Origin: Bryum argenteum | Lineage: Eukaryota > Streptophyta > Bryopsida > Bryales > Bryaceae | Reading direction: 5' to 3' | NCBI GenBank assembly: GCA_037043015.1 | Contig: CM073323.1 | Coordinates: 2,976,001 to 3,040,000 of the forward strand | Length of the DNA stretch: 64,000 nt | In this document: piece after piece, positions 1-64,000 of the stretch | How the letters are laid out: every line of letters begins with the position of its first letter | How positions within the stretch are numbered: the stretch's first letter is position 1 | Translations under genes and position numbers: made by a program | Notes under the pieces: model-generated | The model's database searches: none | Told to the model about the DNA's origin: nothing | What the model saw: the letters and a program-made list of their open reading frames with translations, nothing else

Positions 1-2966
1 TGCTCGCTGGAATACATGGTTCTAGCCACTGCGTCTGATGAGTCGCAGGTTCAGGAGAATTGTGAGCTCGTGGGGAAGAGGGAGGGGATACTGGCGGAGA
101 GCTGTCGATGGGTGAGAAGGTAGAATTTGCTGGAAATTCGGAACTGAGTGGTTCTATGTGTGGTGAAGGTTCGGGAGAGATGTGCAGGTTTTCTAAGAGC
201 TCAGATTGGCGTTTAGGCGGGGGATGAGGAAGGGTAAAGTTTGATTCGTCGAATACTACATCTCGGCTTACAACTACTTTACGGGTGACGGGGTTATAAC
301 ATCTGTAGGCCTTTGACTGCTCATCGTATCCTAGGAACAATGTGGGGATGGCCTTGTTATCGAGTTTAGTTCTCTTTTCCTGTGGGATGTGGCAATATGC
401 AAGGCATCCTATGACTCGGAGATGGGATAAGTTAGGTTTAATACCTGAGAAAACCTCTTCTGGTGTTTGAAGTGGCAGGGCGCGGCAGGGGAGTCTGTTC
501 TGGACGTAGTTGACGGCACGAGCGATTTCATCCCACAAGAACCTTGGTACACGCGTTCCTGCTACGACGCTGCGTATCCCCTCAAGGAGGTAGCGATTCT
601 TTCTCTCGGCAATCCCATTTTGCTCTAGAGAATACCCAGCAGTCAGTTGTCGGTGAATGCCATGTGATTCGCAGAAGTCCTTGAATTCGCCGGAAAGGTA
701 TTCTCCGCCTCGGTCAGTTCGTAGTGTCTTGATTCTTTGAGTAGGTGTTTCTATCAAGTTTTTAAACTTGACAAAGTATGAAAAAGCCTGGTCCTTGTGT
801 GTGAGAAAGTAGAGCCAGGATTTACGAGAATAATCGTCAATGAAGGTAAGGATGTACCGACAGTTAGAGCGTGTAGCGATTGGGAGAGGTCCACAGATGT
901 CACTGTGAATCAACTGGAGTGGTTTGGTGGTGAAAGTGGAGCGGAGTCTAGGAAATGACTGTCGATGAGATTTTCCGAGTACGCAGCTGTCGCACAGCTT
1001 CTTCACGTAGGGAATCTTGGGAACTCCGTTGACTAGGTTGCGGTTTGTCAGATGGTAGAGTGACTGTGTGTTGACGTGGGCCAATCTTTTGTGCCACAGA
1101 TCGATAGTCTCCACCGAGACTGGTGGCTTGTGGCTGAGCGAGGTGGTCATGACGAGGTTTGGCACGCATTGTTGATTACCGTACGTCGATCTCTTTGTTG
1201 ATGGAAGTGACCGCGCGATGGCTTGCTTCGAGCGTCCCGATATTTGAGCGCTCATCGTCTTTTGTGCTGCGGTGAAGCGGCGGCCGTGCGATTCGTGGTG
1301 CCGGCGAGTCCGACTCCTCGTTGTTGGTACTGGAACGTCGGTGCTTGGCGTCGATCTTTGTTTGTCTTTGGCGGGAAAGTAGCTTGCGGTGCCGGTGTCG
1401 GTGACGACAGGTACTGCATGCTTTCGTTCGCAGCCAAGGTCGATGTTCTGTCTGTCGTGGAGGAACGGAGTGGGTGACTGTCGCGAGAGAGGGCCAGGGT
1501 CAGAGCGACGGAGTTGCTTGTTGAGAGTTTGTATAGTCTGGAGCGAGGATCACGAGTGGCCTGGATAAGCAGGTTGTGACAAGAGTTGTCTAACACGAGA
1601 CAGTTCTTGGCTGTGAAAACTACAACGTGGCCTAGATCGGCAAGAGTACCCACGGAAAGTAGGTTAGTATTGATGCCAGGAACGTAGAGAACATCATTAA
1701 TGGGCTTTATTGCAGGGTTAGAAAAGACAACGGTGCCTTTGTGCTGGACAGGGAGTACTTGCCCAGCGGCAGTGCGGATACTAGTTACTGATGATTCAGT
1801 GATATTTGACAGGGCGCTTGCGTTGCCGGTTACGTGAGAGCTTGCTCCTGAATCCATGAACCAAGGATCTTCGTCTGTGGTGAAGGCTGCCATGCAGGCG
1901 TTGAGCGCGGCCTGGCTGTTGTCGCAACTGTCTTGATCTTCGTACTGATCAGGTGGTTCTTCGGTGAGTGTAGCATAGGAGGTCCCAGTTTTGAGTTTTG
2001 AGAGCTGCAGTTGAAGCTCCCGAATCTGATTCTCCATCTTTGTTACGTCACAGTGATATTCGTTGTGACCGTATTGGCCACAGGATTTGCAGGGACGATG
2101 TTGTTGCGGGGATCGGCCGCGACCTCCGCGGTTCCATCTGTTGGAACGTCCGCCACCTCTGGAGTTTTTCTGCTGTGGGGGTCGCTGAAATCGATCGGTG
2201 GTCTTTGTGAAGAGGATTTCGTCAGACGTGTGATCCCTGTCCAGCAATTTTGAACTCTCCTCGTGGAGCATTAGGCCCTGAAGTTCAGGGAAGGTAGGAC
2301 TTCTTTCCCTTCCCTTTTGAATTGCTTTGAAGGTAGACCAAGATCTGGGGAGACTGGCTAGCATCTGATCGACTAGACTGATCCTCATCTGAAATGACTA
2401 CACCTAGACTAGAAAGCTGAGTTATGAGAGAGTTTGTTTCTTGGAAATGTGAATCCACAGTCTTTCCTTCTATCATTCTCAGTGAGTAGAATTTCTCTTT
2501 GAGTGCTAGTCTTCTAGAGGGACTCTGAACATCGTACATGCGTTTCAAAGTGTTCCACATTTGCAAAGGATCGGTAAGATGCATAATGTGAAGGAGAACA
2601 TGATCCTTTACCGTAGAGATTAAGATTCGGCACGCACGGATCTTTTGTTCTTCATCGTTGTTTGATAGTGTTGCAGTTGCTGCTGTTGATGTGCCTGCGG
2701 CACCGGTGTTGACAGCTCCTGTTGCGGCAGCGGTGACTGTCGATGTGACTGTGTCGGAGTTGTTGGTGGAGCCTCCGGCGTCTGGAGTTGACGTTGAGGA
2801 TGGAAAGAATCTCCACAGGTTCTCCTGCATGAATAGCATTTTGACACGATAACTCCAGAGCATGTAATTCTTCTGACCATCTAACTTCGTAGATTCGGTC
2901 ATCTCTCTAAGGAATGAATCCATCTTTGAAACGGCTAATAGGATCTACTTCTGTGTGCCACAGAGA

Positions 2967-2978
2967 GCTCTGATACCA
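2967..2978 (-). other. Primer-binding site, initiator tRNA-Met 3' end
   Basis: The minus strand reads TGGTATCAGAGC, the standard plant Copia primer site complementary to the 3' end of initiator tRNA-Met. It sits flush against the LTR and fixes both element orientation and the inner LTR edge. Confidence 0.93.
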
Positions 2979-3144
2979 TGTTGGTATTGAAGAATACTCA
3001 GAAAATGAGAGAGATGCATACACAGACAGTGCAGGCATTAATACATGCTAAGGCACGGTCACCGGACAGGTACGGCGGCTATTAGGTTTACATCTAAACC
3101 CTAAACTTCTGTCGATGAAGTCTGTTTGTTCTTCATTCACATCA
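2979..3144 (-). repeat. LTR of the first Copia element (5' LTR)
   Basis: The inner boundary is firm: the LTR starts TGTTGGTATTGAAG on the plus strand and directly abuts the primer-binding site. The outer boundary is an estimate, taken at a CA dinucleotide in a stretch (TTCTTCATTCACATCA) that loosely mirrors the inner end. The resulting length of about 166 bp is short for a Copia LTR. The partner LTR is off the window. Confidence 0.6.
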
Positions 3145-3285
3145 TTAATAATCTCTGCGTTTGGGAGCCGTCTTTGATTAAGATTTAGAATCGTAGTCTA
3201 ACTGTTGTCAGTCAAGCATTTTTTGTTCTCCGGACGGAGCTTCCTTATGTGTTTTTGCGATAATTTGTAGAAAGTGATAAAAGGA

Positions 3286-3942
3286 ATGGGCAATCGTTCC
3301 AGTCGAAGGCTGCAGAGAGTTCCGCGCCCATCGCAGGAACCAGTTATAATGAATGCAACCTTGTCTCGGTGCAGAGACGACGAAAAGCCAGAGCATCATC
3401 ATCAGCAGGCCATAGACATAGAAGCAAACTTGCCCCAGTACGTCGACGATGAAAAGCAAGACGAAGCATCTTCAGATGTATTCGAGTGCCACATCTGCAT
3501 TGAGCTTCCAACTGATCCTGTCGCAACCTCCTGCGGTCACGTCTTCTGTTGGCCATGCCTTTATCAGTGGCTGCGCGAGGGACAAAAGCCATGTCCCGTT
3601 TGCAAGTTCGTTCTCAACAGAACCTACCGCATTCTTCCGTTTCATGGAGGAGCTGGTGACACCAACACCATTGCCGCCGACATTCCACCGCGCCCGCCCA
3701 ATCCAACATTGTTCGTACCCTCCAGGAAGCAGGTTAGAACCATCAGGATCGGAAGCGCACATGATTACACTGCAGATTGTGAGGAGGTGACGAAGGCAAC
3801 TATTGCGTTCCGCAAATTAGTCCGTCTGAAAAGGAAGAACTCTCAGTTGATACAGAGGAGAAACGCAATGCTCGGATCTATCGATATGATCCGAGTGCAC
3901 GCGGAAGAACTGGATCTAGCTTTTGGTGATCGGTATGCATGA
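3286..3942 (+). CDS. RING-finger E3 ubiquitin ligase, RMA-like RING, no membrane segment
   Basis: Intronless 218-residue protein. A C3HC4 RING spans about residues 68-106 (CHIC, CGHVFCWPC, CPVC). This is the pattern of RMA/RNF5-type RINGs, which bind E2 enzymes and promote ubiquitination. The ATG at 3286 is chosen over an upstream in-frame GTG at 3274. It gives MGNRSSRRLQR, which fits the N-myristoylation pattern (Gly2, Ser6, then basic residues). RMA proteins normally have a C-terminal membrane anchor; none is seen here, and the tail is charged and probably helical. A lipid anchor could replace it (inference). The gene lies about 140 bp downstream of the Copia LTR, head to head. A distant paralogue lies at 34798-35328. 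Confidence 0.85.
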   Translation: MGNRSSRRLQRVPRPSQEPVIMNATLSRCRDDEKPEHHHQQAIDIEANLPQYVDDEKQDEASSDVFECHICIELPTDPVATSCGHVFCWPCLYQWLREGQKPCPVCKFVLNRTYRILPFHGGAGDTNTIAADIPPRPPNPTLFVPSRKQVRTIRIGSAHDYTADCEEVTKATIAFRKLVRLKRKNSQLIQRRNAMLGSIDMIRVHAEELDLAFGDRYA

Positions 3943-4535
3943 ATGATGTTTTTGTAGCGATCAGCTGGACCATGATTTATCTGTTGATATCTAAAAATGC
4001 AGTAACTCTTTTCTGTCCAATTCTGTTGGATGAAAGATCGAAAAGCACCAAAGTGGAATGGAATCTTTTCGTCATTCAAAAGTTACAGTGCAAATGAAAT
4101 CATCATTGTGTGAGATGACTATTTCGATCATCGATTTTTTTTTTTGATGGTGGTATTAGCAGATATTTTTGTCAAAAGTTAAACGATTACTATCAAATGC
4201 AAAGTCTTTTTCAAATTTCTTAACTTTATCAATCAAAACATCTTGTGGGAGGGGTATTTTCAAGAAACACCTCTTTGTAAGTTAGCAGCAGTCTGCTACT
4301 GATAGGGAGTATCAGAAACACGCATGGGAAGTCTTGAGTCTGGAAATCTGGAAAGATTTTTAATTTTAGATGCAAGCACTTCGACTGGAGATGTTACAAT
4401 TTTTCTCTTCTTGGAACGGAAATTCAATGCTTTTTGGTGAATTTTGTGCGGAAACTGACACCATCTCTCACTGTTAGTATCCACAAGCACCAATGCTAGT
4501 GCATGTTTTTCAATCTCGATATCATGTACTTCCGT
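3943..4535. other. Non-coding, 3' flank of the RING gene
   Basis: AT-rich sequence with a T-run near 4135-4146. It presumably holds the 3' UTR of the RING gene at its left. No other feature is seen. Confidence 0.6.
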
Positions 4536-4543
4536 GTTCTAGT

Positions 4544-4696
4544 CAGGGTTGTCTTATTAGACAAAGTTCCTATTCATTTGTCAGACACAATTTAAATGAG
4601 GTGTACATCTAAGACGTTTTCAATGTATTAAATGTACATCTCATCTAAATTTTGTTTGACAAATGAATATGAATTTTGTTTGATAAGACAACACTG
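4544..4696. mobile_element. hAT-type MITE (non-autonomous DNA transposon)
   Basis: A 153-bp foldback element. Its ends are CAGGGTTGTC at the left and GACAACACTG at the right, inverted copies with hAT-like CAG starts. The inverted repeat continues inward for most of each half (ATTCATTTGTC, GTACAT). It is flanked by an exact 8-bp target duplication, GTTCTAGT, at 4536-4543 and 4697-4704. Eight-bp duplications are the hAT hallmark. There is no coding capacity. Confidence 0.9.
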
Positions 4697-4881
4697 GTTC
4701 TAGTGGCTAGGTAGGAACTAGCATAGTGTGAATCCTAGAGGGGTCAGTAGTCCCGCCGATGGTGTGATGACCTCCATGCATACATCCAAGGATAGGTGAA
4801 TGAACACTCTAATCACGCCGGCCTCTATATAGGTTGGAGTTTCTCTTCTTCTACTTTGGTGTTCAAAATTTAAACAAATGA

Positions 4882-4906
4882 AACACGCAATTAAGCAATT
4901 ATGCAC
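4882..4906 (+). repeat. Left terminal inverted repeat of the large element
   Basis: 25 bp, an exact reverse complement of 16401-16425 over its full length. The base just outside differs at the two ends, so the edge is sharp. The target duplication ATGA immediately precedes it at 4878-4881. Confidence 0.9.
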
Positions 4907-5484
4907 CCGGCTATTTAAAAGTGCACTTCGGTACTACGATGGCTATTGCTTGCAAAAATGGAATTTTTTATTTTTAAACTTGATTTTTTCTGGAAAAAAA
5001 GGTGTTTTGCAAAGAATATTGTGTATTGTCAGAAGTGGTAATATAAAAAGACTTCTAATGGCATTGTAAACATATTTTTGGTATAAATCCATGTGAATAA
5101 TACAAATATTTTTGTCCAGGGATATTTGAAATGCTTAGTATATGCTACAAATTGTGTAGATTATAGTTAATATATTTTTGGTGAGCAAAATGACGCGAGC
5201 ACCAAACTGTTAATAAAAGTAGGCACCAAATTGTTCCAATGGACATTTAATAAAAATATACTCTATATTGTGCTTTGTATATATGTGGTAGAAAAGTATC
5301 TAAATACACAGATTCTAAACGTATACCAAGTTATGTATATAACTGATAATACAACTAAATTCAACCCATATGTCCATCGCAACAACACGTCTGAAAATAA
5401 TCCTTGCAATCTTGTACTATCTAGTACGTATATACACTTAGAAACACCATGTGTACACAAAACACATGGACTACGTACTAATAT

Positions 5485-8400
5485 CTAATGCGGCTTGCAA
5501 CCGGTCATCGTCGATAGCTTGGGTTTGCATTTGCGATATATTCTAATATGTGGGCCTTCGCAGATTGGATAATGCAAATGTTGCTTGGAACCCGCACTCC
5601 AAAGACATTGCGGTTTCTCCCGACTATGGCGGACATGATTCTTTCTGTTCGTCCGCCCATGAAAAAAATACATGCCTCTTTCTCTATCCAATCGTGATTC
5701 TCCCGGATGGCTCCCACAATGAATCCAAACAGTTTGCATACCGTTGTAAAGAGGATCTCGGTCCGTCAACAACTCCCCCCGTATGATTGGCCAATACCAA
5801 CAAACTTTCATCTTGATTTTATTCCGGCCTTTTCCGTCTTCAATCACCTTCCCTAAATAAAATGGAACACCCTCGTCTACTTACACGATCAACACCGAGG
5901 GCTACAAATTGTCCGAAAGGATATCGGATTGAGGATCAAATTGGGAAAAGGATCGTCGATCACTTCTTCGATCCGCTCTTTCTTCGTTCCATCAAAGATG
6001 TGATCATGAGCCGTTCTTTGTGCCCTCTACGACCGCTTGGTTAGGTGGCCTCTCTCTTCGATGACCAAAGTATCCTCTAGCCTCGAAATTTGGAAGCATC
6101 GCCACTATTTGGTCCACAATAGTAATCTCTGGTTTTGATTCATTTCGATCGTCAATAACATCTATTGATGCATCTATAGTAGGTGATGTTTCTAATACCT
6201 CGAAGGCCAAAGTCAAAGAACTATGCTCGTTGCTACGATCTTTGCTTGGAAATTCGGCTAGGTATAGTTTCAAATGTTCGGCCTCTCTTTTCGCTTCACC
6301 ATTTTTTTCCGGATGTTGGAATCTTTGAATGCACCTTTCTTTGTATGCAATAAAGTCATCCAATGCCTTCAACTCCCTTTCATCAGCTGCAAACACCTTT
6401 GCAAACGATGGTCGTTCTTCTTTATTTGGTAGCGACTGCAACGTCTTTGTCCCTAACTCAGGTCCCCATTTATCCTTGCTATAATGTTTGTGTTGTCTCG
6501 AACCTTACCGACCCCCTCTCGATTGTCCATATAGAATCGCATGTGGTGCGGAAAGGTTATGCCAACCAAGAGTCCCCACCCGTCGATGAAGTGAGGGGTT
6601 ATGAAGGACTTCCAGTTCCACACATTTTCTAAGAGTCCGGCGCTAACAAACGCCTCTTGTGGATGGATGTACCTTGTTCTATTAGACTAAGCATTTCTTT
6701 CAATGAGTCGATGTCCGACCTCTTCAACACATTAGATATACAACTAAAGCGTTGGTCGATATCTTCGTGTGTATGGCCCACTATAAGGAAAGAGAGCTCC
6801 ACCTCTTGAAAAAACCCAATCCCACCAATGAAACACATAGAGCAAAAACATGTAAATGTTTTTATTCTCTCGTGTGCGATTATCCGCTTGATACGTAATG
6901 TTGGAGGCAAAAAGCGTTTTCTCCTCTTCACATCTCCTATCACGTGCAACAATGTCTTCACCACCTGGTTGCTATATCATGTTTGTGGTGCGCGCCGAAC
7001 CACACATCGCAAATAAACCAATCCCATGTACGAGGGCTCCACACAAATGGGTCTTCACAAACCGATACTCGATGTTCTTCACGGTTTGACGCATTCTCGG
7101 TACCATGGTAGTGTTTTGATCCATGCCATCAACGATGATGCACATGTACAACTCCGGGCTGATATAGCACGACCTCTTAAATATCCAATAATCCCTCCGT
7201 TCCTCCATCTGAATACGCAGATGCATCATAAACAACTCTTTTATTTTGATCCGAGCATCTGCATTCGTGGTTCCCTCCATGGCACATTTATACTCCCAGC
7301 AGTGATAACACTTTGAAAACCTCGAGAATGAGGGTACCTGGACATGAGGATATTTGATGCGCCACATCCTCCGGAACGAGCTAATTGAAATGGTTTCTCC
7401 GTTACAAACTCTCTTCACCTCCTCGTTCACGTAATTGAATATATCAGACTTCTGAGTATTCATGGGCAGGAGAATAAGAGGCACCACTTCGTTGTCATCC
7501 TTACGAAAAATTGAACGATGAGGTTGAGGACAACCAGCTTCGTCCACAAATGATTTAAATGAGGCCTCTGCGCTGACATTCTAGTGTTCTCCCGAAGCGG
7601 GTTTGAAAGGTCATTACCGTGAATCGCCGCCACTCTTCCATATATTAAACACTCCTTCTTCAGTTGTTTAAACCGTCTTTGTGAATATCCAATGCCCAGA
7701 GCATAACAAGCATTGCAAACTTGTTTGCCATCTAACTTTGTGACAAATTTATCTCGTTGGAAACGTTCCGTCCGTGTATAAAAAGAAAGCAGCATTTGTC
7801 TCATCCAAGTACTTCGAATTGCATAAGTAGAAGCCCACGCATTATAACGCATGTCCAATAGATACCGTTCTTGAATGTCTCTCAAACAATTTTGTTTGCA
7901 TCCTCCTCGCCCTATTGCCCTTTGCACGCTTAGAAGAGATACCTTTGTAGATATACCTTCTCTAGAAGATGTCTCCCTGGAATCTCTGCTTCTTCTATTT
8001 TGCATAGAATATGGACGTCGGGCCGCTCTGACATGAATAAGCCCATCTACATGGGGCAAATCTCGGATGTTGGAAGGAGTACTTTGAGAGAATGGAGAGT
8101 TCTCATCTACGGGGTTTGAAGCTATACTACTGCGCCGAGACCTATCAGTGGATCCAGGTGTGTTGAAGTTGTCATGGAAATCAAATTCTTGTGCCAACCT
8201 CCGTACAGGTGGCGTTTGAGACCCATTCAATACGTCCTCGCCATTTTGAATGGTGGGTTCCATGGCTATCGCACGTAGATAAGACTTGTGCCAACGGATG
8301 ATCAATCCAACACACATTCCAAGACGCTCTCCCACAATCTCTCCAGTCCAATGCAATGCATCGTCTACCCTAGTGATGCGTACTGCCACCTCGGACGGGA

Positions 8401-8662
8401 ATAACTTCGATCCATGCAATTGCGCGCCAGTTTCAAATGTATACTCCCTAGTTGCCAAGCCGACAACTTCTCTTCTTTCTGATAACAATTCAAATGTCCT
8501 TCCCAATTGAGATGAAATGACCTGAGTAATACCATCTCCAGTCCGCCTTGCACGAGCTGCTCGTATTAATCGCGCTCCCACTGAACCGTTTGGATTAATG
8601 ACATCGCTTCTGTATTGGGTGTTTTGATGTACTAAAGGGATTTGGAAATTGGAGCTGTCCAT
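5485..8662 (-). pseudogene. DUF7869-like putative transposase gene, broken
   Basis: Read leftwards from an ATG at 8662 (MDSSNFQIPLVHQ). The first 400 codons include a Ser/Arg-rich linker and a Cys-containing block (VCNACYALGIGYSQRRFK) that resembles the N-terminal half of DUF7869 proteins. Further on come IVDGMDQNTT (about 7125), DNRTRENKN (about 6870) and VGHTHEDIDQRFS (about 6750). These are the three signatures I associate with that family. They could supply Asp, Asp and Glu/Asp of an RNase-H-type transposase, which is inference. The tail (about 6441-6004) has a Lys/Glu-rich segment. Roughly five frame changes or stops interrupt the reading, so the copy is inactive. Some gaps could be introns. 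DUF7869 proteins are often transposon-linked, but the family is functionally unproven. Confidence 0.7.
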
Positions 8663-10015
8663 TGTCGTTGTTGAACTAATAGGAACCTATACATTGCAAA
8701 CATGTGAAAATATGTGTGTAAGCAATAGAAAATATCATTCATTCAAACGAACATATATTCTAGGACATAAATTTTTGCTTCCAAACATGATTGTTAATGT
8801 TGGTTACTAAGTTCGTAATGATATTGTATATAATTGTTAAGATTGTTTAAAGTTGTTAAATTACTTAGGATTATCTTGTGTACTTTATTTATATATAAAT
8901 TAACGGTTTATCTACCTCTACAAACCTGTGTTGGATAAAATAATACAATGCTAAGTTTTGATTACATGGAAATAACAATAATCATGTTTGATACCTTGTC
9001 CAAGACTATGTTACACCTTAGGAATTGGATTGTTTGCGTTTCATAATACATTGCTAAAAATCGTTGATTGAAATAAAAAAAGACAATGACAACATGAAAT
9101 GGCGTCAATTTACTTTGTACCTATGGCAATTTCTATTATAAACCTACATCATGCTTGAAATGAGCGTCATAAAACCACAAAGATGGTGGTATTGTTTAGG
9201 ATAAAGGAATAATTATTGCAATGACAATGATTATAGAAAGTTACAACTTACTTATAGGTTCAATTAAATTTGCAAGAAAAAATAATATTTGCAATATTCA
9301 TTGTATGATCTATTATCATAGCGATGGATAGAATTATCATGTGTTCTTGTATGAATGCAATATATTATTGTTTGGAAAATATGGTAATTTTAAACTTTAA
9401 CTTTAACTTCTACTACATTATAAAATTGAAAGTTGAATAAAACTTGCAATCAATGATTCAATTGCACTCAAGTAGGAACAAAGTTTTATAGAAGAACAAA
9501 AAATATTAAATCAAATTGGAACTAAATTATTCCCACCTCAATGAGTTAGCTTTATAGGGCTTAGAACCAAGTGGTGTTCACACCACATGTCCATTCTTAG
9601 ACATGCTCTTCAATAGATGTAAAATATATAGACCTGGAAACATACAACAAATAAACCGGAATTTAGCAATGCAAACACTTGTGCGTTAGAGATTATTCAA
9701 CTAGTAACTTACATTTTGAGTCATCTTGGAATTTGAAAGAAAAAATAAATAAATAAATTTAATTTTCAGTCAATTTTAAGAATTAAAAAAATGATTCACA
9801 ACATACAACAAAATTTCAAGAATTTAGTGAAACAATAACTTGTAGATTACATTATTTAGCCTTCTACTAAAATCATTCAATTGTTTTCATAATTATAGAA
9901 AGTTTTTTAAAAAACTTAACATACAACAAAATTGCTATAATACAGCAATAAAAATACCTTTGATTAGACATCCCTCAACTAAAAAATGACATTATTTCAT
10001 TAAAAAAAAAGAAAA
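8663..10015. other. AT-rich non-coding centre of the large element
   Basis: About 1.35 kb, strongly A/T-rich, between the divergent genes and upstream of the transposase start at 8662. No coding sequence or repeat array is visible. It may hold the transposase promoter. Confidence 0.6.
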
Positions 10016-10079
10016 AAAAAAGAGAGGAGGTGGTAGAGGTGTTCGCCGGGCAACACCTCTACCACCTCCTCTCTTTTTT
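10016..10079. repeat. Perfect hairpin, 28-bp arms
   Basis: The arms at 10016-10043 and 10052-10079 are exact inverted copies (AAAAAAGAGAGGAGGTGG at the left) around an 8-base GC-rich loop. Perfect pairing over 28 bp in an otherwise decayed element suggests recent origin or gene-conversion upkeep. Function unknown. Confidence 0.85.
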
Positions 10080-10116
10080 CCATCCGACCTCCCCGCTTCG
10101 ATCTTCCGGCACACTT

Positions 10117-10261
10117 GCCGTTTCTTCCTCCTCCGCCCCGCTCGTGTTTTGAAGGTCTTTGTTGCCGTTTCTTCCTCCTCCGCTCTTGCTCGTGTTTCTG
10201 CAGGTTGCTATTGCCTTTTCTTCCTCCTCCGCTCTTGCTCGTGTTTCTCAAGAACGCTGCT
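10117..10261 (+). repeat. Three tandem copies of a 47-49 bp C/T-rich unit
   Basis: Units at about 10117-10163, 10164-10212 and 10213-10261 share TTTCTTCCTCCTCCGC and GCTCGTGTTT. The tract is open as protein in more than one frame, but the products are low-complexity and unlike any known protein, so it is scored as repeat or untranslated leader-like DNA. From 10262 to 10737 no gene is supported. Confidence 0.75.
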
Positions 10262-10737
10262 AGGACGATCTGTAGAGCACTAGGAGAGTTTCGTGACTTG
10301 TTGCAACCAAAAATCTTTTTGCGATTCTCCTTATCGCTTGTTCTTTGTTGTCTTAGAATCGCCGCTTGCTTCTAGTACCGAATCGCTCTTTGCTTGCTGT
10401 ACCAGATCGCCGCTTCTTTGTTGCTATCGAATCGATGCTTGCTACTTGCTGATCTTGTTGCTATTCCTCATTGCTATCATTGGTATTGTTGCTACTGTTG
10501 CGGCGTGCATTTTGGGTTCTTGTTCGCTCTTGTACAGGTACGCTACTATTCAAGTTGTCCACTTTGTACTCGATATGTTAAAATCTTCGTCTTCCTCCCT
10601 TCATCCTCTTTGTGGTCTTTGTTGCAGCCATGCAGCCGCCACCAAAGCCACCAAAATCCTAATCTTAAAACCTTAAACTCTAAAAAAATTTAAAAATCTT
10701 TTAAAAATAAAAATAATAAAAAAATTAGCAGAGATTG

Positions 10738-10765
10738 CAAGGGGTGTGCGCGCGCACACCCCTTG
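10738..10765. repeat. Perfect 28-bp palindrome
   Basis: CAAGGGGTGTGCGC followed directly by its reverse complement, with no spacer and alternating GC at the centre. It lies 660 bp right of the first hairpin. The two palindromes bracket the GC-richer, C/T-rich island in the middle of the AT-rich element. Function unknown. Confidence 0.85.
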
Positions 10766-11885
10766 AAACAATCAACCAAGTGAACTCCAATAAACATCCC
10801 ATTTACTATATTAAAGCCATTTCAAACGTCTGATACCCGCCTATGAGGGATACCCGCCCATATTGATACCCGTCATACATTATAGTTACTTGCTTAAGAA
10901 CAAGAAAAATGAAAACATTTAGCAACACATGATAGTAAAAATATTAATGTAGATATTGTAGAACTAACATCTTTCACATACAGTCGTTTGAGACTAAAAA
11001 ATATTACCTTCTTTTACGATTCCAAATTTCTAAAATTGTCTTCACTGTAAAAAGAGCATTTAACCTTGATCAAACGTGTTCACACATTTTGGTCAAGGAA
11101 AGAAAAAAATACTATTTTCTACATAAAACCTATAGATCTTCATTTAAATTTTTTTTTTTTCTAGCGAAAATTTTATGTGATAAATAAATTCTTATCAATC
11201 ATTTTGGATTTTCATTCTAAAGCATGTTGAGTTCACAAAAGATTAAAATGTGGCATAAAATTTTGTCAAATAATTTCAATCTCGATCCTTTGTATATTTG
11301 TTTTGAATATGCTACACACCTTTTCCATGTCTAGAAATTGGTTTTAAGGTAACCAACATGATCATGCCAATCATGATTTTAAAGAAGTTAGACCTTGTAT
11401 AGTGAATTTTTTTAAGCCAAGTGAAATTAAAGTGTCTTAGACCACTAAATACAATTAAGCAAATGAATTATTCTTATGATTTCAAATGCTATAATATTTT
11501 AATCCTTCCGATGCATAGTAGCCTAAAAAATTTGGTGGCTTTATATCAATGTTTATTTTAAGATTCTAGGATTAGAAGTCTTAAATTTCACTCTAAAACT
11601 AGATTTTGAAGCCACTTTTTGATAGTGATGATTTGAAGTGTTTCTTGAAGAATAATGGCCTAGGCTTTTCGGAGCTAAAGAGTCGTCAATCATAAAACAA
11701 CTTCCACATGGAGTCATATTAGAATCAAAACAAACAAAATGGCCTATGTTTGTCTATATTCACATGAACCATGTGGTCGGATGGTGAATTTTGGTATAAG
11801 TTATCAATATTTTATTGAATAGAAATCAAAACAATTGTCAAATAGACTCTAAATTACACCATATTAACCATTATGATATTGTGTT
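10766..11885. other. AT-rich non-coding, upstream of the ParB-like gene
   Basis: About 1.1 kb of low-GC sequence. Near 10837-10872 the motif GATACCCG(C/T) occurs three times. No coding region is seen. It may contain the promoter of the plus-strand gene. Confidence 0.55.
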
Positions 11886-14800
11886 CCAATGATGATCGAG
11901 GTTGTTGCCATGCCGCAACGTCGGAACCAATCGCAAAATCGACAAGGCATGGGAGAAGCGGATGGTGGATTGTAGAAGAGGACCCTCAAAGCCTTATTTG
12001 TGGATGATGCACCAACCTTTTAAAATAAGGGACCATACGTCGGCGTTAAGCAAGCGTTTTGGCGAGATTCAAGCAATTACTACCCGCACATCGTCGGCGT
12101 GATATATGTGATGTGTGTCACGATCTTGATGAAGCAATGCGAAGAAGGACTTCTCTGTCGAGACGACCTTCTTCTTGCATCCATTCCGGAATCTTTGCTT
12201 GCAAGTTAAGGTCCGTGAAATTTCTCAATACCTTGCAGAAATTTTGGTTTAATATCGCTCCCCGCAAGACGCGTACGGCGGCGCGGAGCATATGTCACAT
12301 TGTCTAGGGTTATCACGGGGAGGATGTGGCGCGCGCAATGGTTCTTATGGATGCCCATATTAAGACGTGAAGCATTACTAGAGGCGGATCCAACACATGC
12401 AACATCACAAGGTCCACCATTTGAACCAAGAGAGACGGATCCAATTCACCGTAGTTATGTTATTGGAAGTGAGTTGGATTACCACCACTTCAAAGAGATT
12501 GCACAATACGTCTGCCCGTCCAACAGATCGCGACTAACGAGCCGCCTGTAGGAAGTGTTCCTCTATGTGGAAGAGGACGTCCTTCAAAGCGGCCACGACG
12601 CGAGAGAGGCGACATAGCATCTCGGTTCAAAGGACGATCGTCGAATGTGGCTACAAGTGGTGCGAGGTCAACCGGACGAGGATCGAGGCGCGTGGTAGGG
12701 GTAGTGGGTCTACAACCATGAGGTTTCCAACAAGTGGAGCATCTCGCTTATGTGCCGAGTTCTTGGCTGAATGTATCGGCGGTGGAGGACAAGTTTTAAG
12801 AAGTCGGACCGGGGCGAAGAGGATTGATCGGAACCAAGGATGGCGTTGGAGGCCTCAACGTCAAGTAAGTTCCTAGCACCGATCCTCTCCGAAGCGAATT
12901 GCGAAAAAGGATCACTATGGGGGGACATTGTATTCGAGGTGAAGATCGACAAGATTATCCAAGTGGAGAGTCCTTTGACAAACCATCGGGTACTCTCTGC
13001 AAAGAGAGTTAGAGAGGTTTATGACTTTATGAGACATCCAGAGAACAAGACTTGTGTGAGCAAGTTGGTTCTTTGTCCGATCAAGTACATTGTGGATGTC
13101 ACTACTGACGATGGTGTGGTTCGGCGAGAAGAGGTGTCATTCCCCTCGAAAAGAGCGCAACGAGAGTTCCAACGCATATTTGATACACACGGATTAGCGT
13201 CTATTCACGGTACAACATACTCTCAGTTGTGTTGGCTTCAGGAGAGGATCATTTGGGAGCTAGTGGATGGACAACACATAGTTGCAGCCTGCAATTTTGC
13301 GAAGGAAGAGGTTGCCCAACACAAACTCTCACATGCTGAGTTTGTTAACATCTTTGAAATGCGGGAGGCAACATTTGTCTTATACGATGATCCCGCATTG
13401 TACCTAGCTGAGCGAAGTCCGCGGGTGGGTCAACAAGAAGGAATGGAATAGGACAAAATATTCCACCATGGATGAGGACTTGAGAAAGCTACGCGAGATT
13501 TGGGAGTTGTATGGGAAGCCTGATAGCTTGGTTCGTGCAGACGATGAACGCAGGGCTAAAGCTCTGGTGTGTGCGGCTAATGCAGTGCAGAAGAACCTTG
13601 TTGAGGGCAACAAAGGTATAACAATCAAGAGAGGTTAGCAAGCGGATGCATGACTTGACCATTCATGCGTTGGAATCCTCGGCGCGAGTGTTCTGAAGCT
13701 ATCCTTCAAGTGTGCAAGGACTACGAAGATGGCTATCTCTTTTATAGCAAGGAAGAGAGAGAAGAAGTGGAAGGCGTTTGCAGACAAGAACAACCTAGAT
13801 CCTACTGTGGATGTACGGGAGCATCGGAAGCGAATGACCATGAATTGGTTGAGGCCGCTGAATGTGGTTCCACAGTCTGCTTATCTACGGCTAGTCAAGT
13901 CTTGTGTAGCTAAGCCAGTGGGGGAGGACAGCCGCAGACCTCGACAATCATATTACTTTCACGCCATCAAGGATGCGTCTAGGGATCCCCGTACTATTGC
14001 AGGTGCAATTGGCCAGATCATGAGACAAGAAGCGGTTGCTAATATTACTCGTTGGTTAATGGTGTCCAACAAAGAGCGCTCACCTAATTCCATAGAAGAG
14101 TTCTTCCACATATCTCATGCGGAATTATTTTCCCAAGCAAGAAGCAAATTGATGCATTTGGCAAGGACTTGGCCAAAGACACAAAAGCCGCATGGGCTAA
14201 ACCTACACGAGAGAAGGTGTCAAGTTGGCGAGACATAAGTGAACTTATTCCTACCTCCATCAAGGTTCACTATCGGGACATTGCAACAAGAACACATGGA
14301 GAAGTGGAAGCATCGCCAGATGAAGGTGGTGCCACTCCGTCACATGGAAGTGGGTGTTCTGAGTTCGAAGGCCAACTCGAGACCAAGACACCGGATCATC
14401 TTATGGTTCGAGCTTGGAAGGATTATTTCATCCCGATGTCCAGTGATTGACACAATCGTCTTGTGGGTTGTTGATTGTCGACGTGGTGGGGAAAGCGTGG
14501 AGACGGTCGCTTGGGAAGAAGAAGCGATTCACCAAAGTTATTGCACAATTGTCGGCGTGGATGACGGGCGTTGAACAATGGAACAAGATTCTCTTTACCA
14601 CCACGTGTTTGCTAATGCCGAGTTGTTCGCGAAGCTCAAACTTCCCGGGTGGCACTCAACGACATGGATGTTGGGCATTTGGCGCAAACTCGGTTGATCG
14701 AGATGCCTCAACTTTACACAGGGGTGTCGATTCTGACAGCGGTGGAACCATTTGGAGGTGTTGTTGTTCATATGCAACACCCTGCTGATACTTCCCCAAC

Positions 14801-15641
14801 CGTAATTATGTTCGCAGGGACCGTCCCACTACCACTTGTATTTCACGATCAATGGAGTGAGACACATCAACCGTCGGAGGGTGATAGACTCGAGCGATCG
14901 CCATCCGAGCTCTCTAGATCGGTGGATGCGTATTTGCCAATTGGTTGGGGTTTGACTGCGTATAACATTACAACGGCCATTCCGACAATCCTTCATGGAG
15001 GTTTCCATGGATCGGAGATCATTGTCATTGACGATAGCCTGGAAAGGCTAAACTTCTTGTATACAAAGTTGTTTGACAACTTCCAAGGACAATTTCGATC
15101 CCTCGAGATGACAGGTGCAACAAGGAGCGCCAACGTTGGCATTTCCGGTGAAGATCCGATGAACATAGGTTCGAGAGGAAGGCGGTAGTGACGAGGACGA
15201 GCTTGGAGATGAAGCGGATACTTCTATTCCAAAGACCATACACATTGGCAAATGTACGATACCGCGTGTGATGTATGACGATGTACCCTGTACGCGATCA
15301 TAACTCATGTGACGACGGGCTTCATTCGTGCTGTGGAACCTAATGGCTTTGAGGAAGGATCGAGAGATACGGTGGTGGTTCTAGATACTCCAATTCAAAC
15401 GAGACCAATGGTGCCATCCATTCCACAATCTACGGAATCAGCGGACACCATAGCTTTCAACGAGGCCTTTGCACCAATGATGACATTTAGAGACGGCTTC
15501 TACTATAACACCGATGGCATAAGGTACACTCGCCACGGTGAGCCGGGCGATTCACGCACGAGGAGTCTCAAGTCCATCGATCTTCAAGATTCTATTGATC
15601 CCCCATGTCCGTTGCGGCAAGATGGATCGTATGGTACATGA
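11886..15641 (+). pseudogene. AT-hook and ParB-like (DGQH) protein gene of the large element, broken
   Basis: The N-terminal part is poorly preserved. Near 12559-12591 it encodes an AT-hook-like basic motif (GRGRPSKRPRR). At 12840-13451 a clean 203-codon frame carries FEVKIDKIIQVESPL, then LVLCPIKYIVDV, and WELVDGQHIVAAC (about 13254-13290). This order is expected of a ParB/sulfiredoxin-fold nuclease-like domain of the DGQH type. Conserved-looking segments continue to about 15.6 kb (KKWKAFADKNNLDP, DTIVLWVVDCRRGG, PQLYTGVSILTAVEPFGG, SEIIVIDDSLERL). The last resembles a Rossmann/methyltransferase strand-loop only weakly, and I do not assign it. About six breaks interrupt the frame. It may be a second transposition protein or cargo. 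Confidence 0.6.
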
Positions 15642-16400
15642 GGCCTATGAAGCGTCTGGTAGGACAATGGAGGAGGATGATTAGAGCATCAGAGATTTAT
15701 AAGTAGCAAGTCAATATGATGTTTAGGTGGCATGTTAGGTTTGATTGATATGTTTGAGTAAAGTATGAGATGTTTGGTTATAGTATTATGCATGTTATAT
15801 TATAGTATTTACTATCGATTCCTAAAAAATACGTTTATGAATTTTATGTATGGATTTTCATATAATATAGAGCGAGATGCTACATATTTTCTCTTGTTGA
15901 ATAGCACATGTTGGCCTTTTATCTCTTATAAAGTATGTCTATTGTATAAATGCCAAAAATAGTATATAAATGTCATATAGCAATGTACAACGTAGAAGTT
16001 CATAATCAAAATTGCATTGAATCTAAAAAGAAACACTATAGGAAGTTCAAGGACAAAATTGAATCTTTGAAATTCTTTAAATTTCAATTTTTGCACTCCA
16101 AGACGTGACGTTGTCCTTCATATTGATCCATTGGGATTTGTATTCCAAAAATTTATATGGTACACAAAATAATAAAATAGATGTTGGCAATATTTGAATA
16201 TAATAATTTGGTAGTATTTACAAAGCAATAAAACATGATTTAGCAACAAATTTGTTATTAAAAAAATACTATTTCTCGTTAGTTTAAGTTTAGTGCCTCC
16301 ACATTTAAATTTTTTTTTTTTGTGTGGAATTTTTGTTGTTTTTTTTCATTTTGGAGGAAAATGTTGTTGTTTTGACATGCCATTGAGTGCACTTGGCAAA
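15642..16400. other. AT-rich non-coding right end of the large element
   Basis: Low-GC sequence between the end of the ParB-like gene and the right terminal repeat. It has a T-run near 16311-16321 and a sub-terminal GAGTGCACTTG near-palindrome at about 16385-16395. No gene is seen. Confidence 0.6.
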
Positions 16401-16425
16401 GTGCATAATTGCTTAATTGCGTGTT
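16401..16425 (-). repeat. Right terminal inverted repeat of the large element
   Basis: 25 bp, the reverse complement of 4882-4906. It is followed at once by ATGA (16426-16429), the second copy of the target duplication. Confidence 0.9.
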
Positions 16426-16429
16426 ATGA

Positions 16430-17634
16430 GTGATAAACCTACATAGATCCTTCAATCCCGAAATGGGTTTTGAAGGTTCCTACAGCAAGAACATAGCAAG
16501 CTTGATTGTTATAGTCTCATGAATGAAGCATTGACGGTTCAAATTCTTGATAGAATAAGTACGAGGTCAAATGAATGAAGCATTGACGTTTCAAATTCTT
16601 GATAGAATAAGTACGAGGTCAAGAAAGCTCAAAGATCCTAGGATTAAATATTATAAATAATGTTTGAAATGAGTTTTATTGATCCTGAAGATCATTATTG
16701 AGGAATTAGGCAATTTTGCCTAAATTAAGATCCTGAGTTGTACTACACAGTGAAGGTAGTGGAGGTAATCAGCGAAAGTTTACTTCAAGACCTGTTGTTT
16801 TAGCCATGGCCATGTTTACTTGTAACCCTAGTCCTTTAGCCCTAACCATGTTTTGTCATGGCTGACAATGAAGCAATGAAGCAGGGTCGATTGGTAATTG
16901 CTCCCTCCATCTTAGAAAAATACCATAATTTGCTAAGAATGGATGAATTTTCTAATGAACTCATTGATATAGTTGGATATGGTTTGGATTCCCATTGATA
17001 TTGTCCTAAAAAGAGCGTTGTAAACTCCCAAATTCCAATAAATCCCTTTGAAGTGGTATATATGGAGGTGCAAACAGTCTCTAAACTTACAAAATTTTGT
17101 TAGTTTTTGACCCTCAAATGTTTCACAAGTGGCTGTTGCGAAACACTTAAAGGTCAAAATATGAAGTTTTGTCCATTTCAGTGTCAAAACTACAAAAGTA
17201 TTTGAGGAACTTTTGTGATATTATTGAAATCAAGTGATATTAAAAAAATGTCAAGATATGGACATGGATGATATTTGAGAAGTAACATGCCGTTTTAGAG
17301 GCATAAGTGATTATGCCTCCAAAATGGCACGCTTGTCAAAATAACACATGCTCCATCAAAATGGGCATATGGAATAATGCCATTGTAACAAAATTGAGGT
17401 TACCCTTTTGGTCAATCATGTGATTATATCAAGTATCACTTGTAGAATGAAGGCAAGGTTACCATGCACTTCCAATCATTCACGACCGAGTGTTTGACAC
17501 CCGAACCCAACAAGACACCTGAACCCAACAAGACCCAGCGTTGACCAAAAGACACGTACGCAAAAAACTTAGAGTTTTTTGTACTTGATAATTGATTTGA
17601 TGTTTAATTTTTCAGATCGTGTTCTAGAACAAAC
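16430..17634. other. Intergenic with a 52-bp tandem duplication
   Basis: No gene is supported. At 16519-16570 and 16571-16622 a 52-bp segment beginning ATGAATGAAGCATTGACG is repeated head to tail with a single mismatch noticed. The rest is unremarkable AT-rich DNA. Confidence 0.7.
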
Positions 17635-18898
17635 GCTTCGTGCCGTGCTTGGACGAAACACACGCCGTGTGTGGTAACCCTAGATGAAGGAACAACCGGC
17701 AGTGGCTACAGGGTCTGAACGTTCGAAGGATATTTCGTAAGACGTTCAAGGAAACCGAATTGCTCAGGAAGCGGTTTGTTGTGATTATATGCTTACAGAG
17801 TATTTACAACAATCGAAGTATTGATCCTGATCAACCCCCTCGTTTCTTGAATCGGTGAAGTGGCGCAATCGATCAAAATACATCTGACTTAGTGTGTGAT
17901 AATGATTTCAATACCTGCTCCTTATCTCGAGCATGGACTAGCTGGGTTCCGATCGAGAGAAGCAACAACGCTACCGACTATCTAGAAAGTGTGAAGAATT
18001 TTAAAAATACTCCCACCGACGGCGTTCGGCTACTCTGCGGCCACAGTTGTATGCTTACAGCCTTGAAAGTTACCTGAAAAGCTATGCAGTGCACGTGATA
18101 ATCAGAAGCATTTTCCCGTGAGGAATAACCCAGGAATGCTCTTGTACTACACCCTTAGAATGGTGTTCACTGAGGGTAATTAATGTGAAGAATGCTCTTG
18201 TACTACCCCCTTAAAATGGTGGTCACTGAGGGTTATCAATGTGAAGTCTGCGGATATTGATTTGCAGAATCACCCAAACCTGAGTTATCGATGGTCAATT
18301 CGATAATTCAATACTTTTTTGGACATTTGAGACTTCCTACTGTGATTTCAAGAGCTCTTCGGAGTCAATCTACACATTTTTCACTTTTTGAAGTTCCCTT
18401 CAGTCGACGCTAATCTTCTTGTCTACGATCAAAGGGTTGATTACGAACATGAGATTGAAAAACATTCAATGAAAACTTAAATCATAAGTCAAGGATGACC
18501 TTCCTATCTACAGTCAAGTTCTAAGTAGATCACAAACATGATATCGAGAATGAAATCAGTAAAAGTTCAAAATTAAGTAATAGGTTGAGAATTAATTTGA
18601 GAATGCAAACAGCCATGACAGGCAAGATTCGGCCGACAAACGGTGATCCACAGGAACTTATGATGGAGCTCAGCATCCCATCAAGCTCAGCTCAGTATTG
18701 ACAAACAGCTAAACTGAGTGCGCATAGCGATGTGCACATATGCTGCACCGACCTCCATAGTACCCCTTCACAGTTGTTGCGACTACATACATCATTCACT
18801 AAGGATACAACCAACTCTGCATGGACATGTATTATTCTAGTAATACCACTTTAATAGTCATGCTATGATTTTCAGAGTCAGGGCATCGGATCTGCAAT

Positions 18899-19396
18899 CT
18901 AATAGGGGCGTTCACCGGGCCAGTTGCCAGGAGGGCTGTAATTGCACGCGTGAAAGGTACCAAGACTACCACCACACTCTGCCGAAGCACACCCCAAGCT
19001 GGTGGTAGTGTTCCACACTACCTGCTTGTAATGCCCGCACTCACGGCCGGAGCTGCAAGTGTTGGTGGCGTAGTCGTAGTATACCTTCTCCGCCACCCAC
19101 CCGTTCACGGCCTCTGTTGCTGTATATCCGCCGGGTTTACTCGCAATATTCTCGCCGTAGTCCCCTCGGTCAGGATTGTGAGCCCACACACACCCAGCTG
19201 CCCATGACGCGGCCACGGAGTAAGCAGCGTCGTTCCACACCAGCGGTACCATGCCAACGTTGAGTTCGCTTCGAGCCGCGTTGTGGGCCGCCAAGTAGGC
19301 CGCTTGATCGGGCGCCTGTGCTTGTGATACGGACAGGATGGCCGCGATGGTCACGGCTACCACCACCACATATATAGCTCTGCACACAACTGCCAT
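18899..19396 (-). CDS. PR1: Pathogenesis-related protein 1 (CAP superfamily), secreted
   Basis: A 165-residue intronless protein with a signal peptide (MAVVCRAIYVVVVAVT..., likely cut after AQA near residue 28). A full CAP domain follows: AHNAARSE, GENIA, CGHYKQVVW, and six cysteines as in plant PR-1. The C-terminus CNYS-PPGNWPGERPY matches the conserved junction from which the 11-residue CAPE peptide is released in other plants. PR-1 proteins act in the apoplast, bind sterols and accompany defence. The coding region is whole, but the upstream segment matching the TATA box of the sister gene at 22253 is altered, so expression is doubtful (inference). Confidence 0.93.
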   Translation of the reverse strand: MAVVCRAIYVVVVAVTIAAILSVSQAQAPDQAAYLAAHNAARSELNVGMVPLVWNDAAYSVAASWAAGCVWAHNPDRGDYGENIASKPGGYTATEAVNGWVAEKVYYDYATNTCSSGRECGHYKQVVWNTTTSLGCASAECGGSLGTFHACNYSPPGNWPGERPY

Positions 19397-19483
19397 GACT
19401 CTTGACCAGAATGATTAATGTTGAGATAAGTTGCTGCTCTTGAACGGAATGAGTGCTGAGATGAGTCGCTCAAGGTCCCGATC

Positions 19484-19500
19484 CAATGCTTCTAAACTCG
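19484..19500 (-). promoter_or_regulatory. Degenerate TATA region of the left PR-1 gene
   Basis: On the minus strand this reads CGAGTTTAGAAGCATTGG, where the duplicated right gene reads CGAGTATATAAGAGGAATGG. The flanking GTCATATG is kept in both, so the TATA core has been lost here. Confidence 0.65.
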
Positions 19501-20204
19501 ACATATGACATCACGAGCACGCGACTTCCGCTTCCCGATTCAATCTGAGGGGGTTGAGGGGGTTCTGGTTGGAAGACTTTTTCTTTGAAGCCCACCGGTT
19601 GAACCGTTGGTGCGAATCATATTCCGAAGCATATGCATGGCGATGGTCATGGCTCGCTTAGGAAATTGAAAAAGTGTACCCAATTTCGCATGTGAAATTT
19701 CTCAACAGCGGCAAAAATATCGGCAAATACTTAGTCATGATTCGAAGAAACGTGATATATGGAATATGGTAGGTAATGTAGCACACATCGGTCTTCGATC
19801 ATTCGTCAGGTGACAAGGCACCGTGGCCTCACATGAATAAAGAAGCACTTGTGATAAATTTGCTGGGTTCTGTTCTGAGACGAAGTTGAAGAAGACAATG
19901 TCAACGAGTGGTTACTTCGTCGTCGAGATATTATGGCAAATAATCTTGATGTGTCTTATCTCAGAATTTCTTCCAACTGCCAGTTTAGAATCTTGGTCGT
20001 CACCAGCAGCATATGTTCACCAACTGTTAAAATATTTTCTCGTGCCTGCTGTTCAAAACTCATACGGATTGAGTGTTCTAACCCACGTAGTGTCGGTTGT
20101 TGTTGAAAGAGGAATGTGTTTGGACAATAGAATTGAAGTTTGAGTACCAAAATTGTCACCAGTTATGCATAATCTAATATAATGTGCAGAATATAATGTT
20201 CACC

Positions 20205-20605
20205 CGGTGTGCCGCAAACATAAAGTCTCTCAGTCGGGACCTGCCGAGATTGAATCGGTAAGAGTACGCCGCGCCCTCCTGATGTCATATGTCGAGTATT
20301 TAAGAGGAGTTAATCGGGACCTTGAGCAACTAATCTCAGCACGCCTCAGTTGACGAGTAACTTAGCAAGTGAGTTGCAAGCATGGCAGTTGTGCTGTGCA
20401 CATTGCCAGATATGTGGGGGTGCCACCGTGGCCATCCTGTTTGCATCACAAGCACAGGCGCCCGATCAAGCGACCTACTTGGCAGCCCACGTACTACGCG
20501 GCTGGAAGCGCACTCAACGTCGGTCCGCATGGTACCGCTGGTGTGGAACGACGCTGCTTACTCCGTGGCCGCGTCATGGCAGCGGGGTGCGCATTGTCCT
20601 AACAT
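20205..20605 (+). pseudogene. Truncated PR-1 pseudogene
   Basis: It lies in the spacer between the duplicated arms. It keeps the promoter (TATTTAA at about 20295-20301, after GTCATATGTCGAG) and an ATG at 20381 (MAVV). Homology continues through the signal peptide and the segment MVPLVWNDAAYSVAASW, then stops at about 20605. The frame shifts soon after MAVV, again around the AHNAARSE region, and the last 60% of the gene is missing. It cannot make PR-1. Compared with the two whole copies it is the most diverged, so it is probably the oldest duplicate or was truncated by rearrangement. Confidence 0.85.
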
Positions 20606-20823
20606 AACGAAATTGTTGTTTGTTGGTCAAGTGATGCATTCATACTAGTTCTCCCTTTAAGAATGTTATTAACAAATAAACATTGTTAAAATATAAATCA
20701 AGAAAATTTTACATGAATTTGTATTGAAATTGTTGGAATTTGAAAATCTCTTCACAAAATTATTTAACTCTTGAAATTACATACCTTCCTTAAAATTAGT
20801 TGATTTCTCCTTGTTGAGGCAGT

Positions 20824-21155
20824 ATATTTAACTAATTATGGACAAATTCATAGTCCAGAAATAATGTCGGCTGTCCGCCGATATAACCTTGAGACTCCAT
20901 CCGTAATCTTTGAAAGGTCATAACTCAGTCAATTTTTGTCCAAATGAAACATATGAGGTGTTTTTTGATATCTACAGAAAATGTAGATGTCCAAAAACAC
21001 CTCATATGTTTCATTTGAACAAAAATTGAGTGAGTTGTGACCTTTTGAAAGTCGCAGATATGGGGATGTGTCGGCTGGCCGCTGATAAAACCAAGGTTCT
21101 TCAGTAGTTGCAAAAAGTCCATAAGTTCGAAATAAGTCCATAATTAGTTAAATAT
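20824..21155. mobile_element. Foldback (MITE-like) inverted-repeat element, 332 bp
   Basis: The ends ATATTTAACTAATTATGGAC (20824-20843) and its reverse complement (21136-21155) bound a nested inverted repeat. Its inner arms are nearly perfect: CACCTCATATGTTTCATTTG at the right pairs with the left arm near 20947-20966, around the centre at about 20980. Outer parts (GTCGGCTG/CAGCCGAC) pair with mismatches. No clear target duplication was found. A transcript would form a long hairpin. Confidence 0.75.
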
Positions 21156-22153
21156 CACTGGAGTTTAAGAGTCCTGACAACTAATGAAGATCTCTATATA
21201 GGTGTCCAAGGAGAAACAAACTTGTAAGCTTGATCGTCTCAATTTCGCAAGCTAGAATGAGCGTTCAAATTAAAGTAAAGAATGGTAACACTTGTTTGTG
21301 GATAATAACTTTATAATGTATTTGTAATTTAATTTATATATTAAATTTTCATTGGTGAATGTGTAAAACTGTATTTCAAGAAGATGTAGTAATCTTCATT
21401 GTGATTGTAATGCACTTTACGGTATTGAAATCGAATCATTTTAGAGTGTAGAGGTTATGTTCGAAGTTCATAGGAAAATTGTCCCTCAGTGCTAAGTTCG
21501 TATATCATCTGGAGGGTACTGTACATACACTCCCTCCTTTCAACTAGAGCAGACAATAAGAAATAATAATCCATTCTTTTTAGTTTTGAACAGAAGGAAG
21601 GAGAGAATTTTTGGAACAGTTGGTGAACATGTGCTGTTGGTGACGACCAAGTTTCTAAACCGGCAGTTGGAAGAAATTCTAAGATAAAGCCACATCAAGA
21701 TTGATACCAATTATTTGCCATGAAATCTCGGCGACGAAGTAACCACTCGTTGACATTGTCTCCTTCAACTTCGTTTCAGAATACCTCCCAGCAAATTTAC
21801 CACTTCTCTACGCATGTGTAGGTCACGGTGCCCTGTCACCTGACGGAGTATGATCGAAGAGCCATGTGTGATACAGTAGCTACCATTTTCCATATATCAT
21901 GTTTCTTCGAATCATGACTTAGTTTTTACCGAATTTTCTGCCACTTTTGAGAAATTCAACATGCGAATTTGGGTATACTTTCCAATTTTCTAAGCGAGCC
22001 ACTACCATCGCCATGCATATGCTTCGGAATATGATTCGCATCACCGAGTGTTCACGGTTCACCCGGTGGGCTTCGGAGAAAAAGTCTTCAACCGGAATCC
22101 CTCTAATTGAATCGGGTAGCGGATGCCGCATCCTCGTGATGTCATATGCCGAG

Positions 22154-22160
22154 TATATAA
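22154..22160 (+). promoter_or_regulatory. TATA box of the right PR-1 gene
   Basis: TATATAA, 93 bp upstream of the ATG at 22253, leaving room for a leader of about 60-65 nt. It is conserved as TATTTAA in the truncated copy and lost in the left copy. Confidence 0.8.
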
Positions 22161-22252
22161 GAGGAATGGATCGGGACCTTGAGCGACTCATCTCAGCAGT
22201 CATTCCGTTCAAGAGCAGCAACTCACCTCAACAATCATTCTGGTCAAGAGTC

Positions 22253-22744
22253 ATGGCAGTTGTGTGCAGAGCTATATATGTGGTGGTGGTAGCCGTGACC
22301 ATCGCGGCCATCCTGTCCGTATCACAAGCACAAGCGCCCGATCAAGCGGCCTACTTGGCGGCCCACAACGCGGCTCGAAGCGAACTCAACGTTGGCATGG
22401 TCCCGCTGGTGTGGAACGACGCTGCTTACTCCGTGGCCGCGTCATGGGCAGCTGGGTGTGTGGGGGATCACAATCCCGACGCAGATAGCTACGGCGAGAA
22501 TATTGCGAGCACGCCCGCCGGATATACAGCAACAGAGGTCGTGAAGGGGTGGGTGGATGAAAAGGCATACTACGACTACGCCACCAACACTTGCACCGCT
22601 GTGTGTGGGCATTACACGCAGGTAGTGTGGAACACTACCACCAGCGTGGGGTGTGCTTCGGCAGAGTGTGGTGGTACTATTGGTACCTTTTGGGTGTGCA
22701 ATTACAGCCCTCCTGGCAATTATGTAAATGAACGCCCCTATTAG
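22253..22744 (+). CDS. PR1: Pathogenesis-related protein 1 (CAP superfamily), secreted
   Basis: A 163-residue protein, very similar to the copy at 18899-19396 (identical signal peptide and first 60 or so residues). The ATG at 22253 is chosen because it matches the start of the sister gene; the open frame extends upstream only through untranslated leader. The CAP landmarks are AHNAARSE, SYGENIA, CGHYTQVVW, six cysteines, and a C-terminal CNYS-PPGNYVNERPY with a CAPE-like peptide. Differences from the sister cluster in the middle (DHNPDADS versus AHNPDRGD) and tail. A good TATA box stands at 22154. This is the best candidate for the functional member of the cluster. Confidence 0.95.
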   Translation: MAVVCRAIYVVVVAVTIAAILSVSQAQAPDQAAYLAAHNAARSELNVGMVPLVWNDAAYSVAASWAAGCVGDHNPDADSYGENIASTPAGYTATEVVKGWVDEKAYYDYATNTCTAVCGHYTQVVWNTTTSVGCASAECGGTIGTFWVCNYSPPGNYVNERPY

Positions 22745-23957
22745 ATCGTGGACTTGATGATATGACTGAGAAACTGATGTCATGATCATGAGAATGGTGG
22801 TAAATAGAATAATACTTGTCCATGCAGAGTTGGTTGCATCCTTAGTGAATGATGTATGTAGTCGCAACAACTGTGAAGGGGTACAATGGAAGTCGGTGCA
22901 GCATATGTGCACATCGCTATGTGCAATCAGTTTAGCTGTTTGTTAATACTGCTCAGCTTGATAGGTTCGTGGTATGCTGAGCTCCATCATAAGTTCCTGT
23001 GGATCACCGTTTGTCGGCCGGATCTTGCCTGTCATGGCTGTTAGCTTTCTCAAATTAAATCTCAATCTATTACTTGATTTTGAACTTTTTATCAATTTCG
23101 TTCTCTGTATCATGTTTGTGATCTACTTAGAACTTGACTGAAGATAGGAAAGTCATCCTTGACTTAAGATTTAAGCTTTCATTGAATGTTTTTCAATCTC
23201 AGATTCGTAATCAACCCTTTGATCGTAGACAAGAAGATTAGCGTTCCAGACTGAAGGGAACTTCAAAAAGTGAAAAATGTGTAAATTGACTCCGAAGAGC
23301 TCTTGAAATCACAGTAGCAAAAGTCTCAAATGTCCAAAAAAGTATTGAATTATCGAATTGACCATCAATAACTCATGTTTGGGTGATTCTGCAACTCGAT
23401 TTTCACTGACTTCACATTGATAACCCTCAGTGAACACTATGTTAAGGGTGTAGTCCAAGAGCATTCCCGGGTGTATTCCTCACGGGAAAATGCTTCTGAT
23501 TATCACGTGCACTGCATAGCTTTTCATGTAACTTTCAAGGCTGTAAGCATCCTACTGTGGCTGCAGAGGAGCCGGAACGCCGTCGGTGGGAGTATTTTAT
23601 AAATTCTTCGCACTTACTAGAAAGTCGGTAGCGTTGTTGCTTATCTCGATCGGAACCCAGCTAATCCATGCTCGAGATAAGGAGCAGGTATTGAAATCAT
23701 TATCACACACTAAGTCAGATGTATTTTGATCGATTGCGCCACTTCACCGATTCAAGAAACGAGGGGGTTGATCAGGATCAATACTTCGATTGTTGTAAAT
23801 ACTCTGTAAGCATATAATCACAACAAATAGCTTCCTGAGCAATTCGATATTCTTGAACTCAAACGTCTTACGAAATATCCTTCGAACGTTCAAACCCTGT
23901 AGCCACTGCCTGTTGTTCCTAGGGTTACCACGTTTCTTCCAAGCATGCCGAAGTATG

Positions 23958-24433
23958 AAATATTGGTATAAATGTGGGCCGGGGTGTTGGAACCAAAACA
24001 TGGTGTTTTTCCTGAGGCGGAGGGAGCATATAGATCAAATCACGTCATCACTAGTTTGCTGAGATCACTAAGCATAAGCCAGTACGTAGGGGTCACAATA
24101 ATCAGCCGCCCCCCTCACGATCTGTCACTTAATCTGCCGTGTGCCCGGCATAGTTACACCATGACAGTGAAGTGACAACACACCTCTCCACATTGCTTGA
24201 GATGATTGCAAGCAAAAATTCGCTTTCTATGAAACTAAGGTCACTCCACATCCTGACAAATGAAGTGACAACTGGTTTTAGAAAACTGTCGGTTTTAAAA
24301 CATGATTATATACAAAAACTGCATTTAGTTTTTGCAAGATATTTTTTGGTTTTAGAATTTGAGGGGTGGTGAGGCCCGCAAACCCAAAGCCCCTGCGCGG
24401 TTGCTCTCGTTTTTAGGGAGGAGGGGTAGGGGG
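23958..24433. other. Intergenic, nothing recognised
   Basis: Lies between the end of the right PR-1 arm and the next MITE-like element. No convincing gene or repeat is seen. Confidence 0.6.
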
Positions 24434-24825
24434 TTAGAGCATTCCCACCCATCCTGAAAAACGGATGAACTCAACTTATATCGTGAGTGGTCGCCCTCAA
24501 AAGTGCCCCACCCATACTGCAAAACGGATGATCTCAACTTGTTTTGGGGTTAGAAGTTGAGGTTGACCTGCAAATTGGGGTCATTTTGAGGGACGGAGCT
24601 CCAACCCCAAAACCAAAAAGGAGCTCACTAAAGAACAAAGGACAAACTTCATATTCCTCTCCGATTTCCAGGGTGCCAATGAAATTCATCTTGCTTTTAT
24701 TTTTTCCTTGTTTTATCACCATCTATACAAGTCATGGGTGGGGCACCCGGCTTGCAAACCAACTCAACTCAACTTATTGTGAGGATGATCCACCCTCCCT
24801 TTTGTGGAATGGGTGGTGATGCTAA
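24434..24825. mobile_element. Possible Tourist/Harbinger-like MITE
   Basis: The left end TTAGAGCATTCCCACCCAT and the reverse complement of the right end, TTAGCATCACCACCCAT, match over about 17 of 20 positions. TTA and TAA stand at the outer edges, as for Harbinger targets. Inside the left part the motif CCCACCCATNCTGNAAAACG is repeated (about 24446 and 24508), perhaps a nested or duplicated end. No coding capacity. Confidence 0.5.
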
Positions 24826-25608
24826 GGCCAAGGCCTTCTACGGATTCATCATACAACCTGCATATGGCCCTAATTCATCCTCATTCATTCTCATTTATCA
24901 TCACGCGTCCTCATCGGTCTCATTCTTTGAATTTATTTTGAGAGATTCTACAATGTAATAAAAAATAAAATTAAAAATTTATACACATATACATATACAT
25001 GTATAGGTAAAAAATATGAAAAAAAAATTAAAAAAAATGTGAAAATATGTACATGTATAAGTGTATAAATTAATGCACATATACATGTACATAAAATGCA
25101 AAATAATGTAAAAAAAAATTTAGTGCACATACCTTGTTTTTTTGCACATTTTTGAGAATTCTTCTTTATTTCCTCACGGGTTGCAATCAAGGTCTCAACT
25201 TCATAGTCATGCCACTTTTGAGTAAGCTCCTCTTCTTCATCACTTGGACAATCCAATTTGACAACCTCCACATCCTTCTTCTTTGTTGATTATGTTGTTT
25301 TCTTCTTTAGAGGAGGAGGTGCACTTGATTTTCCTCCTTTTACTAAACGTCCTCTTTTCTTGGGTGTAGGCTCATACTCTCCATTCAAGCCCTTTTCTGC
25401 CTTACGAATTCCTTCCTCCTCCTTCACATCTATCAATGAATTTCAAAATCTCTCTACCGGCTCCTTACTTGGTTGCAAATCTGAACCACTATAAAGTTGC
25501 CTTCCAAGAGATGGTGAAATAATTCCACCACTACTACCAATATATTGTTAAGCCACTCGTGCCATGCAATCCAAAAGGCGAAAGGTTTTGGAGCTACTAC
25601 CACCTGAG
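24826..25608. other. Intergenic, AT-rich with a TACATAT-type microsatellite
   Basis: Simple A/T and ACATATACATGTATA-like repeats occupy about 24958-25120. No supported gene. Confidence 0.6.
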
Positions 25609-25920
25609 GTAGAGTGTCCTAAAAGCACCAACTTAAGAGATCTGACCTATTTTTAGCACTATTAAATTCAAAATAAAATTATGACCACATTCGAAATAGG
25701 TTTTTGGGAGGATTGCAAAAATTTGCAACATGTAATTCGTATTTGTGAATCTTATACAAAATTCCAAAGTGTTAAATAAGATTTGACCCAGATGCATTAT
25801 ATACAAATGAGGTACATCTGTATTTTCAGAATCTACAAATGAGGTACATCTGTATTTTCAGAATCTACAAATGAGGTACAGACGCTTTTAGGTCCCCTGG
25901 CGCTTTAAGGACTGTCTACC
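25609..25920. mobile_element. Possible MITE with internal 32-bp tandem repeats
   Basis: The left end GTAGAGTGTCCTAAAAGCACC and the reverse complement of the right end, GTAGACAGTCCTTAAAGCGCC, agree at all but four of 21 positions. At 25803-25834, 25835-25866 and 25867-25880 lie two and a half copies of a 32-bp unit starting ACAAATGAGGTACATCTG. No target duplication is clear. Confidence 0.45.
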
Positions 25921-27636
25921 ATACATGATCAAAGGAAGAAGCATGCAATTCAGGAGAAATTGGCTAAATTTGAGGTTGAGAGAAACTTATCCAAGGAGCA
26001 TTTTGGATCCATGCTTGGTCTTGAGATCGTGAGAATTCTCCATCTTGAGAGTAGCCTTCCATTGCAACAAACTTGAGGGATAAAAAAATGCCAAAAGTGT
26101 CAAAAATCAGCAAAACAATAGCAAAATGGAGCAAATTAGTAGCAAGCAAGAAGAGGGAGAAAAAGATGAAGTTGCAAGAGAAATGAATACTTTTTAAGAA
26201 GTAGAAAAGGGAATGAATAGTAATAGCTGTTTTTTTAAAAATAGTTTTTAAAATTTGGCTGTTGGTAAAAGCGTTGGTCAAAAGTTTTAAAAAGAAAACA
26301 AAAAAAAATTCAAAAATTGATTTGCGCCTAACGGCCCTCCTTAAGCAGTCTAGTATAACAATTATTGTGCCGACGAAGTAAAAATTGTGTGCCATGTCAT
26401 TTTGGTCTCCCTTTGTCCCTTGGACTGGAGTTTCTTTGTGTAAAACCTCTCTTCATTGGCTTCTTGATTTGTAGGCCTCCCATTGGCTGAAATCCTTCTC
26501 CTCTTGGCTTCTCAACTTTAGTGTAAACATGGCCTAAGAACTAAGTAAAGCAATAAAACACTTGAGTAGGGCATTCGAATGTTGCCGAAGAAAGCGCGTC
26601 CGCGTTCACACCTAAGCTTACTCGGCGAGATCCACGGTCCTCCTACATTCAGGCTGTCGGTAATCGACATGGCATGATCAGGAAGCTCAAGAGAGCCAAG
26701 AGTCCTAGCGCCTTAGTGTTGCTTCGATGTTTCGTCGGTCTACAGCTTCGGCCAGAGTTTGACTACAAGTCCCATTCTGTAGGGCTCGTGTAGTCGTTGT
26801 TGCACGAAGTCGTCGTCGTCTCCCTCCTTTTCTTTTCTTAGCAAAAGGACCGAGCTTCTAATACAAGCAATTGTTCAGTCTTCTCTTCCTTGCTCGTTCA
26901 AATACTTATTCAAAGAAGCAGCCTCACTGGTTTCTGTAACTAGTTTGACTCATTGCAAATTAGGGTATCTAGATTCTCCAAAAATCAAAACTTTGATAGA
27001 TTTAAGCATTCGATTGTCGGAGTGAGACTCGATCCTGTGATATTTAGCTTTTAATTTCATCTGGCGGTAGTGTCTGAGCACTTTGTCAGTGGGGTTGATT
27101 GTTGGCCATGGCGGGATTGAGGTTGAAAGGAAGAGAGAAGTTCTCATTGTTTCGGACCAGGGTATGGTGATCGCAGAGTGACTGTTGCCGTTCTGCATTT
27201 TTTAGTTTAGACTGTGAGTTCTGTTCTTTGACAGTGGTGGTTTTATCCTTTGACTGTGGTGAAGGCAACTAGAAACAGTAAAGAAAGCTTGCGAGTCATG
27301 AGACAGTTTGAAGTTTTCCATACTTAGTTGTGTCGGTTGATTGCTTCTTTGCTGGTGCACGGCTAGAGCAAAGGATGTGACGGGATTGCATGGCTTACTC
27401 GTAGGCCATTCTTGAAGGCCGACGAGGCGGTTATGTCGGTATCAGTAACTTTTCGTAAATGAGGGTTTTGAGAGCTAGTGAGTGCAGGCAAGGTTCTGTT
27501 TAGGGTTACATGAAGCAGCATGCGATTGCTGTAGTGGCATACAAGCTTCGAGAGTGAGGAGTGATCAAGTGTTCTGGATAGATATGATTGAAGATTGACA
27601 AGTCCCCGGAGTTTTATAGAGGTGGACTGGCCAGCA
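25921..27636. other. Intergenic and probable promoter/leader of the U-box gene
   Basis: No other gene is supported. The right portion (about 26.6-27.6 kb) has higher GC and stop-free patches and probably contains the promoter and 5' UTR of the gene that starts at 27637, possibly with a leader intron. Confidence 0.5.
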
Positions 27637-30600
27637 ATGGCTGAGATTGTGTATCAATGGTTTGGGCACTTCCGTCACAGGGTGTCGATGCTGTCGGTGG
27701 CAGCTCAAGGGGTCATGCAAGTGAAAGAACATCCGACTCACATCATTCTTTACGATTTTGCTTCTGTTCTTGAGGATCTTGCAACTTCTTTGAAGAATTT
27801 GCAGGAAGAGTTGGAGGTGAGCTCACACTTCTTACTTAGCTGGCCATCGCCATTGAGAATTCAGCATACTTTGTTCAAGTGGCATGTTTTGAAGCTTAAA
27901 AACTGCAGACATATGTTCTAAAAACATACTCGATGATAACGAGCTTCTAACACAAGCCTTTCCATCTGTGACCTTAACATTATGAATAGCTGATTGAGCT
28001 TTTCATGGGGTTCAGGTTCACTCTCCGAGCGGTTCCATCGAGTGTCAGCAGCGGGAAATGGAGGTTGAAATGACTGCAGTGGAGCAGCTGGTGATGGCCC
28101 ATAGAGTACAGTCTCAATTTACCTCACTCTTGAGTTGTCCATATCTCCTTTTGAAGTTACAAGCATTCAAGGGAACTCTGAGCAGGGATTTAGAGTTCAT
28201 AACTCCAGTAGCGTGCAGCGCTTCGGTTCGATCGCAGATGAGTCGAACGTACCGACAGCTGAAAGGGAGTCCTCCGAAGCTGGGGTACAAAGAGCAGATC
28301 ATTATGGACTCTTTAAGCACAATTAGTGAGTCTTCTACAGCTCACAAATGCAAGGAGCTCGTGGACCAAGTTGCAGACTATCTCGGTGATGCAGCTTCAG
28401 TCCCCGATCATCTTGTGGAAGCCAAAGGAGACATCAGAAAAGCTGAGGCTTCGCTTGCATCGTACTTGGACCGGTGCGTAAAAGCATTGGAGAGAGGGTT
28501 GGCATATCAGGAGGAGCCAAGTCTATCGTTTGAGCATGACTTTCTCTCAACTCCTTCCTCGCCCCTGAGTGTCAATTGCGCTACGAAGGAGGTGGTCGCT
28601 CCTTCTACTCCATTGCCCTCGTTTTTCTGTCCGATTACGAAGCAGGTCATGAAGGACCCTGTGCAGATTGCTTCTGGCCAGACGTACGAGCGAGCTGCGA
28701 TATTGCAATGGTTTCAGGATGGTAAGACCACTTGCCCGCTCGGCGAGAGGCTGAAGAATACCAAAGTGAAGCCCAATAACGCACTCCGACAATCGATCTC
28801 CGAATGGAGAGAACGGAATTATAATATTCGGCTTGACAATGCCGAGCTTCGATTGAGGTCGTCTCAGCTGATGGAACAAGCTCGCGGTGCACGAGACATC
28901 AAAGCTCTCTGTGAGGAGGATGGAATCAACAAATATGGTGTGGCTTCCCGGAAACTAATCCCTATTTTGATCGGCTTGGCTGATTCTTCTCCAGCACTTG
29001 AAGTGCGAGAATTAAGCTTCAATGCACTCACCGCTCTTGCTCAGGAACATCAAGAGAATCAGGTTTGTACTTAGCTTATAGTTCTGATTGATGTTTGCAA
29101 GCAGATACTGCTACAAGGTTGTTGGTGATTATCAAGCTCGCATATAATTAGTGTACGCGTTTGTACACATGCAGGAGATTTTAGCGTTCGAGGGGGTAAT
29201 CGACGTGCTGATCCGTAGCTTACGAAAGTACGATGAAGCGGAACCTGCTATCAATTTGTTGAAAGTTTTGTCAAGTAATCCCAGACTTGCCGAAATGATA
29301 AGCCGGACACCGGATGCAGTTCTTCTGCTGGTGACCTTCCTGGGACATGAAAAGGAGGCCCTAGTGATATCAGTGAAGGCGGTTCTGGTGAATCTCCCGA
29401 CTACTGATGAAAATTGTGTGATAATGGCGAAAGCAAATCTCATGAAACCCTTGGTCACACGACTCGTTGAAGGTAAGTAATCGTTCACACCATTTCTCAC
29501 CACAATCTAGTTGCAATGCTTGATATTCTCTGAGAACTGGTCCCTGTATGCAGGTGGATCGGTGTCGAGGATTATAATGGCAAGGACTCTTGCCAAGTTG
29601 GAGCATATGCCTGAAAGTAGCAGGAGCTTGGCGAGTACTCGTGAGGTTATCAAAACATTGACCAACATGATGAACTCTGAGGATGAGGAAGTACTCGACT
29701 CTGCCATTCTTGCCCTCAAGAATCTCTCCACCACCCCCGCTGTTGGCGTATTGATTGCTGATTGCACAGGCCTTGAGGTAAGCCATATCTCGCTGTGTTC
29801 GTAAAGTTTCATATCTTTTGAGCAGATTATCGTAACCACGGAGAGAAATTGGGTGTAACAAGTTCCGGGGACTGCTATGCAGGTGCTAATGAGATTGCTT
29901 ACCTCCACAAGAACATCAGTGATTACGAAGCATGGTGCTTCTGTTATTACAACAAATGTACTGGTCGCAGTCGGTAACGAGTGGAAACCAAGCGCAGACA
30001 GAGACGCAGACATTGATCATTTTATCGAAACTATCTTCATGCTCATTTCTAGCGGCATTACTACACCCCCGGCAGTACAATCTCAACTCCTGCAAGGTCT
30101 TCTGGGTCTCGCAGAAGGGAAAGACACAGGTCCTGTCGTGAAGGAGATCATGATTAGAAGAAACGCCTTCTCAATTCTTCTGCCCCATTTCAGAGGCAAA
30201 ACACCTGAAGCGAAGCGTGACTCGCTCAAGCTGTTCTCAGCTCTGTCTCGGAAGCACGGAGCAGAAGCTTGGACGGCGGTAAAAATCAACACCGGAATGC
30301 TGCAGGTTCTCGTAGACATGGTGAAGTCAGACCGAAGCTCGGATCCTGAAAAGGTGTCTGCAGCAAGGATACTTGCTCATTTCCCAGAAGATGATCACGT
30401 TCTCACAGGTACATTGCGTGCGTTTAATCTCGTACCCGTCTTGGTAGATTACCTAAACTCAAGAAACGTTATCCTCCAAGAGGCTTCTCTGGCGGCACTT
30501 GTCCGCTTTACAGCTCCGGATTCTGTCGAGCTTCAGAAGTTGATAGTAGAGATGGAGGTCATACCCATGTTGGTGAATTTCCTCGAGTCGAGTAGACAGC

Positions 30601-31172
30601 GGGTGAAAGTGAGTGCTGCGCAAGCGCTCGCCAATTTCTCGAAAAGTACTCCGAAGTTGGTGAGGCCTGTTCCACCGAATCCGTGGTGGCAATGCTTTAA
30701 ACCACCGCCGGAGTCTTGCAAGTTACATGCAGGCCGGTGCTCTGTCCAGAGCACTTTCTGTTTGATTATGGCAGAGGCAACGCGCCCGCTCGTGACACTT
30801 ATTACGGAGGAGGAGGGCAAAGTTGCGGAGGGCGCCTTAGAAGCGCTATACACGTTGGTGGACAATGAGCAATGGGAGCAAGGGTGTCACATTATCCATC
30901 AAGCAGATGGTATCCCTCCCATTCTTCGGAAGCTGCCGAGGTGTACACCACGAGCGCTGGAAATCTCTGTCTTCATGTGTGAGAAGTTCTTCCGCATCCC
31001 GCAGTTTCAAAAGGCTTTTGGTCCCATGGCTCAGATGAACATCATCACCATTCTGCAAAATGCGGCTCCGAGAACGAAAGATGTTGCTGGTAGGATTCTT
31101 CGGCAGCTTGAGCTTCTGCAGACCCAGTCGCATTACTGGATGAACAGCACCAACGCCGGCGCCTCCAATTAA
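27637..31172 (+). CDS. U-box/ARM-repeat E3 ubiquitin ligase (PUB43/44/SAUL1-like), five exons
   Basis: Exons at about 27637-27816, 28016-29062, 29175-29472, 29554-29777 and 29883-31172 join in frame at GT-AG introns of 80-200 bp to give about 1,012 residues. An N-terminal helical region precedes the U-box at about residues 261-334 (PSFFCPITKQVMKDPVQIASG...TCPLGERLKN). Armadillo-type repeats then run to near the end (EVRELSFNALTALA, SAARILAHFP, VSAAQALANFS). U-box proteins are E2-dependent ubiquitin ligases; the ARM repeats bind targets. The U-box-then-ARM layout fits Arabidopsis PUB42-PUB45, with SAUL1/PUB44 controlling senescence and immunity. This protein is about 200 residues longer than those. 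The start at 27637 is the first ATG after in-frame non-AUG codons. No damage is seen. Confidence 0.9.
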
Positions 31173-32977
31173 GTGTCCACTCTACATTCAAGTAACGTGT
31201 ATCATACTTTCACAGGACAGTGACGATCATTTTTGGTTCAATGTAATATCGGTGTTTTTGTAGACTACACTCTGTCTTTGATGGTGCAGGGTAATGTGTC
31301 GAGCATTCTTAAGTCGTAGCCTACTTCAAGGAGCGCAAGAAGGAGAACTGGAACTTTGTATGGTAGTATTAATCTCTGATTTATGGAGCAGGTAAGGAGT
31401 GCCATGCTTTGTGACTTGACCATAGTGATACTTATCCCTTGGATCCTGTATGAACCAGCCATGGCTTTGTAGTGCCATGGTTGCTGTAAAGTAGTCAACA
31501 ATCGTTTATTTGCTTTTGAGAGCAGTGGCGAAACGGAGACCCCATTGATGCCAGCATACAGGGCAGGTGCTACTCTCAGGTTTGACTGAGAGTGGACGAT
31601 GATGTACAAATGGGATGATTGTCAATAAACTACATTAGGATTTCACTTTCTTTTTACATGATCAGCATCTTCCACCATGTCATTCCTCTGTTTTGACTCC
31701 ATAATTCTTCACTACAGATTAGGAAATCTGAAATTTGAGCCATTATTGAGCACTCTCTCATAGTGCTCTCCCATAGTGCAATGCAGTTTGAAGGGTGATG
31801 GAGTTCTTCATCCATGCCTAAAAGCCTTCGCACATGAGGCGTTAGGCCGACATTGGGTCTCTCCTTACAGGCTTTGGAAAAAACTTGCCACAATTAGTGC
31901 CAACCTACGCCTTGCCTTTAAGGTATCCCTCCTAAACGCTCCACATCCTACCACACAAACAAAAAACAAAAGTGACCCATCCACTGCGGCGTGGGGGTGG
32001 GCTAGGTCAATCTGAGTCGTGCGAAACCTTGCCCGTGAGGCACCTTGCCCAAATGCTCCAGCGCTTGCTCTACAAACAAAAAACAAAAGTGACCCATCTA
32101 ATATGGCATGAGGGAAGGGTTGAGGTTGCCCAAGTCGTGCAGTATGGGAGCGGGGGCGTGACTGGTGAGACTTCATGATAGCATGCCTAGACTTGAGCTT
32201 TAGGTGGGGCCGTTGGGCAGCGTCAAAAGATCGTAGGCGTCGCTTGAGAGGGTGTCAAAACCCCACCCTAGGTTGGAAGAAGGTAGGGCAGAGGAGAAGG
32301 GCCCTCATCAATCACATTTTCTGATGAGCTAATTATAATAACAAATATTTTTTGTCAATAAAATCTCTGCCACATGGCACCCTGTCATTAGTTAATGTGA
32401 ATGGTAAAATGTGAGTGAAGACACATGATAACTCTAAGTTATGGTGTGTTAGAATTTAGAAGACTTCAACCCTCATGACAGGAATACTGTGCGAGCTGGG
32501 TTCTTCACACTCCACTCTCCGGCCCACAGTGCGGGCTGAACACGCTCTGGTCGTGCCCACCGTAGCCCCATTCAGGCAAACCCCAATATGTACATACGTC
32601 GTACAGTACGAGTATAAGTTGGATCTGGAAGGAATTACATTAAGTGAGGTCCCACCACGAGAGCTTTAGTATTTCCCAGGAACATTCCGTAAGGAGTCAA
32701 CAGGACTCTCAAGAGCCAGTAGCTCCGTCTGCAATGATTCGACATCCGGAAAATGCGCCGTCCGACCCGATCTCCGCCTCGATCGGAACGGAACCGAAAC
32801 TTGGAACGTTCTGGACACACCCCGGCCAGTCCGACCGGTTGGAACGCTCCAACGCGGCCGCGCCGCCCCGCCAGGCCCGCCCCCTCCCAGTCAGCACCAT
32901 GGAATCTGTCCACCTCGCCTCCTTCCTCTTCTGCTTCCGACACGAGGACCCCCCTGGTACCACACGCACCCACCTCC
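31173..32977. other. Intergenic with a short direct repeat
   Basis: The left part is presumably the 3' UTR of the U-box gene. A direct repeat of about 25 bp (CAAACAAAAAACAAAAGTGA...) occurs near 31956 and 32073. The right end (about 32750-32960) is GC-rich and probably the promoter of the small gene at 33120. No other gene is supported. Confidence 0.55.
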
Positions 32978-32983
32978 TTATAA
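32978..32983 (+). promoter_or_regulatory. Possible TATA box of the small Lys/Ser-rich gene
   Basis: TTATAA in a C-rich context (CACCTCCTTATAACCACC), about 140 bp upstream of the ATG at 33120. It is preceded by a GC-rich stretch and followed by a C/T-rich leader. Confidence 0.45.
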
Positions 32984-33119
32984 CCACCTCAGCCCCTTCC
33001 GACTCCCACAACTCACTTTACTAATCTCTCACCTCGTCTCTCACCTTTTCTTTCCATCGTACCCCTTGCCGTATCGATCAGTGCTAGTTTGTGGGATTTG
33101 GGTAGTGCTATCCATTGCT

Positions 33120-33449
33120 ATGGCGACTTTGTATGAGGCGTATGATAAGAAGTCTGAGCACCAGGGACTCGGGTGGGCGGACCAGTGGGACTACAAGTAC
33201 AATGATCAATACGGGCACGAGGAGAAAGACAAGAAAGGCGGCAACAATCAGAAGCTAGCGAAGGTGAAGTCTGCTGCGAGTTCCACCAAGAACGTTGTGT
33301 CTTCGTCTGCATCGAAAGTGGCGAGTGGAACCTCGAGTGGTTTGAAGTGGATCAAGGGGAAGGTTCAGAAGAAGCCCACGGGGCAACAACAAACGCAGAA
33401 CTCTCATCATCAACAACAACATGACGACGGGCCTATCTTCGATGAGTGA
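33120..33449 (+). CDS. Small Lys/Ser-rich plant protein, function unknown
   Basis: 109 residues, hydrophilic, intronless. The N-terminus has an aromatic/charged block (LGWADQWDYKYNDQYG). The middle is a K/S/A-rich amphipathic stretch (KVKSAASSTKNVVSSSAS) ending in LKWIKGKVQKK, and the tail is Gln/His-rich. It resembles small plant proteins of unknown role that share a GxxWIKxKxQKK ending and has an LEA-like composition; this is a recollection, not a search result. The ATG at 33120 is the first in the frame and follows a C/T-rich leader. No transmembrane segment or signal peptide. The promoter context and composition make it a likely real gene, perhaps highly expressed or stress-related (inference). 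Confidence 0.7.
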   Translation: MATLYEAYDKKSEHQGLGWADQWDYKYNDQYGHEEKDKKGGNNQKLAKVKSAASSTKNVVSSSASKVASGTSSGLKWIKGKVQKKPTGQQQTQNSHHQQQHDDGPIFDE

Positions 33450-34797
33450 ATGTCTTTTGCTTGATTCTTACAACACATTTCCCGGGCAGGTGTACAGCCT
33501 AACTGTATTCTCTAGAATTCACAATTGTTTCCGAGGCTTCTAATTCGAAGTTGCCTTACCTTCTTTGACGAACACCTAGCGATAGCTACTACAAGATTGA
33601 GGATGGAGTAGATGGGTCGGTGATTCAATCGCAGAGCAGCAGTGTTTGTACAAAGTGAGCGATTTTTTTCTGCTAGTAAATCGAGCAGAGTACTCTGCAG
33701 TTGTATTGTTTCGCTTGTTCTTCAGAAGCAAGCCGTAATCTTATTCATCGTGGGCGGAGAATTCTTCCCCATTTTCAGAACAAAAGTTTCTACTACTGCA
33801 GTAGTGGTTGTTTCGTTTGTGGCTTGATTGTATCACATTCTTCTTTTATTCTTTCGGCACTAAGAAAGGGTCAATTGTATCACAATTTTCAGTGAGTTGC
33901 AAGCTTGGAGCTCAAGCGAGCACTTGCTGTTTAAGTTACTGTTGTAACGTCTAAAACTGTCAAGCTAGGAGTTTGATACGAAAGGATCGGAGAAGGGACT
34001 GGTCAGCAAATGTGCGGATCCGTAAATTGCGATGGCCCACCGCGAGGGATTCATAATGGCCTCGTGGCGAAATAACGAGAGAAGTTGCTTGTCATTCTAG
34101 AACGCGTCCCGCATCTACGGCAGGCTTTTAACATAAAATAGTACTCTCCCCTGAAAAGATCTAGTTGCGGCTCCGTTCCTGGAAGCACACACTCCATATC
34201 ATTCCGTATTGTACATATGCATACCGTATTCTAACGTCACAGCAATGAATATAATACTTTCTGGAGGGGCACAGTTCTTTTGCATCAAAAGAATAAGGGA
34301 GAGTGCTCTATCATGGCTTAAATTTCAGATCAGGAAAGTTGTAGTAAAGTAAACTCTGTGAGTAATTCTCGTGCATGGGGAAAGTAAGTGGAAAGATAGT
34401 CAAAGTGTCCATATTCATTATTTTTGAACTCTTTTACAATTTGCTACGAATTTTTGAAGGTGGGTGTTTCTAAAGTGGTGAACTAATCTGCACCCTATTA
34501 AAGTTTGAGATGATTACAAGGTACTATCCAAGCTTTTTTCAACCAATTTGGAGGTAAAAACTGAAATTCGATACTTCAATTTATTTTTCCGGCCACGCGC
34601 TTGCGGCGGCCCAGCGGCCCTCAGTGTAACATAGTGAACACGGAACTGTGAAAAGTGTACACAATCCTGCTTCTAATTGTTAGCTATTAAGGTAACAAAC
34701 ATCTACTTTAAGAAGCCACTTGACCTTCTGAACGATGGCTCAAGTCATGTTCGCATCAGATGAATTGCAAACAGTCATTGATTGAGCATGCATTAAC
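33450..34797. other. Intergenic, nothing recognised
   Basis: 3' flanks of the small gene (left) and of the second RING gene (right, transcribed leftwards). No supported gene or notable repeat. Confidence 0.6.
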
Positions 34798-35328
34798 TCA
34801 CTGCCACAAATGCCTCGGTAGCATAGCATTGGCACGATACAACTGCCGTTGCACTCTGAGAATTCGTATTATCAAAGCATTACTCTCAGTATCCGGCCAG
34901 AAGCTCGCCTCATACGTTGTTGCAACCCTTTGCAACAACGCATTGTTTAGTCGCAGAGTTTGCACAACAGCCTCCGATTTGTCCCGCTCCATCTGAATGT
35001 CACGCACTCGCGCTCCCTCTTCCGTCCAGAATGCGCCATCTCTTCCACTCAACAACGGATTATCCGGCCGGACAGACACATAGTCATCGGCAAAAACTCC
35101 AGCGCCATATACAGGGATGATGTCGCGGTCTCTCTTCAATAAATCTCCGCATACTGGGCAAGGCTTAGTCCCTTGATTGCTCAGGTATGGGTTGATGCAT
35201 GGCCAGCAAAAGATGTGTCCACATGCAGCTGCTACGGCATCGATTGGAGCCTCCATGCACATGGAGCAGTCTAATTCATTTGGACGCACTGGTACTCGTT
35301 CGTTGGAGGTAAACGAGGTGCTCTCCAT
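34798..35328 (-). CDS. RING-finger E3 ubiquitin ligase, RMA-like RING, no membrane segment
   Basis: Intronless 176-residue protein. A C3HC4 RING at residues 21-60 (CSMC, CGHIFCWPC, CPVC) shares FCWPC and the spacing of the gene at 3286-3942. After the RING both proteins have a similar short IIPVYGAG/ILPFHGGAG segment, so they are distant paralogues. The C-terminal half is charged, probably coiled (RVRDIQMERDKSEAVVQTLR), without a transmembrane anchor. Unlike its paralogue the N-terminus (MESTSF) has no myristoylation signal. Probably a soluble E3 ligase. A young Copia element begins 325 bp upstream of the ATG, pointing away. Confidence 0.85.
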   Translation of the reverse strand: MESTSFTSNERVPVRPNELDCSMCMEAPIDAVAAACGHIFCWPCINPYLSNQGTKPCPVCGDLLKRDRDIIPVYGAGVFADDYVSVRPDNPLLSGRDGAFWTEEGARVRDIQMERDKSEAVVQTLRLNNALLQRVATTYEASFWPDTESNALIIRILRVQRQLYRANAMLPRHLWQ

Positions 35329-35597
35329 AGCTTATAGAAGTTTGACACTTTCGAACAAGTGAACGATTGATTAGCAAGAAGCACTAAGAGCATGTAACTA
35401 TAGTAAGTTGTTGATACTAGCGATGAAAATCGGATCGGAAGATGTAGGTGATGGTGAGCAAGGGCTGCACTTATATTGGCAGTGATTTTGCATCGGCCGA
35501 GGAATTGAGGTCTTTGAAATGCCTCGGCAGTAGTCGTTCAGTCTCGGAACTTATTATTGGTTTATGATTCAGCCTCGGTAGTATGTGGTTGCGACCT

Positions 35598-35626
35598 GTT
35601 GCGACCTCAGATTTAGTTTCAGGTAA
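35598..35626 (+). repeat. Host flank repeat (left copy) around the Copia insertion
   Basis: GTTGCGACCTCAG followed by ATTTAGTTTCAGGTAA. It recurs with one mismatch at 41441-41469 just beyond the 3' LTR. Before the insertion the two copies stood about 60 bp apart, so the target was a short tandem-like repeat. Confidence 0.7.
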
Positions 35627-35652
35627 ATATGCAGCAACATCTCAGTCCATCT

Positions 35653-36133
35653 TGTTGCAGTTTACTCCTTCTGTTGGTACACGATTGACTTACTGTTAAT
35701 ATATTAATATATATATATAGCCGTATACACACTCATACATAGTGATCAGCTGGTAGTGGTGGTAGTACATGCACGTGCCAGCATTCGAATTTGGCAGTGC
35801 AATCATACTAGTGACCCCCCGTCAACTGTAGCCGCCCTGCTCTGATCAGTACTAGTACCGTGTAGCATCCATGCATGATGCTTTCTCTCTGTAGCAGTAT
35901 ATATGAAGCCCCAACCTCTGTGCACAGTGTGAGTGTGCGTGACAGTGGGAGCATTTCTACTGTGTGTCTGCTTTCATACCACTAAGTAAAAGCGTTTTGA
36001 CTTTTGAACATTGTGTTGTCTTGTAGTGCTTGTGAGTATGGCAAATACTCTGTCTGTTGAAGTTTGCTTGTGAGTATAGCCAATGCTCAGTTTGGTTGAA
36101 GTTCATGTCTGTTCGTGTCTGTATCCTTCTAAA
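35653..36133 (+). repeat. 5' LTR of the young Copia element
   Basis: 481 bp starting TGTTGCAGTTTACTCC. It differs from the 3' LTR only by one extra TA in a dinucleotide run. It ends in CTTCTAAA, not the usual CA; the right edge is set by the target duplication. Confidence 0.9.
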
Positions 36134-36147
36134 GGTTATGGGCCCAC
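36134..36147 (+). other. Primer-binding site matching the anticodon arm of initiator tRNA-Met
   Basis: GGTTATGGGCCCAC is the exact complement of GTGGGCCCATAACC, the anticodon stem-loop of plant initiator tRNA-Met (contains the CAT anticodon). It sits directly at the 5' LTR edge. This is the half-tRNA priming type known from Drosophila copia. The tRNA sequence is from memory. Confidence 0.8.
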
Positions 36148-39100
36148 TCTTTTTTCCTCTCACTCTGATCGAAGTTGCAAATTTCGAATAGTAACATACT
36201 GTCATTAGTCACGCACTGTGAAGGCGTGGCGAAAGAGTGTTGTCAAGATACCTGTAACTTTGTGTCAATTAGCAAGGGGACGCCTTTCTTTTCCAAGAAT
36301 GGATGCAAACGCTGAGTTACGTAATGTGAAAAGCTACAATGGGCAGAACTTTCACTTGTGGAAGTTCCAGCTCCGAGCCATCCTACTTGGGCAAGACCTT
36401 ATGGGTATTGTCGAAGGAACAGTACCGATGCCAACAGATGTCACTGCGCGAGCGGAATGGATCAGAAAGGATAATCAGTGCATCTCTCTTCTCTGTAAAG
36501 CTGTAGACGAGTCTGTCCTAGAAATTCTCATGAATTGTAGCACGTCCAAAGAAATTTGGGACAAGCTCAAACTGTTGCACGATCAATCCGCTCATGAGTC
36601 TGTACATCACATCCAACAGCGTTTCTACGAATGTTGAATGGAGAGCACAGACACTATAGCCTCATTCTTAGGCAAGCTTGAACTGATCAAAAGCTCGCTT
36701 ATTAATGCAGGTGATAATTCTATCACTGATGCGAGTTTGATAGCTAAGGTTCTTGCGAACCTCCCGGCCAGTCGTTACAGTGCCTTTTTGTCGGCATGGG
36801 ACAATGTCGAGGATGGGTCGAGGACCCTCAACAACCTCACTATCCGTTTATTGCGCCACGAAACGAGGTTGAAGAACGAAGACAAAGAAGAAGAGAAGGT
36901 GGCAGTGGCGTACGCAACGGCTTACAGCAAGCGACCCAACAGCTCTGGCAGCCTCGCTCCATCTCAATCACAAGGTAGCCGCCCATCACTCACGTTTGAT
37001 CAACGTCAGGAGCGCAGAAGAGAGATTCATGAGCGAAAGAAGGTTACTCTTTGTTGGAACTGCAAACAGCTAGGTCATTGGGCACGAGAATGTCCTCTCA
37101 ATGGGAACGACGGTGGCCTCTCCGATCCACTTGAAGAGCCAAAAACAAGCATACAGCCATCGACTCAACTTCCGACACCGTCAAGCCATCGAGCATACAT
37201 GACAGCAATCACTGCTGCAGACTTCTCATCCTGGTATGTTGACAGCGGTTGCACGGATCATATGACCAATGTCAACACCTACTTTTCGACCTATACAGAC
37301 ATCACCAGCGAGAAGCGTACCGTTCAAGGGGTTGGCGGCATCGTCTTGGAGGTGGTCGGCACAGGCAGTATCAATGTCCAAGTACATCTCGACAACACCG
37401 AAGAATTTGCTACACTCACAGAAGTCCTATATGTCCCAAAGTTGGGGACCAGTTTGTTTTCATCCCAGAAAGCTGCTCAGAAGAATGTCGATACGATCAC
37501 ATCAAAGTTCTCATGTTGCCTAGTGACCCAATCAGGACAGATCGTCATGAAAGGTATGCTAGTCAACAAGCTTTACAAACTGTTGATTTCTCCTCTGCTG
37601 CCCAACCGAGTAGTTGCACTTCACGTTGGCTCTTTTGGTATATCAACCAGAAAAGAGGGTCTCCAATCGTTGGACACGTGGCATAAGAGACTCGCTCATG
37701 TGCATCACGATATGATAAGGAGGATGGCATCGCACAACACAGTCGAGGGACTTCTTTTGACTGGAAAACCTGGAGTACACCAGTTTTGTAACGGGTGTGC
37801 ATATGGAAAAATCCGAAGAAGCAGCTTTCCATTTAACGAGAAACGCGAGAAAGCCAGTGCTGTAGGTGCTCTTATACACTCTGACATCTGCGGGCCGATG
37901 AGCACACCTACTGTTAGCGGAGCAAAGTATTTCATACTTTTTAAAGATGATGCTACTGGTTATAGGGTGGTCGAGCTTTTGAAGCGGAAGTCTGACGCTC
38001 TGAGTTGCTTCAAAGTTTTCGTCAACCAGCTTCGACGAGAGACACGCTCAACAGTCAACAGGCTCCGTTCAGATCGTGGCTCCGAGTTTACGAGCTTGGC
38101 ATTTCAAGAGTTCTGCAACCAACAAGGCATTGCACAAGAGTTGACCACCGTCTACACACCGGAGCAGAACGGAGTTGCCGAACGAGATAACAGAACCATC
38201 ATGGAATCTGTCAGAAGTATGATCTACAACGCCAGCGTTCATTTGAGATTTTGGAGGGAGGCCCTACACACCGCAGTGTACTGTTTGAACAGGTCAGGGA
38301 CTCGAATGCTGGATGGTCAAACACCCTTTGAAAAGTGGCACAATATTAGACCTTCGGTATCACACATGCGAATCTTTGGGGCCGATGCTTTCGTATTAGT
38401 TCCGAAGGAGTTGCGTGCAAAACTTGATCCGAAAAGTACACGAGGAATCTTCATGGGCTACAGCCGTCACAGCAAAGCCTATAGAGTTTGGGTGAATAGC
38501 TCGCAGAAGATTGTGGAATCACGAGACGTCATCTTCGATGAATCTAGCGTGCTCACTGGAGTTTATGCCACCACGCCCGATCAAGCACCGGTTCGAATTC
38601 TCCCTGTGACCACTTTGCCCTCAGAAAATGCTTCACCTTCATTGTTTTCTAGGCACTTTGTACCGGATGCTGCTTTGCTCCCTGCTGTTGATCAGCCACA
38701 ACTTGCCGCTGTTCAAGTTGATCTCGTACTTACTCCAAGAGTTGATTCTGAGCAAGAGATGGAGTTACCACCAGAAGATACCAGTGATGATCTACCTCCT
38801 AGCGATCCAGTGAACAACTTCAGTACCCTCGGTGATCAAGGAGGCAAACAAGAAATGATTGGTCCGATTTTCAGCTCTGATGGCGAACAGCATGAAGAAA
38901 TCTTTGGTGGCCCTCGCAACCCATGCGATAGCACGCTTGCAATTTGAGAAGACGTTACGCTTGCCGATGAAGAAGTTGGCTCGTTCAATTTCGAGCTCGA
39001 GCCGAGTGAGTCGACAATCCCACCAGGAGCGGTACTTTCAGAGCCAACAAAATCAGTGGGAGAGATTCATGACACAACAAGCCATGCATCCGCAGATGAA

Positions 39101-40954
39101 GGTCGCTCTGAGCCTCTCACTTCGACTGACCTTCATCAACCAACTGGTGTACAGATTGATCTTGGAGTTTGCTCTCCCATTGGCTTTGACCTACCTGAAG
39201 GTGAATGCACACCGCTCCTTCGATCGCAGCGCCAACGCAAGCCACCTAATCGACTTGGTGAATGGCAATACTTGTATCCACCAGGATCCTTCGCTGCCAT
39301 GGTTCAATCGGGCTCATCGCGTGTACCAGTCGATCCACAAACTTATCAGGAAGCTGTGCAATCTCCCGATGCCACGCACTGGCACCTTGCCATGCAACGT
39401 GAACATGCATCGCTCCTTACCAATTGCACATGGGTGCTTACTGAGCTACCTACAGGACGCAAGGCGATCCAGAACAAATGGGTATACCGCATAAAATATG
39501 CCACGGATGGGTCAGTGAGCAGATATAAGGCACGACTGGTCGCAAAAGGATTCTCGCAGCGCGAAGGTATAGATTATTCTGAGACCTTTTCTCCGGTGGT
39601 CAAATTCGATTCAATCAGGACTATACTATCTATTGCTGGTGTTGAGGACATGCACATCATTCAGTTTGATGTTGAAACGGCATTTTTGCATGGAGCCATA
39701 GAAGAGGACATTTATATGGTCCAGCCCAAGGGTTTTGTCGACAAAGCTCATCCTGATCTTGTCTGCAAACTTCGGAAGGCTCTTTATGGCCTAAAACAGG
39801 CCTCACGCGTATGGAACAGGCGGTTCCACGACTTTTTAGTTCAACATGACCTTTCCCCGAGTCAAGCTGATCCGTGCGTGTATATTGGCACTGGAGAGAA
39901 TCGATTGTTCCTCACTCTATTTGTTGATGATGGAATAATCTGTTGCAGTGACATGGCCCGTATCGACACTGTTCTTGCCTCTATGAAGGGTATCTTTAGC
40001 ATTACTAGTGGGGATGCCGAAGTATACGTTGGTTTGCACATTTCTAGAAACAGAAGCCAGCGCATCTTGCAAATTGACCAGAGTCGTTATATTCGACGCA
40101 AGTTGGATGAATACAAATTCACCACGTGCGCACCTCTCTCAGTTCCTGCAGATCCACATGCACAGATGGATTTCATGTCTTCAGTTGACGAGGCCACCGA
40201 TCCGAACTTTCCGTACGCTGAAATTCTTGGAAGTCTTCACTTCGCAAGTCAAGGAAGCCGCATTGACATCACATATGCAACAGGTCATGCCTCCAAATTT
40301 ACGAGAAGTCCCAAGCTCAGTCATATTTCAGGGGCAAAGCGAATCCTGAAGTACCTCACGGGCACCGCCGACTTACGGATCACGTACTCAGCAAGTGGTG
40401 AGACCAACATTCTGCACGCTTACTGTGACGCAGATTATGGAGGTGACTTAGACGATCGGAAGTCGAGATCCGGATTCGTCATCATGCTTAACGGAGGCCC
40501 TGTCGCGTGGGGCAGTCGTAAGCAGGGGTCTACCGCAGCATCCACAACGGAAGCAGAGTACATCGCTGCTCATTTAGCCTCCCAAGAAATAATCTGGATG
40601 CGGCAGCTCATGGCTGACCTAGGTTACCCGCAATCAGCTCCGACTCTACTGAGGAGTGATAATCAAGCTGCGATTCGCTTGGTGCGTAATCCTGAGTTCC
40701 ATAGACGGACCAAGCATGTTGATGTTAAATACCATGTTATTCGGGATCATTTCCAGCATCAGCGTTTACGAGTGGCTTACGTTCCTACTGCCGATAATGT
40801 TGCTGATCTGCTCACAAAGCCTCTGCCTCGTGACAAATTCCACCGCCTCACTGCCCTACTTGGTCTGACAGCGACCCACTGTGACTCTCCCTCTGAGTGT
40901 GGCACTGGTTGACTTTTCAGCTTCCCAAAAAGGTAAGTCAATCGTGAGTGGGAG

Positions 40955-41433
40955 TGTTGCAGTTTACTCCTTCTGTTGGTACACGATTGACTTACTGTTA
41001 ATATATTAATATATATATAGCCGTATACACACTCATACATAGTGATCAGCTGGTAGTGGTGGTAGTACATGCACGTGCCAGCATTCGAATTTGGCAGTGC
41101 AATCATACTAGTGACCCCCCGTCAACTGTAGCCGCCCTGCTCTGATCAGTACTAGTACCGTGTAGCATCCATGCATGATGCTTTCTCTCTGTAGCAGTAT
41201 ATATGAAGCCCCAACCTCTGTGCACAGTGTGAGTGTGCGTGACAGTGGGAGCATTTCTACTGTGTGTCTGCTTTCATACCACTAAGTAAAAGCGTTTTGA
41301 CTTTTGAACATTGTGTTGTCTTGTAGTGCTTGTGAGTATGGCAAATACTCTGTCTGTTGAAGTTTGCTTGTGAGTATAGCCAATGCTCAGTTTGGTTGAA
41401 GTTCATGTCTGTTCGTGTCTGTATCCTTCTAAA
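40955..41433 (+). repeat. 3' LTR of the young Copia element
   Basis: 479 bp, matching the 5' LTR throughout apart from a two-base length difference in a TA run. Preceded by a purine-rich tract and followed by the target duplication CATCT. Confidence 0.9.
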
Positions 41434-41438
41434 CATCT

Positions 41439-42467
41439 TGGTTGCGACCTCAGATTTGGTTTCAGGTAACATATATGCTCATTGGTCGTACATAGCAAGC
41501 TTGTTGTTGACGAAAAATCATTTCGGAAAAGGGGCAGTTTGTGGGGGAATTTGGACTATTTAAAATTATGTGTTTCTGGACTTGTCTAAAATATTAAGGT
41601 GTAAAGAGCTTCAAGAAAACAGTGTTCAGAAAAAAGTGCCCTCTTGATATTGGTCAATGTCGGTATTGTTGAATTCCTGGTTCGTGAATGCTGTGCTCGT
41701 CGAATGTGCTGGGCCGAAGGCTGGTGATCGAGCCCTATTTTGTTTGAGAGTGCTGCTGTTTAATTGGGTGTCCATCGTTGTATCACTCGTGTAGTGGTGG
41801 GTCGCTATAACTTCTAACAATTAGCAAGCTCTTGAGGTATTCGACACCCTTACAAATGTTTAGAACATCAGTCTGCAATTTCAGTGGCTCAGCTCTAAAT
41901 AATTATGAAGTCTGCTTCCGGTGACATTCGACCTCGCGCCTCTCGGGAGCACGCCCGAGCCACGCAATGAACATGCTACCCGATACACGTCAACCATTCG
42001 GCCTACACCCGATATGTCTCAGGTAGATTTCCACAGAGAATTTTCGACCTCGCGCCCTCCGCGCACACTCCTGCACCTATCGTTAGATCGCCCACACTCT
42101 AACCATGTGAGATGCTGCACACACACCAACCCTCACGCGTCGTGATTACCATGCTGATGTCCACCATGATTACTTTTAAAAGATTCAAATATTGTCTGGG
42201 GCTAAGTCAAAAATTACAGATATTCAGTTAGACAAATTAGTATTAATTGTCGATCCGCCATGTCAGCTGGCAGCTGCAAAATGATTCAAAATAATAGGCT
42301 AATAAACCTGATTCCGACGGGGTTCGATCAGGCGCCTTTCGAGCCCACGCCTTCATCCTGTGGTCGACGCGGTTTGTGATTCGCGTCAGCCATTCGCACT
42401 AATTTCCAGAAATCGGGGCCCACCTTCGTGCAAACTAGCATCCGGAATAATTTCCGCGATTCCGGAG
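41439..42467. other. Intergenic and promoter of the Dof-like gene
   Basis: It begins with the right copy of the host flank repeat (41441-41469). The phrase TTCGACCTCGCGCC recurs near 41928 and 42043. Close to the TATA box the inverted pair CCGGAAT...ATTCCGG (about 42442-42465) could be a protein-binding site. No gene is seen. Confidence 0.5.
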
Positions 42468-42474
42468 TATAAAA
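42468..42474 (+). promoter_or_regulatory. TATA box of the Dof-like zinc-finger gene
   Basis: TATAAAA in GGAGTATAAAAGCAGAG, about 205 bp upstream of the ATG at 42679. A C/T-rich leader follows. Confidence 0.75.
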
Positions 42475-42678
42475 GCAGAGATACAGCCAGTAATTACACA
42501 TTTTCAATTCTCCCTTCACTCGCTCTCATTCCCTCCTCCTCCTTTCTGCCGCTCTTCGCCTTCGTCCTGCTTCTTATTTCCTCCTCTGTCAATCAAATCG
42601 TGGGCCTTCTATTCCTCTTTGCTATAGTGTGGACCTTCTGTTTCCCTCTTTGCTTCACTCCACGGATAATAAGCGACT

Positions 42679-43476
42679 ATGGGTGACATGGAGGTCGATA
42701 TGTCCTAGCTTAGACAATGCTACTTTTGTTGGCATGTGTCCTCTCTTCACACCTTCAAGTACTTCAACAACAACAAGAAGAATCAACCAGGCTTCAAGTG
42801 TTGCAATTGCAACGAACTCTTCTCATGGAGCTCATGCGGCCGCTCCAAAGGCAAGACCTACCTCAAAAAACGCAATGAGGATCCCATAGAGTTGCAAGGC
42901 TTGCACAAACAATGCCCCCATTGTAATGTGGCAAACAAAGCCACATTCAAGTACTACAACAACAACAATCCCTTGCAACTGCGCTTCAAATGCATGGCTT
43001 GTAGCCGCCAATTCCAAACCCGCTTACTCATGCAAGACAATCAAGCGTGGTTGGAGAACACCTCCACTAGAAAGGGCAAAACCGCTCCAACTCCATCTTG
43101 CAACACATCATGTGAGGAGAGTGTTGTGACCCACGAAGACATGGACTTTGCTCAACAACTAGAGAATGAATTAGAGTATGAAGAGCAAGTAGAGCTCCCC
43201 AATGAAGCTCAAGCCACCTATACCTTCACTCAAGAACCCATGCAATATCCTTATCTCATATCTTCTACTCAACAACTAGAGGATGCTAAAGAGCCAATCC
43301 AAGAGCCCGTTAATGAAGGGCAAGCAACTGAACGCCTCACAGAAAAAGAGTTTCAAGCTTTTCTTCAAGAATTCTTGGTGATGGATGATAATGAAGACAA
43401 TGCTCCTTTGAGTGATTCAATTGAAGGTGGTGTGGAGGCTGAACAAAGTCTCTCGAGTTGGATTGAACAGTTTTAG
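42679..43476 (+). pseudogene. Dof-like double zinc-finger protein gene with an in-frame TAG
   Basis: The frame from ATG 42679 reads MGDMEVDMS, then one TAG (42706-42708), then continues open for about 255 codons. It encodes two tandem C2C2 fingers: CYFC...FKYFNNNKKNQPGFKCCNC and CPHC...FKYYNNNNPLQLRFKCMAC. The second resembles the plant Dof finger (CPxCxS..TKFCYYNNYN..QPRxFCxxC), with 22 instead of 21 residues between Cys pairs. The C-terminal half is acidic and Gln-rich, suiting a transcription activator. A TATA box at 42468 supports a real transcription unit. The TAG could be a single C-to-T change of CAG, a readthrough codon, or bypassed by an unseen intron. No other ATG lies between it and the first finger. 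I score it as a recent pseudogene candidate. Confidence 0.65.
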
Positions 43477-43977
43477 AGATTTAATAAGATGTGGAACCAT
43501 GAGAGTTTCCATGCTAGTTAATATGACTTTGCTCCAATATAGTTGAAACGTTTTGTATTCAAACCCAAATCTGACTTGAAATAAAATCTACAAAAAACTT
43601 GCAACAAAATTGTACAATCTTTATACCCATCAATTAACTCTCGTAAAGTGATGTTACTGTTTCATTTGTTGATTCACTCATTCAATGCACGCATAGCACC
43701 CAAGGATTCCTGCAATATTTAAACCTCGTATGAAACTAACTGAAGCTTGTGATGGGCATAAATCGTGAGATTTGACTGTAGTCAAGGGTCGAAATATTTT
43801 ATCATTGCGGTTTCAGTTTGACATATCTTTTAAAAATTTAGTCCTTTGACAGCCTGTGAAACAAATAGTGCTCTTTTTATTTCTGACAAGTAAATGTGTA
43901 AGAAAATCAGATGATTGCAAATTACTCAACTTCATGCAGTCTCTAAAGTGATAGTCAAGTTTAAATTTTATTTAGTA
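43477..43977. other. 3' flank of the Dof-like gene, nothing else seen
   Basis: An AATAAA signal at about 43580 fits the poly(A) region of the Dof-like gene. No other feature. Confidence 0.55.
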
Positions 43978-44340
43978 AGCTATTTCACTGTTTGATACAT
44001 AATCTAAGCTCTGATCTGAGCTTTTGCATCTGATTGTTTCATTAGCTTTAATCACCTAAAAGTTGGCCGTAGTCATCAGCCCACTCCAGAGCCTCGTACA
44101 TGATCAGGTGGTTAGTCTCTTTATGCTCTTATACACTATCAGGAGCTGTTATATCGTAATCTCTTACATCTACAGCAAGTTGCAATATTGAAACATATTA
44201 AGATTTCAATACGGAGAGACTTGTTCCAGTTTCAAGATAATTATTTAAGAGGCAAGCATGAGGTTGTTGAATGCAGGTGATTAGTCTCAGGAACAAGGAA
44301 TCCGAGCTGACTACCTCTCATGGGAACTGATTTGTACTCT
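43978..44340 (+). pseudogene. RecQ helicase gene fragment (partial duplicate)
   Basis: It matches the gene at 46095-50427 in two blocks. About 43978-44109 corresponds to about 46470-46636 (the exon reading [14 protein letters not shown] there, here AVVISPLQSLVHDQ-like, with its intron). About 44272-44320 corresponds to about 46830-46880 ([12 protein letters not shown]; here the sequence ATTAGTCTCAGGAACAAGGAATCCGAGCTGA). The Walker A exon and everything after motif Ib are missing, and the frame is lost. It is a broken, partly intron-bearing duplicate, so it arose by DNA duplication, not retroposition. Confidence 0.75.
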
Positions 44341-46094
44341 CAGATGCGTCTACTGTTGCATGTCGAGCCAGCAATCGCCATATAATTGCTCTGGAGAAAG
44401 TGACCTAGAGATATTTCGGAGCCCTTAAGGATGCTCAACCATCGCCATGCCCTGTTCCTCACAACAGCAACAGTGGAAGGACCACCAAGAGAAGAAAAGG
44501 GCACGGCTTCATAACTGTGCGTAATTAAGTAGCTTGAGCCCTTCCTGTTTTCACTTACATCTCTTATTCTATTATGTTCAGGAATTACGTAACAGATGTT
44601 GCCTCCACTTAAGTATGTATGAAGGGTGCTTCAAGCCATGTCTGCTTAATCAGTTGCAGACCGACTTACAATCTGTCATTCGTTGAACACAGTCATTCAC
44701 TGCTTTGATAAAAGGGGCAGTAGTAAGATCATTGGCAATTGTTATTACGACTTGCTGTTACACGGCATTCTCTCTGTCTGCACGCCGACTGCTGATTGCC
44801 CCATACTCCGTCGGTAGTTGATCCACAACTATTCGCTTCAAACAGTGAACCTCAGACAGCCTCCAATATACCACACGCTAAATGAACAGAAAGGGCACCA
44901 GAAGCCTGTAAGCTGTGCAGAAAGTTTGGCCAATAGCAATGAATTTGTTGGAAAACAAACTGAAGCCACCTGCTTTTGCATAATGAAGGTAATTGAGCTA
45001 TGGCCAAAAATTATTCTTGTTAGCGACAAACACAATCACGTGGAGCTTCTTGTGTAGCTAGCTTTGAATGCAACTCTGTAATAACTTTGTAAGGGTGGAT
45101 TGAAGGTGGAATTCTAATTGTCGCATCAATATAGCCTCAGCAGAGGTTTAAGCTGATTCAAAGAGGTCCGGTACTCTTCGCGGTTCAATTGATATCCAGC
45201 CTGGGCGGGTTCCACGTCTATGCTGCATTGTTCATGCCTGTGCATTATCCACATGAAGCCGCTGTAGTAGCTAGATGCAATTGACATGGTGCCATGCACG
45301 GAAGCTTTTCATAAGCCTCAATCGGATTGCATATGTCCGCCTCGGTGTAATCTCCATGACGGGACATGGTTCCTTTACATCATGAAAGATTTCTGTACAT
45401 GTGTGGAGAGATTTCACGCACTCCGAAACGACACCGTGTACGACACGTAGGTGAAGAACTGTCCTAGTAGATGTACTTACTTCTGCCATGGTTCACATCC
45501 TAGCATCGTTCTCAGAGTTCAAGGTACTCTTATCGAGATCCATGCCTGTAATGTTCAAGTGTGATCTACTGAAGTAATGTAATGTACTGTTGTTGGAAGG
45601 CACACAAGAATCGAAATCGGTAGCTCACAAGTCCGGTTGAGCTTCTGGCAAGCGGATTAGTATAGCTTATCTCCACTTGGCCACCGTTTTCTGAGGGATT
45701 TTCCACAGCGGCCTACTATTCTTGTGCTCACAGCTTCTCCTTCATCACGGTTATGCAATCTATCCTGTACGAGTGGGGTTGATCGTTCAATTAGCTTCGA
45801 TTGATTCAGTACCAGAGTTGGAGTATTTCCCTCGAATTGTGGTCATCTGTAGGTGTACCAAGCATTCAAAGCCACAGTGCAATTTCACACCATCCATCAC
45901 CCTCAAGCAGCTCGGAGCAGCGTTACATCGGTGTTCGATTACTTTCTTGATCAATGAGTATCCGATTATCGACCACAACCGAAGCAGGTACGAATCACAC
46001 GCCTAGTGAAGTTTAGGGCGATGTCGGCAGCCTCGAGGAATGCACTTCCAAATCTAAGTGCAGTTCATGGTTTCGAATTGGTGTGCCCTCAGAA
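44341..46094. other. Intergenic, upstream of RecQ
   Basis: No supported gene. It presumably contains the promoter of the RecQ gene. An unseen upstream exon cannot be excluded. Confidence 0.5.
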
Positions 46095-49000
46095 ATGGAC
46101 GAAATAAATCAACGATCACCCGTTATGGAGCGTCCTCTTCAGGTAACCTTCACATAATCAGAGCTCAAAGGAGTGCTTACATACGATACTTTTATCAATG
46201 CAACTGGTCGCATACATCAAGTAACTTCCATGAATACATGCCTGATGAGCAGATATATTTTGGGTACGCGAATTTTCGACCGTTGCAAAAGGAGGTCATT
46301 ATACACATTCTCCAAGGACAGGATTGTTTGGTGCTCTTGGCTTCTGGCGGAGGAAAGTCAATATGGTATATGAAACATCTCTCTTTGCTCGCTGTAGGTC
46401 ACTGATGCCATAGTCAGTCACCTAGTCTACAGTAATACTCAGAAAACGAACGAGCTGCTTTGTCAAGTTAAATTTTGAGATTTTTGATCCCAACTGCACT
46501 TTTTCCTGTAAACGAACTGAGCTCTGATTCCAGCTTTCTCACCTGATTGTTGCTTCAGCTACCAGCTGCCTGCTTTGATCACCAAAAAGACTGCTATTGT
46601 CATCAGCCCTCTCTTAAGTCTCATGCACGATCAGGTAACAACACGCATATGTATCAAGCAACCACATATTCAGACACTCGCTTAATACTGGCGATTGATT
46701 TCCCTTTTGGTCGAGTTTTGAGAGCAGGCAGTGATGACGTTGTATACGTACAATCACGCAACCACATATTCATACACTCGCTTAGTACCGGCGATTCCCT
46801 TTTGGTCGAGTTTTGAATGACGTTGGATTTAGGTGGCTAGTCTTAGGAAACGAGGAATCCGAGCTGAGCACCTATCCACTGATCAAATGGATGCAAGCGT
46901 ACAAGGGCGAGCTGAAGATGGCGACATTGAAATTCTCTACCTGTCACCTGAAAAGGCCTGCTCTATGTCACCGAGGCTTGTCCCTGCCCTTGCACCCAGC
47001 TATCATCATTTCCTGAATAGCCAGCCACATGCTAATCCTCGTTCATTGTCTCAAAGTGGAAATTTGTGCACACAGGTTTTGGGAGGCGATGATGGAGAGT
47101 GGGGTGTCCCTTTTAGCAGTCGACGAGGCCCATTGCATCTCATCGTGGGGACAGGAATTCAGGTCCGGCCTCTTTCTCGACTATTTAAAGGTGAAGTAAT
47201 TCGGAAGCTGATCGATTGATTGTGAAATGCTGCAGACCTGATTTTCGAAGACTTGGGAGTTTGAGAAGATATCTTCCAGATGTGCCTTTTATGGCGCTGA
47301 CTGCTACCGTCACACCCAAGTGAGTGAAACCCCATTCCATCTTGATCACTCCCATACAGAAATTTAGTAATGGGAGCCTCAAATGATGGGAGTATGTGCA
47401 GAGTTCGGGAAGACATCGTGCACTGCCTGCAATTACAGAACGCATACATTGGGATAGCATCAATTGACCGCCCCAACATTTTCTACGGCGCGAAATGTGT
47501 TAAAAATGAGACTGTATTCTTGGAGGAGCTTGTGAAGGTACTCAACGAAGAAGGTATGACGCAAGGCTCGACCATCATCTACTGCACCACTGTCAAGCTC
47601 GTCGAAAAGGTATGACTTTACTTTCATCGCTTGTCTCGAGACACAATTACTTAATGGAATAGTGATACTCATGTGCAGAGCTTCAGAAGGTTACTGATAA
47701 GGAAAACCTTTGAGCAGGTTGTGGGAGCTCTCCGGCGTTTGGACTTCGATGCACATGCTTACCATGCCCAGATGAAGTCCTCCCACCTGCGCAAGGAAGT
47801 GCAGAGGTTCGACAGATTCTAACCTGATCGTTCGCTGGATTTATAGCTTTTTATGTTCATTTCGAGCTTTGAGAACAAGTTTTTCGAGAAGACCACCAAA
47901 ACTAAATGCATTACCTTGAATCGGAGCAATTTAGATGATCCAGAATGACTTCCAAGCTGCTTTGTGGCAGGGCATTTTCAAGCGACGAAGTGCAGATAGT
48001 GGTGGCTACCATTGCCTTCGGAATGGGCATTGATAAGTCAAATGTTCGACGAGTGATTCATTATGGCTGTCCGAGAAGCTTGGAGGCTTATTGTCAGGAG
48101 ACTGGTCGTTCAGGTAGAGATGGTCAACCATCTCGATGCTGGCTTTATTACAAACAAATCGACGTTACAAGAAGCAAACCCCATCACAAGGAAGTGAGCA
48201 TCTCAACTATACACCCTCTAGCAAACCAGCCACTAATCTATTTCACACCTAACAAAGATTAACATGCTTACCAAACCATCTTACACAGTGGCAACTTTCA
48301 AGCTCCAAAACCCTTACATGACCATATTTGTAAGCTGCCAAATGGTTGGGGTTTTGCAGGAATTGAGAAAGGAAGCAGTGAGGGAGGCATACTCGGTAGC
48401 TCAGAGCTATTGTACAACGCTTGCCTGCCGACGACGCACTATTTTGAAGTATTTTGATGAAGCTATCACCACACAAAACTGTGGTTCGATTCTCACCGTG
48501 TACCCAAATGCATCATGTAGATTGATATGATTGCTGATACGATGCCATTGTGCAGGCAATTGTGACAACTGCGTGCGGCCAGAGAGCAGTGACGGTGGTG
48601 ACTCTCGTGAAGAGGCTGCTCTCTTGATCAGTGCTGTCATAGCTTGTGGTCAAAATTATGGATTTCGCGTCCCGATTGATGTCCTCCGCGGCTCTCGGGT
48701 AATTCTCGTATCCCTCTTACCCCATCCTGGCTATATCGACTTTGACCATTCTTATCTAGAGATTATCTTATGTAGTTATAAGTATACTAGATACCTTAGT
48801 CTGGTTTCCGATCTGCTTGTTTGCAGGGAAAAAAAATAGTGGAAAATCGGTTCAACAGATTATCAATTCACGGACTGGGACGTAAGAGAACGGTGGAGTG
48901 GTGGGGAATATTGGCAAATCAACTCCTTACTGATGGTAAATTGACCAATAAAAATTGCAACCTCACCTTCAATGAGATGCGGAATAAGAAATCTTACTTG

Positions 49001-50427
49001 TGAATCGTACTTGATAGGTTACTTCGAGGCTTTTTTCCGAGACTCATACAGGCTAATCAGGTACTCTCTCGTGCACAAATTGCCTGCATTTTCTGTTTGA
49101 GCACAACATTCGAAACATGCAAAGATAGAATAGATCAATTGACCTTCAAGAGAAGTGGAATGCTCAATGCTAATGAGGATGTCGTCAGGCAATTGTGAAA
49201 CGGTCAATTCAGTGTTTTCAAACCACCAAATACTGTGGAACTATGGCTTCTTGACAGAGTGACAAAAAAAGGGATGGAATTACGAAGTCAGATGGAGCAA
49301 AAGTTGCAGGAGCTCATTACACGTGCACAAGAGAAACTGGCGGAAACAGTAACAAAGGAGACAGCTCGGTGTATCGGGAGTCAAGAGCCGGTGAAGCCGG
49401 TGAAGGTATTCATAAAATTCAACTCCCAAAGAGTGGAAACGCTGCAATGTCTCGACGGGGTTCCGGAGGTATCCATGAAATCCAACCCCCAGAAACTGAT
49501 AACACCGGAACCTTCGGAAGGGGTTCCGGAGGTGTCTATGAAATCCAACCACCGAAGAGAGAAAACACTGCAACCTTTGGACGGGGTTCCGGAGGTGTCC
49601 ATGGAATCCAACCACCAAAGAGAGAAGACACTGCAATCTTTGGACGGGGTTCCGGAGGTGTCTATGGAATCCAACCACCAAAGCGAGAAAAGACTGCAAT
49701 CTTTCGACTGGGTCCAGGAGGTATCCATAGAATCCAATCCCCAGAAACTGAAAACATTGCAATCTTTCAACGAGGATCCAAAGGTATCCACGGAATCCAA
49801 CCCTCAAAGAGTGGATACACTGCAATCTTCCGAGGGGGTTCCGGAAGTATCCATGGAATCCAACCCCGAAAGCGTGACAACGTTGCAATGGCCAATTCTA
49901 TGCGTTCCAAAAGCTCCCAGGAGTCCGGGCAAGCGGAGGAGAGATGAAAAGCCGTCGCCAGATCGAACTTGCGAACCTGCTCAGCAGCCATTGGTAAATG
50001 GCTTGTACATTCTCTGCTCCGAAACAAACGAGATCATAGACCCAGACATGCTCCGCTGGTGCGATCCGGCACTCGTAACGGATGCTTTGTACAAGTTGGC
50101 GGAGGACGACCTGCTCTATACTCGTATTGGCAGAGCATACGGCATGTGGCTTCTCATGGCCCCAAAAAAGGTACGTGTGCAAACACTACACATTCATCAT
50201 ATGCACTCAAGACGATATTGATAGGAAGTGGTCTTGTGTGTCGATAGAGACCTCGACGTGAACCGGAGCTGAGTCAAGTGAGAAAGGTTGTGGAAAGCTT
50301 CAGAAAACCAGCAGCAGGTGCGTCCAACGTCCTTGCACGGGCTAATGCAATGCTTCAGTTCAGCGACTATTTCGAGAATCTGCCGTATTCAGCACCAAAA
50401 GTATACTCCAGACGAAAAAAGCTTTGA
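46095..50427 (+). CDS. WRN-like RecQ DNA helicase with RQC domain, multi-exon
   Basis: A spliced 3'-5' DNA helicase gene. Successive exons give [16 protein letters not shown] (46095-46142), motif 0/[12 protein letters not shown] and ASGGGKS (about 46250-46365), [19 protein letters not shown] (46559-46634), [14 protein letters not shown] (46833 on), [12 protein letters not shown] (47076-47190), [10 protein letters not shown] (about 47236-47319), [10 protein letters not shown] (47402-47609), YHAQM (47718-47806), [19 protein letters not shown] and [11 protein letters not shown] (47971-48195). The Zn-binding CGNCDNC (about 48556) and RQC winged helix [17 protein letters not shown] (about 48840-48910) follow. 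The tail holds seven 21-residue repeats and the last exon ends at TGA 50425. Order and wording are closest to WRN, without an exonuclease domain. All helicase motifs are present. Most introns are GT-AG; the donor after [10 protein letters not shown] near 46972 has no GT in phase and may be GC-AG. Exon limits are approximate. Confidence 0.85.
49430..49888 (+). repeat. In-frame 63-bp coding minisatellite in RecQ
   Basis: Seven full copies (each 21 codons, consensus [21 protein letters not shown]-like) and a partial eighth (SVTTLQ). The unit is a multiple of three, so copy changes keep the frame. Copies 3 and 4 are almost identical and the outer ones are diverged, the usual pattern of unequal exchange. 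The repeat is also open in a second plus frame and on the minus strand, a by-product of its period. Confidence 0.9.
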
Positions 50428-51056
50428 ATCTGGTCAGGTTTCTCATCAATCATGTACAGAACCATATTTACCGAAACCGGCATAGCACCTGATGCCTGGG
50501 CTCGATCCAAAATCTGCAAGCAGGGTAATGAAAAGTGGCTGCACCATTCCTATTAGCCATAGAGATAATCCCAATTGATAAATACAGATTTTGAAAGATT
50601 ACTGGCTTTCATGTTTCCGAAATGTTCATCGACAACATGTGCATGCATCCAGAATTTCATCGAAAGCGCACAGAAATTTTCAAATGAGAAAAGTTGTATC
50701 ACTGCAGGAACTCATTCATATCGATTACGCTTTCGACAGATTGTACTTAAATTTATCGTGTTCGATAAAAACTGCATTGAGCAGTAGCTCTCTAATGACA
50801 CATGCATGCGAAGCCTGTCTCACACACAATGGAACCGACAGATGAATCAAGGCACTACAGATTCATTATTGCAGCGTCCACCTTCACGATCCTGGTCAAA
50901 TACTGCAGCCTTATTCGGCGCTTTCGTTTGCTTTGTACGTCTCTATATGGTCAAAATCTATTATCAGAACAGGAAAAAAAACCAGAATCGATGATCGAAC
51001 CTCGATCCAACATAGTAATAAGTACATACACCTGACTGACCTCAGCTCAGCTTCCA

Positions 51057-54000
51057 CTAGTAACGATTCTCCGCAACCAACAACTCCTTCATCTCCGGAT
51101 GGTTCTTGTAATGCAGGACCTCGGATTTGCGCACTCCCACCACGGCCGTCATTAACGCCGAGCCAATTGTTTCACGCATCACCTTGTTGCTCTCCAATGC
51201 TGCCACCGCCTCCTCCAACTTCGCTGGTAAACGTGCTACTGTCTCCGGATCCAACTCCGCCACATCCGTATCTGGCACACAAAGTCCAATTCCATGAGAT
51301 CGCAGCTTACGGTATCATAGAAATCCATTTAGAAGATAACATAATCTAAGAATAGAGAGTTGTCAGCAACGTTTGGAGTATGATATGGAGATTCAGAGGA
51401 GGATTGTACCGATTGGCTTAGGGGCATGGATGTGCTTTCGTAAGCCATCGATGCCGGAAGCAAGAATGGCAGCTAAGCCCAAGTGAGGGTTGGAGCATCC
51501 GTCGAACTGTCTCAACTCCAGACTGCTCACCGTGCTTGAGCCTTCAATCAATGTTCGCACCGGTGCTTGCAAGTTGCCTTGTCCCCAGAAATGGTAAACG
51601 GAGTCACCCTTGGAGCCATAGCTGCACATGCCGAACAGTGGTTCCAAATCAGCATGCAGATTCACTTTGTGGCTTACATGCTAAATCGGTAAACAGACAG
51701 ATGACCAGGCCAAGTTGGAACCTCTAAAAGAAGCAATAGAAGCAAACCCCACGATGAGGAAAGAGTAGATTGCTTTACCAGACTGGAAGTGGAGCTGTGA
51801 ATGCAAGAATTGCAGGCAAATGATGATATATCCCTCCAAGGAAACACTGGCCGAAAGGAGACAAGCCATAATCCTCACCGCCGTCCTGAGCGCTGAGAGC
51901 ATTTCTATCCTCTTGCCATAAGCTCAACCGGACTCGAGAGCTCCCAAACTCGGAGCTTGGGTGCCTGCCAAAAACAATACATCGAACCAGCTCAATACAC
52001 CACACTTGAATGAAGGAAGCAATAGAGTAAATCAACAATGTGAAGCACTTACAGATTCGGCAGAAAAGTGGCCCGCAGTGAGTGCTTGGCAGCTATCGCA
52101 CTCACAGTCTCCTTCACGAGGACAAAATTGTCAGCTGCACTCAGGACGTGGACCTCTTTGATAGACACCACATACTGGCCTCCTCCTTCACAGTGCATCT
52201 GTCAAAGATGGAGCGTCAGCTTCTCATGATATCCATGTTGCCTGCAATCTGGTTCTGAAGAGACTATGAAAGTAAGCTGACTAGTGTTGATGATACAATT
52301 ATATAAGCTGACATCGGAAGGAGTGGTGGACTCTCCACTTTACCTCTTCAACGTCGATGTTGAAGGATTTCAGGACATCGTAAATCTCGTCCAAGATGTG
52401 TAAAACTGCGTGAACACCAGCTGCCGACGAAAATGAGCTGCTGTTCAGTAGCTCCCACTTCTGGGATCCGGGAGCTTGCTTGAGAAGGTAGAATCCAACG
52501 TCAAACCCTGCCCTCATCACCTGCGGCCGAAAATAGTTAAACGATCAGTAACGGCACGCAACTAATACGAGGTTATCATCGTTCCCGAGTCGATACGTAT
52601 TAACTCCCCAAAGTTACTAAACTAAAGGTTCAGTGTCTTACAAGATTGTAACTCATGCGTAGAGTTTGAGATAAACGTTGAAGAGTGTTGCGAGGGCAAT
52701 ACTTCCAGGGAACTCCGGGCTTCTCGTGCATGTTTGCATAGACCATTACAGTGTCCGGAGTCCTATATCAAGCAAACCACTTCGAAATTCAATCACGGAG
52801 CAACTACTTTGTTGCATCTTCAGGATTCTAATCTCCCATTCATTTCATCAGTGACCCAAATGCCACATCGCTACTGTGTACAGTACATTTTCGCAAAGCA
52901 TGTCACCTCCGCAACTTACCCCGTGAGGGCTCATAAGATCACAGCAACTTATGTGAAACTTTTATTCTGTTTTCCATTTTGATAACCACTATCACCAACA
53001 TATGCAATTACTCGTTGCATCTGATGCATTTCAATCTTAGATGACTGAATGCTCCGGTTGAAACTTACCATGGGAGGATAACCTTGGTGCTGAGATCTGG
53101 CATAAGACGAATCTCACCGACAGCCGAAAGCCCACTGTCAGGAGCAGGGGAATCCTTGTAGGAAGTCATGGCCATGACGCATTGCGCAAGACCCACGCCA
53201 TACTGCACCACTACGTCCTCAAACCTCCGAGTAGGAATAATCTGCACGCAAACTCCGCACATGAAAATTCCAAACATTCAAACTCCACACATTCAAACAC
53301 CACCTGAAACGACAATATTGTACATTGAAATTGTACAAGATCTTCATACCCGGCAGCGAATTTGCCCTGATGGATCAACAAATGTAAGCCGAACAAGGGT
53401 AACCTCGACGGGTTTCACGTCCACGGGCTCCACAGCCTCGACAGCAACAACTTCAGGAGGCCGCTCCACGACGGGCGCCACAGGAGTAACAGGCACCAGG
53501 GGCTCAGGTTTGGCAATAAGTTCCTGAGCTTTTCCGAAACGAGGAGTAGGATTCGCATCGTGGTAATGACCAGGAGTAGAGCCATTCGGGTGAGCCGGTT
53601 TTGGCACAGGAGGCGACACTCGGAACTCGAAACTAGAAGGCTTCTCAACGTTTGTGGGAACGAGCGACTCCTGCAACCTCATGAGACTCTCCGTGGACAG
53701 CGCCCGTGGTAGTGCTGGTGGTTGGTTCCCTTCCAGCTTGTAGAAATCTATTGCGTTCCGGTGTAGGATCAGTTCTGCGGCTGCCACTGCTTCTTCTAGA
53801 GTCAGGTCACCGTTGTCGTAGGACTCGCAGAGCACTCGTGTTAGCATTTCACGTGACCACTTTGCTCCTGCACATCCCACACAATCATGTCACAAAATAC
53901 TCGATAATATCCAAATGCATGAATGCTTTCTGAGAGCACGATGACTGACACGATACAGTACTGAACAGAAGCTACCCACTCTGACCTCAAGTTTCATGTG

Positions 54001-56550
54001 GTTTTCATGAAATTCATGGTTATTGTTTGTGTTCGGAAACAATAAATGCGAAGCAATTCACTTGGAGCTGCTGAGCTAATATAGATTCTCACTTAAGGGC
54101 TCTTGTCACGACGCAATTGATCGAAATGATCAACTTCGTCCGGAACAAGGTGTTGTCATGTCAACCTATTCAACCATGAAACTTCAATGGTGGTGATGCA
54201 CTCAAAGATCATCCGATCCAATAAAGAGAGGACATCATCTGGTACTAATCGCCATTGAGCTTGTCACTCTCAGAATCAGTTAACATGGCAATATGCTTTC
54301 TACTCTTACTATTAGAACCGATTTCCGACGATATCTTGCTCAGAGGACATCAGTATGGTAAAATTCTTGGGCAATCTCGATCTGTGAATTAGGGTTCCTG
54401 TCTTCAATAAGATGTCATCTTTAAGGGTTTGTAAATCTCTGGTTTGTCAATGCCTACATACCCAAATAGAATGTCTCTGGAAAAGCGTATCCATCACTGC
54501 TGAACATGATCTGCAACACGAAGTATAAGTACGTCAGATGACTCTCCGAGATGATTGCACATTCACCTCAAGCCTTCATAGTAATTATGCTCGAAAACGA
54601 CACTTCATTCCAACTTGCAAGATCGGTGACCCAAGAACCTCAGATAAAAGGAGATATAGTCTGCCCACCTTGTTCACAGGCGCCAGATCAAGAAGATCAC
54701 TGAGAGCACACCGCATTCCGCGTACACTCAACATGGGCACAACAAGGCCAAAATCAATGTGCACCTGCAGGGAAAAACTAGCAACACTCAGAAACAGAAC
54801 ACACAGAATCATTTACTGTACTGCTCTGCATGAAGCTTTAATTTTATAATGATCGAGAGATTAGGTTACCTGTGAATAGACGCTCGCCAGATACGAGGCC
54901 TCGCGCATGAACGGGTAGGAGCCATGTAGAAGGACGATCCGACTTTTAGCAAACAGTGGATCTTCCAGAATAGCGCGAAGATGAAGCGGATTGGCGAGCT
55001 CCAGCTGCAGATCCTTGTCACCGAAACTGAAACAACATGCACAGAATAAAGGTCAAGGAGATGTCTCTTCATGCAATAATTTAACCGAGGTGTATGAGAG
55101 AACGTACCCAGTGTGAATTTGCATTGGGATGTTTCGTTGTGTTGCAACTTCCAATGCACGCACGAACATGAAGTCGATAAAAGCCTTGTTCGATACTAGA
55201 ACAGGTTGGCCTGCCTGATGATTCTCTACACAAACCCAAACAATGCATTTCTTAGTACCGAGTCGCAAGTAAGTCCTCAATTCGGGTCCTACCGACACAT
55301 GCAGGATCGAGTAATGAATAGCTTGATTTTATTCTGATCCACATCGTAAGCTTAAGGGGCAGATATGAGAAGGGGAAAAGTGACGTACGTAGATTTTCAT
55401 GAAGGCCAGTTTCGGCAGCTTGCGCAGAGACAAGAGGGTTGATACGAAGTCCACTACGGTATGCGCAAATGCTCTTGAAGGCAACTACCTTCTCCGAAAG
55501 TGTGAAGCATCAAAGTTAAGGAAACCTAAATTGCATCACCCCACCCGCACTGACTATGTGACCCATATTTCAAACAAGGGACAGCAGAATGAGTTTCGAA
55601 AATGAAAAGTTGTGAAGGATATGACTCCAGAGTCGACACAAATCGGTGATCAAAGCTCTCCAGCGTCCATGTTGCGAATCCTCCTTGGCTCTGTTACCAC
55701 AAACAGAGTACCACGAACCACAATTTATATCCGTTCTTTATGTCCAATTGTACCCATTCGCTCATGTCCGCTAGCAACTCGTCTATTCAGTCACTCCTAT
55801 GGTCGTTGATTTGCAAGTAGTGCTCATTTCCACTTGCAACTCGTCCATTCAGTCGCTCCGGTGGTCTTTAGTTTGCAAGTAGTATATGCTAAAGACCTGC
55901 GGCGACTCGTATTTGATTGCAAATCGAGGCTGCAACTACTATTCCTCCTAATTTGATCTTTCCTTCGAATGAATGCAAGCTCCAGGTGAATTACTCTAAC
56001 ATCGAGATAGGCTGCTTACCACGGGCTGGTTGAGCACGGCCTCGGCGACAGTTTCAATCCGGAGCACTCTGTGCACGCTAGGCACATATTTCCGGTGCCA
56101 TCCCATGCCCAACATTTGATCCATGGTCAAGCCGTCGTCGAGCAGCACACACTCAATATTAGCACCTCCGAAGCACTTCTCACTGACAGCTTCCAGGCCG
56201 AGAGTTTCCCTGTGCGCTTTAAGGGCAGCTATGTTCGCGTCCACGCCGTACATAGCTCCCAGCTCTTGCAAACTCCTCTGCCAAACACCACAATCTAACA
56301 TCCTGTCAATTCCTAAACCCTATAGATACTCTCCGACCTTGCTTGCAGTCGATCAAAGCACACAAACCTGATACGCGAGGCTGAAGGGCACGCCGGAAAG
56401 CGCCTCATGGCCACGCTCATCCGACAGGCATTGCAGGAAGGGCAAGTTGGAATCCAACGCCACAATGTTGTGGGCATGAGCATCCACGAGTGGAACCTTG
56501 AGACACGCATCGTAGATTGTCTCATGCGCTTGCTCCAGAGACATAGCCAT
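51057..56550 (-). CDS. NodGS: FluG/NodGS: amidohydrolase-glutamine synthetase-like fusion protein, multi-exon
   Basis: Read leftwards from ATG 56550. Exons at about 56550-56368, 56277-56020, 55488-55389, 55225-55108, 55026-54870, 54764-54669, 54510-54462, 53867-53350 and 53241-53069 join in phase. Later exons run to the stop at 51057. The N-terminal half is an amidohydrolase-2 domain: LVDAHAHNIVALD (metal-binding HxH), QIHTGFGDKDLQLELANP, VHIDFGLVVPMLSVRG. A Pro/Val-rich linker follows (about 53.4-53.6 kb). The C-terminal half is glutamine-synthetase-like: FVDPSGQIRCRVI, AVGEIRLMPDLST, MHCEGGGQY, GGIYHHLPAILAF, SSLELRQFDGCSNPHLGLAAILA. Plants usually keep one such gene of about 840 residues, linked to microtubules and flagellin response in Arabidopsis. 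No break is seen. It is convergent with RecQ, with 630 bp between stops. Confidence 0.9.
55774..55883 (+). repeat. 48-bp direct repeat in a NodGS intron
   Basis: Copies at 55774-55821 and 55836-55883 start GCAACTCGTC and end TTTGCAAGTAGT, with a few mismatches, inside the long second intron (about 55489-56019). Confidence 0.7.
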
Positions 56551-59500
56551 CTTCGTACCCTAAACCCGAGCCGCTGCTTAGCCCACACACTAGAATCAAT
56601 CCTTCAAAGCGCAATCAACATTCCTGGATCAATTCCAAGCCCTGCGATCCGACCCATAAACAGATCAGTACAGATCGGATCACCTAAGCTCCAGATTCAA
56701 GCAACAGGAAAATGCACTGAGTCAAAAACCACTCAAAGGAAGTGTAAGTGCATCAGTTTGTGGAAGTGCTGCATCTACTCGCACCTGGGCGATGGTGCAG
56801 GAAGCTCAGATGGTGCAGGAAGCTCAAGGGGCTGAAGCTTCCTGCTGCAAGCAATTGGGGTGCTTGCTTGCTTGCTTGCAATGCAGCCAGGCTGGGCTGG
56901 GGCAAGCAAAGTTCTAGTGAGGGACGGGGGCTTTTTTCTTTTGCCTTGAGCGAGGAGAGAGAGTATTGTTTCTTTCCAGCAGAAAGGGTAGCTGGGTGCC
57001 TCCCGTTTGGCTGCAATGCCTCGGGAGTTACTCCCTCCGGCTCGTCTGGTCTCCGAAGTGGGGCCACCCAGTCGTCGAGCTGATGCCTGGCCTGCTCCCC
57101 TTGAATGATGGAGTCTGTGTACACTCCTCTTTCATGTCGCGCCCTCCGACACCAAAACCACCCCTGCTTCCAATCATGTCCCTCCACCTTATCACTTATG
57201 CCCCGAATATTCCTCCCCCTGTGAGATTGTCTTCTTCTCCACTTTCTTCTTCAAATTGATTCGAAATAGGGTTTTGAGTAAAGAATGGTAAATGGCTTAT
57301 GTGTAAAAGAGTATAGTAGAGTGGTCCAAAATGGAGCAAGTTTTACAATGAAGTTCTAGACACCTTCATTTATAGGAAGATAGATAGATAGATACTCCGG
57401 TCCTTATTACAGGGCCGGCGTGAATAAAGTGTTTGTTCGTCTTGCCAATGAGCCGGTGCCCACCGGACAGAGGGCCATTGGTGTCATTTATAGGAACACA
57501 ATAGCTTCTCCATACAACAGTAGCTTCTCCATACAACAATAGCTTCTCCAAACAACAATACCATGTACTCGCTGTAAGCATTCTAGGGTGTTTGTTTAAG
57601 CCACCATTTTCGAAACACTGATACTTCCATCGTCAAAAATTCCGAACTCAATGTAAAAGAATCCCAAAATGATAATTTCAGTTGCTATAGTGTTTTCGCT
57701 AATTTTCTGCATGCACTGAAATTGCTTGCACTAGTGACATCCCTATAAATTTCTCATGCTTGAAATTGGGCCATCAAAGAACATCTTAGTATAGGGTGTT
57801 GAGGAAAGGGTCATAAATGGCCTATGTGTCAAGGTCTTTTTATGTTTTTGACAAATTCTTTAGCCCATTGTTTGAGAAGCTTCATTGGCCATTGTCCTCC
57901 ATTTCAAATGTTTTAACAAATATCTCATGCCCCCACGAGTTATTGCCTCACTTGTTACTAGTATTAAATTACTATATCTTTGATTCTAGTCAATTTTCTT
58001 CTCTTATTTCAACAAACAAAAAGCTATGTGGTCATTTCCATCAGTAATCAATGAATTAACTATCAACTTTTTCCAAAGATTAATCTAATGAGTTAGAAGG
58101 TAGGAACCTCCCTCCCTTTTGCTTGACGTAAATAAGGTAGAGTGGTGGGAATATAGGTACTCCTTGACCCCTAACTCTATTTGTAAAAGGCTTACTTTGT
58201 AAGTGGCTTCTATCTTATTTCTGCATACCTCATTTGGTTATTCCAAAGTCTCATCATCATACGTGAAACTGCGTATTGACTTCGTTTAACATTCTTTGTC
58301 ATACTTCAACTCCTTGAGTGAGATATAGGTTGTTAAAACAAACTCAACATGAGTATGAAGTTTAACATGAGTATAAAGTTTAGAGTAAACTCGCTTATCC
58401 ACTTATGAAATTGGTAGGGAATTTCAATCTTCATGACTCCGTATTTCACCACACAAGGAATACTTTTGAGTCTTTAGAGACCACAAGTTGATTTACCTAA
58501 GAAGATTTAATTCATGAAAAGTCATAATGACATAATTCAACTTTTATTTAATCTTGTACCTTTCCTCTTACAAGAAGAAATATAGAAATATATTCAATCA
58601 ATTCATTAAACATGAGAACTAGAACATGCATGCTATAGATTCTATGTCAATAAAAGCCATACCAACACAAAGAGTGGACATAATTTACATGGAAGTGCAA
58701 ACATACTAGCGACAAATGTTTTATAGTCTTAAAGTCTAATAACATAACAAACTATAATTGAGGCTAAGGGTTGGGGTGGTTCACAATAAGAGGGTCCACG
58801 ATGATAGGATCTCATGGGTTATGGGACTGTAAGGTGACATTGATTGAAGGCTGATATTGCCAAGGAATTTTACAAAGGTTGAACCTATGTCATTACATGA
58901 ATGAGACGTGCCCAAGCCACATGGGTCTATAATATCTGAGATAGGATTCAACCACCTCACAAAGGTAAGGGTACAATGATAGGACATCCTAGTAAGTGCA
59001 CGATGTGAAAAATAGAGTGATAGGTGGTTACGTTGGTCGATGGTAACAAGGTTAGAGCGCACACGTTCGAGGTGTGCTATTACAAAGGTAGAAGGAATGA
59101 TACTATAGAAATTGGATGTATCCGACCCTTCACCACACTCCCTCTAGTCTATTGATACGACATTCATATCAAGGTTCTTACAATAAAGTGCTCAATAAAG
59201 GCTCAATTTTTACCACAAAAAATCTAGAAGCACGTCACCAATGCAAGCAATTTTTGTGCATGGGAAAAATGAGTAGAACAATAGAACAAATAAAATCATC
59301 ATTTTTAGACTCTCCAACAACAATTTTTTTGAAATATTGGTTGTGTAGGTGTTCCCAAAATGGTGCCCTAAAGTGACACCCTATGATGTTTGCACTGAAT
59401 ACATAATAATCTCTCGCAGAGAGACCGTGAGTAAATAGAGCTCCATCATGAGACCTGCTCTAATTTAGACCACATTACTAAACTTAGTACAATTAGAGTG

Positions 59501-60617
59501 GTTGTGAAAGAGTGATGAGTTCGTGTACGATGCTTATCTTGAGGGAAGCGTTGCAATTGTCATGTATCCCAGCTGCCAGTCATGGTTCCTGTGCCCAAAC
59601 AGCAGTGAGTGCCTCCCTCCATGTTTTTCTCTCCCCTCGTGCTGGGACACGAACTTTGCGTTTCTAAACAGCCATTTCCTTGCTCCACTTCAATCACTCT
59701 TTCCTTCCGCCTACTCTGCATTGTCATGTCCAAAACTCTTCTTTAACCCTTAAAAGTCCCTTGGGGATAGTATGTACGCTGTCGTATAATTAGGATTTGC
59801 TACCAACAAGAAACTCTAAACTGGAATTGTAATAGCTCAATAGAACCGCATTAATTCAAATGTCAACTTCTTCTTTGAACTCAAACCCATTAAAGGTGTG
59901 CATTCACTCCAAATACAACCAAAATACACCGTATTCTATTGGTCGCCACGACACGCTCAGACCTTTAGGGGTTAATCCTTTTTCTCATTTACATCAACCC
60001 TTAAACACCGGGCTTGTTTCCAATAGAATCTGCTCTTAGCTCTCATTGTACTCAACTTTTCACATATATTTTGATGTCAAACTAGTCACCTTCTTGCAAT
60101 GCATTCTAAGAGTGAAACTTTACAATTCGAATCACAATTTGTATGAGTGATTTTGTGCGTGGAAAGGATTGTGGTATGTAGTTTAGGGTTGTACTGACAT
60201 AACCTTGGAGGAAGTTGCAAGCTCATCATTGATTGGTTCATTCATGATGCCCAAGTCCAAAAGATGCTTTCATCCAATTTTAGGCTGCCCGTTTCAGGTC
60301 CCATGGGCGTTTAAGAGGGCAGAGAGAATGGTTTGCAGGGAGAGAAGAATTTTCTTTGTCGGTCTGCAGTGAGCTTGGTTTCTTTATCTTTTCTGGCAGC
60401 GATGTTCCACAGTGTGAACAGAACCGGCTCGGGACAATTCGTATGGACTCGGTCCGCGTGGCAATGTATGAGTGGTCGACTTCTTGAGACCGTACACGTG
60501 GCATTTCTGACGATGGTACAATAAAAAGTACTGGACCCACTCTTCATAATTCAGACTTTTAAGTCTGTCTCTCATGCTTATGGCATTGCTTGTGTTGATA
60601 CTATTAACCCTTAACCC
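56551..60617. other. Intergenic, about 4 kb, with small tandem repeats
   Basis: The NodGS promoter must lie in the leftmost part. GATGGTGCAGGAAGCTCA is repeated twice near 56791-56829, a CTTG run lies at about 56862, and an AGAT microsatellite near 57378-57392. At 57502-57558 are three 19-bp copies of TAGCTTCTCCATACAACAA. The rest is AT-rich and no gene is supported. Confidence 0.6.
57502..57558 (+). repeat. Three tandem 19-bp repeats
   Basis: Units at 57502-57520, 57521-57539 and 57540-57558, consensus TAGCTTCTCCATACAACAA, with single-base differences. Confidence 0.85.
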
Positions 60618-63600
60618 TTAACCCCTCAAGGCCCATGACCGAATTGAAGAGAAGGGGCAATATTGGAGATGTGGGTACTATAATCCCTCCTACGGCTAGT
60701 ATATTCAGATCTACGAAAACTCACCGTATGATATACTTTGTATCTTTGGTGTGCAACATCGAGTGCAAAAATTTCATGGATCCACCGTTTAGATTGCAAG
60801 AATATAACATCAGAAAACCTTCGTTGACCATGTTTGACTGCGATTGTATGGCGTACCCAAGGAGTCCAGGCTGTGTAGAATTTGAGTGGATGCATAATTT
60901 ACTCTAAAAATTGGAGTTGGTGTGGATATGAAGGAAAGGAGTGTACACAAAAAATTTCAGAATTTTTGAAGATGTTTGTGAATTTTTGCAAGCTTCAGGG
61001 TTGAAGACAGTCGACGGTTTCTGGTGCAGGTCAACGCTGTTGCGCCGGCCGTCCAGGTAGCAGAAACTGACATGTGTCAGTTACTGTAGACAAGACCTCG
61101 ATTAGGCCAAGTCCTTTCCTGTTACACCACTGTCGCAACTGCACGAGGTTCCACTCCCTGATCTCAAGCTGCTGCTAAGTTTGAACATGGTAACATGATA
61201 ATACACAATCACTACACATATAGACATGACGAAGGCTGGGGGAAGCTCGGAGAAAATCAATAGAAGTTTCATTGAAGTAGTAGAGCCAAAAATATAGTCA
61301 ATTACCAAATCACAACTTGCGACTTGATCTACCAATGCGAGGTGGAAATCAACAAAACTGTACCAATGATGGTACATACTCCGCTACAAGTATGTCTAAT
61401 TCTTTCCTACAGTCGCCTAGGTGGAAGTTCACGTGATGCTCGAGTACCAAGTTGACCGCCACTCCGGCTTCTTGAGTCTGGCGATGTTGTTGTTCTGCGT
61501 AAGAGCCATGCTGCACGCAAACCATACACACGTCAGTTATCGAGCGAGACGGAGAGCCCACTTCCGGCTGCTGTGGATCTTTGCAAAACAGGGGTCATCG
61601 CACATGTAGACATTGTCGCCACAAGACATACACAATCGTGACTGCTTCTTCTTGCACAATCGACACCGCCGGGCACCCCCGGTTGTCGTTGGTCAGAGTG
61701 AACCGCAGCTTGGATTGCGGTTCGACCGCGCATGTCAACAAGCGCGGGGGGACACTTGGGGTAATGAGGTGGAGTGCGACGTCGTAATAGAAGACCTTCC
61801 GAATTCTCTTCGGTTCAAGTCGCGCAGCCATGTGCGCTTTGTAAAGAACCCATGCGTTATGAAGTGAACAATCGACAATGAAGAACCACAGCTTGTGCCA
61901 CCATTTTCTAGACCAAAACTGCACCGAATAGTCCTTCCGCATCTGGTCAACCAAATCCACTCCACGCATTCCGGATTGGTATTCAACTTGTTGAGGTGTT
62001 GTTTTGACTTCTCTTCGTTGGCCTTCCAACCATCGGTTTGCAACAATCTGCGGCGACGGGATCATCAGAGGTGCTTAGAAAAGTTACCGGCTTGCTGTCA
62101 TACCATGTTGAAGCAGCCATGCGCCCACTCTCATGCATGAGCGAACAACGTACCCGTGGGTATTCTCCCTTCTTGAAGCTCGTGAGACGATCCGGTAAAC
62201 CAATCCGCCGCCGCCTTTTTACGATCCCCAGTCGCCCAAATTCCACGCTGAAGCAATGAGTCAAAAAGAGAAGGCGATGTGAAGAAATTGTCAACTATGA
62301 CAAGATGACCATACCCCGACATCTCGCGGAGGAGCCGCAAGACTACACGCCGCCCGTCCGACTGCCTCTCTCCATTTCGTCCAAGGTATGGGAGCATGTT
62401 GTAAATATATCGTGTTGGGTTGCAAACAAGAGCCCAAACTTTTATTCCATAGCGTGTCGGTTTCGCGGGCATGTCTTTGCCACGGATAGGGTCAAGTGTC
62501 CTCGATATGCTATCATAATCTCGTCAGCTGTGCAGAATTTATCAGGGTTATACAATTGACGGGACTTCTTCACAAAGGATTCAAAAACCCATCGGACCTT
62601 CGCAATTTTGTCATATCGAGGATCGTTCCTGTCCGTCACAATCTCCTGATTGTTTACACAGTGCAGACATCGCAGTATGCACTCGAACCGGTCCCTCGTC
62701 ATAACTTTCGAGATCACAGGACATCGCCAGAATGAATCCTCTTTCCAGTAGTCACGTATCGTGGGAGTTGATTTCAAACCCATCAGTATCACCACCCCAA
62801 GCCAGCATCGGAATTCTTTGGCTGTGACCCGGCGTCCAACGCGGCCCTCCATTTGTGTATGGAGATGTGTACTCAGTCACATCCTGAGACGCATAGATAT
62901 TTGTCTGACGCACCATCTCAGCCACCGTCTCCTCATTCCAGAACAACTGGAAGAAATACCCTGCCCCCTGCTTCTGACGTCGACCCCGCTCTGTTGGACC
63001 AGGATGCGGTCCCCTGAAGTTTCGTCGATCACCAAGCAATGTCTCTTGATCCGTGCCTCAGCATGAGTCTGCATACTTCTCTCTAATGCCGGGTACGACG
63101 TGAGGATTCTCACCATCCTCTTCCACAAACTTGGTGTATGCTACTTCATCAAAACTAGAACTATCAGACAAGTGGTCATCATCAAATAAGCACCAATCGG
63201 AGTTGGCATCGTCAGATCCCATCTCACCTGAAAAGTCCCGGTACTCGCCCATCCATGACGGATCTTCTGAATCATCAGTCCAGCCATCCAGATGTCCTAG
63301 AGACTCCGCGCTGTTAGCACGCAGACGTAGCATATCGTGGACTTCGTCTGCAGTGTGAGCTGCTGGTGGCGTGAGCATGTTCTCCTGCTCATCGGAGCCG
63401 CCTCCAACACTTGGGGAACTGTAGCACGGCCGTTGACCTTGAAGCCCTCCAATGCTTCCATCAAGTGGAAAGGAGTGCTGGCATCCACCGTACAAAACAG
63501 CACCAGAACGACTGTATGGAACCGGCAGTGGTGCACGCCAATCCAAAGACTTGCAGTCTGCAACGGCAACAACGTGGTAGCCAATACCTCCTTCGAAGTC

Positions 63601-64000
63601 CACCCCGTAGAATTGCACGCCATCTTCTCTGTACGCCAAGGTCACATCGCCCATGAAATCTTGCAAGCCGCCCCATTGCGCAGGATCATATCCAAGAACA
63701 TGGAGTGGCACCCACACGTTGCCGTCGGGCAAAGTCGAGCCCCCGCGCGAATTGACCCCTCCAGGGAGGCAAGGTCGTGATCCAGCGGGAAGAAGTGATG
63801 CCCCGCTTCTCCCTATAACATGCCCTCCTTCAGTAACGTTGACAGCCGGATGAAGATTCTCCTGCGATGCAAGATTTGTCACCGCCGTGAGCCAATCATC
63901 TACCCTCTCCTCTTCAACAAATCGGTTTGTCAAATTCTGAACAGCTCTGCTGCAGCCGACATGCTCCGGTCTATGAGCAGCTCCATTCAGCGGCAACAGC
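60618..64000 (-). mobile_element. piggyBac DNA transposon, decayed, runs off the window
   Basis: The transposase gene (61538-63996 and beyond) defines it. A likely end is at 60622: TTAA (60618-60621, the piggyBac target) is followed inward by CCCCTCAAGGCCCATG, fitting the CCC start of piggyBac ends. TTAACCC is repeated three times here (60604-60624), so the exact edge is ambiguous. The other end is outside the window. Confidence 0.65.
61538..63996 (-). pseudogene. piggyBac transposase (DDE_Tnp_1_7), broken
   Basis: Read leftwards. An open segment of 312 codons (63996-63058) ends in an acidic Ser/Asp-rich stretch typical of the N-terminal region ahead of the piggyBac core; its upstream half is not recognised. 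The core follows in several frames: FQLFWNEETVAEMVRQTN, WLGVVILMGLKSTP, then the three catalytic Asp contexts TADEIMIAYRG (about 62500), VIVDNFFTSPSLFDSL (about 62285) and GMRGVDLVDQM (about 61965). The C-terminal Cys-rich zinc domain (RCRLCKKK, CMSCGD, YMCDDPCFAKIH) ends at TAA 61538. At least four frame changes separate these pieces, including one just before the Cys-rich domain, so the copy is dead, but all three Asp contexts are preserved. Confidence 0.88.

Follow-up and report, generated by a model that had tools for sequence, protein, structure and literature searches.

Our results support the presence in the Bryum argenteum genome of a bounded DNA transposon with terminal inverted repeats (TIRs) that carries a transposase-like gene and, in divergent orientation, a second gene. 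The element is 11,544 bp long from outer TIR end to outer TIR end and lies in the 64,000-nucleotide stretch that we analysed (the window; contig CM073323.1 of assembly GCA_037043015.1, positions 2,976,001 to 3,040,000, forward strand), to which all coordinates below refer. We favour, with moderate confidence, its interpretation as an old, decayed Sola-like cut-and-paste transposon with a two-gene layout as in Sola1-1 of Ectocarpus.

Ends of the element

The TIR sequence AACACGCAATTAAGCAATTATGCAC occupies 4882–4906 on the plus strand and 16401–16425 on the minus strand, with 25 of 25 bases identical. It starts with AACACG, giving the element AA..TT ends, and both copies are abutted by the target-site duplication (TSD) ATGA. 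The features of the two ends are:

4878..4881, no strand: left target-site duplication ATGA, read directly; flanks agree at length 4 only among lengths 2–10
4882..4906, plus: left terminal inverted repeat, 25 bp, exact inverted copy
4921..4926, no strand: GTGCAC palindrome in subterminal position, first base at element base 40; candidate binding site of the transposase
16387..16392, no strand: GTGCAC palindrome in subterminal position, its start at base 34 from the right end
16401..16425, minus: right terminal inverted repeat, 25 bp, exact inverted copy
16426..16429, no strand: right target-site duplication ATGA, from flank comparison at lengths 2–10

We surveyed maximal exact inverted repeats of the window with arms of at least 13 bp, at least 300 bp apart and with outer ends no more than 30 kb apart. 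The TIR pair of the element is the only one of 89 pairs whose flanks agree over at least 4 bp. Among the 25 pairs listed, the other 24 all fall inside an inverted duplication at 17.7–23.9 kb and have a flanking match of 0. The longest exact arm measured 14–18 bp in 40 first-order Markov simulations. When up to three mismatches were allowed, the TIR matched the window twice, with no match in 100 shuffles. The original prediction had described exact inverted repeats 11.5 kb apart with an ATGA duplication and had judged a chance origin very unlikely; these statements were borne out. A relic of a DUF7869 gene caught between coincidental inverted repeats would be compatible with the single copy in the window, but exact 25-bp arms, against at most 18 bp in the simulations, together with an exact 4-bp duplication found at a single pair, make such a composite highly improbable.

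The palindrome GTGCAC, a motif picked after looking, occurs twice in the whole element, once near each end. Joining the two flanks and comparing them with the rest of the window revealed no empty site; the matches were the flanks themselves, a nearby foldback and one match of 24 bp.

Two broken genes on opposite strands

Between the TIRs lie two divergent genes, as the original prediction had stated; it had not noticed the frame changes that disrupt each of them. Their features are:

5485..8662, minus: disrupted transposase-like gene encoding a DUF7869 domain, in an intronless reading; end near 5485 placed by eye
6501..7064, minus: DUF7869 domain (PF25273), read-through residues 533–723, in five frame pieces
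6755..6778, minus: GHTHEDID, proposed third acidic residue
6858..6890, minus: QADNRTRENKN, proposed second catalytic Asp
7116..7133, minus: VDGMDQ, proposed first catalytic Asp
12252..15185, plus: broken second gene in 13 pieces, divergent from the transposase gene; no Pfam match
12572..12601, plus: RGRPSKRPRR, AT-hook-like stretch seen by eye; no profile match
13263..13289, plus: VDGQHIVAA, ParB-like motif seen by eye; searches gave no support

The earlier DUF7869-like label of the minus-strand gene was confirmed: PF25273 matched the read-through protein with 128.3 bits (E = 3.6e-37) and one of its frame pieces with 79.3 bits (E = 3.6e-22). At least four frameshifts lie within this domain. 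In the plus-strand gene, to which open frames as far as 15641 may also belong, 10 of the 12 junctions between pieces shift the reading frame. Poor sequence is an unlikely cause of the frameshifts, because the window also contains a copia element with a 1,425-codon frame free of them (one internal and the terminal stop counted) and long terminal repeats identical over 425 bp. Since at least four frameshifts break the DUF7869 domain, the copy is dead, or movable in trans only. The transposase genes of the giant families in the Ectocarpus genome, which harbours Sola1-1_Ec32, are likewise often predicted pseudogenes, implying movement in trans (PMC12477816).

Profile searches were given 10 pieces and two read-through proteins for Pfam, 7 pieces for PHROGs, 6 for PADLOC and 10 for NCBIfam. 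Pieces of the minus-strand gene also matched PDDEXK_1 (E = 0.067), PIG-H (0.079) and PUS7L_N (0.11), all under the Pfam cut-offs and regarded as chance. We treated in the same way the weak PHROGs matches to a helicase (0.0087) and to a family of no known role (0.021), and a weak match to Interleukin-7 (0.26). In sequence collections without plant genomes, pieces of the DUF7869 gene gave 14, 3 and 4 pattern matches in viral contigs and 45 in prokaryote genome contigs, with no confirmed relative in either; the GHTHEDID DNA pattern was absent from viral and genome contigs, and a 20-base TIR core and a Sola-type motif were absent from viral contigs. A plasmid search with the DUF7869-gene pieces, carried to E 1, gave no match. 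As plant genomes are missing from these collections, the negatives carry little weight. DUF7869 matched neither plasmid F nor any of 14 control genomes, an uninformative control.

The AT-hook/ParB-like label of the plus-strand gene fared less well: both motifs are visible by eye, and no search confirmed either. Pfam gave nothing for the gene, up to E 10 in the case of the read-through protein, and neither NCBIfam nor PADLOC returned a family for it. The ParB-like piece retrieved seven PDB sequences at E 0.16–0.61, the best a sensor kinase (0.16), and these matches (sensor kinases, a GTP-binding protein) were taken as chance. Alignment of the piece with P1 ParB, P1 Dmt and F SopB by hhalign gave probabilities of at most 0.2%. 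It matched 45 phage records (the best 20 of the 45 at E 4–6) and two plasmid records (E 5 and 9), and three pattern matches in viral contigs yielded no confirmed relative. AlphaFold modelled the piece alone with a mean pLDDT of 36.3, too poor a fold to be used. The C-terminal part of the gene had no match in phages or the PDB. Searches of the plus-strand gene found no N4C/N6A DNA-methyltransferase domain, which a gene so broken may have lost, and the motif IV pattern [DNS][PVIL]P[YWF] did not occur on the plus strand within it. A methyltransferase-like tail near 14.9–15.1 kb, suspected by eye, was supported by no test and was dropped.

Possible relationship to Sola and other superfamilies

Sola elements are described as having a DDD transposase, a 4-bp TSD, TIRs of 11–1124 bp and sizes mostly of 2–9 kb, with some above 15 kb; they occur in some plants, Physcomitrella among them, and are seemingly uncommon in flowering plants (PMC10741241). 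Physcomitrella has Sola1, and Sola is also present in Capsicum (PMC9033089); 2739 Sola elements were counted in a fern assembly (PMC6890710). With ATGA on both sides, the element shares its TSD length with these plant elements (Physcomitrella Sola1, Capsicum, Ceratopteris), as it does a plant host and the TIR and size ranges, ranges broad enough to be a weak criterion. The descriptions of plant Sola available to us mention no accessory gene, whereas a second gene is present here. Sola1-1_Ec32 of Ectocarpus offers the closer parallel in layout: in this large DNA transposon the transposase lies on one strand and a ParB-like/DNA-methyltransferase gene on the other (PMC12477816). It differs in size (21.5 kb against 11.5 kb), and both its ParB-like and its methyltransferase domains were identified, whereas here the ParB-like motif was seen by eye.

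The original prediction had found no superfamily to name and proposed an undescribed one. This proposal gives way to the published 4-bp TSDs, fitting sizes, plant hosts and Ectocarpus two-gene layout of Sola: kinship of the element with known Sola elements is more probable than an entirely new type, and within Sola it is probably Sola1-like. DUF7869 would then be a Sola transposase, a link suggested by the matching layout.

DUF7869 transposases could instead form a separate DDE/D superfamily outside Sola, in which 4-bp TSDs go together with a divergent system of two genes. PF25273 has no assigned function in Pfam and hence names no superfamily, the term DUF7869 did not appear in the literature searched, and the second gene resembled no family in the profile collections. 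An absent name is, however, no evidence for a new superfamily, and the element agrees with published accounts of Sola and Sola1 in the length of its TSD, in its size, in the arrangement of its genes on the two strands and in a possible ParB-like partner; we regard a separate superfamily as rather unlikely. To our knowledge, the two-gene layout common to giant algal transposons has not been described in land plants. That DUF7869 defines a distinct 4-bp-TSD superfamily in which plant elements had, in divergent orientation, an AT-hook/ParB-like partner binding or marking the element is a doubtful proposition.

We consider it improbable that the element belongs to a different known TIR superfamily that duplicates 4 bp, namely Ginger or the Chapaev-type relatives of CACTA. 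Chapaev elements duplicate 4 bp, and CACTA/EnSpm elements end in CACTA/G, whereas the TIR here begins AACACG. Neither a CACTA-type transposase nor a Gypsy-type integrase core was matched by Pfam in the 10 pieces and two read-through proteins, although the integrase core was detected in the copia frames of the same window. Ginger elements are reported in plants with TSDs of 4–6 bp, yet they have TIRs of 40–270 bp and TG..CA ends (PMC10741241), unlike the 25 bp and AA..TT of this element. In red algae, EnSpm elements of giant size are reported to carry accessory genes (PMC12477816).

On the Sola reading, the DUF7869 protein would have been a DDD/E transposase with an RNase-H fold. It would have bound the TIRs, perhaps also the subterminal GTGCAC sites, excised the element and reinserted it through cuts staggered by 4 bp, so that ATGA was duplicated. 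The product of the opposite-strand gene may have been a DNA-binding accessory protein with AT-hook and ParB-like parts, as in Ectocarpus Sola1-1, and perhaps once included a DNA-methyltransferase region for marking the element. The copy, which yields no functional transposase, would have decayed after insertion, or was already defective when moved in trans.

Under either reading, one dead copy offers a lead and falls short of proof. Should DUF7869 lie outside Sola, it would represent an unnamed transposase superfamily; should the Sola reading hold, an uncharacterised Pfam family gains a function and a superfamily. The Sola reading would also suggest that the ParB-like accessory genes of algal transposons, published for brown, green and red algae (PMC12477816), occur in the plant lineage of B. 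argenteum too.

Element ends and target-site duplication

Features of the 11,544-bp element (window 4882–16425), a very probable transposon with terminal inverted repeats (TIRs):
4882–4906 and 16401–16425, both ends: 25-bp exact inverted copies, with ATGA at both outer flanks
8662 to about 5485, minus strand: broken transposase-like gene with a DUF7869 (PF25273) domain
10016–10079, between both genes: hairpin with 28-nt perfect arms and an 8-nt loop
10115–10252, adjoining the hairpin: 49-bp pyrimidine-rich tandem repeat
12252–15185, plus strand: second broken gene, in 13 pieces

The perfect 25-bp TIRs and ATGA duplication of the original prediction were borne out. We compared the pair with all maximal exact inverted repeats of at least 13 bp in the window (n = 89; arm spacing of 300 bp or more, outer ends at most 30 kb apart). 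A flanking direct repeat of at least 4 bp accompanied only one of the 89, the element’s own pair. Many inverted pairs longer than 25 bp exist in the window; among the 25 pairs listed, the 24 others all fell within an inverted duplication at 17.7–23.9 kb and had no flanking match. The longest exact arm in 40 first-order Markov simulations was 14–18 bp. With blastn at E 0.01, the remaining parts of the element had no match in the rest of the window. Within the element the palindrome GTGCAC occurs exactly twice, once near each end: it begins at base 40 counting from the left terminus and at base 34 counting from the right one. This motif was chosen after inspecting the ends and is therefore a lead only.

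Two broken genes on opposite strands

The minus-strand coding stretch is traceable without introns, its frame shifting repeatedly. A single piece matched Pfam DUF7869 with 79.3 bits (3.6e-22). Joining the pieces by X into a read-through protein raised the match to 128.3 bits (3.6e-37, residues 533–723), a score somewhat favoured by selection of the pieces by eye. The match extends across five pieces, and the frame shifts at all four of their junctions. The predicted DUF7869-like gene is present, though broken by frameshifts. VDGMDQ, QADN..ENKN and GHTHEDID could be catalytic-acid sites.

Sequencing error is an unlikely source of these frameshifts, because a copia element in the same window (35709–41433) retains a single frame of 1,425 codons (a count that includes one internal stop and the terminal one) free of frameshifts, and its LTRs show complete identity across 425 bp. 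This LTR identity and the single internal stop also indicate that the copia, which is nearly intact, is probably a recent insertion.

On the opposite strand, where an AT-hook/ParB-like gene had been proposed, 10 of the 12 junctions between pieces involve a shift of frame. The gene contains an AT-hook-like stretch (RGRPSKRPRR) and a string resembling a ParB motif (VDGQHIVAA). Neither label was supported by Pfam (read-through, up to E 10; five pieces, up to E 1), NCBIfam (five pieces, up to E 1), PADLOC (four pieces, up to E 1), PHROGs (three pieces; one match, to an unknown family, E 0.021), a PDB search or tblastn against phages and plasmids, nor was ParB by hhalign against three proteins from bacteria or phages. 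The ParB-like label is thus unconfirmed. The methyltransferase motif IV pattern tried was absent from the plus strand of this gene.

Probable relationship to Sola and possible history

Sola elements are described as having a DDD transposase, 4-bp target-site duplications, TIRs of 11–1124 bp and sizes mostly of 2–9 kb, some exceeding 15 kb; they occur in plants such as Physcomitrella and are seemingly uncommon in flowering plants (PMC10741241). Listings elsewhere include Physcomitrella Sola1 and Capsicum (PMC9033089) and 2739 Sola elements in a fern (PMC6890710). Our element has the same duplication length, and its size and TIR length lie within these Sola ranges. The Ectocarpus element Sola1-1_Ec32 (21.5 kb) is described as encoding a 1104-aa ParB-like/DNA-methyltransferase protein opposite its transposase (PMC12477816). 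The opposite-strand two-gene layout is the same, the ParB-like motif being only possible in ours.

On balance, we favour a decayed Sola-like element. The match of layout suggests that DUF7869 and Sola transposases may be one family; the term DUF7869 was not found in a search of open-licence papers. Scans of viral and prokaryote contigs gave no confirmed match, which is what one would anticipate for an element from a plant.

The transposase would bind the TIRs, perhaps also subterminal sites, excise the element and reinsert it with a 4-bp stagger; the plus-strand partner may bind the element’s DNA and perhaps mark it. The element combines matched ends and a duplication with two broken genes. 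Perfect TIRs around damaged genes are compatible with two histories: the copy decayed once inserted, or it was defective beforehand and was mobilised in trans.

Surroundings in the window

The window reads as plant DNA, with copia, U-box, ARM, CAP/PR-1 and RING frames and a Dof-type zinc ribbon. Other features were:
2–2397, minus strand: copia gag/integrase in two frames that overlap; the element is either decayed or cut off
4544–4696, just outside the left end: foldback with 75-nt arms (84% complementary) and a 3-nt loop, resembling a small MITE with no relation to the element
16519–16622, some 90 bp beyond the right end: tandem duplication of 52 bp with 98% matches
17716–23892: inverted duplication surrounding the CAP/PR-1 gene, with exact stretches up to 163 bp
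49199–50221: 340-aa ORF carrying a tandem repeat of 63 bp (21 aa); Pfam gave no match at E 0.01
42709–43476: ORF with the Dof-type zinc ribbon (PF02701, 8.8e-9), which seems doubled by eye
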